The translations under genes were made by a program, and so were the position numbers. This document shows, piece after piece, positions 1 to 64,000 of a DNA stretch of 64,000 nucleotides. Position 1 is the stretch's first letter. Each line of letters opens with the position of its first letter. Under the pieces are notes generated by a model. It was not told the origin of the DNA and did no database searches. It saw nothing but the letters and a program-made list of their open reading frames with translations. This stretch comes from Ctena decussata (Eukaryota; Mollusca; Bivalvia; Lucinida; Lucinidae): contig OZ022512.1 in NCBI GenBank assembly GCA_963989385.1, forward strand, positions 25,379,899 to 25,443,898, read 5' to 3'.

Positions 1-1170
1 ACGGACTGATTTTCTTAGAAATATACGGATATAACTACTTAGCTTTCAATGTGTGAAAAAAATATGATGACGACAAAACCTCGGACCGAAACCCTAAACT
101 ATATAATAGCAAGGCATTCAATAAATTATATACATCGAGGCTCCTGTAAATAAGGCATTCAAAAAGTAGATGGCTATAATCATTCAATTAGAACAAGCAT
201 CTTTTACTTTGTACACGAATCAGTTGTTGCGACTTGTGGCGACAAGTGGGGACTTTCAGCAGTCAGCGCTGAGCAGAGATTCCTTCTAAATGTCATGTCC
301 TGTTGAACAGCTTTTAACTACATAATTTACCTAATATCTGATCAGAATTTCAAAGGTATGCAGATCCGATTTACAGGGAGCAAGCATGTTATGCCTGCAT
401 ATTTTTGGAGCTACATTTGTGGCTGCCCTGCATTAATTTTAGGGGTTTGGAAAAAAGGCGAATAATGGTTAGATTGAGCATGGGGTATTTCAGAATGCTG
501 TGGAGATTTTGATAATATTATTTTCACGGCACGCAGTGTCCAGCACCCCATTCCTCCTACCTCACCTCCTGGCCCTGGGATAGGAGCTCAGAGATAGAAG
601 CTTGGGCATGGCTATTACCGAAGAAAACACAGCTAACAAGTTTAGGAGTTGGAGAGTACACAATTGAAAATTGCACTGAAACGACAAACGAGGCAGTTTT
701 GTTAAATTGAACAGTCTGTTTAGGGTTTGCATTCTTTAGCAATTACTTTAATTTAATGTTTCTGATCATTTGACATCAAAATCTAAAATGAATTTAAATC
801 AGCCTTTTAAGCATGCTGCTAAATGTTTACTTAATATTTACTAGGAGTTTACATTGCGCTACTCCTTAAATAGTATTCAGTATTCAAGCCGTTTTTAAAG
901 AGTATTCAGTATTCAAGCTCAAAATTAAGGGGTATTCACAGACAGGAGAGGGGGGGAGGGAGGTGACACCCCTTAAGATCAATCACAGGCTCCCTTAAGT
1001 TCCAAACACTGCTTTTAACCTGTTTTTAACTTCACCTCTTCTGCACTAACACTAAATCTGTTATCACGTCTCACTTTTGCACTTTTAAGTCTTCTCAAAT
1101 CTTACTTTTTTCCTAGCACTGACAGCGCAACTGCACATAATACTCAAAGAGGGTGCTGCAGTATAAAAAG
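1..1170. other. Non-genic AT-rich stretch
   Basis: I see no coding exon or structured element here. Short homopolymers and a G-rich patch (about 950-965) occur. The short open frames have no recognisable composition or domain. Confidence 0.5.
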
Positions 1171-1179
1171 ATAGATTAA

Positions 1180-1215
1180 ACAGAACAGAACAGAAATATA
1201 TCTTTATTGTCGAAT
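1180..1215 (-). repeat. Retroelement-tail-like CAGAA repeat
   Basis: A short run of ACAGA/ACAGAACAGA units is followed by ATATCTTTATTG. Read on the minus strand this is a CAATAAAG-like signal followed by TTCTG repeats. The same arrangement (AATAAAG then TTCTG units) occurs on the plus strand near 28136-28169, so both are probably 3' tails of one non-LTR or SINE family. No coding part is attached. Confidence 0.35.
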
Positions 1216-1581
1216 ATAGTAACTATTTAATATAAGCCTTTTATTTCGACAAAGGTAAATCAACAATTAAGATGAGTGGTATCACAGTGCATGCATATAT
1301 ACAAGAGTAATAATAAAATATACAAAATCTGTAAGGTAAGACAGGGACATCACAGATGAAGCAGCATTTTAGGTAGACACAAATTTATGTTAAGAGATTA
1401 AAAAGGAAAAGATTGTCGACCTCCTCTGTACACCTTATATCAATAAATGTGACAAATAGAAGAAACTTGTATCAAACGGAAATGACACAAGGTGGAGAGG
1501 AGAGACAAAGATAGATAGATATACTTCCAATACATTAACATATCTAATAAATGAAACTTATTTACAGAAGTAACATACCCT

Positions 1582-2062
1582 TTGCCTACGGTAGAGATCG
1601 TGAAGTTCGGTAGGGTTCGGAAATCTCCGGCGGTGCGGTACACTATTTTACCCCAGTGCGGTGAGGTACAAGGTTTTAGTAATAGAGCCCCCGCTACCGG
1701 GTCCATAGAATTACCGAAAAGCACCGAAATACCGAAAAGCACCGAAATACCGAAAAGCATAGAATTACCGAAAAGCTCCAATATGTCATATTCTTTGCAA
1801 GAATATGGGATATAACATGAATCTGGATGTATTATAAAGGGGTTCAGTAACCCATGAGGTAAAAACACCAGGATATCATAAATATTTTACCCGGGTATGA
1901 TATACAATTGGGGCTCGGTAAAGGCAAATCAATCAATCAATCAATCAATCGGTAAGCAAGTAACTTATCAGATACTTTGTTATTACCGAAAAGCACCTAT
2001 AGGAGACGGGAACGTTAGTGATTTGGGTGCATTATAAAAGAATCAAGTAATTCATTAGTCAC
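1582..2062 (+). repeat. Interspersed repeat with 18-bp ACCGAAATACCGAAAAGC units
   Basis: Positions about 1705-1785 hold tandem 18-base units (ACCGAAATACCGAAAAGC, with AGAATT variants). They are followed by a TATGTCATATTCTTTGCAAG segment and by ATCTGGATGTATTATAAAG. A diverged second end is near 1985-2060, and an (AATC)n run lies at about 1926-1950. The same unit block and TTTGCAAG segment recur in inverse at 13320-13405, and the ATCTGGATGTAT segment recurs in inverse at 6610-6655. Those two places flank the LINE, so this is a relative of the LINE's insertion site. The 77-residue open frame through it is only the repeat translated. Confidence 0.7.
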
Positions 2063-2097
2063 CTTGCTATGTACCAGATGCGTGGAGGAGGGAAATC

Positions 2098-2215
2098 TTT
2101 GCACCCCCACCACCCCATCCCCCGCCCCCACCTCGCCCTCATCCGAGTTTCTGGAAATTTTGTCCACCCCCACCCCACCCCACCCCCACCCCCAGCTCCT
2201 CAAATTGGGTTTCTC
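2098..2215. repeat. C-rich low-complexity tract
   Basis: CCCCAC/CCACCC-rich sequence on the plus strand. It generates spurious Pro/His-rich open frames in two registers. No gene is inferred. Confidence 0.8.
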
Positions 2216-2249
2216 TGCTCCTCTGAACTTGCCAGCTCTCCAGTTCCTC

Positions 2250-3080
2250 TAACATAATAACATTGATATCCATTATTGGAATTAGAGATCTCAATAAATG
2301 GGCTTAAATACTGGTTAATGCTAATTCGAATTCTTGATATCCGTAAATCAAATTATGGATATCTATTAATAGGGAATAAATAGTAAAACGGCACTCCATA
2401 AATCTGACCAATTATGGTTAGTTTACCTGACTTCTTCAATGAGGCTTTGGCAAATAGCGTAGACCCAGATCAGTTATAAATTTATGAAAATCGCAAAACT
2501 TAACACAGTGGAACTTGAAATTCAGTGTAGAACCAGTTAAAATTTGCCTGACCTTCCATTTTTCTTATTACGTTGTGCTAAAAGTCGCCAATCAAAATAT
2601 TAGAAGACTTTTGTTGGTCAGTGAAGGCTCGGATTAGCAATCAATATGCCCCAAGCAAACAGTGTAGATCCTGATTAGGAACCTTTAAACACTTTTTCGG
2701 TCTAAATCATATTTCATTATATTATATAAAACTATACACATGTATTATATAACAATTTACAAAGTTGAACTTAGGCCTCAGATAGATGTACAGATATACA
2801 AAGACCTCAGATAGATGTACAGATATTTTAAGCGAGAACTGAATAATATATAATTACACACGAGATTGGATTTTTTTTGCGTATGCCGATCATTACCCGT
2901 TAAATGTCACCTATTAAAACCGCTTATATCAACAATGGATGCCTCGTGCTACTGATTAATCGACGCTCGTGTATTTATTGATAATCGTTAAATATGACAC
3001 CTAACTTAATCGCTATAAAATCAAAATCGCTGCCCCATGTCGCTGATTATTGGTCATAATGCAAATGAAAATTAAAGCAT
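2250..3080. other. Non-genic AT-rich stretch
   Basis: Nothing coding is seen. A short direct duplication of CTCAGATAGATGTACAGATA is at about 2776-2826. ATATT/AATAT-rich sequence with no clear terminal repeats makes up the rest. Confidence 0.5.
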
Positions 3081-3082
3081 CG

Positions 3083-3806
3083 CAAACGACTGTGTAATAC
3101 CCCGCCACTGCAAACCAATACCCCTTCTTTTATCTTTTATACATTTCTGATCATGACATGAAGCTCATATTACCTAGATAATGTGTTGCAAGTTTCAGGA
3201 AAATTCTGTTCATCTTTGATTTTATACTGATTTTTTTCATAATTTTATACATGTACATTTTGTGTATATAGCTCTGGGGCAGGGGCAGGTAACCTAAGAG
3301 GACTTAATACTTCTTGTAACAGAAAGCTTATGCTTAAAAGTTTCAGAAAAATTCGACTATAATTTATTCATTTTTTTTTATCATTTCATATGTGTATATA
3401 GCCCCAGTGCAGGGGCAGATAACCCAGGTGGACAAAATTTTATTTATAACAGAAGGCTTATGTTACTTCGATCATTTCTGTTAAATTTCATCAAGATATT
3501 TCAAAGTGTAAAGTGTAAAGGAACTACAGATCAAAAACTATTTTTAAGACCATGCCAAGGGCAATAACTCCATCAGGAGACATCAAAATTTGCCCATTAA
3601 CAATCCCAACCGAGATCTTGCCAAGACCAATGCACATGCCAAGATTGAAGAAAATCCGTTCATAAATACTCAAGTTATCGAGCGGAAACGGAGTGCTCAC
3701 GGACGGACGGACGGACAGCCGTACGTACGACGGACGGACGGACGGACACACGGACAGCCAGCAGGAAAACATAATACCCCGCCACTAACGTGTGGCGGGG
3801 TATAAA
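3083..3806 (+). repeat. Interspersed repeat with ACGG satellite and terminal hairpin
   Basis: The segment begins with GCAAACGACTGTGTAATACC and CCCGCCACTGCAAACC. It carries two GGGGCAGGTAACC-like motifs near 3280 and 3405 and an (ACGG)n satellite at 3697-3757. It ends in a 12-bp perfect hairpin, ATACCCCGCCAC (3774-3785) against GTGGCGGGGTAT (3792-3803). A related piece with the same GCAAACGACTG and CCCGCCACTGCAAACC motifs is near 15345-15450. The transposon class is not clear; the terminal hairpin recalls Helitron ends, but no CTRR terminus is evident. Confidence 0.6.
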
Positions 3807-3820
3807 AAGCGAACATATTT

Positions 3821-4125
3821 GAGCCGCGACACAACAAAGTAGTTGTGCGCCATAGAATTACCATTCCGCTCAGTCTGATCAGACTCTAAGCTGAGCGCTT
3901 AAAGGGTAGCCAAGGGTCTAAACTACCTCCATCTGGACATCGAAGAGTCTGATCAGACTGGGCGCATGCTTCCGCCAAGTCTGATCAGACGTAGCTAAGC
4001 GCTTAAAGGGTAAGTTACCGCCACCCGGACAGCGAAGACTCTGATCAGGCCAGGCGCATGACCAGGCTGAGTTAAATCTGCGCTGGGCACACAACCACTT
4101 TGTTGGTTTTGTCGAGTCGCGGCTC
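3821..4125. repeat. MITE-C copy (long variant)
   Basis: The copy starts GAGCCGCGACAC and ends GTCGCGGCTC, with 4-bp flanking duplications ATTT (3817-3820 and 4126-4129). The interior has repeated GTCTGATCAGAC blocks and the AAAGGGTAGCTAAGGGTCT motif typical of the family. At about 305 bp it is longer than the usual 236 bp because the middle is partly repeated. Confidence 0.85.
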
Positions 4126-4129
4126 ATTT

Positions 4130-4963
4130 AACATAATACTATATGCGAAAACAGTAAGAACAGACTAAATTAAACTATTTCGCACAAAAATGTATGTCCA
4201 AAAGATTATTGTGAAATAAGAATAAATCCCATGTTTTAATATGAAGAATGTTTTTTTAACATAAATAAAATTAAAATAATACTAATATAATTCGCCTTCG
4301 CAAACTGTCGAGAGAAATTTCCGACTACCATCTATATCTTTAAATATAAGAAAGAAAGTATGTATATAATTTTCAATCATTTTCAGTGTCTTTGTATTTT
4401 TTAACAGCCAGACTGACATACATTCCCAAGGCAAAACTTATCTGATGCAGTATTTTTAAGATAATGTTTGTCATAGGTGTTATTAAGAAACAAGAATTAA
4501 AACATTACTTTAATATTTAGAAAGTTGTGATGAGAAATTTTCATCTGTATAGCATTATGTGTTCTAGTTCGTGTGTGGAGTTTTCATAAGATATAGATTT
4601 ATCAAAAAAATATAAAAACATAAATATGTATACCTGATCATACTTCTTCTGAATTAGCAGTCTGATCAGGGATGGCGCTGGTTTTCAATAAGCTTTTTAT
4701 CAGCTGAAGCGCCCAATTTAAAATAAACCTGGGTAATAGCAAAATCCCCGATCAGATTGCACCATTTGCCAATTAGTAAGTACATCTATCCCGCTGAAGC
4801 AAAGTCAAAGTCAAAGTCAAAATTTATTTAACGTCGGAGACAGTAACAGGTAATACTAGCTATGAATAGCTATTTACCGACTATGAATAGCTATTTAAGA
4901 GCTACAAAAAAAAATAATAATAGTAAAAAAAGGGTTTCCGAATGTTTGCGTTTTTTAAATAAA
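4130..4963. other. Non-genic stretch with repeat fragments
   Basis: AT-rich sequence with a GTCAAA tandem run at 4800-4822 and a duplicated GAATAGCTATTTA segment at about 4863-4900. Half-MITE-like TCTGATCAGG motifs lie at about 4660. No coding signal is seen. Confidence 0.45.
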
Positions 4964-4965
4964 TA

Positions 4966-6367
4966 CAGTCAAGGGACATAATTATTCGCCACCCAAGAAG
5001 AAAATTAGTAGACTTGGTTTACACAGTGTGTTTATTTTTGCTCTGTGCTACTCATACACGAATAATCAATAATTGGAAGTTATATGAGTTACTTGCTTAT
5101 AACCTCATGATGATGTCACAATGGTATTTGATGACATCATTACCATGGACACAGAGTGCATGATGGGTAAACAGCATGGCTACCAAGCACAATAATTTTG
5201 ACAGGTGGGCTGTTAAAGGGAATGTTAAATTAATTTATAGTTGACAAAAAGCTATAAAACTTATTGATCATATTTTGCATGTCTGGGGCTACAATTTCAT
5301 GACTGTTGAAGGAAAAATAAAGTTTGTGTTGTGAAGAAATGAAGCCAGACTGTGATGGCTACATGTTTGTTTACATCCAAAGCAGATAGCTAAATTTGAG
5401 TTTAGTGAAAATCAACAGCAAGACAACTGTGGGAGAATTCTGTGGTGTACTGGAATTTGTTATCAGGTACAGATTTTACAGAAAAGATAATTAAGAGAAA
5501 ATGACAAAGGGCTGTCAGAAAATACAAGGATCATATGAGGTGGGTGGGGTTGGGGGAGGTGGGATGATATCTACATCTACATCTACCAATTAAGTGCATG
5601 GCCAATATTGGCATAGTCGCAAAGAGGATGGCATAGAATAAGGAGTAGAGGGACTGGATTATTGATATACAATGGGGATGAATGGACATCCAGTGATGAT
5701 TGTCAGTTACTTTATGTTTTATTTTCTTACAAATCTTGGATGTGGAAAGACAATTTATTACATGCCCGTCACTGGCAGGGGTCTCACTGTAGACAGTAAG
5801 TCAATACTATTGGTTTGTGACTATTTGTTTTTGAAGCTTTCACGAATCTAGCTCAGGAGTGATAAAGTATGATTGCCCTTAAAGTATGAAAATATACCAA
5901 ACAAACTTCAAAATTAACTAGTACCAAATAATTTGCAATTAAAGATCAGTCTTCAAAATCAGGTCCCCTCTGTACAAATTATATAGCCCTTACATTTCCA
6001 CAAGGCCCAGGAACTAAATAGTTTATCTGTATTTTTCTTTTACACTACAATCACGAAATTCCCTAAAAAACCATGGTTTGTCACAAAGTGAAGTCAAGAA
6101 ATTTATGTTTGAAAGCTAACCTCACTCTTTAAACAAATGGAACCAATTCAGCCTGCTTGAAAAAACATGCAGTTTTAATTTCTCAAAGATTAACAGCAAA
6201 ATATTGAAGGAAAGTGGTATGTAGTTAATAGAAAGGAAATTTATTTCTCAAAATTTCAATGAAAAAAAATTCAGGATAATAGCACAGTGCTAGTTTGATA
6301 TCAGTGCATCATTTCTTTGTTGATGGCGGCCATTTTGAAAGTGGCGAATAATTATGTCCCTTGACTG
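4966..6367. mobile_element. Non-autonomous TA-flanked DNA transposon, 1402 bp
   Basis: Perfect 27-bp terminal inverted repeats: the left end begins CAGTCAAGGGACATAATTAT at 4966 and the right end finishes ATAATTATGTCCCTTGACTG at 6367. Both are bordered by TA (4964-4965 and 6368-6369), the target duplication of the Tc1/mariner/pogo superfamily, and CAGT-type ends are common among pogo/Tigger-like elements. The interior has no transposase-length frame, so it must be mobilised in trans. A G-rich patch (about 5535-5563) and an ACATCT triplet run lie inside. The superfamily is inferred from ends and TSD only. Confidence 0.85.
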
Positions 6368-6599
6368 TAAATGTGTAGTATTTTAAACAGTCTACAAAAC
6401 TGCAACGTTCTACTTTTGGCCAGGCAAAGAAAAAAATGACAATTCAAATTCTCACATATTGGAAATGGGATTTACCGGGGTGACGACTGGCTTTCTTAAA
6501 ACTACTGTATGTCTACTTTAAACATAAATTGTGTGTATAAAACTTCAACGACTTACAATCACATATATTTCATCTAGATACAAATGAATAATGGTGTTT

Positions 6600-6655
6600 C
6601 GGTAATAATAATTTCCCTCATGAGTTACTTAATCCCTTTACAATATACATCCAGA
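6600..6655 (-). repeat. Left flank of LINE: piece of the 1.6-2.1 kb repeat
   Basis: On the minus strand this reads ATCTGGATGTATATTG followed by AAAGGGATTAAGTAACTCATG, matching plus-strand 1822-1860 with small differences. It abuts the LINE tail directly and marks one half of the interrupted repeat. Confidence 0.65.
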
Positions 6656-6788
6656 TTGTTGTTGTTGTTGTCTATCTTTTGAAGCATTATCATGCTGCTT
6701 ATAGCCTCTGAGTGCATTCATCCTCTTCAGTGCTAAACTCTTGGTACTTAAAACTCATGTTACTCTGTGCGCATGCGTAGTGTACAAT

Positions 6789-7982
6789 TTAAATTTGCTT
6801 AAAGCGATTGGTGCACTTAATGTACTCGAGCAGTGCACCCACTAAATCATTCTGACCCTGTTTACTGATGTTATCTGATATCCCATTTAGAATTTTAAGA
6901 TTGATGTCACTAATGGAGTTCAACCCCTCTCTGTTGAGAATGTCTTCCACTGTGCTCTCCAAATTTTCCCTTTGTATCTTGAAGGAATCACATTGGAAAA
7001 GGAAATGGTTCACATCTTCTGGAACCTGGCAGTTACTACATAAACTGGAAACACTGTTGTCCATCTTTGCTTTATGACTGTTAAGAATTGAATGACCCGA
7101 CAATAACTGGTTAAGGGCTGAGAAACTCAATCTATCCTCTTCACCGAAACAATTTCTTGAACCAACTTCTGTGAAAACTTCCTGAATATAATCAACTTTA
7201 TCTGATAACCCAAACTTTCTTTTCCATTTTACCCTCACATTTTTCTTAATCTCTGCTACCGCCTCTTTCTTGTCATAAACAATAGGGAAATCTTTATTGT
7301 CCAAGCTACTCATTTCCTTTGCTGCCTCCTTGGCTTGTCTATCTGCCAGTTCATTCCCCTCTATATTTTTATGTCCTGGTACCCAATGAACCCTGAGCTG
7401 GTTACCATTATCTAATATCTTGTTAATGCAATCTTTTATCTGTAGGACTATTTCAATCTTGTTGTTGGGCACTTGACCGTTGAATGCTGAGATTATGGCA
7501 GCTTGACAGTCTGTAAAGATGTGTATAGTCCTATATTTCATCCCTAGTGTTCCATTTAAATCCGAGATGAACTCCAACGCTATCTGAATCCCTACCAGTT
7601 CTCCTGTAAAGTTGTTACTCATGGGGCTAACTGCCTTTTTCAGCAAAACTGGAGAGGACCGGTAACCATCCAGGTATACTACTGCTCCTGCCCCTGTGGG
7701 TCCTGGATTTCCCAAGGCTGATCCATCTGTAAAAACAACAACCTCTTCATGTGTAATCTGCTGAAGTAACTCTCTCATGTTTTCTTCTTGGACTTCCTTT
7801 GAATTCTTGAATTCTGTGGTGTCCACCTTGCCTTTACTTTTCATCAGCCGCATCATCTCTCCACTATATTTGAATTCTTTCTCTATGTTATCAAACTCCA
7901 CCTTGCCACTCATCTCTCTAAACCTACTCATTAACAAGTGAAATATGACTGGTTTTCTTCCAACTTGCTTATCCCCTGCCAC
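6789..7982 (-). pseudogene. LINE ORF2, C-terminal part: RNase H and zinc-binding tail
   Basis: Same frame as the upstream RT part, separated from it only by a TAG at 7983-7985 and continuing through GTG. RNase H signatures are all present: TDGSALGNPG (first Asp), TGELVGIQIALEF (Glu), FTDCQAAI (second Asp) and HWVPGHKNIEGNELADRQA (final His/Asp region). The C-terminus has a Cys/His cluster, LCSNCQ...VNHFLFQC, as is common at the end of LINE ORF2 proteins. The domain would degrade the RNA strand of RNA-DNA hybrids during target-primed reverse transcription. No initiator of its own is credible, so it is the end of one ancestral polyprotein. Confidence 0.85.
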
Positions 7983-10433
7983 CTATGCGTCAAAGTCATC
8001 TCTTAATGGGTCTCTCTCATGCTTTGCAGCTATTCTCACAACTTCTTGGGCTTGCCTAAGTTTTAATTGTAAATCTATTGGTGTTGTGTTTGTCAGAATT
8101 TCCAAAGCTTCAGTACTGGTGCTATTGACACATCCAGATGCTTTAACCATTGCACTTCTCTGAACTTTCCCAAACTCCTTGCAACACTCCGTTAGCGATG
8201 ACACTATAACTGGAGAACCATATTCCAATACTGGTAGTACCAAAGCCTTGTACAGCCTCATGTATACTGACTGGCTACACCCTCGTTGACCTTGAATGAA
8301 TTGATCTATACTTCTAAGTGCACAGAAACCTGCCTTTGTTTTTTCTTGAATGTGATTACTAAAGCTTAACTTGTTGTCTAAGACAATACCTAGTACTTTC
8401 TTAGAATCTGTAACTTTTAATGCCTCTCCCCCATACTTCACAGTCACCTGCTCTTCGGGCTCTTTACCATTGTAAGAGAATATCATGACCTCTGTCTTCT
8501 CTGGAGCGATAGACATGTTCCACTTGTTGCACCATTCCTGTACTGTAAGTAGATCCTGATTCAAGGTTCTGCATGCCTCACTGATGGACGAATCACTTAT
8601 CCATATGCTGGCATCATCTGCAAATTCTGCGTGCTTACTACTTACATTTGCCATTGAATCACTTGTATACAAATTACACAACACTGGACTAATAACCGAT
8701 CCCTGAGGTATTCCCACAGCAGACTGAAACACTGGGGATTTGTAATCATTAACCTTGATATAATACTGCCTGTCAAGCAAAAAGTTTTTTATATAAATCC
8801 ATAATCTTCCTCGAACACCATTGGAGTAAGCTTTGTGAAGTATTCCTGCTCTCCATATTCTTTCATAACAGCTCTCAAAATCCATAACAGTGAGTACTGT
8901 ATGTTCCTTTCTGTTCCTGGCTTCTGTGATTGAGTTAGCAAGCCTAACCATAGTCTGTACACATGATTTCTGTTTCCTGTAAGCAGACTGGGTTCTAGCT
9001 ATACCCCCATCAACTTCTAATTTCCACACTAATCTATTGCATATAACTCTCTCCAACACCTTACCTATTACACTTTCCAGGGTAATTGGTCTGTATGACC
9101 GCACTGTGTTGTAATCTGACTTACCAGGTTTTGGAAGCATAACTTTTGGGTCCAACTTAAATGCCTCAGGCAGCACCCCCATGGCCCAGCTTTTTTGATA
9201 TATGTAATGCAAACCTCTAGCCACAGCCTCACCCCCTTTTTTCAGCAAAATGTTGACTATCTGTTCATCTGGGCTTGGTGCGCTATTGTTGCTCAACATG
9301 GAGATGGCCCATTCTACTTCTTCTACCCTCAAGTCACTATTTTCATGTCCACACATATCTGTGAAGTCTTTACGCTGTATGTCTTCCTGCTCCAACTGAG
9401 CTCTAACCTTCGTCCCCTCCTCTATAGAATTGTACCACTCATTGTCAAATTCTTTAACGTCCAGTGACTCTTTGCCATATCTTTTCTTCATTTCTACAAA
9501 TATTTCTTCATCTGTAAATGCTAAAGAATTGTCTTCCCTACGTATTGGCTGCACTACAGTTTTAGACGAATCTTTCCTTGCTTTATTTACAATACTCCAA
9601 AACTGACTAGGCTGTCTGGGGTCAAGCATTTTCACCATCTTATCCAAATACTGATTCCTAGCTCTTATTTCCTCTTCTTTAAAGAGCATTACAGCTTCCT
9701 TCAATCTGTTCTCATTAGCCTCATCACATCTTTTGGCAAACTGCCGCTTTGCTTTTCTGAAGGTTTTTGAAAATTCTGTAAGTTTAGAGTTCCACCACCC
9801 CTGGCTGTGTCTACAGATTTGTTTCTTAGGGATTATCTTCTTTACATTCTCCTGCAGCAGCAAGACAAAACTACTATAGTCCTCATCTATACTGTCAAAT
9901 CTATTTCTTTCACCAAGCCAATCTTCAACTGCCTCTGTACATGCTCTCTCCCACTCTGACCAATTAGTTTTCCTGAAGTCTAATCTCTCCACAGCTTCCT
10001 CTATGCTTTCTTCTCCCAAAGTGAATGAAATGAGACTGTGATCAGTATTGAGATACACCTCCTGCTGCACTCTCCAATTCATAACTTTATCAGACAAGCT
10101 AGTACTGACAATTGTTAAATCAATTATTCTGTCTTTTCTTGTTGGCATCTCATTGTTAGCAACAACCAGATTCTTATCCTCAAGAAACTCAAACAACTCA
10201 TTACCTAATCTGTTGGCATCCTTACCATACCAATAAGGATGATGTGCATTGAAATCACCAATTAGGACCAGAGGTAGTGGTTCAGATAGAACTTTCTCAA
10301 TCACTTTAACTAAACTTTTCAGACCTCTGGAATCATTTGGTGGAATATAGATGGAACCCACAACAAAATTTTCTTCTCTGGAATAGATGTAAAAAGTATG
10401 CAAAGACCAGGAATTGAAACAATCAAAATCCAA
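7983..10433 (-). pseudogene. LINE ORF2, central part: endonuclease C-half and reverse transcriptase
   Basis: An 816-codon open stretch. It opens with the second half of an APE-type endonuclease: VVGSIYIPPNDS, the catalytic LIGDFNAHHPYW block, DRIIDLTIVS and the TDHSLISF active-site end. The reverse transcriptase follows, with PKPGKSDYNTVRSYRPITL, the AYRKQKSC block, VMDFESCYERIW, GIPQGSVISPVLCNLY and the catalytic FADDASIW. It ends at an amber codon, directly before the RNase H segment in the same frame. The first catalytic Glu of the endonuclease is in the separate piece at 11345-11648. The frame starts inside or next to the insertion, so its first residues may not be native. Confidence 0.88.
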
Positions 10434-10439
10434 ATCCAG

Positions 10440-11340
10440 CCCTCAAACCATAGTTGGAAACAACTAAGATTACAAATAATCAAGATACAGAGAACATATG
10501 GCCAACCGACTGAGCAGCTTGTTCCCAAAAGGTGGCCACTCAGCAACCCAAACCGAACCAAAAATAATAATAACATACATAAGGTAAAACATCACAGAAA
10601 CTCTGACACCAAAAACAGGCAACAAAGAACCACAACAGAACTACCGCCTTGGAACGGTCAGTAATGAATTACTGGGGGGGGCTTAAATCGATTTTACAGG
10701 CCCAACCTCACCCTCAGTTTCTGAAGTGGTACAAAACATTTAGTTGGTTGTTCGGTTCACATGATAACCCTCTAACTCGTCAATGAATCATCACGGTAAA
10801 CACATAAATCAAATTTCAACACCATGAAGAAGCAAAGACGAGGACTCAACAGATACAACGGGCCGTCTGACAGGTGGAGATCCCTGTCCTGCCAAACAAC
10901 CCCACTGGAAATCTGAAGCAAAAGAAGGTCACCAGTTGAGCCCCGGTGGACCAAGCAACAGACAAAAAGGCTCCGGTCCCAACCAACTAAAATATATAGC
11001 TTTAGGTCGGGGCCATCATAGAGTCTGACGACCGATCCCCCGGTGTGCAATTAAAGAGTGCAGCAAAGCTATCAACCGTGATTGGGTTAATCACTAAGCA
11101 TGCAGACTGTCGCATAACATTTAAATTATAGCCAATACGTTTGTGACGTATTATTATTTTTCGGAATTGATCAGAAAAATCAGTCCTACCCTTAATCTTT
11201 TTGAATTTGTATACTAAGTCACCATAAAATTCAGGTTCCGATAGGCCTTGGTGTAAAAGAAATTTTAATCCGACATCAAATTTTGAAACCAATTCATGGT
11301 GTCTGCGATAGAATTTAGAAAAAGCCTTTCTAAGCTTTCT
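10440..11340. mobile_element. Insertion of about 0.9 kb splitting the LINE endonuclease
   Basis: The endonuclease reading breaks after AVWCNI at about 11345 and resumes near FYIYSREENF at about 10395, so roughly 0.9 kb of foreign DNA lies between. On the minus strand the insert holds an open frame (about 11002-11335) with a protein-like stretch including FDVGLKFLLHQGLSEPEFYG and MRQSACLVINPITVDSFAAL, ending near SDSMMAPT. I do not recognise this family with certainty. An 8-base G run lies at about 10673-10680. No clear terminal repeats or target duplication were seen, and the borders are uncertain by tens of bases. Confidence 0.55.
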
Positions 11341-11344
11341 AAGC

Positions 11345-11648
11345 TTATATTGCACCATACTGCTTCAACACCTACACTATGAAGATCCTTTCTTTCATAT
11401 ACTTTAATATCCTTTGAGATCATAAGTGCTGCACCTCCTCCTCTTTGCTCTTTTCGTTCTGTGGCTATCCAATTCCATGACTTCTTAACACTTTCCTTCA
11501 CTGTATTATCTGGATGCCATATTTCAGACAGGCCAAGTATATGAATTTGCTGCTTTTTGCAAGCACTTTCTACCAAACTGAATGACGTATTCAAAGATCT
11601 CATATTAGCATAAGCAATTTTCATATTTGCACATTCAGCTAAATCCAA
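11345..11648 (-). pseudogene. LINE ORF2, N-terminal part: endonuclease N-half
   Basis: Starts at ATG 11648 and reads MKIAYANMRSLNT, then HILGLSEIWHP, which carries the catalytic Glu of APE-type endonucleases, and RGGGAALMISKDIKVYERKD. It breaks off after EAVWCNI, where the foreign insert begins. This domain nicks the target DNA to prime reverse transcription. The remainder of the domain is intact on the other side of the insert. Confidence 0.82.
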
Positions 11649-11649
11649 C

Positions 11650-12165
11650 CATTAAGGCTTGTCAGCTAAATCCAATCATTAGAACAAACACCACAACACA
11701 TAAACACTTTTCAATATCACAAATCACCAGCCGATCTTTCTGTTTTTAACAGTCTCTGTCGGTACAAAGTTGTATATATACAGTCTCTTTCTGTACTATG
11801 AAATGTAACGAGATCCAAGAAAATCACGAAAAATACTCCTGCTCAAATTGACAACACCTCCAAAAATGTTTGAAGAATAACTCACTGAATTTATACAGTC
11901 CTTGTCTGTACAGTTTTGTTTTCATACAGTCTCTATCTGTACACATTTTTTTTTTTTTTTCCACTTTTTTCACAGTCTCTATCTGTATAGCTTAAAGTAG
12001 CAAAATCACAGAAAGGAAATCAAAGATCCCTCTGATATCATGTTAACCTATTACCAGCACACAAACAAGTTAAAATATCACACACTGAAATAATACAGTC
12101 TATTATCTGCACAATTTTGTTTTACACAGTCTCTATCTGTCAAATAAGTGGTCTATTTCTGTAAA
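11650..12165 (-). repeat. LINE inter-ORF spacer with seven ACAGTCTCTATCTGTA motifs
   Basis: Between the end of ORF1 and the start of ORF2 are seven variants of (T)ACAGTCTCTATCTGTA(CA), at about 11748-11766, 11779-11796, 11893-11913, 11924-11943, 11972-11989, 12093-12111 and 12124-12141. Spacing is irregular. Each copy has short inverted arms (TACAG and CTGTA) around a variable core. The segment is otherwise AT-rich with a poly-T run (about 11946-11960). It has no coding role that I can see. Confidence 0.75.
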
Positions 12166-13235
12166 TTAGCAACGGCTTGAAAGCCGTTCTTTTACAGCAA
12201 TGTACACTGGGCATGAAATTGAACTTGATGGATGGCGATTACCACAATTAACACACTTTTGATCACCTGTACATGAACCTGTATGCCCTTCAGCACAATA
12301 TTCACACGTTTTATCCTTCTTACACAGAAGAGCTATATGGCCAAATTCTTGACAGTTGTAACACCTTGTAGGAGTACCTCTCTTGCTTTGATATGATGTT
12401 ATTCTAATTAACTTCTTGCAAAGGATAATCTTACTTTTGAATAAAGTTTGTTGATCCTCAAAAGAATTGCATGTAATTATTACTATTGGCATTGGTTTCC
12501 CTGTATCCCTATATTTAAGTCTCCTAACATTCACAGCAATCCCTGTTTGTTTTTCTACCTCTGAAGCTACAGTACCAGTGTGAAGGTGAGGCAGAACATT
12601 CTTAAACACACACCTAGGTACTATGGAATTTTCATGAACTGATAACGCTGATCCTCCCTGAAAAGCTTCTTCTGGCCAGTCCTCTTTTAATAACTCAATA
12701 TCTTCCTCCGACTCCGTATGTATTGCAATACCTCCTCTATTCAGAGGATAAGCATATTTTATTTGCACACTTCCTTTATATTTTCTTATTTCCTGCTTAA
12801 TAACTCTACTATTTTGAAAATCACTTGGATTCTTCAAGCCGTCTACAATAATAACCTTTTCAGAGTTTGCATTGTGGTCATTTGAAATCTGTGGCTCCTT
12901 ACACTCAGTGACACCCACCTTTATCTTACTTGACTGCTCATCACTTGACTGACAATCAGGATCTTCCCTTGAAGATAACCTATGAACATCACTGCTGTGT
13001 TCTGAACTGACACTTTTTCCTTTTTTCTCTGATACTTTAGCAACAATGCACTCTGGACAAAGAAAGGGTAGATTTTTGTTCTAAAAATGCCGCAAATTTC
13101 TTTTGTTAAATTTACACAACTGCCATGCCACCACTGACTGCAACTGTCACAAGCTATCCACGCTGGCTTGCCTTTTAATTTCGATCCACAAGGACAAATG
13201 CTAACCGAGGGGTTTGTTTCTTTCTTTTTTCTCAT
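12166..13235 (-). pseudogene. LINE ORF1: PHD finger plus CCHC zinc knuckles
   Basis: Likely start at ATG 13235 (MRKKKETNPSVSICPCG). The N-terminus carries a PHD-type finger: C-x-C, then WIACDSCSQWWHGSC, then a final CPEC that lies in another reading frame, so a single frameshift occurs at about 13065-13085. From there the frame is open to 12166. The C-terminal half has a CCHC knuckle, CYNCQEFGHIALLC, followed by Cys/His-rich segments (CEYCAEGHTGSC, CVNCGNRHPSSSISC). It is predicted to bind element RNA as a nucleocapsid-like chaperone. The PHD finger could bind chromatin, which is an inference. One frameshift is enough to call it broken here. Confidence 0.82.
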
Positions 13236-13315
13236 TTCCAGGCTTCCATTCTCATGAAAACAGGATAAAAACAATAATAATCACTTTGTTTACGGTTGTG
13301 AACATGTCTTGGATA

Positions 13316-13430
13316 CATGTCTTGCAAAGAATATGACATATTGGTGCTTTTCGGTAATTCTATGCTTTTCGGTATTTCGGTGCTTTTCGGCAATTCTATG
13401 GACCGCCCGCTACCCCACAATTCCATGTTA
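13316..13430 (-). repeat. Right flank of LINE: second half of the interrupted repeat
   Basis: On the minus strand this reads GTCCATAGAATTGCCGAAAA, then ACCGAAATACCGAAAAGC and a TATGTCATATTCTTTGCAAG segment. This is the block seen on the plus strand at about 1700-1802. It abuts the LINE 5' end, and with 6600-6655 it brackets the element. Confidence 0.7.
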
Positions 13431-14125
13431 GACGCCATTCTACAACAGAACGTGGGAAAACCTAAGAAAAGAATTAAAGAAGTATTCCAGGCAGTTACAA
13501 AATGAGTGAAAACGGCGTTAATCATGTAAACTAAAATTTAGTTTTTTCCACATTAACTTAGCAAAGTAGCTCAGCTGTAGACATCAAGGTGTTCGCAGTA
13601 TCCTTGGACAACGCCCGCATCATTAGTTTTCGCGACGATTCTTTGCAGCCATTTCTCGTGTTTTCGTACACTAGACTACTCTACCATAATTGTAAATGGA
13701 AGTGTAGCAAAACTGATGCTGTGAATATTTATGGCTATTTCTTTACTGGCGGGTGAAGTTTGGGGCATAAAGGGCATGGCACTGGGGAAAAGGGGCATCA
13801 TGTTACTATTCGGGAAACCGCCGTGACGTCACAGTAATGGCGGCTCCTTGGATACGGTGAAAACCATCCATAGCAACGCATTGCCAGTCTTACGTGATTT
13901 AGGTGTATTTGAACTTTTAATTATATTTACTCTAATTTTTCGTGAAATATACATTGTTTTTGTTTTATAACAAAAAGTGTAAACTGGTTTTGTCAAGCAT
14001 ATTCCGCAAATTTTACGCACGGAAGCATCAAAAATACATTTTTATGGACTATCACTCTGTCAATATTCGCGCGCGCAATATGTATCTGCCGTGCCAGGCT
14101 AAGACCACAACACATTATGATTAGA

Positions 14126-14169
<44 letters not shown>

Positions 14170-16150
14170 GAAAAAAATAAAACAAACAAATATAAATCTT
14201 TAAAAATGCTACAGCCTAAATTGCGTGAATATGTATACCGAGGATGATCAACGTAATTAATCTTGTCAAAAAGTAATACTAAAAGTTATGATAATTGATA
14301 ATTACGAAGTAGCGGTAAAAATATTATATTAAATATAATAAGGAAATAATAATAATGATATCAACAATAATAATGGAAATAAAGGAAATACACAAAATAA
14401 TGAAGACTGCTGATTAAAGATTTTGCTCAGACTATCAAGGTCTAGCTGAAATAATTTACTGAGATGATTCATCACATATACACATGCCAACTTTAACATA
14501 TAGCGTTATGTTGTACAATTTTTACATAATATTAAATTATGTATCGCGAGTTTTTGGAAATATATGAAACCACTGTGCACGCAAAACAATGTTAGAGTTA
14601 GGACTGGAGAAAATGACTATTCTTTTCAGGTTAAACCCTGAGTAAGAACTCCTGTGGTTGGTCCAGCAGTTGTAACTAGACATAGATTCGCGCTCCCCGC
14701 ACTTAATTGTTGTGATCTATTTTACAACTGACCTCCAAAACTGTGAAGTTTTACTCACCAACTAGACCGATCCATTTCCGAAATAAATAGAAATTATCAC
14801 TCCTTACTTTATATGGAATATTAGTCATTAGCCTCTTCTGCGTTTTTTTTAAATCTCTCTCACTCGGTCTCTCTCTCTCTGTGCATGTGCGGTGGGAGGG
14901 GGGTGGGGGGTGGATTGGGGCAATGGGGATGTTCCGCAATAGAATACCTGGTTTTCTTAATAAGCCTTCATCGTTCTATCAGTTTTAGAAATTCAGGAAA
15001 TATTTTATTGTGAGGAATCATTTGAAGCTTTCGCCATTGTAAATGACTGCGATAAACCAACTTGCAACAAATGAAACGTACTTGAATTTCACATAAAAAG
15101 TTTTATAACTAACACAATTTGACAACTGAAATGACCCACTTTCAATATCGTAACCTTAAACAAACCGGAAAAAATACAATGTACAAATGTGGGCATGTTG
15201 ATGAAATAAAATATGTTTAAACCAAACTAAATGTGGCCACAAATCATTGTCCCTCTTTTGTATAATATTGCATCGCTTGACGGGCGACAGAAAAGGAAAT
15301 TTGTGTTTTTGGGAGCAGTTTGTCATGTTTTAATGAAAGCATCGAATCGCAAACGACTGCGTGTTATCCCGCCACTGCAAACCTTTTTTACACACCGATT
15401 TTTCCAGAACTATCTTTTTTTCTGTATAACCCCAGGGCAGGGGCAGCCTAGCCCCACTGAACAAGGATAAAAATCTTTGTCATGACAGGACACTTCATTA
15501 CTCTGATCACTTACAATAAGCTTCCGATAAATCACTGACCACTCTAGTCTAAAATTTAGAAGTAAGTGCATATGTCTTTGGCCTATGTAGTGTGTGCGAA
15601 GAGAGGCGGTGGGGAATTTATTTTCTTGATTTAAGTGTCTGGTGTTCTTAGTAATTGAACCCTAAAATTTAATGCATTTTAATATTTCTTTTGATTCCAT
15701 GAATAAATCTCATATTTTAACACTTTAGTAAGTATTTGATTTCCTGGACTGAACGAAACGGGGTTGGTAGAGAATGTGTTGAGATTGAGTAAAGACTAGA
15801 TTCTCTACATCTGTTGCGTTTGCTACTTCTTCATATTATTATTATATTTTTATCATTATTATTATAAGTATCATCATGTACTAATGTTATATTCCATCTA
15901 TTAGAACTACTGTTCAAATTACTGACTAATGTATCAATATAAAAAGTAAGCAAATGACCCGGTCTGTATGATCCTGTATCATGTGCTTTATTCCGTTATG
16001 ACTGTTTATTTTTTCTTCTTTTTGATGATCGGCAGCTTTCTGTTTGCATAAATAGGTTAAGTATCACTAATATATAGTGTTTCAGGCTTATCTAGGCAAT
16101 AGTTGCAACTTAAAAGTAGAAATTTTACATATATTTATATTATAATGCAT
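13431..16150. other. Non-genic stretch with simple repeats
   Basis: Holds an (ATT)n microsatellite at about 14127-14169, a CT run near 14865-14880, a G-rich patch near 14892-14912, and a fragment of the 3.1-3.8 kb repeat near 15345-15450 (GCAAACGACTGCGTG, CCCGCCACTGCAAACC, GGGCAGGGGCAG). No exon is recognisable. Confidence 0.5.
13800..13865. promoter_or_regulatory. Candidate promoter patch (CRE plus YY1-like motif)
   Basis: A full palindromic cAMP response element, TGACGTCA, at about 13824-13831 is followed within ten bases by AATGGCGGC, resembling a YY1 site. The patch is more GC-rich than its surroundings. This combination is typical of TATA-less housekeeping promoters. No coding first exon could be attached: the ATG in AATGGCGGC runs into a stop after seven codons. 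It could belong to tra2 or be a chance site. Confidence 0.25.
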
Positions 16151-16154
16151 ACAG

Positions 16155-16240
16155 TGTAACGGTGTGTTGTCACCGTCGCCATGCGTAACCAAGCAACCCA
16201 CGTGACCATAAAACCGGAAGTGCGGTTTCCCGAATTGTTA
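16155..16240. promoter_or_regulatory. Candidate promoter patch (X-box-like, E-box, ETS)
   Basis: Within about 60 bases lie CGTCGCCATGCGTAAC (RFX X-box-like), CCACGTGACC (E-box) and ACCGGAAGTG (ETS site). It is a GC-richer island in AT-rich DNA. The cluster suggests a TATA-less promoter. The nearest recognised gene downstream on the plus strand is tra2, whose first exon is missing from my annotation. The link is an inference. Confidence 0.3.
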
Positions 16241-16545
16241 GATGGGCTGGGTCTGGGACATTTTGCGGCAGAGACGTTTTGTCCCGGATGTCTAGTCCCC
16301 TTTTATTTTGAGGGGCATTCCGAGACATTTTGTCCCATATTTTCTTGAAGCCCTAGTGATTTTTTTTCGCTATGTAAGTGGTGCCCATAAAAGGCACCAA
16401 TACTGTCATTAGACATAGATACTACGAACGATTCAGTCCCAATTCATATTAGTATCTTTTTTTCTCAACTGCAAGTTGAAAAAATTCCCAACTGCAGGAA
16501 GAATTTTTCTAGGGATCATAAGAAGCATAAACTTGCTTGCTTATT

Positions 16546-16600
16546 GTTCTAGGACTAGAACTGATATTTGATATTTGCATATCAGTTCTAGGTCATTTGG
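16546..16600. repeat. Short hairpin
   Basis: CTAGAACTGATAT and ATATCAGTTCTAG are inverted arms separated by about 14 bases. No other element features were seen. Confidence 0.5.
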
Positions 16601-17100
16601 GCTGAAAAATGAACACAATGCCAGAGTGGCATTTTTGCAAAATTGCCACTAAACTACAAACCTGACTTCATTTATACATTTTTCTTGTGGTTCAAGAATA
16701 ATATTTCTTTCGGAGCATAAATATTAGACCACCTCCTCTCATTTCAGATGTGTTTTATAAAGTTTTTTTCTTCATTTCCTGGTTTCAAAACAGATTTGAC
16801 AAACTCGGGCTTTCCATGGGGGAATTAGTTGGGTAAAATCCCATACCAGAGCAGAACTGGTCATACTAAATACCACAAGGCGGGGTACAGGTCTACCTTG
16901 TGCTATCATAGCACAAGGTGGAAGTTACATATGATGACCACAATGTATAATAAAATAATTAAGCGCTAAATTAAATATATATGTGCAAACAGCTGAAAAC
17001 AGACAGAGATCTATCTATCTATCTATCTATGTTGTTGTGTGGAGGTGTTAAATTTATAATCTAGCATAGAAAAAGATATGACAAGAAGCAAATCCCAGAT

Positions 17101-17310
17101 ATGCTCAAACACATACCTCTGGTATGTTCGGGTAGTATGGAGCCCTGCAGTACATTCCACTGTACTGTAGTACAGAGGTCTGCCTGCACTTCTTCTTCTC
17201 CTCTGGCATTTGACTTTGGAACCAGCTTTCAGAGTTCCCTGCCATGTCAGAGACCCATGAGGGCTTCAGGAGAGATGTATCACAATACTTCACTGAGGAG
17301 CTGTCTATAG
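17101..17310 (+). mobile_element. 3' fragment of a CR1/Jockey-type RT element
   Basis: Diverged copy of the region at about 19725-19860. Both contain CTGCACT(T/C)CTTCTT, a CCATGTCAGAGACCC segment and GAGGGCTTCA in the same order and spacing. Only the extreme C-terminal coding end survives, with frameshifts. It is an independent older remnant. A TCTA microsatellite lies just upstream, at about 17010-17030. Confidence 0.6.
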
Positions 17311-17454
17311 AGCTTTTCACTTGGGGTAGGGGGAGGGCATGCAGAGAGGAGGGGGTAAATACTTGGACGTCAGCACATGAACCAAATAAAGCTCTAATTC
17401 CAACCGATACCTACTGATGCTAATCTGACTTGGTGGGAGAATCCAAAAGCAGGA

Positions 17455-18909
17455 ATGCCCGCCAGACTGTTAGTGATGCGGTATACCATCACTATGGATT
17501 CTTCTCTGTTGTTAGAGTGTTTGCCAGCTGATGACCTCTATAATTTGGGAGGTTCTATTTGCTATGTGATAGTTGAGATCGATGAGATGCAGTGTGGCTT
17601 CATGCCTGGCCGTGGCACTACTGATGCAATTTTTATTGTACGTCAGCTACAGGAGAAGCACTTGGCTACTAACAAGCTGCTCTACATGGCCTTTGTGGAC
17701 CTGTAGAAAGCATTCGATCGTGTGCCACGGGATGTCATCTGGTGGGCAATGCGCAAACTAGAAATTGACGAGTGGCTGGTGCGCTTGGTCCAGTCCATGT
17801 ACCAGGATGTGAGAAGCAGGGTAAGAGTTGGCGATGGGTACAGCGAGGAGTTTGGTGTTGGAGTGGGTGTTCATCAGGGCTCTGTACTTAGCCCGCTACT
17901 CTTCATCATTGTGTTAGAGGCTCTATCCAGGGAGTTTCGCACAGGCTGTCCATGGGAGCTGTTGTATGCAGACGACCTGATGATCAGTGCTGAGTCTATG
18001 GAGGAACTGCTAGTAAAGGTGCAGACATGGAAGTCAGAGATGGAGAAAAAGAGCCTACGTGTGAACATGGGGAAGACAAAGATTCTGGTGTCTGGCATTA
18101 ATCTGGACGTGCTGAAGAAATCTGGAAAGGACCCTTGTGGTGTCTGTCAGACAGGAGTAGGTAGCAATGCAATCTTCTGTGGTGGCTGCAAGCGCTGGGT
18201 GCATAAGAAATGCAGTGGCATTAAGGACCCTTGCGCCCTGACCCTGAGTCCCAAGATGCCTTGGGACTGCTCGGGCCATTGATGAAAGAGAAAATACAGA
18301 GGTTGAGGTTGGAAACGAAAAGCTTGAAGTTGTCCCAGAGTTCTGCTACCTTGGAGACATGCTGTCTGCAGGAGGTGGCTGCGAGCTAGCTGTGATCACA
18401 CGCTGCAAATGTGCATGGGGCAAGTTCCGGCAATTGCTTCCCCTTCTCACAATCTGCCAATTCTGACCAGAGGTCAGGTGTACTCAACATGCGTGAGGAG
18501 TGTGATGCTGCATGCAGCAGATTCTTGGGCCATGAAGATGGATACACTGAACCGTCTCCGGCGTAATGACCGTGCCATGATCCGTTGGATCTGCAATGGC
18601 AAGGCAAAGGACGAAGTTAGCTCAGACTCCCTTCTCACAAAGCTTGGCATCCAGGACTTAGATGTGGTGCTCCGAACCAGTGGGATGAGATGGTTTGGAC
18701 ATGTAGAGCGCAGCACAGGCTGGATTGCAGAAGTACGCAAGCTGAATGTGGTTGCACAGAAAAGACCGGGCAGGCCAAGAAAAACATGGGATGAAGTGCT
18801 TATGAACGACAGAAAGAAGCTATGTATGGATTCCGCTGACCCTCAGAATCGTTCTGAGTGGAGAGGACGCCTTCGAAGAAACTTGTCAAACAAGCCCAAC
18901 CCTCGGTAG
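17455..18909 (+). pseudogene. Reverse transcriptase pseudogene with zinc-finger insert
   Basis: A 5'-truncated non-LTR RT. Visible blocks are CGFMPGRGTTDAIFIVRQLQ, then FVDL, a TAG stop and KAFDRVP, then GVHQGSVLSPLLFIIVLEAL and the catalytic LLYADDLMI. A Cys/His module follows (CGVCQTGVGSNAIFCGGCKRW then VHKKC). After a frameshift near 18240-18410 comes the C-terminal region: VYSTCVRSVMLHAADSWAMK, NDRAMIRWIC, MRWFGHVER and RPGRPRKTWDEVL. A (GAT)n tail follows at about 18935-18955. At least one stop and one frameshift inactivate it. It differs from the LINE at 6.7-13.3 kb. Confidence 0.85.
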
Positions 18910-18931
18910 AGGAAAACAGGGCTTTAAAATG

Positions 18932-18956
18932 GATATGCTGATGATGATGATGATAG
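18932..18956 (+). repeat. (GAT)n tail
   Basis: Short trinucleotide run directly after the end of the RT coding remnant. It is consistent with the 3' tail of that element. Confidence 0.6.
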
Positions 18957-19034
18957 TCACCTTAGACAAATCTGGCTGCTCTAGGTTGTACTACCTCAAA
19001 CTGTTGGATACATGATGTGGTATAGGTATCGTGC

Positions 19035-19860
19035 TGAAGTGGCATACTCGATGATGGGTCTGTCTACAGCCTTGTGGCTCTTGATAGCCTCCTATACCTC
19101 AAGATCTCAAGTCTAGCTGACACATCAACGCTGCAGAGGGACTTGGAGTGGGAACAGGACTGACAGATGTCATTCAACCCCAGCAAATGTGAATTGGTCA
19201 GGGTGACCAAAAGGAGAAATCCAATTGAAGCCGCTTACAAGATCCATGGCCATGACCTAACAATATCCGAGACTGGGAAGTATTTGGGCGTTGCCATTTC
19301 GGAGGATCTCTCATGGAAGGCTCATGTGGATTCTACCACTAAGAAAGTGAACAACAGCCTAGCCTTCCTGAGAAGAAACCTTTCCAGTTGTCCCCAGGAT
19401 GTAAAAGCCCAGTGCTACAAGACATTGGTCCGGCCTGTCATTGACTCCGCCACATCAGCATGGGATCCACACACCACATCATGCAGACAGCAGTTGGAGG
19501 CGGTACAACGACGAGCTGCCCGGTTTGTAAATGGAGACTACCCTACCACAAGTAGCACCTCCCAGATGGTACAGAACCTTGGGTGGCAACCGCTCCAACA
19601 GAGGCGCCAAGATGCCAAGCTCATCATGATGTACCGCATCACCTATGGACTAGTGGACATCCCTGCCTCCAGATTCTTACATCCAACTGGGACATGTACA
19701 AGAGGGTAGGCCCTTCGATATCTGGTACCGTGCTGCATGACAGACGTCTTCCTGCACTCCTTCTTTCCCGCGGGCATTAAACTTTTGAACAGCCTACCAG
19801 AGTATATCCCCATGTCAGAGACCCTTGAGGGCTTCAAGAGGGGTCTGGCAAGTCTCCATT
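19035..19860 (+). pseudogene. CR1/Jockey-type RT, C-terminal fragment
   Basis: Begins just after the catalytic motif: the frame reads DGSVYSLVALDSLLYLKISS, then LEWEQD followed by TGA where Trp is expected. It continues MSFNPSKCELVRVTKRRNP, GKYLGVAISEDLSWKAHVDS, VRPVIDSATSAWDPHT, QRRAARFVNGDY and LGWQPLQQRRQDAKLIMMYR. This is the usual thumb and C-terminal region of CR1/Jockey-like ORF2. A frameshift near 19700 precedes the last conserved segment (LHDRRLPALLLSRGH). It is truncated at its 5' end against the preceding element. Confidence 0.82.
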
Positions 19861-19964
19861 AGCCCGTACAGAACTGTTTTTACAGATTTTAATCAGCAAC
19901 AGTTGTTTTATCGTCACTTGTTCGTGCCTCACCTCAGCCTTGTACATAGTTCAAGTAGACAATG

Positions 19965-20530
19965 CTCCAGAGTGGGCCCTGTACGGGTCCGTGGAAACAC
20001 CCCAAACCACCCCAAACCTCTACCAAACCACCCCAAACCAGCCTCCCCAGATTCACATCTGCCCCCTGTCCCCTCCACACACACACCAACACTGCTCCCA
20101 CCCATCCCAAACAGTATCTATATAGATTCAAAATAAAAAGAACACTTCAATAAGTGATTGCCCATGTACGTATGTATCTCTTTTAATAACTTCTTAAATA
20201 TTAACAAAAAAAAATATAATCTCAGTATAATAAAGCAAATTGTGTGTGTGTGGGGGGGGGAGGTGGCGACCATTTATACCACCCTCAACCAGCCACCCTG
20301 GGTACAAACTAGAACCCCAGCCCTCGCGCAGTGACATGCTTATTTAAAGTAAGAAGGGTGCGGATGGAAGGAAAAAACTAATTGACCTCAAATGTTGGTG
20401 TCTTGGTGGGGGGAGGGGGGTGGGGTTCTAGTTTGTATCCAGGGAGGCTGGTTTGGGGTAGTATGAAAGTGGTTTGGGGTGGTTTGGGGTGTTTCCAGGG
20501 ACCGGCCCTGTACTGTACAGCTGTACGGGA
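19965..20530. repeat. Inverted TGGTTTGGGG/CCCCAAACCA repeat pair
   Basis: Plus-strand CCTGTACGGGTCCGTGGAAA with several CCCCAAACCA units at 19975-20060 reappears as the inverse (TGGTTTGGGG units, then GTTTCCAGGGACCGGCCCTG) at about 20447-20512. The left arm lies in the 3' UTR-like tail of the preceding RT fragment. The arms enclose about 390 bases with a GT run and G-rich tracts. It may be two tails of one family inserted in opposite orientation. Confidence 0.6.
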
Positions 20531-21391
20531 AGAAGGAGAAGATTGTTGAGACTCCACATTCTAAGTAAATAAGTTAAATTTATTATCAATTTTACGATCA
20601 AAAGACTCATTAAAATACTCTTAGTCATCTAAAAATATGAAATAGTATGCTACAAATTATTCCCCCTCCCTCCTCCTCGACTCCCCCGGTAACACCACCA
20701 ACCCTCCCACATCCACTGTCTGTTTATGTAATTCCAGGTGCCCTTGCATTTAGTAATATTTCTTAGTACTGGAAATGTAATACAGGTATTTCTTTAGATG
20801 TCTTTGTGGTGTTTCAGCAGTGTTTAGTAGGACCCAAGTTGGGTACTGGATTTTACCTAGCACGGATTTTTCGAGCGTATTTCCTACTCAACCAGGGCCC
20901 AATTTGATGGAGGATAAACAAACAGCTGTCAGAAGAATATATCTTTTTACTTTGACTGCATACTGCTTTGTGGTGTATTGATGCTTTGATATTTTATAAT
21001 GAGTGCAAAATATAGAGGAATAACTTAATGGTGGACTAAAATTTGTATGGAAAAAAACTTCAGAAAAAGGTAAAATTTTGTCGCGACTTTTGTCTGCCCA
21101 TATTGTTAAAAATCTGAACGGTTAAACTTACAGCTCTAAAGGGTCCATCAGAGTATAAAAAACCCTTTAGAGCTGTAATTTACATCTAGCTTGCTTAGAG
21201 AACTGACAGATATACAGCTATAATTGAATGTAAATAATATCATATTCAGTATCATGTCCCCTGTCCCAGCACTTGAGACTAAATAAAGGTGTTTCTGAAA
21301 TTACAAATTTTAGAATACGACAGAGTTTTTCCCAGTTCCATGGGCACCAGCACTATTCCCAAGATACAGAAAAGAATCACTGAGCCCTGTT
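20531..21391. other. Non-genic stretch with a small hairpin
   Basis: No coding signal is seen. A hairpin (TTACAGCTCTAAAGGGT at about 21128-21144 against AACCCTTTAGAGCTGTAA at about 21161-21178) suggests a small MITE. Confidence 0.5.
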
Positions 21392-21423
21392 CAGGTTAGG
21401 GAGAAGCTCAAATAGTTATATAG

Positions 21424-22498
21424 CAGGGCTCTCGATCACCGAAATTTGGGGCCGAAATTCGGCCCCATTCCCAATGCCAAAAAGTATGTTTTTTTCCCAA
21501 TTCCAAATGAAAAATTCCCAATCTGACTAAGCCTGTTTGGTCCAAGAATACTGCAGTTGCATCAATGCAAAATGTATTAAAAACCACCTAAAACTAAAAA
21601 TGTGAACATAATTTATAACTTTAAAAATCGGAAAGGGATTTCATTTTCAATTCCGATCGTCATGTTTTGTTACTTGAAAGTGGTACCGGGTTTTATCGTA
21701 CTGTGAGAGTTACTTCCCTTCCATTAGAGGGTGAATAGCCTAGTGATTTTCGCTGCAATATGTTAATATTTTCTTTGCTTCAATGGCCAATATTGTTGTG
21801 GTGAACAATATTTTGACTTATTCTTTAATTCAAATCCTTCCCATGCTAAAATTTGATCGGAGTTTTCACCTATGGTGGATGATTCTGCTGTTTTTGCGTT
21901 TCGTACCTGAATCGATTTTCACAGACATTTTCGGCCATATTCAAAATCATAAACAGGATTACCGGGACATCCAAGAGTTAGTATAGTGATAGTGACATAC
22001 CATGGATGTTTTGTACTTGCAGGACTGACAGTTTTGTCATGTTCTGCATTGTGATAGCCCACTTTCTCTCAATTTTACATTATGCTTAGTTCACAAATGC
22101 TTCAAACCTAGAGTGTTATACTGTTGTTATATTGAAACACATTTTTTTCTAGGTCCCAGTCTTGTCTTCAATTTCAGAGTGGCAAGATAGGGAAGTTGCC
22201 CGTTCAGAGGAAAGAAAGAAAAACTCAACATACACAAATAGTTTTGTTATTATCTAATATCCCAACTATTTGATAAAGTTTATTATGATTCACCATCTGC
22301 TAGATCTATGTCTGCCTATTGACTGGATTCCTCTGAAAATATAACAATACCATATCCATATGTAAGTTGTGTTGGTCTGACAATGAAAGCTGCACACATA
22401 AAACAATGAAAATTTTCCCAATTTTAGACAAAACAACGCTATTTTTCCCAATTCTAAAGGCCCCGGCCCCATTCCCAAAAAGGGGTGTGAGAGCCCTG
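21424..22498. mobile_element. hAT-like element nested in a TIR, 1075 bp
   Basis: Ends CAGGGCTCTC (21424) and GAGAGCCCTG (22498) are inverted. The flanks TATAG (21419-21423) and TATAG (22499-22503) are identical, which suits a target duplication (hAT usually gives 8 bp, so this may be partly decayed). GGCCCCATTCCCAA-type motifs occur near both ends, in inverse sense. No long reading frame remains. Confidence 0.72.
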
Positions 22499-22729
22499 TA
22501 TAGCCCAATCGAGCTATATACTTTGATCAAGGTATAAAAATGAGTGGAAATTTAAGCATTATTGCTTCTGTATTTGTAATGAAGCTGAACTGCAAAATTT
22601 GATATGAACAACAGTGTAAAGGATGACAAACCTTTTATGATTTTTGTAAAAAATTTGAACTTCCACCATTGCATTTTATGCAAATTGAGGAAAATTTGAA
22701 TACAAGAATATCTTTGAGATGCCTCCTTC

Positions 22730-23413
22730 CAGGGTTCAATCTAGGCTGCGTTTTTGTGCCAATGGAGCGCTTTGAATGTCCTTGGCCCGTTTTTGAAAAT
22801 CCAATGTGCCGGACTGGCACGAAATCCAGTGCATCAGCGCTTTTTCGATTTCGTTGTGCGTCGGCATAACTTATTTTTTAGCAGTATAGCTTTAGCGAGT
22901 CAGTGTTAGAAGATGCTTTCCGCAGTATTGAAAATGAGCGCACAGCAATCCGACAACTCAGAAAGAGTGACAGGTAGCCAGATACAGATTTATTCGAGGC
23001 ATTAACGAATGAGAGGGAAACCAGCTATTCTAAACATGTCAGCAATCTCGCAAACACAGAAATGAATTGGTGATTTCTTTTCTGTTGACGCCGCGGAAAT
23101 TCCACCAGTAAGCGAGAACGAAGAAATCGGAAGACCCCAATCAGAAAAAGAAATGGTTGAAAAAGCTGAGAAATCCTTTGCAAATAATTTCAAAATGAGA
23201 GGCTACAAAAGCTTTTGTCAGGACGATGCGAAAAATCTGTATACTGCAAAACAAAAATAACGCTATTTACTGCTGTTCTATGGTAAGTTAGAAGTAACTG
23301 GGTGTTCAAAATGCCAAAATCCTGGTTATTTGGTTGTAAAAAAAGTGCTGGCCCTTTTTCAAAATATTGATAGGCCACTGGCCCATTCTGACAAATTTCT
23401 AGATTGAACCCTG
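22730..23413. mobile_element. hAT-like element with 15-bp TIRs, 684 bp
   Basis: Perfect inverted ends CAGGGTTCAATCTAG and CTAGATTGAACCCTG. No flanking duplication is evident. Plus strand 23048-23260 has a protein-like open stretch of about 67 codons (with IGDFFSVDAAEIPPVSENEE and AEKSFANNFKMRGYKSF), perhaps a remnant of a captured or transposase-coding exon. I cannot identify it. Confidence 0.65.
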
Positions 23414-23775
23414 CCCGTCACACTGGACAGATATATTCACTTCTGTGTCATGGTTTACATGCCTGCCACTCTAGGATCATCTCAGAGGTATCATTGGACT
23501 GCAGTTATAGAAATGTCAGGGGAATGGGAAGAAACATGTTTACATAAAAATGTGGTTCTTCACAAAAATGCAACATCAGAAAAATCAAATTGCATTGCAT
23601 TCCAACATCTCAGAGCAAATATTGAAAGCACAGTACTCAAAATTTTGCAGTTACATGTATATTCAAAATAGATTCAGGTGAAGAATCTTCCAGTTATAAT
23701 GCAATTTCTATACCTCGATCGAAGTATATAGCTCAATTGGGCTGTATAGCTCCATTTGAGCTTCTCCCTAACCTG

Positions 23776-24341
23776 CCTAAACATTTCCGCAGAGGCAACT
23801 TTACTTAAAATATCAAACTACAGACATAAAAGATGGTAGATATATGGAAAAAAGACCATAATTGGTGTTGTTTATGGATCCCAAAATTTATCTGCCACGA
23901 GCAATGAGAAACATTTTTTAAGTGTAAGTTGGCATGGGCATAGAGACCTTGTCATTTTGGGAAACTTGTCATCTGAAAATTGATTGGGCAAATCTTCATG
24001 CAAGCTGACTGTTCTGTCTGGTCCTGAAAAGTTTCTTATATCAACATTGCGCTTTCTTAAAAGACACGAAAAAAATTGGCCCTTTTTCTTACCACTCGAC
24101 CCTAATATGATGAACAGTATAGAGTGTGTTGGTAAACTCGGCAATAGTGTTCATGTTCTTATATTCTCTCAAACTTTAAAACAGTTGATCAGTACTGAAA
24201 ATTCTCAGGAAATACTTGACAGGGACAAGGCAGATATGAATCAGACCTGGGGTAATCGTAATTAATAATTGTAATTATCTGTAATTAAATACAATTTTCA
24301 AAGTAATCATATGTAATTGTAATCATGGTTTGGCTCAAATA
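23776..24341. other. Non-genic stretch; start of another repeat
   Basis: No exon is recognised. From about 24243, CAGACCTGGGGTAATCGTAA resembles the left terminus of the element at 27528 (CCAGACATGGGGTAATCGTA). It probably marks a related element that was then hit by the TA-flanked insertion at 24342. Confidence 0.45.
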
Positions 24342-25581
24342 CACTGGAGCGCTGTTATACCGCGGAAATCGGTATAACGGGGTTGTCCTGTGTCGCCTAT
24401 TATTTTTCAACAGATTGCGGATTTTTCGGCGGTTTCCGTCGGTGGTCACGACATTATAATAGAAAATAACCGTTAAGATTAATTGGGTTGTTTACATGAT
24501 TTTAATCAACAGCGTGTCAAAAGTTTAAGTTATCACAGACAATCAAAGCGTCAGTTGTCTTGCCAAGGTGGGAACACTGGTCATTGTTTTTAGAAGACTT
24601 CGATAATTGACGCATATCACGTGTCATCAATTTTGGCCAACAGCGAAGGTGACTTAGGTCACCTCATATATACAAGCCGACACTCGGGGGGGGGGGGGGA
24701 AAAGGCTGTGCGTAGCAGTCACTGATTACTTCCAAAGAAAACATTATAAAAGAATTTTATAAATGGAAACAAAACAACAACAACAAAGCTGAAATCCGAT
24801 TTTGGTTATCTGTAGGCTGATTTGAGGTTTTTTGGCGACGTCAGTACTCGCGCAAATAAGTATTTTATTGCAGTGTTCTCCCCAGAAATTTCAGAAGGCA
24901 TGTCGTTTATAGCACAAAAATCAGATTTGACTTGTTGATCAATTTTTAAAATCCTTAAAATAGCAATGTTTTGTCAAAATTAGCCTAAATTTACATAATA
25001 ACTAATTTAATGATGATCCTTAATGCATTTAAAAAAAGTTTACTGGCTAAAAATGAAAATAATAGCACTTCAATATTTTTTTATTGGAAATTAAGGTAAG
25101 TTGCAAAGGTAATTTGAAGAGGAAGGCATGTTGCAAGCGACATGCCTTAATGGTCTGGGGAGATCCCTGTATTGGTTCGAAGGTGCCTTTTTGCAAGTGT
25201 ATATACAAGGGAATTAACTCGAACAAGTCTACTTTTTGCTCAATCGGACATCCTCGTCAATATAGGTTTAATTCAGGGTTCGGAATTACTATGGTACTTT
25301 CGCTTTGTAAATGGTTTTCAACCGTTTTGCAGCGCATTTTTCACAATAAGTTAGAACATAGGGACTGAAAGGCTACTTCAGCGATGACCTTCGTTGGGTC
25401 AGGTAAGCAGTAAACATGTCTATCTACCTTGTTAGGGCTAAATAAGCGCAACGAACATGTAAACATGGGGTTTTCATAAGTGGGTGGGGTATTTCCGAGA
25501 AGATCGTTATAACGCGTGATCACTTATAACGCGGTCCAATTTTCTGTCTCCCGACACCCCCGTTACAGGGGCGCTCCAGTG
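24342..25581. mobile_element. Pogo/Tigger-like non-autonomous element, 1240 bp
   Basis: Inverted ends CACTGGAGCGC (24342) and GCGCTCCAGTG (25581), with TA on both sides (24340-24341 and 25582-25583). Subterminal TTATACCGCGG and CGCGTTATAACG motifs are typical of pogo/Tigger-like ends. A G13 tract lies at about 24687-24699. No transposase reading frame is present. Superfamily assignment rests on the termini. Confidence 0.8.
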
Positions 25582-25583
25582 TA

Positions 25584-27133
25584 CATGTAATGTAATGATT
25601 ACAATAACTGAAAATATTTTGGCTGTCATTATAATTACTTTCAAATACTTTTTAAATACATAAAAATTTGTCTGTTTACTAAGAAAAGTCTGTTTACTAA
25701 GAAAATTTATTCATCTGTTTATTCATCTGTAGAAACTAACTGATGAATAATGGCTTATTTTAATTCAGATTAGGCCAAAAACAAAATATTTAATGTTTCC
25801 CCTTACGCAACCGACCGTAAAAATCATAGCGACCGGAAAATATTTTTTCGGATTTCAAAATAAAAATAAAAATTTTGTACCTTTGTGCTGAGTACAAAAA
25901 AAAATCTGGGTCTTCAGAGCTCTAGCTAAAGGTGTTTCAGATGAAAAACGCCAGCAGTACAAAACTAAAGTGTCAAAAATACCAGTGTCTATTCTAGGAT
26001 TGAAAAAATAGGGAGGATTTTCAACAGAGAAAAGGTATAACTCACACTAGTAGCTCTAAAATTTGGCTTAAACAATTGTACCTAGTATTTTAGCTATAAC
26101 TTAGTATCAATGAGTACACACAATGCTTTTAGATATCATTTAAATCTATTTTTATGAATAAAATAAAGAAAATAATTCCCCCCTTCTGCTAAGAATTAGG
26201 GGGGAATTGTCAGAAATGTGGGTGAATCCCCCAATCCCCCTCTCTAGAATAGACACTGTGAATACTTCCACTAAAACAGGATTATCTATTATAAAAACGA
26301 ACGGCAGCGTCTTAACTGTATGTTTGGAGACAAAAGAATCAGTCTGGAATAAAGGAGACAAAAATGCGCTCAACCGCCTTTGATAAGACTGGCAAAAGTT
26401 TTCGGCCTGTTTGGGACAAAACGTCCAGGGACAAATCGTCCCTGGCGCGAAAAGTCTCGATACCAGTGGGATGGTGGAAACGCTAGACTGTTCATCTGAC
26501 TGTTTTGGTCGTTACTCGGGCAAGTCCTCTGAATCATCATGTAACTTGTGTTTATATGGATTTTAAATGAATTAGATAACAAAAATCCTGTCATGGGCTT
26601 CAAAGCAGAAAAAAAATGATGATAGTTTTTTGGAATCTGGTTTATACCATTTAATCTCAGTCATTGAAGACAAGTCTTTTAGTCATTCAGACTCTTTTTA
26701 CTTCACAAAATTCAGTAAGATAAGATGTATCTAATACCAGCTTTTTTAAAATGAAAATGGGTTGTTTCGCCCTGGGTAATAGCCGAAACCAACAGATGGG
26801 CCAAAACTTTGCCATGTGCATCACACAGGAATAAGTTTTGGGAAACATTTGTCCAAAAATTGTGACAAAACACACCCGAGAAAACCCTGTGGAGCTGCAG
26901 ATAAGGTCTGTCTTACAGTCTATGAGATAATTGTACTTATTTTGTAATTTTTGTTGCGACGCTTGATTTGAAATGTCTCGGTGTGTCCTTATGGATAAAT
27001 ATATAAAATTATTATTTCAGAATTATCAGCGACACCACTACTTCTTATCCTGAGCACACAAAAGTGGGGGGGGGGGGGGGGTGGAAAGCAATTGAGTTCT
27101 TTAAGACTGACCCTTTTGAATATTTTATTGCAG
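25584..27133. other. Non-genic stretch upstream of the first visible tra2 exon
   Basis: Contains inverted CAGTGTCTATTCTAG and CTAGAATAGACACTG arms (about 25983 and 26246), a GGGACAAAACGTCC/GGGACAAATCGTCC segment near 26405, and a G16 run at about 27066-27081. It presumably lies within tra2 intron 1. The first tra2 exon was not found here. Confidence 0.5.
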
Positions 27134-27309
27134 GATAGGGGATCAAGATCTTCTTCACATGGATCAAAGCATCACTCACCAACTGGATCAGTGAAATCTG
27201 AAGGCTCTAAACATTCAAGGTCAGAGTCTCGCTCAAGGTCACGATCATATTCTAGATCAAGGTCAAGATCACATGGAAAACACTCGAGGAGAAGGAGGTC
27301 TTATAGCAG
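27134..27309 (+). CDS. tra2 exon 2: RS domain 1
   Basis: Acceptor TTGCAG, donor GTGAGA; enters in phase 0 and leaves after two bases of a codon. Encodes [15 protein letters not shown], then [20 protein letters not shown] and further Arg/Ser dipeptides ending RRRRSYS. The upstream frame stays open but without Tra2-like sequence, so the true start is in an earlier exon. A G16 run lies about 50 bases upstream. Confidence 0.93.
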
Positions 27310-27458
27310 GTGAGACACAGGGCTCCAGTTAAAGTTTAGTTTTGAGGATAATTCAGAGATTCTTTTGCTTATTTCTCCAGAGCCCAAGGTAAGAGGGAGT
27401 ATTTGGTGATAATTAGGGATAATTTTTGTTAATTCTGGATAAAAACATAAGTTGTGAC

Positions 27459-27489
<31 letters not shown>

Positions 27490-30400
27490 ATCTGAACCGT
27501 CTCTATGAGACGGTTCAGATGAGGGGTCCAGACATGGGGTAATCGTATTCTGTATTCTTATTCGAATACTATTCAAATACATTTTCTGAGTATTCATAAA
27601 GTATTCTGTATTCGTGGATTCCTTAGAATAAAAGTATTTGTATTTGTATTCGAATACATTGCAAATTTCATGTATTCATGAATACTTTTATGAATACATT
27701 ATGAATACTTTGGCCCATTTTAAGGAAACATTGATGCATAAAATCACATAAATAATGGGATTGATGTGACTAAAGTCCAAGAATGCTAGTGTAGGAGACT
27801 ACACCTCAAAGGTAAATACAGTACATTTTATTAAAAGAGATCAAAGAATATTAATTTTATTAATTGATTGCTTTGATGCTATAGAAAAAGTATTCAATCA
27901 AAATGACAAGCATTTAATTATTATATGTTTACCACTTTTTAAAGTGTTTTTATTATAATAAGTTGTATAAGAGGTGTGAAAAGCAGAAGAACATATATAC
28001 AGTATACTTCAGTTGTTCTTCATTAGTTCTTTGTTCAGAGATATTTGTGCTATCTAAAATTCTGATGTATTCTTAGATGTATAACCATATGTTCTCTTAT
28101 GCCACCTGCGTGTGGCCTGAGAATTATTTCCATTGAATAAAGTTCTGTTCTGTTCTGTTCTGTTCTATGAGGAAATTTCATGAAAAGTGCTTTAAAATGC
28201 CTGCTAAAGTGTTTGAACATTTTGAGATTTTCAGTGGTATCCGAACCAGTACAGACTACATCCAACTCTGATTTTATTTTCATAACTTTCTGTAAAAAAA
28301 TTTAGTTTTTGAACCATAATTGAAAACCCTGATCATATGCTGCACTCTACAGTGTTTGATCTTGGTTAACACTGTTAGTCAAGATCTCTTTTATGGCACT
28401 AGGCATCATTAGGTTAAACTTCCAAGATAGCAAATATAATACCTATATGACATCTTTCAGTAGATTGCCCCAGGACAGTATTAAATAGGTTAAGGCACAG
28501 AACTGACAACTAAGCCATGCCATACCTGTACAATTTTTTGACACTTGTTTCTCAAAAATTACAATACACAATTATGATCCCATCTTAATTTCAACCAAAC
28601 ATAATTTGAAATAGAGATTAAAATCACAACAAATGCCCAATCTCATACCATTTAAGAAACCCTGTCCAGACACTGCCTTTAAAATGCTGAAGAAATTAAA
28701 ATGCCATGATTACTTTGAATTTAATGCAATTTAGAATTAAAATGACTAATAGTGTAGATCCAGATCAACTGGCTTCTGGAGAAGCCATCTGATCAGGATC
28801 TACACTGTTGCAAGGTGGGATATATTTAGATTCAACAGGTAAAGGTTTAATTCATTGTGTTTTCTGTTGCAAGATATCAAGTTGTACCGTAGAAATATAA
28901 GGTTTCTAGAATGGATATGAAGATATCTAGGACAGGTCAAAAGAAAGAATCTTGTAATCAAAATTATCTTTATGTAGTAAAATCTCTGGACTACTAGAGA
29001 TATGAAAGCTCAGCATAAACTATAGGTTAAAGAATTTCCATTTTTATTGAAAAGTATTCAAAAGTATTCGAATACATTTGCAAAGTATTTGTATTTTTAT
29101 TTGAATACATTCATAAAAAAAGTATTTTTATTTGTATTCTGTATTCTTAAATTGCAAAGTATTTGTATTTGTATTTGAATACTTTTGAAAGTATTCGACC
29201 CCAAGTCTGGAGGGGTCACAACATATGGTTTCAATGAGAATTAAAGAAAATTATCCCTCAATTATCATCAAATACCCCTCTTATCTAGGACTCTGTTCTC
29301 ATAATAATTTACTTAATTTAGAGATTCTTTTGCTTATTTCTCAGCAGAAAACAAACATTGTGACCCCTCATTAGAACCGTCTCAGTGAGTCGGTTAAGAT
29401 GAGAGACACAACTTATGTTACAAAATACATACGTTATGATCCTTCATTAGAACCGTCTCAGCAAGACGGTTCTAATTAGTCACAACATAAACTTTGGTAG
29501 AGAAATAAGCAAATCTCTGAATTATCCTTATTACCCCTTATTGACTGGATCACTGTCCACACTATATTATTATTTCAAATAATGCTAATTATTTTGGCCC
29601 ATCATCCATTTCTTCATTTGACTCTCCTTTGTGGCTGTGCATAAAACTACATCAGTGCTCCAGATATGAAGGAGTAACAGGGATAAGTTTTAATATTTTT
29701 CCTTAAAAACTTATGTTGTGACCCACCTTTAGAACCGTCCCGCCGAGACGGTTCTAAAGAGGGGTCACAACATATGTTTTAGTTCAAAAATAAGAAAACT
29801 TATCTTTAAATTATCCTTAAATCCCCTCTTATCTGGAGCTCTGAATTACATGTATACTTGAAACCATTAAAGATGCAAGTGTTTACTTGTCATGTTTTCT
29901 TTTGCCTTTTGTCCGGCAAGGTTTTCGCGACAGTTTAGCTTAGGTTCAGTTGTCTAAGAAAAAAATTGAGGGTAAAATTGTTAAAATCAACAAATTTTAA
30001 TTTTAAGCATTCATGAAATTAAGGTTCCGTCTATTTTTAGAGACAAGATCTGCAGTATGATGCCTTAAATTAAAAACGTGAAAATAAAAATTGCTTCTGC
30101 AGGTGCAATTTTAACAAGTTTAACATAAAACAATTTTTGTAAAATTTTCAGACATTTTGAGAATCGTGCAAAGGTTCAAATAAAGCAATCTGGAGAAAAA
30201 TGCGTATGAAATCTCTCCTAACACTTCACATTTGTGCCAGTCTTTACCTAAAAACCCCTACCCTTTTCAAGCACTTCCGGTTTACAGAGTAACTTTTATG
30301 GGCATTTACGCAGGCAGTATTTCTTGAATTTACATCAAAACGACATGTATGCAGACTTTGGATCAATATTGAAAGCATGGAGAAATTTAGCCAAAACACG

Positions 30401-33400
30401 TACAGATAAATGTTACTCGAAAACATTCATGAAACATCAGTTTCGCTTTTGCCTAAGTAAAAGTAAGATTTATATCCCTTTATATGCAATGCAATCCATA
30501 TTACTTTGACCATTGTCAGTAAACCACCAGTGTTGATGTTAAACACTAATTAGCTAAACACCCTGGTTTCCTTCATAAAAAGGGCATTGCTGGCATAAAT
30601 CCGTACGTGGTCCAAACCGGAAACTTGCGTTTTTACTGGCTTCAAGTATACATGTAGTTGGTTTGCTGCACCCCTTCCTGAAAGAACATTCTGATCAGGG
30701 TCTGCCCTGTTGTAGTTTGCCATTTCACCAAAATTTAATGTTTCGTGGAACAATTCAGGACAGAAAAATTCCAGTTGTGTACTTTAAGCTTTAGAATTGC
30801 AACCGGTAAGCTGTCTTTTATGCAGTAATAGTTAGTTAAGCATAAAGAAGTTTAATAACCTTGTGGGTTGATATCTGATTTTATACAGTTTAAGTGGGTG
30901 TGGTGGGAAAGGCACCAGTTTGATATATGAGCCGCGACGTGAGAAAACCAACAATGTGGCTGTGCGCCCAGCGCAAACTCAGATCAGCCTGGGTATCCGC
31001 CCAGTCCGATCAGATTCTTCGTTTTGCGCTTAAAGGGTAGCTAAGGGTCTTAGCTACCTCCATGCGGACAGCGAAGACTCTGATCAGACTGGGCGGATGC
31101 CCAGGCTGATCTGAGTCTGCGCTGTGCGCACAACCACATTGTTGGTTTTGTCGTGTTGTGGCTCATATATTCTTATGGTTTGGAACTAAAGTAGTAAGAT
31201 TTCCCTTTACAATAATAGTGTTCCTTCTGATTTCAGGTCCAGAAGCAGAAGTCGACGACGCTATTCTAGGTCCCGATCCCGCAGTCCATACAGACGCTCT
31301 TCTAGGAGGTAAGTTGTACCTTACCGCAAATGCTAACCAGAGCTCTAGATAAGAGGGAGTATTTGGTGATAGTTAGGGTTAATTTTCGTTAATTCTTCAT
31401 TAAACCATCTGTTGTGACCTCTCATCTAAACCGTCTCGTCAAGACGGTTCAGATGAGGGGTCACAACATATGGTTTCGATGAGAATTAAGAAAAATTATC
31501 CTTAATTATCATCAAATACTCCCTCTTATCTAGAGCTCTGCTAACAAAAAAGACACAGATTAGAGTCCTTGTTGACAAGTATATGAAACATTCTGATCAG
31601 CCTGCAATAATGGACAGCCTGATACAGTTCTTCTGTATATTTGATAAGAATGTCACCATGACAGAGCATTTTGAAGGTTATTCAGATTTCAAAGCTCTTC
31701 CTTAAAACATTAAGAAAAATTGTATCTTGATACATATTGTATCAAGAAGCAAGTATGGTTATGTATTATGTATCCTATTGTGACCTCTTATAATTTCTGG
31801 TGTTTGGACTTGGCTAAAATTTTATGATCGAGCATTGGTTTATAAAATTGAGTAATTATCGAATATCAAGATCGTTAGAATCATTTTCTATGGACTTACT
31901 TCCAGCTTCAAAATAGCATTAATTGTGCTGTACAGTGCTCCACAGTATATACATATAAAAAGGTGATACATCGATTACCGTTATAATCCTATAAAACACC
32001 CGGGGGCATAGTATCTTGCAAAAGGGGGTGTTATTTGGAGCCTAAAGTGTAGTAAATCATCCACTGCTAAAATATCTCTAATAAGCAATATAAATGGGAT
32101 AGGTCTCTTCAAAGGAAGTAATTCTACTAGTTTTGTTAGGGGTCAACTCTTAAAGGGAAGAATTTGCTCCTCTAGGAGCAAATCTTATCCTCTAAGAATA
32201 GACCTCATTTCAGAGAGCTACCTTATCCAACGAAGCAAACAGGAGTTTATGCACCATAATGTTACATTATTTTCGGAAAAGGGGCAGGGGGTCTTTTATA
32301 AGGATTAATTGGGTATGCCATTTTTGATTGATTAAGCACTCTTTTGCTGCAAATGAGTTATGATCGAGTAACCTTAACTGGCAAACTTCTAATAATTTGT
32401 ATTCTTTTCAGATCCAGAAGCAGAAGGTGAGTGAAATGTAGTATTTTCTTTAGTTTGTATAATAAATGCCCATAGTGGACACTTCAACAGTAAGAAATAC
32501 TTCTTGAGCTGTGACATAATGAAACCGACAAAGTGGTATGTGCGCCCAGCATAGACTCAGTTCAGTCTGGGCATCTGCCCAGTTTGATTTGAGTCTTTGC
32601 TGTGGGTATGGACTTAGCTCAGACCCGTAGCTAACCTTTAAGTGCACAGCAAAGACTTTGATCAGTCTGCGCGGATGCCCAGGCTGATCTGAGTCTTAGC
32701 TGGGGCACATGCCACTTTGTTTGTTTTGTCGTGTCGAGGCTCACTTATTGCCAATATCCAGAGCTCCAGATAGGATTGAGTCTTAAGAGACAATTTTTGT
32801 TCATACCCTACAAAACAAACGTGTGTTTTGACCCTTCATAGAATCACTTCAGTGAGGTAGTTATAACAAGGGTTCACAGCCTGTGTGTGTAGGTAAGAAA
32901 TGAGCCACGACACGACAAAACCAACAATGTGGTTGTGCACCCAGCGCAGACTCAGATCAGCCTGGGCATCCCCACAGTCTGATCAGAGTCTTCCCTGTCC
33001 GCATGATGGTAGCTCAGACCCTTAGCTACCCTTTGAGCTCTTAACGAAAAGTCTGATCAAACTAGGCAGTTGGCAGTTGCCCAGGCTCATCGGAGTCTGC
33101 CCTCAGCCGGGGCATCCCCCCAGTCTGATCAGAGTTTTCCCTGTCGGCATGATGGTAGCTTAGACCCTTAGCTACCCTTTGAGCTTTTAACGAAAAGTCT
33201 GGTCAAACTAGGCAGATGCCCAGGCTGATCTAAGTCTGCGCTGGGTGCACAACCACATTGTAAGTTTTCTCATATTGCGGCTCAAATAAGACAAAAATCT
33301 CACAGAACTATCCTGAAAACACAGCCTAATATTTGAAAATATAGATTTGTCAGAAATGTGCATTCAGGTGTCATATTTATATGAGCCACGACACAACAAA

Positions 33401-36400
33401 ACCAACAATGTGGTTGTGCGCCCAGCGCAGACTCAGATCAGCCTGGGCAGCCGCCTAGTTTCACCAGAATTTTCGTTGAGCTCAAAGGGTAGCTAAGGGT
33501 CTAAGCTACCTCCATGCGGACAGCAAAGACTCTGATCAGACTGGGCGGATGCCCAGGCTGATCTGAGTCTGCGCTGGGCGCACAACCACATTGTTGGTTT
33601 TGTCGCGTCGCGGCTCAATTATATTAGAAGAAAATTACTGTGAGGCTTAGTGCACCAGCAAGTGTGCACATATGATTCGGGTGCTACACAACACTTTGGA
33701 AGAACTTGTACATTTATAAGAGCAATTTTCAACTTGGGCTCGTTGCATTGGAAAAAATATTCATGTCTTCACTTTGAAAAAATTGTTACTGTTATGCTTT
33801 AAGGCCCGATTTCACGTCACAGTTATAACTCGTATTAACTAGTCCGTGATCTATTTTACCTTAGGGCACAATGTAAAATTTTGGTGTTCCGAATGCTAAT
33901 CCATGTACTAAGTTTGACGTGAAATCGGGCCTAAAACATGAATATACTAAAATGCAGGGTTTTCCCTCACACAGGATTCTGCGTCATTTACTCCCAAAAT
34001 CATTCCTGGGACTCCCAGAAAAAAATCTTGCGAGTCCTCTGGGACTCTCAGATTAAGGGTACAACATAAGCATGGGGTTATGAATTCTGGTGTCTGAAAT
34101 GGTCGCTATTGCTGAATATGGTTAAAGAATCAAATATTTGTTATTTGTTTATAGAATAAAGCACAGAATACCTATTTTCAAACACTTCAGACAACATTAT
34201 TTTTGTTAAATAATAGAACTGGACCCTAGATTTACTGCATGGGATCCTTAAAAACATTAACAAAAATGAGGTTCCAAAGGACTCCTCATATTCTGAATTG
34301 AGGGAAACCTCTGAAAATGGTTTGTTTATTTGTGTTATTAGTCGAGGTGGTGGTGATTATTACAGTAGCAGAGGAAGGAGAAGTAGAAGTAGGTCACCAA
34401 TGTCATCACGGCGGAGACATACAGGAAATAGGGTAAGTTACTTTAACCCTTTTTAGACCGGATACCCGTTTTGGGGACATTATACAAACAGTGCAGACCC
34501 AGTTCAGACGCCGCAAAACGCGGCGTCTGATCAGGGTCTACATTGTTTGCTTACAGGAATTTCTGTGCAAAGTACAATAAAAGTTATAATATTCACCAGA
34601 AACCCCTAAAACTAGTAATGGGATTATCTGAATGATAAGAATGGACAAGTCCACTGGTCGAAAAAAGGGTTAAATACTTCTACTTAATGTGAGACTAGAG
34701 ATTACTATGCCCAATTAAAGGTTATGGCCTGAACTGCTGATACCAGTCCTGTTTTAAAGTTTTTCTTTTTTTTCTGTATTGTATTTGAATACCTTTATTT
34801 ATACATCTTTATTTTTTTTCTGAATCTGTTGCTGCCCAGAAAAAAGGCATTAGAATTATGGACTACACAGCAATTTTCTCATATGACCATTTATGCACAA
34901 CCTCTGGCATCATTCTCTGCATGTCACTTTCTAGTTTTGAGCTCATGGTGGTACCAGCATGGCAGATGCATAAATATGATCTCAATGCATAACACAAATA
35001 TGTCAATTTCAATTAAATAAGACAATTTAGCCATTAAGCCATACCTCAGAGCCCATTTGTTGAAAACTAATGATGTTATTTGTTAACTAAACATCAAAAT
35101 TTCAAAAATATTACCCGCAAAAAAAAAAAAAAGACGATATTTTGCCGAAAAAATGAATGGAGCTTAGCATTGCAAAAGCTGTTCTGTCACATTTCCAGCA
35201 AAAAATATAAAGACATTTGATTTTATTGGTACCAGAAGACTTACATATTCTAAGCAACAACTTTATTTAGCTACGGCCAAGATGTTTGCCACATAGTACC
35301 CTTTCACAGTAAGATATTACCAGTTCTATGAAAATAAACTGAAATTAGTGTGTTGAAAACTTTTTATATGATTTTCTATTTAAGACCGCGTTTACATGAG
35401 CAAAGTTTCTATGTCACAGAAACAAAGAAAGAATGCCAAACATTTTCTGTTTACACGGAGCAAATTATTTGTTCAAAAAGAAAATGTGACATAGAATCTT
35501 TATCAAACAAATTTTGGCAATGAAATTTTTGCTTCAGTGTTTATTTGCAAATATTATTTGTCAAAGCTACCTGCAGCAATGAAACAAAATCTTTATTACA
35601 TTTTCCACGCTTATAGCAAAGTTCTTTGTTACATAAACTTTAGCGAAGTTCTCCCTTTACATGGACATATTTAATTTATCGAAGTTACTTTACCATATAT
35701 ATTTGTCAAAGAAACATTGTCATAATTTTGCATTTACACGAGCGCATTTTTCTGTGGCAAACAATCTTTGTCACAGAAACTTTGCCTGTGTAAAAGCAGC
35801 TTTAGTGACACCACAAAACCAACAAAGTAGCATGTGCGCCCAGGGAAGTTGGTCATGTTATGTTGTGGCTCATTTTCGGATGTAATTTACCCGCAAAAGG
35901 AACTTTGCATTAGATTAAAAGGTAACTATGCTTGGCAACACACATGAAAAGGTAAAAGGTTTGGTATGTTGGTTGGACACATCAGAATTCTCTTTTACTT
36001 ATGGCCATTTTATCTTCCTTTTAGGATGACCCTGAACCGTCAAAATGTCTAGGAGTGTTTGGTCTCAGCTTATACACACAGGAGAGAGATCTTCGAGAGG
36101 TCTTCAGCAGATACGGAACTCTGGATGAGTGTAACATTGTGTATGATAGACAGGTAACTGACATGAAGTAATGCCTATGTTGTAACTGTTCGTGACTTAC
36201 ATGTTTCAGGATTTATCGCATTTGTCATTTAAAGTTTGACAATTCATAGCTCCAGATAAAGATAATTCACAGATAATTTTTGTTATTTCTCAACGAAAAC
36301 ATAAAATCATCTGAGGCATCCCAGCATATGCTTTGACAGTTCTAATGAGGGATCACAACATATGAGCCGCGACACGAGAAAACCAACAATGTGGTTGTGC

Positions 36401-39400
36401 GCCCAGCACAGACTCAGATCAGCCTGGGCATCCGCCCAGTCTGATCAGAGTCTTCGCTGTCCGCATGAAGGTAGCTTAGACCCTTAGCTACCCTTTAAGT
36501 GCTTAGTGTAGAGTCTAATCGGACTGGGCGGATGCCCAAGCTGAGCTGAGTTTGCGCTGGGCGCACGACCACATTGTTGGTTTTCTCGCGTCGCGGCTCA
36601 AATGTTTTCATTCAGAAATAAGGAAAATTATCCTAGAAACCCCACCTTATCTGGATCAGTGTCAGATACTTCAGGACTCAGTTGCCATCAAAATCAAAAT
36701 TTATTATACTTATAAACTAAATCTCTTCTGTTAATCAGAAAATACTCATGGCAATTTTTATGTGCCCAGTTTTGTAAAAAAAACAGATGTACTATGTCAT
36801 AGGGCTGTCCATCCCTCTCTAAACATTCTTGTGGGTGCCATAGCTCAGTAACCGTTTGGGATATCTTCATGAAACTTTATAGCTTTGTACAAGAGGTGGC
36901 AAATTTTAACAGTGGCAAACAAAAAAAAACAAAAAAAAAACTAATAATGATAATCATTGTGTACCACATAGGTAAAATTTTGTTTCTTTTTCTCTTTCAG
37001 TCTGGAAGATCGCGGGGATTTGCCTTTGTATACTTTAGAAATGTAGACGATGCTATAGAGGTATGTAAGACTTTAGTTCTCTAAATTCTTGACCTAAACT
37101 TGCTGTTAAAGTGGATGGATAGATCTCCATGCTTAACCACTATTTTTACGAGAGGGATGGACTTTGTGAATTCGTGTTTGCTTACTTGAAAGGTGTAACT
37201 CTTCCAAAATGGGTGAGCAAATTCTTTTACAGTTTGCGCCACATTTGAAGCAAGAGAGGACTTCTAACTAGATGGAGATTTAAATGATCAGAACTTGTGT
37301 TTTTGATTTTGCCTCCTTAAGGCTGAATCGTTAACCCTTTCATTACTCAGAAATAAACAATGCGAATTTCAATAAGTTGGCAATTAAGTGGACAAACTCT
37401 GACAGTGCATTAATGCTTTCCGTATTATGCCAGTTGTAACCAGCATAATTCACTTAGATTGATGCTAATATAGTCTAATTATAGCTGCTAATAAATATAC
37501 AACTATTAAAAGCAGAAAATATCATGCCTCATCATTTGCTTTACAACAGTAAAAGATGATATAATAACACTGCTGGAGGGCTGGAAACATCTGCCAGTTC
37601 TTAATATAGATGCTACACATGGTTTTCAGCTTGCTGGAAATGTAAATGAGGTGAGAGGAGACACATCAAATGTTATGAATGATGCATTTTGTCCTGCTGC
37701 TGTCCATATTTCAGTGTCGCTGCAAGTAGGTCTTTGCTGACTTAACAGACTTTCCCATGACCACCCTTACATGGAACTGTATGCTCATAACTGCATCCAA
37801 TATCATTACAGTTCAAAACTGATTAAAGTCATAAAAGCTAGGAGACAAGAAATACCAATGCAGGCAGTGAAGGAGCAGTCTGATCAGGGTCTGCTTTGTT
37901 TTGATTGAACCAGCAGATTTATAAAACATACAGTAATAAAGTAAACTGGCTTGGCGTTGCCTCCATATGTCCATGGTTCTGTGTAACTCTAAAAACCGAT
38001 TAGTCAGTCTGTAAACAGACCTGTCATGATCATAAAGCGGTAGAGACCATTACAATTAATGGTAAGATGGAGATAAAATACAGTTCTTACTGTGGGTCCT
38101 TTAATATTGTAGGCCAAAGAAAGATGTGTAGGAATGGATATAGATGGCAACAAAATTCGCTGTGATTTCTCGATCACGCGGAGAGCCCACACTCCCACCC
38201 CCGGACTTTATCTCGGCAGACCTACTTATGGATCGTAAGTTGAATCTTTTATATTGAACATACCTCGAAATATACATGTTTTGTATATTTCTGACAGGCG
38301 AAAGACAGATGCTCTGGAATAGAAATCGATGGGAGGAGTATTCGAGTGGATTATTCAATAACAAGGAGAGCACATACCCCAACACCCGGTATTTATTTGG
38401 GAACACCAACATAGTAAGTCATTATTGGTTGCCTTTTCCTCTCGGTGACAGCTGTTTTGTGTTAAAATAAATCAGTTCAAAGCTATTATTTACCAGACAT
38501 TAGCAACATAAATCAGGTAATAAAAAAAGACTAACAAGGGCTCAGTTGCCCATGGCCCCTAAACTTTGGGCTGGGCCACACAATGTCGGAAGAAAATTGC
38601 CATATTAATGCAGCTTTATGATTTACAGCAGTCTTCAGCCTCTGAAGAAAAGGTTTTTCCCAGTTAATTGTTCTGGAGTTTTCTTGGTAATAGTGGTGAC
38701 AGTTGAGATAGCATTCGATCTTCAAACAAGTTTGCCTACGTACTGGTCAGACAATGGAATGCTGCATTTCTGATACTTCTGAAAATTTGATGGAATATTC
38801 CCAGCTGACTGAGGAAAAACTGTCTTATTAAAGGTTGGAGGCAGGCACTGTAGTAGAACGTATACTTTTGATACTACAAGAGCAGCAGATAAAAGAGGGT
38901 ACTGCGGATAATTCAAAGATAATTTTTCTTATTTCTCAATGAAAACATAGGTTGTGACCTGTATGTTTTTATGCAGAAATATGGAAAATTATCCCTAAAT
39001 ATCCCTGTTACCCTTCTTATCTGGAGCACTGGTACAGCTGAGTTACTACACAGTGACACTGAGGAAGAAGTACCTTTGCAGAATCAAAGAGCAGTCTTAT
39101 CAGAGTCCACTCCATTTTTTTCTGCCAGCAAAAATTTTGACTCTTCAACCAGTAGTAAAATCATAAAATCAGCATTTTCAAATTTTGGGATAACTCTAGT
39201 TGTACACTTAAACCTTTTCTGTCATTTAGTCAAAGGGAAACAAATTTAGAATTTCCTGGTAGTGCTGTGGAAGACACTGCCATCCAAAAAGGAGTCAGGT
39301 CCTTAAGGAAAGAATTTTCTTCCTTTAAAAGTTGATCTAGACTGAGAAGGGAGAAAATGGCAGAGTTTCTTTTCCTGAAATTGTACCCATTCACCTGAAG

Positions 39401-42400
39401 ATATCCTTATATGAGTCGCAACACAAAACCAAAAAGAGGCATGTGAGCCCAGAAAAATCTAAGATTAGACTGGACGGCTGGGCTGATCAGAATCTTGGCT
39501 ATGCACTTAAAGGGGAGCTAAGGGAATCTTCGCTATGCACTTAAAGGAATGCTAAGGGTCAAAGCTACCTTCATGCTGACACTAAGACTCTGATTAGATT
39601 GGCAGATGGCAGATCCCTATGCTGATCTTGGTCGTCATATGATGCATATGCCTTTTTGTTGTTTTTGTCATGTTGCGGCTTATTTAATAGAAATAAGAGG
39701 GATTGGGTGATGACTAGGAATAATTTTAGTCCCATCTCTATATAAACGAATGCTGTGACCCCTATTAGACTTTGGGGTCAGAATATTAGATGAGAAATGT
39801 CAATAAAGTGGCATGTGCTCCCACCAAAGACTCAAATCAGATTGGGCATCTGCCCAGTCTGATCAGAGTCTTTGCTGTCAGCATGGAGCATCGAGATAGC
39901 TTAAAGGCTTAGCTACTCCTTAAGCGACTCTGATCAGACTAGGTGGATGTCAAGGCTGACCTGAGTCTTTGCTGGGCGCACATGCCACTACATTGGTTTT
40001 GTTGTGTTAAAATCTGCTTAAAATCTGAAACTGATAATTTCATTTCAGTCGTAACAGTGACTATAGCAGCAGTTATGGTGGTGGAGGAGGCGGTTATGAG
40101 CGAGGGGGATATAGGAGTAGAAGGTCCCCATCACCATACAAAAGAAGTCGGTATTCAAGATCACGGTCAAGGTCATATTCACCTCGTAAGTATAGTATTG
40201 AGTTTAATACAGTGAGAGGTCGAGGTTTTGTGCAATAGTGTAGCAAGACAGGCAAAGAGACACCACTTACAATCAGATAAACATCAAAATAGTGCAATAG
40301 AGATAAGATTAAGTGACATCTTTGAAACAAAATAATATACATAAAATGAGTTTATTTTTGACATTAATTGAATTTATCATATGACGTAGCATCTGAGAGT
40401 GTAATAAAGTCATGCATTAAAAACGATAATCCACTAGTGGATTAAATATGCAAATTACGTCCTAATGTTATGCGTTGACGTCCATAAAACGTCGCGTTTT
40501 CTAATGGCGGAATCATGACATTTTTATTGCAAAATTTGCTAATAAAATGCGATTTAGTGTCATATGATAAATAGAATCTTGCATTCATGCTCCTGTATTA
40601 CTGAATTTATTAAACTCGGTGGTGAAACGATAAGATGCTCGGCAGAGCCTTGCATCTTTATCTTTTTCCCCAACTCATTTAATAAATTCAGTAATACATG
40701 AGCCTCGCATCTTATCGTTTCACCAACGAGTTTAATAAATTCGGTAATACAGGAGCACTCCGCATTCATGCTCCTGTATTACTGAATTTATTAAACTCGT
40801 TCGTGAAACGATAAGATGCTCGGCAGAGCTTCGCATCTTATCTTTTTCCCCAACTCGTTTAATAAATTCAGTAATACATGAGCACGCATGTAAGATCCTC
40901 TATTTGTTTATAGTTGAGACTGGAAACACTAGAACTGTTCTTACAACTGTGAACATACTTTCAGTACATGCAGAAATTACACAGATTTTAACTTGAGCTT
41001 GTATCTGGTCTGGTCAATACAAATCTAGAAATTTTACTCTGAGAAACAAAGAATACAATAGTGGAAACAGGAGTTTTCAAATATTAAGTCTCTGGAATTT
41101 TTGTTTTTCAAGATGGCTCCAGATTTCTTACTGATATTGTCACAGATTCTCATTGAAGAACTTGAAGTTCAAATACCTTTCAGAGATAATCTTTTTAATG
41201 TCACAGATTCTTTATTCTGTGGTTATATATGACACTGTGAGAGACAAATTAGGCAAATTCAGAATTTATGTACAAACTAGAATTTCACCACCAATTTTGT
41301 CCCAGCTGCTGCAAGCAGATGCAATATAGGAGTTGGATTTCACATTAGTTCAATCGTATGAGCTGCAACACAAGAAAACCAACAAAGTAGTTGTGCAGCG
41401 AGCGCATTCAGATCAGTCTGGGCATTCGCCCAGTCAGATCAGACAGATGCCCAGACTGATCTGAGTCTTTGCTGGGAGCAATGCCACTTCGTTGGTTTTG
41501 TCGTGTCGCGGCTCATATGGTTGCTAACACTAGTGACCACTCTGGTATGTTAGGGTGGCAGTTGTGACTTAGAGTTTCCCAGAATTCTTGTCCAGTGTTT
41601 GGTGGCTGTTTTTTCCTTGTCCCTTACCCTATGTTGTTGTCGTCTTTTTCTTTGACAGGTCGCTATTGAGGTATAACTTGCGGAACAAAGACCTTCAGTA
41701 GATCATCATACAAACCCATTGATCATCATTGTAAATCATTATCATCATCGGTGTTTTTCCTGTTGCCTTGTTGAGATCTTGTTGATTTGCAGAGCTCAAA
41801 AATAAGTCCAAAGTGGGGGCTATGCATTTTCCTGTTTTCAGAGCTCTAGATAAGAGGGAGTATTTGATGATAATTAAGGATAATTTTTCTTGTTTCTCGT
41901 TGAAACCATATGTTGTGACCCCTCATCTGAACCGTCTCGACAAGACGGTTCAGATGAGGGGTCACAACATACATTTTAATGCAGAGTTAACGAAAATTAT
42001 CCCTAATTTTCACCAAATACTCCCTCTTATCTAGAGCTCTGTTTTGTATTAAAAGACAGGAGTTCTAGAAATGGAGACTAATTTTTTAACAGTAACCATT
42101 ACAAGTAGACACATAATTTTTTTAACAGTAACCATTACAAGTACATGTAGACACATCTTGCAACAACTCATAAATACTTGGGCTCGGTTGTTTAAAGCAT
42201 CTATAACTCGAGAAAGTTGTTTCTTAGGATTTGTTAAGTCCTACATTATAAATACAGTCAAGTGTTAATACTTTTTGCCAAAAAAAGGCAGTGTTTTTCA
42301 CTTACACTATGTTAGAAATTTTAACATATTGTTGACTAATGAAACGATGTCGTTAATTTTGAACAGCTGGGCACTGTTCAACATCATATCACTATGAATG

Positions 42401-45400
42401 TAATGACATTGCATTGATATTGAAATGATGTTGTTTCAACACTGTGGAGGGTTTATAGAGAAAGAAGAAATTAATTCCAGTATTATCAGCAGATAATACA
42501 GATATTGTCTTATCTATAGAGGCATTGAAATGCAAAGCCTTAAATATGAACAAATACCTTATCAAAGTGATACTTATGAAATTCAAACACAATATTTAAT
42601 ATGAAAAAGTGAGAGTAAAATTCAAAATACCACTCCCGGAATATGGCTTATTTTGAGCTCTGAAATGAAGTAAAGCATTGTTTGTGTTCATCCACACACT
42701 GATAATTGTAAAGTTTGCCAACAAGAGTACCGTATTTCTTTGGTTATAAGATAGAGTTTTTATTTTCCAAAACAGTCATAAATATTTAGGTCTTTAGATT
42801 GATTTGGAAAAGAATAACCATTTTCTAGCTGAATAACACAAGACTGCTCTGCATATCGTATATGCTGTTATTTTCGTGGGTTCAAAATTTTGCGGTTTAG
42901 GGGCAGAAACATAACCATTAATTTTCGTGATTTTTAATTTTGGCAGTTAGCAACATGTGCAAAAAGCAAAATTGCTTCAATTTCATTTGAGCTTGCTCTT
43001 TCATTAACCTGCGGCCACAGGTTAATGAAAGAACTGGCTCAAATGAAAAGTACCAGGCTTTACCGAAGCAAACAGAAACAAAATATATGGACGCTGTGTC
43101 TACTGATGATACTTTGTAGAAACGGGAAATTATTTCGCGATTTTAATGTTCGCGGTTTCTAAGTGACCGCAAAATATGGAACACCGCAAAAATTATTGCG
43201 TATACGGTATTTACCATAAGTTTTGAAAGATTAACTCCCATCTTACAACCAATTAAATACAGAAACAACATTTGCGACTGAGTTTTAACTTACATGTAAA
43301 TAAATAATAATTCTCAGTGTTCCTTTTGAGGAACAAAATGCAGCACAATGTTGACAGTATTACATCACTTAGATATTTCATTTCACATTCAGATATTGCT
43401 TTTGTGCATTCATTTTAGCATCCTACATGTGTATTCTCCAGAAATTAATGCTTTTGTGTATGTATTTCCTTGAAGTGCTTATCTTGAACAAGTAGATTTA
43501 CTTCCATCAAGCACTCGTCTTGAACAAATTTGAAATATGAACAACTGTACACTTACTTTCCTCATCTGTTTGTACACAAACAAATGTTTTTTCATATCCT
43601 ATTGTATATATAGTCAGTGAAGGACTTGGAAAAATTTTAAAATTGGCACAAGCAATACAGAATATAAGAAAAGGGCTAATTTTTAACAGTGAAAGAAGAT
43701 TGGTTTGTAGTACTCAGGAAAAAGGGAGAACAAACTCTAGATGACAGAGCCCTAGATAAGAGGGAGTATTTGGTGATAATTACGGATAATTTTTGTTATT
43801 TCTGGATAAAAACACATGTTGTGACCCCTCATCTGAACCGTCTCGAGACGGTTCAGATGAGGGGCCACAACATATGGTTTCAATGACAAATAAAGAAAAT
43901 TATCCCTCAATTATCATCAAATACCCCCTCTTATCTAGAGCTCTGAGATGAGGTGGGATTTTGAGGATAATTTGTAAGAGAATTTTTTTCTTCTTCATGA
44001 AAACATGTTGTAATCCCACTTTAGAGCTGTCTCAGCAAGCCAGTTCTTTTGAATGAGGGTATTCAACACAATGTTTTTATGCAGAAATATGAAAAATTTC
44101 ACCTCAATTATCCTTTTCTTACCTAGAGAACGGAGAAAGGGAAAAATGACAAGCTTTAGGAGTAGAAAAGGTGTCATAGGTTTGTGTGACCAGTAAAGTT
44201 TGAGATCAGCCTGTTGTCTAATCGAGTCCAGCACTGTAGAAAAGGGAGATTATTTGGTTGTAGAAAAGGGAGATTATTTGGTGATCATTAGGGATCATTT
44301 GTGTTAATTCTGAGTAAAAAGCAAACAGCAAGGGCTTAGACCAGCCTGCTCTTCAGCATGGTAAGTTCAGACCCTTTGCTGTTCCCGGACATCAGGTATG
44401 GACCCCTAAGGAATCTGCAGGCACAAAATGAAAGCTGTAGATAGACTGCACAAGTTCATAGATTGGTTTGCGCTTTGACTATTCGATTAATTGTTAAGCC
44501 CCCTTCATGTGTGACATTGCTCATTAATCACATTAGAAGCGCTGACTCCTCATTAGAGTTTTCCCAGGAAGGCCATTCTGATGATGGGTCACAGCATACA
44601 TTTTTAGGGAGAACTATAAAATATGGCAGAATTGTCACGTACCTCGAACTTTTTTGGTCACTGCTTTTTTTTTTTGGTGGTGGGGGGGGGGGGGGGGGAT
44701 TAATCTGTTTTTCACATTTGATTTGCTTCATATTTGATTTGCTATTAAAAGTTTTTAATGAGTCTTATAGAGTCTTTTAGCTAATCCTGCTATGAACACC
44801 TGGGACTGTTCTGAATCTTTGCTGTAAGCACATGCACTAAGACACCTATTTCTACGATGCAGTTCAGTCAGTGAAAATCTGATGTTAGTGTTATATAACA
44901 AGACTTAAGGTAGATTTAAGTTGTAGAGTTTAAAAGAATTAACAGAATTCTATTTTGTATTAACAAGGTATGGGAAGATAGAAAAATGAAGTTTTTGAAG
45001 AAAGAAAATAAAGCTGTGAATGAAGATAGAAATTAGAAATGAAGCTAGGATAGAAATCGAAGATAAGAATAATGAAGTTTTGGAAGAAGGAATGAAGTTT
45101 TGAAGAATAGTTAACGAAGAAAGAAGTTTGAGAATTGAGAACTTTTCGAAAAATAAGAAAATGAGAAAAGAAGATTTAATGAAATGGTATTGGTATGCTT
45201 GGAATAGGGATAAAAGATAGAAGAAGCTTTGAGATTGAAGAATTACCCAAAATGGAGTATTTCGAGGTAATTTTGGTGTTTTGGTCATAAAAAATATTCA
45301 GTGATAGCTGATCATACCTTGCACAGATTTTAAATGTGAGCAAATTAAGGGGCAAATTTTTTAAACTAATCTAAGTGATACCAGTATACAAAAGCATGCA

Positions 45401-47747
45401 GACCAAAACAGCCAGAGCAATCAAATGAAAGTAAATTGGAAAAGTATTGTACATGTAATATCACTCATGTGTCCAAATATTTTGGGTACCAATAATTTAA
45501 AAAAAAAAAAACTTTGTACATGAATAAAATACTTGTTTATGGGAATAGTCATCAGCAAACTAAGCGTTGTTGATGTGTGTTACTATTACAAACACCCTAT
45601 GTTGTCCTTAATTTTTTGGCTATGGTCACAAATTTGTATGTTATGCAGTTAGAAATTTTTTGCTTTGGTATTAGGTTTGGAAAAAGTCAAAATAGTCACA
45701 TTTCATTTCATAAAATTTCACTAGATATTTTTATTTTATTTTCATCTGGAAGTCTTGATGAAAATGGAAAGAAGAAATTCTTGAAATTTGAAGAAAGAAA
45801 ATCTTCAGAAGAACACAAAATATAGAATATTGAAGATAGAATACTGAAGATTTGGATTGGAAAAGAAGAGAAATGATTGAAGAAGAAAGAGAAAAGGGTT
45901 TGATATCCCATTTGAAGGTTCAAATCTACAGTAATTTCAAAGCAGTTCAGGGCTCAAGATAACATAAACTTGGTAATGAAAATTGAGGCTCATAATCCTT
46001 TATGAGTTTTGTCCCCTGAACTGGGATTGATGGCTATGTGTAAAAAGTAAATACTTAAACCATCCTATATTATTTGTGCAAGTTTGTCTGTGCAAATTCA
46101 GTTTTCACTTACTCTCCAGGAATGATAAATTGTTTATGTGCATGATGAAGGCTTAGATAAAACACTACTGATGTTCAGTCTAAGTTATTCCTTTGCACAT
46201 TTAACAAGGCACCTTTTCATGTGACATGACTTATATAAAACTGCTGTGAGGTCTTTTTTAGGGACAGAGATAAGTATGGGTTGTAACAAGCATTAAAAAA
46301 AAAGTTGTTTACTCCCCATGTTATTAAGCCTTATTTAGGGATCATGGTATACAGTTTTGTGGAGAAATTAAATTATCCCAAAATTTTTGTCAAACATCTT
46401 CCTTATTAGGACTTCTGAAAATTGTTTGCATTGGGGATTCTACAAAGATTTTACTATGTGGAAATATCTGAAAAAAAACGCATTATTACATTCCAAGCTT
46501 GTGGTTTTATCTTGAGCTCTGATACTGCTAAATGAAAGAAGGTACTGGTGGCTGCAGTGGTGACCCAACTCAGTCTGGTCAGGCCATTTATATTGCAGAA
46601 TTTCACACTTCCCCAGTAATCATAAGGTGTATGAGTACATGTTTTTCCGCCATTTTACCAAGGGAAACAACTTTTATAACTCCCTGTTTGTTTCCCAGAG
46701 TGACATAAAGGAGATCTACCCTGAAAGAAAAGAAGTTGCTTCTAGGGGAGCAAATTCTTTTATGAGTTTGGGAGGCAAAAATGAAGTAAAGTTGCTTCCC
46801 TTGAAAGTATACCATACACCTTAAATATTAAATATTCATGCAGATCCTTCGGATGTCTGCTTGTCAGATCTTTTATGACAGTGCAGCCTCAGATCTGACT
46901 ATCCCTATAGTAGATTGATAAAATATCACCTAATATTCATACAGAAATGCCTGCTCAAAAGGTGACAAGGTTGTCACCTTTTGAGCAAGCATTTCTATAT
47001 GAGTATTTTGTAAATCCTGACAGTGGTGTCTGGGCTGATGCACAGGCTAGTTGGGCCATCACAGTTTTCTATATTCCACCTTTGTAAGAAGGTAAGTAAC
47101 ATTTCAAGATGTCTCCAGGTGAAAATCATGACATTCTGGTGGATAGAAACTCTTCATACTTTTAACTTTCAATATATTTTATGCTTTTGTTATTTTTGAG
47201 TGTAAAAATAGGTGCATTGAAATAGTTACAAGATACTGCTTGACATCTGGTGGAAAGGTTTATATACTGTATTTACCATAGATGTTTAGGCATATGCACT
47301 GTTTATATTACATAAACATTGCATGCGCTTGAAGAACATAGCCATTTGTCAGATCAGGTTATGCTATTCAGAGCTCTAGATAAGAGGGAGTATTTGGTGA
47401 TAATTAGGGATAATTTTTGTTAAATCTGTATAAAAACATATGTTGTGACCCCTCATCTGAACCGTCTCGACGAGACGGCTCAGATGAGGGGTCACAACAT
47501 ATGGTTTCGATGAGATAAAGTAAGCTGCCAGCAATATAATTTGAAATTACTCCTCTTTTGTTTGGTGTGGGTAGCTTCAATAAATTAGCTTTCTCTATGA
47601 AAATAAAGAACAAAGTTTAACTGTTAGCCACAATTTGTTTCATGAGATTCTTTTATAGGCTTTCTACAGCCACGACGCTACGATGACCAGGAGTATTGGA
47701 TAGAGCGCTATTTCCATGATCATCGCAACATGTCACATTATTATTAA
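27134..47747 (+). CDS. tra2, transformer-2 splicing regulator (all coding exons but the first)
   Basis: Tra2 is a nuclear SR-like protein that binds GAA-rich exonic enhancers and activates splice sites. Coding exons: 27134-27309, 31237-31308, 32412-32426, 34342-34432, 36025-36153, 37001-37060, then either 38113-38234 or 38298-38413, 40049-40185, and either 41659-41669 or 47659-47747. Order: RS domain 1, RRM (RNP2 [11 protein letters not shown]1 RGFAFVYF), the HTPTPG linker typical of Tra2, a Gly-rich part and RS domain 2 ending SYSPRRY. All junctions are GT/AG and phases match. The canonical product is 270 residues from exon 2 on; human TRA2 proteins have 282-288, so only a short first exon is missing. 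Introns are repeat-laden. Confidence 0.95.
27528..29210. mobile_element. Transposon with CCAGAC ends and GTATTCGAATAC subrepeats, 1683 bp
   Basis: Ends CCAGACATGGGGT (27528) and ACCCCAAGTCTGG (29210) are inverted with one mismatch. The flanks AGGGGT at 27522-27527 and 29211-29216 are a 6-bp target duplication inside a MITE-A copy. About 170 bases at each end are rich in GTATTCGAATAC-like motifs in opposite senses. The interior contains a TTCTG microsatellite with AATAAAG (28136-28169) and a MITE-B hairpin (28751-28810). No transposase frame. Superfamily not assigned. Confidence 0.82.
28751..28810. repeat. MITE-B hairpin
   Basis: Palindrome of the family GTAGATCC(A/T)GATCA...TGATC(A/T)GGATCTAC. 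Related copies are at 34485-34550, 48122-48186, 53588-53653, 53966-54033 and 56099-56163. Confidence 0.8.
29330..29560. repeat. MITE-A-related palindromes (two centres)
   Basis: Two successive AGAACCGTCTCA-type centres with imperfect inverse arms and TTATTTCTCAGCAGAAAAC flanks. It is a diverged MITE-A relative, probably a compound or tandem insertion. Confidence 0.6.
29653..29843. repeat. MITE-A-related copy, full length
   Basis: CAGTGCTCCAGATATGAAGG to TTATCTGGAGCTCTG, with a central AGAACCGTCCCGCCGAGACG palindrome and GTTGTGACCC/GGGTCACAAC arms. It lies in tra2 intron 2. Confidence 0.75.
30929..31164. repeat. MITE-C copy (4-bp TSD ATAT)
   Basis: GAGCCGCGACGTGAG to TTGTGGCTC, flanked by ATAT on both sides (30925-30928, 31165-31168). 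It ends 72 bases before tra2 exon 3. Confidence 0.9.
31237..31308 (+). CDS. tra2 exon 3: RS domain 1
   Basis: Acceptor TTTCAG, donor GTAAGT; both ends split codons after the second base. Reads [20 protein letters not shown] then SSR. A MITE-C lies 72 bases upstream and a MITE-A 29 bases downstream. Confidence 0.93.
31338..31540. repeat. MITE-A full copy
   Basis: CAGAGCTCTAGATAAGAGG to CCTCTTATCTAGAGCTCTG, near-palindromic over 203 bases with centre ACCGTCTCGTCAAGACGGT. CTAAC is present on both flanks, a possible 5-bp duplication. It starts 30 bases after the donor end of exon 3. Confidence 0.88.
32141..32204. repeat. MITE-D hairpin
   Basis: GGTCAACTCTTAAAGGGAAG then a GCTCCTCTAGGAGC centre and the inverse arm. 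Relatives at 48308-48364 and 51116-51181. Confidence 0.7.
32412..32426 (+). CDS. tra2 exon 4: 15-nt microexon
   Basis: ATCCAGAAGCAGAAG between TTTTCAG and GTGAGT. It enters and leaves after the second codon base, adding SRSR plus a junction Arg. Being 15 bases it can be skipped without a frame change. It is supported by exact phase match with both neighbours and canonical splice sites; transcript data would settle it. Confidence 0.75.
32506..32742. repeat. MITE-C copy (diverged)
   Basis: GAGCTGTGACAT to GTCGAGGCTC, flanks TCTT and ACTT. It starts 79 bases after the microexon. Confidence 0.8.
32902..33283. repeat. MITE-C copy with internal tandem duplication
   Basis: GAGCCACGACACG to ATTGCGGCTC with 4-bp flanks AAAT on both sides. 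The central segment (CAGTCTGATCAGAGT to TTGCCCAGGCT, about 130-140 bases) occurs twice, giving 382 bases. Confidence 0.85.
33383..33616. repeat. MITE-C copy
   Basis: GAGCCACGACACAAC to GTCGCGGCTC; flanks ATAT and AATT. Confidence 0.88.
33802..33932. repeat. 131-bp MITE with 18-bp perfect TIRs
   Basis: AGGCCCGATTTCACGTCA and its exact inverse TGACGTGAAATCGGGCCT bound 131 bases. The flanks are A/T-rich (CTTTA and AAAAC), without a certain duplication. It belongs to none of families A-D. Confidence 0.8.
34342..34432 (+). CDS. tra2 exon 5: end of RS domain 1
   Basis: Acceptor TTATTAG, donor GTAAGT; one leading base completes a Ser codon and the exon ends in phase 0. Reads [19 protein letters not shown] and [11 protein letters not shown]; the latter matches the MS(S/T)RRRHxG(N/S)R block just before the RRM of vertebrate TRA2 proteins. 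Confidence 0.95.
34485..34550. repeat. MITE-B hairpin
   Basis: CAAACAGTGCAGACCC to GGGTCTACATTGTTTGC with a GACGCCGCAAAACGCGGCGTC centre. Confidence 0.75.
35380..35805. repeat. MITE with GCAAAGTTTC inverted ends
   Basis: TAAGACCGCGTTTACATGAG then CAAAGTTTC at the left; GAAACTTTGCCTGTG then TAAAAGCAGCTTTAG at the right, imperfect inverse over about 35 bases. The interior repeats GTTTACA/TTTGTCACAGAAAC-like modules. A heavily deleted MITE-C remnant (about 35807-35872) abuts it. Confidence 0.65.
36025..36153 (+). CDS. tra2 exon 6: RRM first half
   Basis: Acceptor TTTTAG, donor GTAACT, phase 0 at both ends. Encodes [20 protein letters not shown], then [20 protein letters not shown] and [11 protein letters not shown] is RNP2; [15 protein letters not shown] is the beta2-beta3 region. 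Confidence 0.96.
36248..36657. repeat. MITE-A-related copy carrying a MITE-C insertion
   Basis: The host begins GCTCCAGATAAAGATAATTC and ends CCACCTTATCTGGATC. MITE-C (36364-36599; GAGCCGCGACACGAG to GTCGCGGCTC) lies inside, flanked by ATAT and AAAT. This shows MITE-C moved after the host copy had inserted. Confidence 0.8.
37001..37060 (+). CDS. tra2 exon 7: RNP1
   Basis: 60 bases, phase 0 at both ends, acceptor TCTTTCAG and donor [26 protein letters not shown] holds RNP1 (RGFAFVYF) with its RNA-stacking aromatics. Confidence 0.96.
38113..38234 (+). CDS. tra2 exon 8a: RRM end and linker, version a
   Basis: 122 bases; acceptor ATTGTAG, donor GTAAGT; enters in phase 0 and leaves after two codon bases. 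Reads [20 protein letters not shown], then [20 protein letters not shown]. It is the version closer to vertebrate TRA2 (DFSIT, GRPTYGS). Third codon positions are relatively G/C-rich. It must be used instead of, not together with, 38298-38413. Confidence 0.95.
38298..38413 (+). CDS. tra2 exon 8b: RRM end and linker, version b
   Basis: 116 bases; acceptor CTGACAG, donor GTAAGT; same entry and exit phase as exon 8a. Reads [20 protein letters not shown], then [18 protein letters not shown] plus a junction Tyr. Identical to version a at 28 of 38 aligned residues, but synonymous sites are widely different, so the copy is old and selected. It is two codons shorter in the linker. Only 63 bases separate it from exon 8a. 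Confidence 0.92.
39413..39681. repeat. MITE-C copy (diverged)
   Basis: GAGTCGCAACACAAAACC to TGTTGCGGCTT. Internal motifs are retained, with a local duplication of the CTATGCACTTAAAGG segment. Confidence 0.7.
39791..40008. repeat. MITE-C remnant
   Basis: Diverged ends, but GGCATCTGCCCAGTCTGATC and the CACATGCCACTACATTGG terminal portion are clear. It ends 40 bases before tra2 exon 9. Confidence 0.65.
40049..40185 (+). CDS. tra2 exon 9: Gly-rich and RS domain 2
   Basis: Acceptor ATTTCAG, donor GTAAGT. One leading base completes Ser (after 8a) or Tyr (after 8b); it leaves after the first codon base. Reads [20 protein letters not shown], then [20 protein letters not shown] and RSYSP, as in vertebrate TRA2 C-termini. 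Confidence 0.95.
40589..40883. repeat. Compound palindrome of a 30-bp arm
   Basis: Five copies of one arm: plus sense GCTCCTGTATTACTGAATTT at 40589 and 40770; inverse at about 40673-40703, 40725-40756 and 40852-40883. GAAACGATAAGATGC modules alternate with their inverse between them. Several alternative stems are possible. It lies in the tra2 intron after exon 9. Confidence 0.8.
41360..41514. repeat. MITE-C copy, internally deleted
   Basis: GAGCTGCAACACAAG to GTCGCGGCTC, only 155 bases; the middle is missing while both terminal arms remain. Confidence 0.8.
41659..41669 (+). CDS. tra2 exon 10: canonical end (RRY stop)
   Basis: After acceptor TTGACAG, GTCGCTATTGA completes Arg and adds Arg-Tyr-stop, reproducing the SYSPRRY terminus of vertebrate TRA2. 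A potential donor, GTATAA, lies one base after the stop codon, so the exon may be a tiny internal exon with its 3' UTR elsewhere, or the start of a terminal exon. Confidence 0.85.
41839..42041. repeat. MITE-A full copy
   Basis: CAGAGCTCTAGATAAGAGG to CCTCTTATCTAGAGCTCTG, with centre ACCGTCTCGACAAGACGGT. Flanks share TTTT. Confidence 0.88.
42730..43210. repeat. Probable MITE with TACCGTAT/ATACGGTA ends
   Basis: Short inverted ends (ACCGTATTTCTTTGG at left, TATACGGTAT at right) and TTTTCGTGG/TTCGCGG-rich interior. Low certainty on borders. It encloses the hairpin at 42981-43048. Confidence 0.4.
42981..43048. repeat. 68-nt hairpin
   Basis: TTTCATTTGAGC and CTTTCATTAACCTG arms pair with CAGGTTAATGAAAG and GCTCAAATGAAA around CGGCCA, with one 5-base internal loop. 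The size and shape resemble a miRNA precursor; no known miRNA is recognised. Confidence 0.6.
43745..43945. repeat. MITE-A full copy
   Basis: CAGAGCCCTAGATAAGAGG to CCTCTTATCTAGAGCTCTG, with AGATGA on both flanks (possible 6-bp duplication). A further diverged relative follows at about 43950-44130. Confidence 0.85.
44130..46930. other. tra2 long intron: purine-biased tracts and MITE remnants
   Basis: Contains poly-T then a G run at about 44667-44698, and GAAGA/AGAAAG-rich tracts (45000-45270, 45760-45895) whose complement gives a spurious Phe/Ser-rich frame. Degraded MITE-A-like arms are near 46250-46400. No exon is recognisable. Confidence 0.5.
46932..47007. repeat. 76-nt hairpin with 37-bp arms
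   Basis: AATATTCATACAGAAATGCC...GGTGACAA (46932-46968) and TTGTCACC...GAGTATT (46971-47007) are inverse with three differences around a 2-base loop. Confidence 0.75.
47369..47517. repeat. MITE-A copy, right arm truncated
   Basis: CAGAGCTCTAGATAAGAGG through the centre ACCGTCTCGACGAGACGG to CATATGGTTTCGATGAG, then unrelated sequence. It ends about 140 bases before tra2 exon 11. Confidence 0.82.
47659..47747 (+). CDS. tra2 exon 11: alternative C-terminus
   Basis: Acceptor TTTATAG; the phase fits exon 9 directly. It gives [20 protein letters not shown] and HRNMSHYY then TAA. It would replace the RRY terminus with 29 residues rich in Tyr, His and acidic residues, again containing PRRY. The phase match, lack of stops and composition support coding. 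If exon 10 is spliced in, the same sequence would be 3' UTR. Confidence 0.6.
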
Positions 47748-48121
47748 CTGAACATGTAAATGTTTTATGCTGTGTTATTATGTTGATATCATTGTAATAC
47801 AGTAAAATGACTGAAAATTTTGTTTTTGTTTTTCCCAATTCCTGCACACACATAATATTGATAATGATGAAATCCTGTAAAAGAGAGGTGCAGTGGTCAA
47901 GAGATAGAGGCCCTTGGGTTGTTGCTGTCAACCCAGCAGCAAATTGATACCAGTTGAAAGTCCCCAAAGGCTAAAGACAGAGGAATAGGTTCTGTCTTTT
48001 TACATGCTTTGCCCAATACACAATGGGCCTCTAGTATCCATTTCTCATTGGGCACAAGGCTAGAGCGAAACTTCTTACTTTACTGCTTAAAAAGCAATAT
48101 CATATGAACATATAGACCTGA

Positions 48122-48186
48122 GCAAACAGTTTATTCAGATCAGACTGCTCCAAATGGAGGGGTCTGATCTAGGTCTATATTGTGTC
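48122..48186. repeat. MITE-B hairpin
   Basis: GCAAACAGTTTATTCAGATC with a GACTGCTCC...GGAGGGGTC centre and the inverse TCTATATTGTGTCC; diverged. Confidence 0.65.
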
Positions 48187-48307
48187 CCTTTCAGATATTG
48201 CAAGAAGACGAATGAGAACATCAGTTGAAAAACTAGGTTACGGTGAATGGGTACTCTTTTAGGGGAAGCAACTGCCATTTTCATTTTTGTCTCCCTTCTC
48301 AATGCTA

Positions 48308-48364
48308 GTCTACTCTTAAGGAAAGAACTTGCCTAGGAGCAAGTTCTTACCTTTAAGAGTAGAC
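48308..48364. repeat. MITE-D hairpin
   Basis: GTCTACTCTTAAGGAAAGAA, centre CTTGCCTAGGAGCAAG, inverse arm CTTTAAGAGTAGAC. Confidence 0.75.
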
Positions 48365-48369
48365 CCACT

Positions 48370-48423
48370 GGGTTTCGGCGTTGCTCAGTAGGTTAAGCAC
48401 TGGCCTGCTGATCTAGTGGTCAG
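48370..48423 (+). mobile_element. tRNA-like SINE head fragment
   Basis: TTGCTCAGTAGGTTAAGCAC then TGGCCTGCTGATCTAGTGGTC; this block recurs at 51371-51431 (minus strand) and in part at 51444-51490. No B box follows this copy. Confidence 0.55.
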
Positions 48424-48899
48424 CATTTTCATATTTATCAGCAGAGAAAGTTTTGTGCTCGGCAAAGTTGAGCATGAAAAAAGTTTCGCAACCTTGGGGC
48501 CAGATTTACAAAGATTATGTAATACGATCTTTGGGCAGCAAGGAACAGACCAAGGAAATAGCTGAGTTTGTTCATGTCCAATCAGGCAACAAAGGTCATG
48601 CCCTCAAGCACCAGTTTAATCCAAAAAGAAGCATAGCAAAGTATGAGGTAGACTACAGTTTACACCAGCTGAATGAAATGACCAATATATGTATATAGTT
48701 CCGAACTACATCCAGGATGTCACTCAAAAGTCAGTTGATAGTGCATAACTTAACAATGCAGCGAGAACTTAACATGCGACATAGTACCACAAACAAATTG
48801 CACATGTTGAATGACCTACAATAAGTCTGTGATTTTACCTTACACTTAAAATGAAGAGATGCATACCTGTTTAATGTAGGTATGGTTTTCGGAACTATA

Positions 48900-49790
48900 C
48901 TGAACGTCAAAAGAAACGCATACAATGTATACGCCCAATTTATTTGAAGGTATAGGTATATACTCTTATTTAGACATTTTGAGTTCCTTTGTTTATGATA
49001 TTCCGACAGAATGAGCACCTTAACGCATCGATATTCCATAAACTTTAGAGACCAGAACGCTTGCTTTTGTGATGGGGTTAAACTTAAAGTCACCATACTT
49101 TCAGAAGCTGAATTTTTATTTCCTTATTATGCTCAGCTGATTATTTTCTCCAGACATAATGTCCGCGGCAAGGGTAAGAAACAGCGAAAACATCAAAGCA
49201 GCCGAGCCTTGCGTTTTAGAGAAACAATCAGGTGAAAGTTGGCAGTAGAAACAGTAACACTGGCTTACCATTGGATTTCCATAGACATTTTAACACCCTG
49301 TATTTCTTAAAAAGAACAGAAACCATTTATACGAAGAGGTTAAATGAATTAACAAGAGTAAAATTAAAAGGTTTGCAAAGAAATTTTTCGCAGCACTGCA
49401 GAACTTTTGGTGTTATTGGACTTCCCATTTTGCTATTTGTTTAATTGCAAGGGAGATAATTTGACAAGTGTTCAACTTCAAACTACTGTCATGTCCCTAA
49501 GAAGAATACCATGGTAATAAAACCGACGTTTTATTCATAACTACACATAAGAGTCGTGTTTTGGAACCAATTTGTTATACCGCCAAAGGAAAGACAACTC
49601 TTACAACAACTTTGAATGTTTCATGATAAATTGAGATAACTCTTCAATCCAAGTTTAATTTTGCAAGAAGATAAGTTTATATTGTTGGCAGACGTTAGTA
49701 GTGTTTTCTGCTATATATGATTTAAAACCATTAATCAGTTGACAGAAGAAAACTCAACCTAAACTTGTATGCGTTTCTTTTGGCGTTCAG
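48900..49790. mobile_element. TA-flanked DNA transposon, 891 bp
   Basis: CTGAACGTCAAAAGAAACGC (48900) against GCGTTTCTTTTGGCGTTCAG (49790), about 26-bp TIRs with one mismatch, bordered by TA on both sides. No transposase frame. Tc1/mariner-type by TSD. Confidence 0.8.
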
Positions 49791-50629
49791 TATATATATT
49801 CTGAAAAATTGGATCCTTCAGAGGGAAGGAACACAGCAAGAAACAGACTAAAATTCAGTTGGTCATAAGTGACACTGGTCATGCCTTCCCTCTTTGGCTT
49901 GTGTGTGCTGTATTGTATGCATAACATAAATATTAAACATATACCTGAAAAAGGGCAGTCTAACAAATTCATTTTTTTTCCCTTTTGTGCATAACATCTC
50001 CAACCGTCTGGTCATGATGAATGTGCAGATAAACGGGGTCTGCCTCCCAGAACATCTCCCAGAGACTGGGCATTTATCCCCAAAAGCCCACCTTATCTGG
50101 AGCTCTGGTTTGGTGCAAACTCACATTTCATAGAATGGTTTCAGGATTTTGATGGTAGTTTCCAATTTTGATGGTAGTTTCCGAGGGAACTTTTGTTCAA
50201 TCTACCCAATGGAGCTCAAGAACAGCTGATATAAGTCCGGTTTGACAACTAGGTGTTTTAGTTGAGCTTTTCTTATTTCTCAGTGAAAACAGGTTATGAC
50301 CCTAATAGAACTGTCTTGAGACAGTTCTAATGTGGTTCGCAACATGGTTACATGCAGAAATGCTGAAAATTATCCATGTTACCCCATCTTATCTGCAGCG
50401 CTGCTTAACTTCTGTAGGGTACATAGATGTGTGAGACTTGCTAAAACAAACTAAACAGAAAGGGATTGATATGAAAACAAGCCTTGTTAAATTTTTTCAT
50501 GTGTATTAAGCAATTTACAATTCACCAAGTCTTTGTTTTTTCTTCTTTCTACTTTTCCCACAAACTTTCTTGTTCACATGAGAGTCTGAAAATTAGAACA
50601 AAACATATGTTGGATGTTAACTAATATTT

Positions 50630-50784
50630 AGCTCGCCTGAACAAAGTTCAGGTAGATTCGTTCAGGTAGAGCTATTGTACTACCCCCAGCGTCGGCATTG
50701 GTTGGCGGCGTCAGCATTAGCAAAATGTTAAAGTTTTACATTAAAGTTTTTTATGTGATGGGCAAGGCGCTGTCAGGCGAGCTA
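50630..50784. repeat. Repeat with AGCTCGCCTGA / TCAGGCGAGCT ends
   Basis: Inverted 11-bp ends; GC-richer interior with GGCGGCGTCAGC. About 155 bases. Confidence 0.6.
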
Positions 50785-51115
50785 TCCTGTCCTTGTGACA
50801 GGCCTTGTTATGCTAAAAGCTATTCCTCTTTCTATCCAATAGTCAATTATTGCAGTATCCCAGTGAACATGCAGTGTTGGTAAAACATCCACCCAAGGTT
50901 GTTCAAATATTGTGAAGGTTGCGTCAACATTGGGTCACACTGTCCAAACACATGTCCACTAGGATACTATTCTTATAGCTGTTTCTGCGGTCAACAAATA
51001 ACTATAAATTAACCTAAATGAATAGTTACACTTCCAGGTCTTCTGCCATTTTTACAAAGGGGGGAAATTTCTGTGACTTATTTGCCTCCCTGGATGATGA
51101 GGCTCTTCCAAAATA

Positions 51116-51181
51116 GGGCCTATTCTTAAGGGAAAGAATTTGCTCATAGATGAGCAAATTCTTTCCTTTAAGAGTTGACCC
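51116..51181. repeat. MITE-D hairpin
   Basis: GGGCCTATTCTTAAGGGAAA, centre TTTGCTCATAGATGAGCAAA, inverse arm TTTAAGAGTTGACCC. Confidence 0.75.
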
Positions 51182-51370
51182 CGATTGAATAGAGAAGATA
51201 AAAAATTTACCCATTCACTTTAAAGTATAACCATACACCTTCAAGTGAAATCGCTAGCATTGCAGGATGACTTGCAAAGTATTTCAGTCATATCAGGAAG
51301 ATGGGAGGGTGATAATGAATGGCTGTGTGCAGTGGAACCCTGTTTACATTTGAAAAGATACTCCCCTCAA

Positions 51371-51490
51371 GCGGGGAACCTGTGACTGCTAGATCAGCAG
51401 GCCAGCGCTTGATCTACTGAGCTACTGCGCCTACAACATTTCAGGAGCAGTGGGTTAAGCGCTTTGCTAGTGGTCAGGGTTCGAATCTGG
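51371..51490. mobile_element. Head-to-head pair of tRNA-like SINE heads
   Basis: The minus-strand head (51371-51431) reads GGCGCAGTAGCTCAGTAG, ATCAAGCGCTGGCCTGCTGATC. The plus-strand head (51444-51490) reads GCAGTGGGTTAAGCGC, then GTGGTCAGGGTTCGAATC with a good B box (GGTTCGAATC). Related to the fragment at 48370. Anticodon-arm folding is poor, so neither is a tRNA gene. Confidence 0.6.
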
Positions 51491-53277
51491 ATGGAGGCAG
51501 AAATATTCTCAACTGTAAACCGAGTTCAGTTGTACAATGGACCCTCTTTACAATGACTCCATTTGTTCCCAATTATTTTTACGTTAAACTGAATTTGCTG
51601 TTATAAAGAATACATATTTAGAACAATTAAGCAATTTCGTGAATACCAAAATGATGTAAAGAATTTTGCTGTTGTAATGAGTGCCGTTATAAAGAAGTTG
51701 ACTACAAGCCTTTCATTATCACCCTCTCAGCATCCTGACATGTCTGACATAGTATTGAAAAAAGGACGTAAAATCTGAATTCCATCCATCCGTCATCATG
51801 GAGACAGAATTGTTTCCATTTGGTGACAAGTGTGATGCTTTACAAACAAGTCCTGATAGTGGCTGTTACATGGTTAAAAAACAGCAGATGTATATGATTG
51901 GCTTTCTTCATTTATGAACACAGCTTATCACTTTTGAGAATATATACTGAGGAAAATAAATGTAGCAAGTTTTTACAAATCGGCGTGTAATTCAGACTGA
52001 TTTGAAAAGTTGGAAATTGTATAGTTTCCGCTGTGTAAGGTTTCATTTTGGGTACCAGAAACCGAAAAATTAAGGTCGAAAGTTTATTTACAGAGCAGCA
52101 TCACGTCGCATTTTTACCTAAGGGTTTAATAAAAAAAATGTCATGAATCTTTTATGCAATTCATCTTTTTTCAGGCGCTGTTTCATCTTCAAATCTTACA
52201 CCAGAGCCAATTTGCGGGGATACAGACATTTGTGAATAAGGACACAGTGTTGTGTGATAAAAGACTGTTACCATGATAGACGTAAATGTGCTTATGACGC
52301 CGTTAAAATTGGCATTCGCAAAGCAATTGTGACTAAGCAAAAGTCACCGTTAACGAAACGTTCCAAAATCTTGAACTAAACTGCAATGGTGTTGCCTCTA
52401 AATGACCAGAACACTTTCAAGCAATTTGTTGCTGTAAACTGGCGCTGTTCCCGCAGATTTTACGACACCAGGTTCGACAGTTACGTCATTCTGACGTCAG
52501 TTTTTAAAACCATCAAAGATCCTCTTGATAACAGCAATATTGAACTTAATGTTTCTCTTCTCTAAGTGCGCAAAAGGGTCATTGCATATGCACAGATTTT
52601 GTAAATTTCAGTCGTAACGTAAACTTGACGCCTCCATTCAAATATTGAAAGGTTCCGGTCGTTGCATTAAAACTAATGAATTACCCGGGGTAATCTTTTT
52701 GCATGATAGTGTTCCCCAAGTTGATAGTAATAAAGCGCAAAAAGATTCGAGTCGAAACGTCAGTTGATAATGTTTAAAATGGCGGTTGATTTTTTCGGCA
52801 AGTTAACGTCAAACTAACGTGCCCCATTGCCGGCTTCTTATGCGTTTATTTGCAAACTCATTTACGGTTTTCTTGTTCAAGGACCCAGTTAAAACCTTTC
52901 AAAAGCATTTTGACAATTTTCTTTGTTCAGTTGTTTGTCAGCCCGCGCAAAGAGTGATTTCATTTAAAGTGACGTCAAACGTGCGTTAAGTCACTATTTC
53001 GTCCATGTTAGATGCAATCGCAGTCTCTTAACTTAAACTAACTATATGCGATCAACAACCTGGGAATACTATCCATAAAGAAAATTTCACAATCTTTTGG
53101 AAAACTTGCTAAATTTATTTTTCTCAGTATATATACATTCAGTAACCATAGCCATATTCACTTCAAATTCTGAAAAGTTATGGAAATACTGAATACACTC
53201 TTCGTGGCAAAAAGTGAAGGGATGCCCTTTACAAAAGAAAACATATCTTAGAAAATGCATTGACATTTAAAATATAC

Positions 53278-53423
53278 CTTTAGGTTGGAAGGTGAGTGGA
53301 ATCCTGCCCATTTTCCGATGTTGGGGTGTAAGTATAGTAGCATCTAACGGCAACCAAGGCCGAGCCCTGATTTCACTGGTTCCCATCATATTGGTATGGC
53401 GGAAGTGAAGATCATATGCTCCT
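53278..53423 (-). CDS. ICE2 exon: WLPLD...GRIP block
   Basis: Acceptor TTTCAG, donor GTATAT. Reads GAYDLHFRHTNMMGTSEIRA, then RPWLPLDATILTPQHRKMGR and IPLTFQPK. It is the best conserved part of the NARG2 C-terminal region. It leaves after one codon base, so another coding exon must follow. Confidence 0.88.
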
Positions 53424-56400
53424 CTGAAATAATTAGAAACAATGACGTTATAACTTTACAAAAATGCAGCGTTACAGTTGTGGACAAAATATTAAAATTG
53501 TTAGCACCTCCTGAATGCATTTCTGGGCACCAAATTATCAAATACTTAAACCTACCAAAACTAATGATTAGAAGACAGAGTTGTGAACAAACAGTGCAAA
53601 CCCAGATCAGACTGCTCTTAGCAAGCAGTCTGATCAGGCTCTGTATTGTCTGCAATTCCATCTGTATCAGTTGGATGCAATACAAAGCAAACTGTTTTTT
53701 AGGAAAATTACAGAGATTATTATAGGTGTCCCAATTTTTTGAATTTTATTACTATGACACCGCATAACTTTGATGTGAGCTGTGTTAATCTGAGTTTGTT
53801 TTTTTTTTTTCAAAACAAATCTGAGGTGATTATAAAGTTTTTTTTTTTTTTGCATACTGTAATGACCCTAAAATTTTGGACACCCAAAAATTTGGAAATT
53901 GTTTGAAAATTCTTAGAAAGTGGATTTTACCAGCGTTAATGCATCCGAATGATGCTTAGTGAATGGCAAACATTGTAGATCCTGATCAAACTGCTCCATG
54001 AGGAGCAGTTTGATCAGGGTCTACAATGTTTGCCGAGACCTGTCCGTCCAAATAGTTAGAGTCATTACGGTAGTTTACAATTAGCAAATGTATAAAAATG
54101 AAAATGTGACAATCTTTGAAACAGCCCAGTTTTAGCAATACCCATATTTATTTGGCAATTAGATGGATTTTCCCTTCCAAAACATATTTATTTGGCAATT
54201 AGATGGATTTTCCCTTCCAAAACATATTTATTTGGCAATTAGATGGATTTTCCCTTCCAAAATTACCCAAATCTGTAAATAAGTTGTATAAATCAGCTAC
54301 ACATGTATACAATGGGGTTTACTCATCCAAAACAATCGCAAAGATACAGATCAGCCTGGTAGATGTATCTTGATCATGGATTGTTTTGGATGAGAAAACT
54401 CTGTCTCATATTAAACAATAAAGTAAAATATAAAATGTTACTATTATATTACTATTTACCCACCTTTTATTTCCTTCAGTACTCTTCATCAGATTGATAT
54501 CATCTTCCCCTGGAGTATGAGTTAACAAATAGCTGCCAGGTGACAAACTACAAAATACAGGCCAAATTTCGTCATCAAGATTTTCTAGAAAACCATCTTG
54601 CATAGTCCAACAATTTGGAAACCTTAACTCTAACAATGATTTCTCTTGCAAACTTAGGGGATGACTGAACTCAATTATCTTTGAGGAGGTAAAAACGTCT
54701 ATGGTTGCCAATGTCATCCTATGGCTAAGCATCACTGAAGTTCAAAAGTGAATTTTGTAAACATAAAACTGTTTGACCTCCCCAAATGACATTTTTCAAT
54801 ACAGTTATCCCCATTCTAAAGCAGTTTTTCACCTTTCCAGAGAACTACTTTGCACCCAAAGAATGTAAACCAGACCTCAGCCACTGAGAAACAACATTTC
54901 ATGCAGCTATCAGGTCTCTGGTGGTGCAAGGCAAGATAAACCGAACAGAACTAACTGACCACTAACATTGTCTTGGACAGGGGCATTAGAAGAAATTATC
55001 CAGATGCAATTTTCTCTCGTGCATATATATTAAAAGGTTTGAAAATATGATCATTACATCTTTCCTGGCACCTGAAGTTGAATATATACCCTTATTTTTA
55101 AATGATTCATAGATTTGGACTGGCGGTAAAGTTGTTGACATTTTGAATAAAATTTGCAAATTTTACATTAGAATGATGGTTTACGTTGAATTCACAAGAC
55201 CACTTGATTATCTGTATACCGAGAATTTACAAGGAGGCTTGTTCCTTACTGGTCTCAAAACATACAACATAATGCCTCATAATACACAGGCAAAACATAG
55301 AATAGTACAAACTATACATACCCATTTAGCTTTTGGCAAACTTTGTGAAGCTGTCCAAATGCTTTAAACTGACTGGAAAATAAAGGTCACAACATGCCAT
55401 GACAACAGAGCCAATAGGAGATATGCTGACTTCAAGAACATTACAACTGTATGGTATGTAATGTACAAAACAAATGTGAATCATAAAATGACCTTTTCAG
55501 AAACAAGCTCGAAAGGTTTCTCCCTCCCACAGATAAAAGCTTCGTTCACACGCGCAAAGTATCTGTTACAGAGTGGGTTTGGTACAGAAATACATGTTCA
55601 TGTGAATGAAAATATATGTAACATTTTCATCGAGCTTCAAACATGTTCATGTGTAGACCCAAATCAAACTGCTCCTTCAAGACTGCACAGGCATTTTTAT
55701 CACAATATTGAAAAATTTACTGTATATATCCAAATGTGCTTAAATATTGGGACATCTAAAACCATTGATTTTCCATTTGGGTCAAATGAAAAATTAATGG
55801 TTGTAGGTGTCCCAATACTTAAGCAGATTAGGATAAAAGTGCTCTGTCACTATTAAATCCTGTGTCCTTGCATGCAACCAGCTGCAGAGCTTTGACGATC
55901 AGGACTGACAGACCAACCAGACAAAAGATTGACAAGCAATGGACATATCAACAGTGCCCCAGCAATGGATATGTTCTGATGAGGTACGGTGGGGGTGGGG
56001 GAGGGGAAACATCGTTAGAAGAATTGAAATACACAGTTTTGACATCTGATGATCCAGATAATATACCATAAAATTAGTACCTGGACATACAGGCTTGAGC
56101 AAACAGTTTAGACCCAGATCAGAATGCTCCCAGAGCATTCTGATCAGGCCCTACACTGAATGCTATTCCATCTACATCTTTTGGATGCATTACTGCACTG
56201 TAAAACCAACCTTAAAGCTGTTCCATTTTCAGGACAATTATGGTAATTATTTCTGTTGTACCAATTTTTACAGTATGTCAGATATAGGTAGACAATTCTC
56301 ATTAAATGTTCACCATTATGAAATCTATAAAACAAAACAAAAAATTTCTTATCTGACAAAATAATTGAGCCGCGACGTGAGAAAACCAACAAAGTGGTTG

Positions 56401-59400
56401 TGCGCCCAGCGCAGACTCAAATCAGCCTGGGCATCCGCCCAATCTGATCAGAGTCTTCGGTGTCTGCATGGAGATATCTTAGACCCTTAGGTACCATTTA
56501 AGCGCTTAACAATGATTCTGATCAGACTGGGCAGATGCCCAGGCTGATCTGAGTCTGCGCTGGGCGCACAACCACTTTGTTGGTTTTCTCGTGTCGCGGC
56601 TCAATTCTGTGCAGCACTATTTGAATGCATATTTATAGGATCTTACAAAGCAAATAAATATTTCCAAATTTCAACACTGTAAGATCTACAGATATTTCTG
56701 CCAGATCTGCTAGTATACCAATAAATAGGATAACGTAAATGTGTCCATCTGTCCATTTTTCAGTTCAGTTCAATTCTAACAACGTTCCCCAAGTGGCCCA
56801 GTGGTACGTAACCATAGTTGCACGCAATTGGTGCTGTGTGTCCGTCCACAGATATTTCTGCAAGATCTGCTAGTATACCAATAAATAGGATAGTGTAAAT
56901 TGTCCATCTCTCCATCAGTATTGAAAAATTTTAAATAAGAACAATATTTTACCTGAAAGTTGTGTTAGGTGGCAATAAGCTCTGGTAATCCATTTCTTCT
57001 AGTAACAGAACCTCTGATGTGAACACATTAATTCTTGCTGAAATAGAACGTTAACTTCAGTCTTCACTACTTAAAGACAGCTGAGCTGTGATTTTCTAAA
57101 CAAATAATTATTCTCAAGTCATTTAATTCTGTTTTTTTGAGAAGAATAAGCATCCTGTGACAGAAACACAACAAGAAAATTTAACCCTTTAGAGACAGAG
57201 AAAAGTGATTACATTGAGACACTCCCACAGGTTGCAGGTGAGATATAAACTCACATGATGTGTTAAAAAGCAAGTTTGTGAGAAAAAAATACCAAAATGA
57301 TGTGGACAGAAATGTGGATAGGAAAAGCTTTAACAAAGGTCAGCATTTCGCTTTATGAGGTTTGCCTGATAATGTCAAACACCGATCCAGAGGCACTTCT
57401 GAACCAAAATTTACTGTCAAACAGCCATGAAAGAGTTAAAACCATACCTCTCAGCAAACTACATGTTGGTCTGACGTAAACTGAAATCCAGTTTCTTGCT
57501 ATTTCACTGATGGTTTCCTGCTCAACACCATACACTGACTGGTACTCGAGTTTTGGTGAAACATACAAATATCCACTCTGAAAGAAAAGAATTTATCTAC
57601 AGTCCAACCTGTATTAAGCAAGCACCTAAGGGATAATCAAAAGGTGCTTGCTTAGGCAGGGGCTTGCTTAATACAGGTAAAATTCAATGTATTTGCCTTT
57701 TTCGGGAACTGAATACATGCTTGCTTAATACCGGTTGCTTGCTTAATAGAGGTGGCCACTAAGACGGGTTTTGCTGTATTTCAAGCCAATGTTATGACAA
57801 TTTACTTAAGAAATAACTCATTTTTTCGATGTTCATGGAAGTATGAACACAATATGAACACACATGACCCCTGAAGGAGCAATCTAGTCTGGGTCTGCAT
57901 AGTTTGCTTAGACCTTTCTGTCCCAGTATATAGAATTTTTACTGTATTAAATTTTTCACACTCATCTTCCAGTTATGATTATTCTAATTTGCATACACGC
58001 ATTCAGACTTCACACTCATGAATTATGACCATGATATTTTCACACTAATCATCTGCCTCTATCTCACTATATATACCTTATGCTTGGCATCCTTGATATT
58101 TCCATGCTGACTACATCTTATCATGACATGGATTCCACCAAGATTCCACTGGGTATAGATAACGTTACCAGAGACTGGGAAAGCCAGATTAGTCAGACCA
58201 GACTTGGCAGCAAACGATTCTATAATTCAAACTACACATAATGACACAGTGATTTTTAAATAATCTGATAATGAATTATGTTTGGGTGACTTATATGTTT
58301 GGGTGTAGTTTCAAACTACACATAATGGCACAATGATTTTTAAATAATCTGAGAATAAATTATACGTTTGAGTGAGTTTTGGTTCAGCCATTTTCATCAG
58401 CAATGATTGTACCTATGCTTGTATGCACTGCACGTCCTTGCAGGTATCAATGACATCATGGTGACATCATAATGTCACCATGATGTCACTGATACCTGCA
58501 AGGACGTGCAGTGCATAGAAGCATAGGTATGGTGACAGTATTACATCACCATGGCATCACTATGGTGGCATCATTAGCTGCAAGGGTATGCTATGAACAT
58601 CAGCATGGATATGTCATGCAGAAACACATAAGCTGTGACACAACAAACCCAAGAAAGTGGCATGTGTGCCATTCAAAGACTCAGATCAGCCTGGGCATCA
58701 GCCCAGTCTGATCGGCCTTTGATATGCACTTTAAGGGTCTCTAAGGGTCTAAGCTACCTCCATGCCCACAGTAATGACTCTGATTAGGCTGGGTGAATGC
58801 CCAGGCTGATCTGAGGGCTGAGGTCTTGGGTGGTGCATATGCCATTTTGTTCGTTTTGTTGTGTCGCGGCTCATGGAGGTGTTCCTATACACCTTATTGT
58901 ATTCCGATATTTAGAATTATAATAGTATTTAAGTGAGTTTTCAAATAAAGTTCTCTTTGTACAAAAGAAGCCACGTTTCACTAGCTGCTTACAAAATTCC
59001 TAAATTTACGAACATTTTATTGCAAGAATACAGAATACTACAAAGGAAAGTTCATCAACTTTAATTTTATCATCTTAGTTTCTTTAAGGAATTCTGATGT
59101 CAGTCAGTTTGATATATCAAATGAGCTGGGACACAAGAAAACCAACAAAGTGGCATGTGTGCCTAGTGAACACTCAGATCAGCCTAGACAGTGACCCAGT
59201 CTGATCAGAGTCTTTGCTGTGCTTAAAATGTAGCTAAGAGTGTAAGCTAGCATCATGCTGATAGCAAAGACTCTGATCAGGCGTGGTGGATGCCCAGGCT
59301 GATCTGAGTCGGCACTGGGTGCACATGTCACTTTGTTGGTTTTCTGTTGTCAAGACTCAAATGTCTGAGTCTGTAAATTATTCTATGAACAATATTCAAA

Positions 59401-62400
59401 AGCAAACTTACAAAGAAGTACATACAGTGAAACACAGGACAGACTATTGCAACTATTTCTATTACCTTGTGCAGACTGAGAGCTGGAAGGTTTCAACATC
59501 TCCTTCTGCATGTTTAAAATAGAATCAAGATTTGTAGATGATTCACTCTTGCCAGAACCCTGCACCGGTGGAGTTATAGTTGGCACTTCTGTTGAATTCT
59601 TTATTACATTAGATCTCACTGTTTCACTATGGACTTCCTCTGCTCTTGGTGTGCCTTTTGCGTGTGTATCAGATACTACATTCTTTATTCCTTCTGTCTT
59701 TGAGGCTATGTTATTCTCAGCAACATTGTCTGTTCTTACAAACTGGTCCATATTTTCACTAGTTTTACAGTTGGTTTTCTCACTAGTTTCATCAAACTGT
59801 TTAGTGTCACTTGACTGTTTTCTTTCATTTGATAGTCCAACATCACCTGACTGCTTCACTTCACTCAACTCTTTATCATGTTTTTCTTTGATTTGCTTCT
59901 TGAGTTTTTCTGCCAGTTCCTTTATCTTGTCAGCTTCAGCTGTATTGTCAGATTTCTTAATTTTTGGTGGCCTTCCTTTCTTCACAGGTTGTCTGTTGGC
60001 AGTAGCAGGTTTCCTTTTCTCTGCAATTATGTCCTTGACAGACTGGCTGGTTCCTGGTTGGCTGGTTTCCATCTCAGTTTCTTCTTCATCCTCTGACTCT
60101 ATAACATTGGGTTTCCGCTTTTTTCGCACCACTGGCAAGTCAGAATCTACTTCTGTAGATGTTTCTATAAATATAATAGCATTCCTAAATGTCATTTCAT
60201 AGAAAATGCTAGACAGCATATCATTTGAGCCGCGACACGACAAAACCAACAATGTGGTTGTGCACCCAGCGCAGACTCAGATCAGCCTGGGCATCTGCCC
60301 AGTCTGATCAGAGTCTTCGCTGTCCGCATGGAGGCAGCTTAGACCCTTAACTATCCTTTAAGTGCTTAGTGAAGAGTCTGATCAGATTGGGCGGATGCCC
60401 AGGCTGATCTGGGTCTGTGCTTGGCGCACACCCACATTGTTGGTTTTCTCGTGTTGCGGCTCATTTATTTTAAAGTCATATATTTCCCTGCTTTTTCTGT
60501 TTGGCAATGGAAGTAGCAAAACGTCTCCTTCATATGGATACATGTATGCAATCCTACTTGCTCTTAAATATAAACTTTTACTTAACGTCAATTTTTTCTA
60601 TATCAAGTTATTAACAATGACAATTAAAATGTCTTTCTTTAGTCAAAAGGCCTTATTCTTTCTTTGAACAAGTGGTTGCAAAATATAATCTCTGCCCAAG
60701 TGGTGTTTTCAGTTAGAACAGTTGAATGACAACCTGTCATGGAAAGAGCTGTTTATTTGGTTTACTGTGCTTGTTTTTTGTGAAGTATTGTCAATTTATG
60801 TATCGGTATATACTTCTTTCCCTTTTGGTTTTGAGGGTAGGATCTGGGATCTGATTGTATTAGTTACTGATCATTGCCTATCTTTTTACTTTCTGTATGT
60901 ATCTGAACCTTCAGATCTATTTTCTTTTATCTTTATCTGCTTTGTTTTTAGCATTTGTCATACCATTTCACAACAGTTTTATTTCCATGAAACATTGCAT
61001 TCATAACAAAGAAACTTTTGTGAATATTTCCTGACTTATAATTACAGAGAGATATATTTGACTTAAAGATGTACCTTTGTTCTGTAAGGAGTCCAGACTG
61101 TGTCTAGTAACTCTTCTATCAGGTCTGGGACTGGTTTTATGTTCTTCATGTTTATCACTTGAAGATGATCTACTACGGGTCAGCCTAGCAAGAAATCATT
61201 GTAATACATCTTAAACAAATAAGGAATAAACTAGCATGATTCTTACTCTTAATATTTTACTCCAGGTAATACTATAACAACCCCAAAAATACACCAGTAC
61301 CATAACCTTCACCCTATCCTTTAAATATCTGTCATGAATATTTTCCCATCTTTGGAGAAGTCTATATTAACTCTCACAGTGTATTTTATACACCTTATGG
61401 CTAAATTCTTACCAACAGTTCCAATCATGATCAAACAGCTTCTTTAGGAACAGACACTGATGCTTTAAATATCACAGTTGTAAATACCACAGTTAAATCT
61501 TCATAAATGAGCCGCGACATGTGAAAACCAACAATGTGGTTGTGCGCCCAGGGCAGACTCAGATCAGCCTGGGCATCCGCCCAGTCTGATCAGAGTCTTC
61601 GCTGTCCGCATGAAGGTAGCTTAGTCCCTTGGCTATCCTTTGAGCGCTTAGCAAAGTGTCTAATCAGACTGGGTGGCTTCCCAGGCTGATCTGAGTCTGC
61701 GCTGGGCGCACAACCACATTGTTGTTTTTCTCGTGTCGCGGCTCAAATATGCCAACTTAGGCACAGCTCCAAAGGCTGTACCTAATATTAATGCCAATAG
61801 TTTTTATTACCAATAAAATGAGCCGCGACACGAGAAAACCAACAATGTGGTTGTGCGCCCAGCGCAGATTCAGATCAGCCTGGGCGAATGTCCAGTTTGG
61901 TCAGACTCTTCATTAAGTGCTCAAAGGGTAGCTAAGGGTCTAAGTTACCTCCATGTGGACAGTGAAGACTCTGATCAGACTGGGCGGATGCCCAGGCTGA
62001 TCTGAGTCTGCGCTGGGCGCACAACCTCATTGTTGGTTTTGTCGTGTCGCAGCTCAAATAAGCTTTTCCTTCAAGCTTTATTTTCTTTGATGTACTCATG
62101 GCTACCAATGCACATACCATACGCTTTTTAAAATAGACAATAAAATAAAAAAACTTCCAATATTTTATAAGTACCTAATATTTTCCTGCAATTCTTTGTT
62201 TTTCACCATAATTTCACTGTGTCTTCTTCTTGTACATGGACCAACAGCTTGTGTATCTTGTGCAACTATGTTCCTTTCAGTCTTAGCTTCTGTCAAGTCT
62301 GAACTTGCATTACCATCATCAACATTGCTTTCCTCCTTTGATATATCATTCTGTGAGTGTTCATTTCCCCTTGACAGTCTTGTTTTGCGTCTTGTCTGAA

Positions 62401-64000
62401 CCGCACCTGAGGTGCTTGTCCCATTAATATCTTCTACAATTTTACCAGCTGACCTTAAAGAGCTTCTTCTTTTCGGAACTTCAAAGCCAGACTCAACTTT
62501 ATTTCCTGCTTGTTTATCAGAATCTGTGGATTTTGTAGAGCTGGCTTCTGAAGCATTTGCATCATTATCTGTTATCATCGTTTTACTTGATAAATTTGAT
62601 ATTGGATTCATAAGTAACTTTTCAAAACTTTGAATGTCTGTTTCTTTCCTGAGAGTTTTATTTTCTCCTTTAATTTCAAGTTTAGTATCATTATGATCCA
62701 CTGGAATTACACTGTGATCAATAACATTCTGATCCATTGTATCATCACCTAAAGGTATGATAACACATGTGCTACGAAGACCAACACCTCTGGGTGACAA
62801 GCCTGTTTTATCTGGACTAACTGGGGTATCATTTGAAGGACTTGCAGGGTTATCCATTATTGGACTAGCTGGACAGCTATTTGATGGGCTTGCAGGTGGA
62901 CTCTCTGGTGTGTCATCTCCATCCACAGTTAATGATGTCAGCTTTGAGGGTTTAGGAACATCAGGTACATCAATCACTAACCCATCATCATCATCATCAC
63001 AAGATTCATTTGTATCATTACCTTCTTCTGCAACATTTCTTTCCTCTTCAAGTCTTTTCTTTGCCAAATCTAAACCTTTACTGGTCACTGATTTCTTATT
63101 TCTTAAAGGATAAGTCTTTGGATTTGCTTTTCCATCCTGAGAATCTAAAAATGGTTGTTTCGACTGTGTTTTGGTGCCCTTGTCAACCAGCTTTCCTAAA
63201 GCTGGATCAGCATCTGGTGCTGGAGTATTTCTTTTCAAATTTAGGCCACTTGATAACTGCAAGGTAGATGAAAGTTTCTCTACTGTGTTCAGATTCAATA
63301 CTTGTTTTGATACTGTTTTGTCACTGGAAGCCTCTACTAAATCTGAACTACCTTTTATGGGATCATTCAAAATCTTGGCTTTCTTGGAAGAATCTTGTTT
63401 AGTAGGCATCTCAATAGCACATTTCAGACCCTCAGATCTGCTACAACTAGGATCATTTGGAGGTGTTTCAACATTGGGAGATGCTAAGCCAATAGATGAT
63501 GTTGGCTTTTTGGCAGCACCACTTGAATAAAACTTCCCTGGTGGTGTTGTGATGCCTAAATTATGGACTTTTTCTGTTTCCTTTTTAGCTTTGCTTTCCA
63601 AACCTTTTAGCTCACTTTTCAATTTTTCAAGTTCAGAAATGGCACTACCATGTGTCAATTTATCCTTCTCTGAAGTTTTGACTACCCCTGGCCCAGGAGT
63701 CATATTCTGTTTACCCTTTAACATTGATTTCCAACTTTTTTCCATGCCAAATGTCTCAAGGTCATCTATAGCCTCTGAGTCAAGGTCAAACATACCACCT
63801 GCAGTTTTCTTTCCTTTTTCAGGTATAACTTGCTCATTAGTGTCTATTTCAGTTGTTTCCTTTGATTTTAATTCAGTCCCTGCTCCTTCTTGTATATTCA
63901 ACTTGTGGCTATCAATATCAGCTTCAGGTTTACCGCCAGCCTCTGATGTACTATCTGAATGTACGTTCTCACCAGTTTTTCTTTTGTTCATTATCTTTCT
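53278..64000 (-). CDS. ICE2 (NARG2), little elongation complex subunit 2, partial at both ends
   Basis: ICE2 is a subunit of the little elongation complex, which drives RNA polymerase II transcription of snRNA genes. Exons, in gene order: 62175-64000 (open at the edge), 61075-61184, 59466-60164, 58077-58219, 57448-57577, 56953-57037, 54464-54724, 53278-53423. All phases join. Recognition rests on C-terminal blocks shared with human ICE2: LxxILxMQxEMLKP, YVSPKLEYQSVYGVEQET, NVFTSEVLLLEEM, SLSPGSYLLTH and WLPLDATILTPQHRKMGRIP followed by TF. An upstream DDLETFG motif also matches. About 1130 residues are visible; the N-terminus and the short last exon are missing. The AT-hook-like motif seems not to be part of the human protein. 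Confidence 0.87.
53588..53653. repeat. MITE-B hairpin
   Basis: CAAACAGTGCAAACCC, centre GACTGCTCTTAGCAAGCAGTC, inverse arm to TTGTCTGC. In an ICE2 intron. Confidence 0.75.
53966..54033. repeat. MITE-B hairpin, near perfect
   Basis: GCAAACATTGTAGATCCTGA and inverse TCAGGGTCTACAATGTTTGC around ACTGCTCCATGAGGAGCAGT. The best-preserved copy in the window. Confidence 0.85.
54143..54262. repeat. Tandem repeat, three 40-bp units
   Basis: CATATTTATTTGGCAATTAG plus ATGGATTTTCCCTTCCAAAA, three identical copies end to end (54143, 54183, 54223). In an ICE2 intron. Confidence 0.92.
54464..54724 (-). CDS. ICE2 exon: SLSPGSYLLTH block
   Basis: Acceptor TGCTTAG chosen over an upstream TTCAG because the latter runs into a stop. 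Donor GTGGGT chosen because it leaves two codon bases, as the next exon requires. Reads MTLATIDVFTSSKIIEF, ELRFPNCWTMQDGFLENLDD, EIWPVFCSLSPGSYLLTHTP. Confidence 0.85.
56099..56163. repeat. MITE-B hairpin
   Basis: GCAAACAGTTTAGACCCAGA, centre GAATGCTCCCAGAGCATTC, inverse arm to ACTGAATGC. Confidence 0.78.
56367..56602. repeat. MITE-C copy (4-bp TSD AATT)
   Basis: GAGCCGCGACGTGAG to GTGTCGCGGCTC, with AATT at 56363-56366 and 56603-56606. Confidence 0.92.
56953..57037 (-). CDS. ICE2 exon: FTSEVLLLEE block
   Basis: Acceptor ATTTCAG, donor GTAAAA. Reads ARINVFTSEVLLLEEMDYQS and LLPPNTTF; matches the human IDAFTSKLFLLEE segment. Confidence 0.87.
57448..57577 (-). CDS. ICE2 exon: PKLEYQSVYGVE block
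   Basis: Acceptor CTTTCAG, donor GTATGG. Reads SGYLYVSPKLEYQSVYGVEQ, then ETISEIARNWISVYVRPTCS and LLR; closely parallels human LPKVEYQACYGVE. Confidence 0.9.
57600..57776. repeat. TA-flanked MITE, 177 bp
   Basis: CAGTCCAACCTGTATTAAGC at the left and GACGGGTTTTGCTG at the right, TA on both sides; TTAAGCAAGC/GCTTGCTTAA repeats inside. It begins 23 bases upstream of an ICE2 acceptor on the minus strand. Confidence 0.78.
58077..58219 (-). CDS. ICE2 exon: LGGIHVMIRCS block
   Basis: Acceptor AATTATAG, donor GTATAT; ends in phase 0. Reads ESFAAKSGLTNLAFPVSGNV, IYTQWNLGGIHVMIRCSQHG, NIKDAKHK; parallels human LQDLLLLVRCSVQ. Confidence 0.86.
58411..58528. repeat. 118-nt hairpin with 57-bp arms
   Basis: Arms 58411-58467 (ACCTATGCTTGTATGCACTG...) and 58472-58528 differ at two positions; the loop is CATA. 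It lies in the ICE2 intron between the exons at 58219 and 59466. Further CACCATG/ATCACTATGGTGGCATCA motifs follow. No TSD was identified. Confidence 0.88.
58630..58872. repeat. MITE-C copy (diverged)
   Basis: AGCTGTGACACAACAAACCC to GTGTCGCGGCTC. TSD not clear. Confidence 0.75.
59123..59358. repeat. MITE-C copy (4-bp TSD AAAT)
   Basis: GAGCTGGGACACAAG to GTCAAGACTC with AAAT at 59119-59122 and 59359-59362. It ends about 107 bases from an ICE2 donor. Confidence 0.85.
59466..60164 (-). CDS. ICE2 exon: acidic patch, AT-hook-like motif, LxxILxMQ motif
   Basis: Acceptor TTTATAG, donor GTAATA; 699 bases. Begins ETSTEVDSDLPVVRKKRKPN, then the acidic SEDEEETEME, then VKKGRPPKIKK (a GRP core like an AT-hook), a Lys/Glu helix (DKIKELAEKLKKQIKEKHDK), Ser/Thr-rich disorder, and finally LDSILNMQKEMLKPSSSQSA, matching human GEILKMQDELLKP. 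The antisense 230-codon frame here is a shadow. Confidence 0.87.
60227..60462. repeat. MITE-C copy (4-bp TSD ATTT)
   Basis: GAGCCGCGACACGAC to GTGTTGCGGCTC with ATTT at 60223-60226 and 60463-60466; 63 bases upstream (minus strand) of an ICE2 acceptor. Confidence 0.92.
61075..61184 (-). CDS. ICE2 exon: Ser/Arg-rich linker
   Basis: Acceptor TTGCTAG, donor GTACAT, 110 bases; phases fit both neighbours. Reads LTRSRSSSDKHEEHKTSPRP, then DRRVTRHSLDSLQNK. Low complexity and no domain; accepted on phase and splice sites. Confidence 0.78.
61509..61744. repeat. MITE-C copy (4-bp TSD AAAT)
   Basis: GAGCCGCGACATGTG to GTGTCGCGGCTC with AAAT on both sides. Confidence 0.92.
61820..62055. repeat. MITE-C copy (4-bp TSD AAAT)
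   Basis: GAGCCGCGACACGAG to GTGTCGCAGCTC with AAAT at 61816-61819 and 62056-62059. It begins 75 bases from the previous copy and ends 119 bases from an ICE2 donor. Confidence 0.92.
62175..64000 (-). CDS. ICE2 large exon, open at window edge
   Basis: At least 608 codons ending QENI plus two bases, donor GTACTT. Features in order: Ser/Glu-rich N-part; MFDLDSEAIDDLETFGMEKS, matching the DDVTELETFG motif of human ICE2; a Lys/Glu helix (ISELEKLKSELKGLESKAKK); long disordered Ser/Lys stretches; an acidic DDDDDG patch; a SPPASPSNSCPASP repeat region with several SP phosphosite-like pairs; RRSSLRSAGK and RRKTRLSRG basic motifs. The frame is open upstream of ATG 63991 to the edge, so that Met need not be the start. 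Confidence 0.84.

Follow-up and report, generated by a model that had tools for sequence, protein, structure and literature searches.

Can one tra2 gene supply two versions of its RNA-binding surface by choosing between two exons? Tra2 regulates splicing broadly and takes part in sex determination in insects; swapping the exon for a strand with which its single RRM contacts RNA would offer a simple means of changing its set of targets. The question arose in a 64-kb window (the whole stretch of DNA analysed) of the bivalve Ctena decussata. An initial annotation had described there two adjacent exons of 122 and 116 bases, 63 bases apart, each encoding RRM beta4 plus the HTPTPG linker, which proved right to the base.

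The plus strand of the window carried a tra2 gene, recognised by its reading frame, its exon borders and its resemblance to Tra2. Its exons were placed on these same grounds from the genomic sequence. The translated model had the hallmarks of Tra2: one Tra2-type RRM, the HTPTPG linker and RS regions on either side. With either exon in place, the RRM found human TRA2B chains (2rra, 2rrb, 2kxn) as its best PDB matches (A form, E 1.5e-39, 137.9 bits; B form, E 4.9e-40, 139.4 bits). Both forms passed the Pfam RRM_1 cut-off (A, 65.6 bits; B, 68.6 bits). The parts of the model are as follows:

13502..13525, plus strand: tentative first coding exon (MSENGVNH), with a weak donor, GTAAAC
27134..27309, plus strand: RS1 exon, from the translated gene model
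31237..31308, plus strand: RS exon 2, from the translated gene model
32412..32426, plus strand: RS microexon of 15 nt, placed on splice-site and frame grounds
34342..34432, plus strand: RS exon 4, from the translated gene model
36025..36153, plus strand: RRM1, constant exon with the first half of the RRM, from the model and the human TRA2B match
37001..37060, plus strand: RRM2, constant exon upstream of A and B, ending in phase 0, from the translated model
38113..38234, plus strand: exon A, the first copy and by comparison the derived one, RRM beta4 and linker, 40 residues plus TC
38235..38297, plus strand: spacer intron of 63 nt between exons A and B
38298..38413, plus strand: exon B, the second copy and by comparison the mollusc-type one, RRM beta4 and linker, 38 residues plus TA
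40049..40185, plus strand: C1, constant exon downstream, Gly-rich region and RS2, from the translated model
41659..41668, plus strand: last coding piece (...SPRRY), followed by the stop TGA at 41667-41669

The first coding exon was tentatively proposed on its likeness to the MSENG starts of the protein matches P0005, P0009, P0019 and P0020. In the RS1 region, the 15-nt microexon (ATCCAGAAGCAGAAG) leaves the frame intact whether it is included or skipped.

Exons A and B both had AG and GT borders, with GTAAGT as the donor of A, and neither length (122 and 116 nt) was a multiple of three. As annotated, their entry and exit phases were identical: each is entered in phase 0 and ends on two spare bases (TC in A, TA in B) of a codon that the exon at 40049 completes. 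With either exon by itself, the translated model stayed open to ...SPRRY. With both, it read ...GSRKTDALE and stopped seven residues past the codon spanning the A/B junction, at bases 23-25 of B. With neither, it read ...ES and stopped at the second codon of C1 (GAG TCG TAA, with TAA at 40052-40054). These translations agreed with the early stops that had been annotated for joint inclusion and joint skipping. A message keeping the 63-nt intron also met an immediate stop (TCG TAA). The message is readable through only with exactly one of A and B, and the claim that exactly one must be included held, as the frame lock leaves no other productive choice.

If messages with both exons or with neither were spliced, they would be expected to go to decay, because their stops lie 91 and 131 nt, respectively, upstream of the next exon junction. 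An alternative built on the first of these stops is that A serves to switch the gene off. Normally skipped, it would be joined to B when Tra2 is abundant, with frameshift, stop and decay as the result, and the protein made with A alone would matter little. The position of the stop early in B fits this, and so does precedent: TRA2-beta is listed as self-limiting via splicing and decay, and TRA2A exon 2 is linked to decay (PMC6547761). However, a poison exon carries its own in-frame stop, whereas A and B were each open alone and only their combination stopped. Joining A to B would also require removal of the 63-nt intron.

That intron was examined together with the other splice signals, using approximate consensus weights for splice sites and branch points. 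The spacer was 63 nt long, the other eight introns of the model 847-3927 nt. By eye, it had no AG from its fifth base to the acceptor. Its best branch-point candidate, CTGAC, left 3 nt before exon B, and the next seven of the eight best candidates found by scanning lay 9-42 nt from the A donor. Below roughly 50 nt, the complexes on donor and branch point are considered to collide (PMC7969005). The A donor and the B acceptor would be hard to use together, because the usable candidates lie within ~42 nt of the A donor, under this ~50 nt spacing. In OGDH, a short intron between exons 4a and 4b, with branch points under ~50 nt from the donor, enforces exclusivity (PMC7969005). OGDH encodes a metabolic enzyme, and its branch points were mapped, whereas those of tra2 were only scanned for. 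By analogy with OGDH, the 63-nt intron may exclude joint use of A and B sterically. This is made less certain by flies, in which introns of ~60 nt are routinely spliced.

Of the ten acceptors, that of A scored lowest, at the 86th percentile of every AG in the window (the rest lay at 96-100); its donor ranked last among nine (score 2.2; C1, 2.3; B, 3.2). Because of this weakest acceptor and lowest donor, B would be chosen by default and A only under some regulation. A weak acceptor would also suit an exon that is skipped until the gene is to be switched off, but the enhancer count gave no lead for that, with one AGAA in A and one in B. A and B are diverged tandem copies of a tra2 exon, and we regard it as probable that they are mutually exclusive, with B as the predicted default and A as the regulated copy.

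Competing RNA structures in the introns, of the docking and selector kind, might choose A or B in place of the short intron. A complement of 13/14 nt was present between the upstream intron (37347-37360) and the end of the spacer (38281-38294), but equal or better pairing arose in 9/60 shuffles upstream and 17/60 downstream. Three whole duplexes were matched or beaten in 43, 39 and 28 of 60 shuffles. No intron pairing above the shuffles was found in this one genome, and a choice by RNA structure appears very unlikely. A duplication that carried the intron along was also considered and rejected, with direct matches between spacer and upstream intron of only 9 and 8 nt.

In tblastn searches of the 64-kb window, A and B found each other (E 5e-17 and 4e-17), and neither exon found a third copy. 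The match of 28/38 residues was recomputed and came out the same. Identity per codon position was 33, 32 and 12 of 38 (first, second and third). Third positions were unlike at 26/38 codons, which ruled out an assembly duplicate or a recent copy, and 19 of the 28 shared residues used different codons. In a Nei-Gojobori comparison of A and B, pS was 0.77 (saturated, beyond correction) and pN 0.18. None of the ten A/B residue differences fell in the 17 columns that were invariant across the relatives (36 rows: all 39 matches minus P0001, P0002 and P0039); random placement would give this with P = 0.0007. As A and B were the queries that collected these rows, the set leans towards A/B likeness. 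The saturated pS, the pN of 0.18 and the keeping of all 17 invariant columns indicate that coding selection acted on both copies over a long past period.

Drift was simulated with A free and B restricted to synonymous changes (seven mutation loads, 400 runs per load). At every load, 0/400 runs gave at least 24 third-position differences together with at most 12 residue changes and no stop. Low loads hardly reached the observed third-position divergence. Loads of 100-120 per branch did, at a mean of 30-31 residue changes and 1.5-1.6 stops (observed, 10 and 0). When a late loss of constraint was simulated, with 15, 20 or 30 free mutations at the end, 48%, 16% and <1% of runs, respectively, had at most 10 residue changes and no stop; these runs averaged 20-23 third-position differences, below the observed 26. 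Any free drift of A is confined to roughly its last 15-20 substitutions. Long selection on both copies, originally claimed from their wide third-position differences, was thus borne out by the substitution rates, the simulations and the invariant columns. An exon that only switches the gene off needs no kept protein, whereas A keeps 17/17 invariant columns and has few residue changes compared with drift; we consider this role for A unlikely.

Relatives of the two exons were sought in protein searches. The B segment as query returned 36 proteins at E <= 0.001, and B-like sequence was present in Ruditapes, Dreissena, Haliotis and other named molluscs. Two matches, P0001 and P0002, had 100% identity to B. 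P0001 covers RS exon 4 through B to C1, is identical across RRM1, RRM2 and B, and matches at 147/152 positions from RRM1 to its end; its contigs are <=1243 nt. P0002 covers RS1 to the end, and its longest contig is 916 nt. Because these contigs are shorter than the 4.2 kb from RRM1 to C1 here (36025-40185), P0001 and P0002 are to be read as spliced messages or retrocopies, each with the B-type exon alone. The end of P0001 (SPRKYMCINDFNT) resembles a read-through of the C1 donor in the window, which favours P0001 as a transcript from the gene itself.

In the window, the frame stays open past the C1 donor (40186-40241; RKYSIEFNT...), and the P0001 contig ends in a similar C1 read-through, RKYMCINDFNT. 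An alternative Tra2 C-terminus through intron retention after C1 is possible.

The A segment as query gave 9 matches, six of them already among the B-query matches. The remaining three, P0037 (Owenia), P0038 and P0039 (Macrostomum), were about as near to A as to B. No A-type protein was among the 9 matches, in a database that displays one sequence per 90%-identity cluster; an A form might for that reason hide in a cluster with its B sister. The clusters of P0005 (Ruditapes) and P0009 (Dreissena) hold seven sequences each. A short-fragment protein search was empty even for B fragments and, with no positive control, says little.

Against a mollusc-type consensus built from 16 rows (9 named, 7 others), A departed at 10 positions and B at 3. 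The A residues V180, N187, L206 and R210 were present in 0/36 relatives (all 39 matches minus P0001, P0002 and P0023). By this comparison, B is the mollusc-type exon and A a derived copy. The initial annotation had aimed its doubt at the second copy (its exon 8b, our B), and here it was misplaced: B is the conserved, mollusc-type copy with spliced-size contigs, and the question therefore moves to the use of A (8a).

A tree was calculated from 38 columns and 33 rows, leaving out P0028-P0035 (nematode-like) and P0039. In the free tree, A fell outside a ten-row group containing B, with weak support. Three constrained groupings were not rejected: p-AU was 0.315 for A joined to B, P0001 and P0002, 0.422 for A joined to nine B-like rows, and 0.544 for A joined to Owenia, P0038 and human. 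With none of the three rejected, dating of the duplication by this 38-column tree was dropped.

The greater distance of A from the consensus, its four residues absent from the relatives, its weakest acceptor and the A-type protein not found among the A-query matches would all suit a fading relic of a once-used alternative exon, with B alone in use. Yet the frame of A is open throughout, its borders are AG and GTAAGT, its phase is correct, all 17 invariant residues are in place, and any free drift is limited to roughly the last 15-20 substitutions, so that we hold a relic to be quite unlikely. We infer exclusive splicing of A and B as the best reading, and the animal would likely make two Tra2 forms, one mollusc-type and the other of a kind that the searches did not turn up.

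The residues exchanged between A and B, in human numbering, are 177, 180, 182, 183, 187, 188, 191, 193, 206 and 210; the linkers read GRPTYGS and GTPTY, that of A being two residues longer. At position 193, A has F and B has Y; both keep R190. In the structure of human Tra2-beta with (GAA)2, R190 touches A3G4 and F193 touches A5 of GAAGAA (PMC4615370). The same source describes the mutants Y193A in Tra2-alpha and F193A in Tra2-beta, and effects of R190A that differed between the two proteins (PMC4615370). The annotated change of the DF/DY site in beta4 gained weight from this placement, with the F/Y exchange at the counterpart of human residue 193, which contacts RNA. Among 36 relatives (again minus P0001, P0002 and P0023), 34 had Y at position 193 and two, P0038 and P0039, had F; these two share C at 191 with A. 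The A form may grip RNA differently, with F/Y at 193, the neighbours 187, 188 and 191 and the linker changed and the invariant residues kept. An altered RNA preference of the A form is plausible.

Human TRA2A (Y193) and TRA2B (F193) parallel B and A, respectively, in beta4, as two genes and not two exons of one gene. We offer as a tentative and rather doubtful idea that a single tra2 gene provides an alpha-like (Y193) grip as well as a beta-like (F193) one, that a tissue-, sex- or stress-dependent switch reprograms its targets, and that the frame lock and the 63-nt intron check total Tra2. If true, one bivalve gene does by exon choice what vertebrates split over two genes. A and B are also a natural pair for testing the effect of F versus Y at 193.

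Tandem duplicated, exclusive exons are already known (U2AF1, OGDH), and tra2 seems to be a new member. The nearest in logic is U2AF1, likewise a splicing-factor gene, whose swap lies in the UHM, an RRM-like fold. Its exons Ab and 3 in vertebrates are tandem duplicated and mutually exclusive, and both or neither, unproductive as in the tra2 pair, lead to stops and decay (PMC5224494). U2AF1 differs as a vertebrate case with seven changed residues, whereas the tra2 swap takes in RRM beta4 and the linker and is predicted from genomic DNA. With it, tra2 would join U2AF1 among genes for splicing factors in which exclusive exons vary the RNA-binding domain of the factor itself.

Among bivalves, exon 10 of oyster AOX is duplicated, with a conserved second copy and a first copy that diverged near functional sites and is dominant under air exposure (PMC5589949). 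It is a tandem duplicated exon of the same polarity as in tra2. However, the AOX exon is terminal and carries a stop, so that both copies are present in the long form; the two are not a frame-locked internal pair, and AOX does not bind RNA. The crustacean and insect tra2 genes resemble this one in having several splice forms; in the parts of the sources consulted, these differ in exon 3 or other RS1 parts, the N-terminus, the last exons and stop-bearing exons, and not by a duplicated RRM exon swap (PMC7363937, PMC3068122, PMC6593557). For the pearl mussel, one tra-2 cDNA is described in the consulted part of the report (PMC8298206). The terms 'transformer', 'tra2' and 'tra-2' are absent from the main text of a study of sex-specific splicing in the Manila clam (PMC9803972). 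A shrimp paper matched for tra2 was set aside, as the exclusive exons there belong to fruitless. Among the literature matches listed, with subscription papers mostly outside the scope, no description of duplicated RRM exons in tra2 was recognised.

Repeat-family copies of at least 60 nt were present in 6/9 modelled tra2 introns; the region around A and B (36606-38876) carried none. A short recurrent element, whose ends looked inverted on inspection by eye (GAGCCGCGAC...GTCGCGGCTC), occurred in 5/9 of the modelled introns. Its copies lie at:

30922-31170
32500-32748
32895-33289
33379-33622
36357-36605
39805-40018
41434-41518

The last intron (40581-40851) had two 90-nt copies, 90% alike and 181 nt apart, around CTCCTGTATTACTGAATTTATTAAACTCG. 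Elsewhere in the window, the minus strand carried Ser/Lys-rich long frames of another gene (59383-60276 and 62165-64000), with no Pfam domain above the cut-off. It also carried a non-LTR retrotransposon (6789-13280), whose long open frames encode an endonuclease, an RNase H and a reverse transcriptase (RVT_1 E 4e-31); a frame upstream in this element looked zinc-knuckle-like by eye and had no Pfam match. A second reverse transcriptase lay in pieces on the plus strand (17398-20136), where the frame 17707-18279 encodes RVT_1 followed by a PHD finger.
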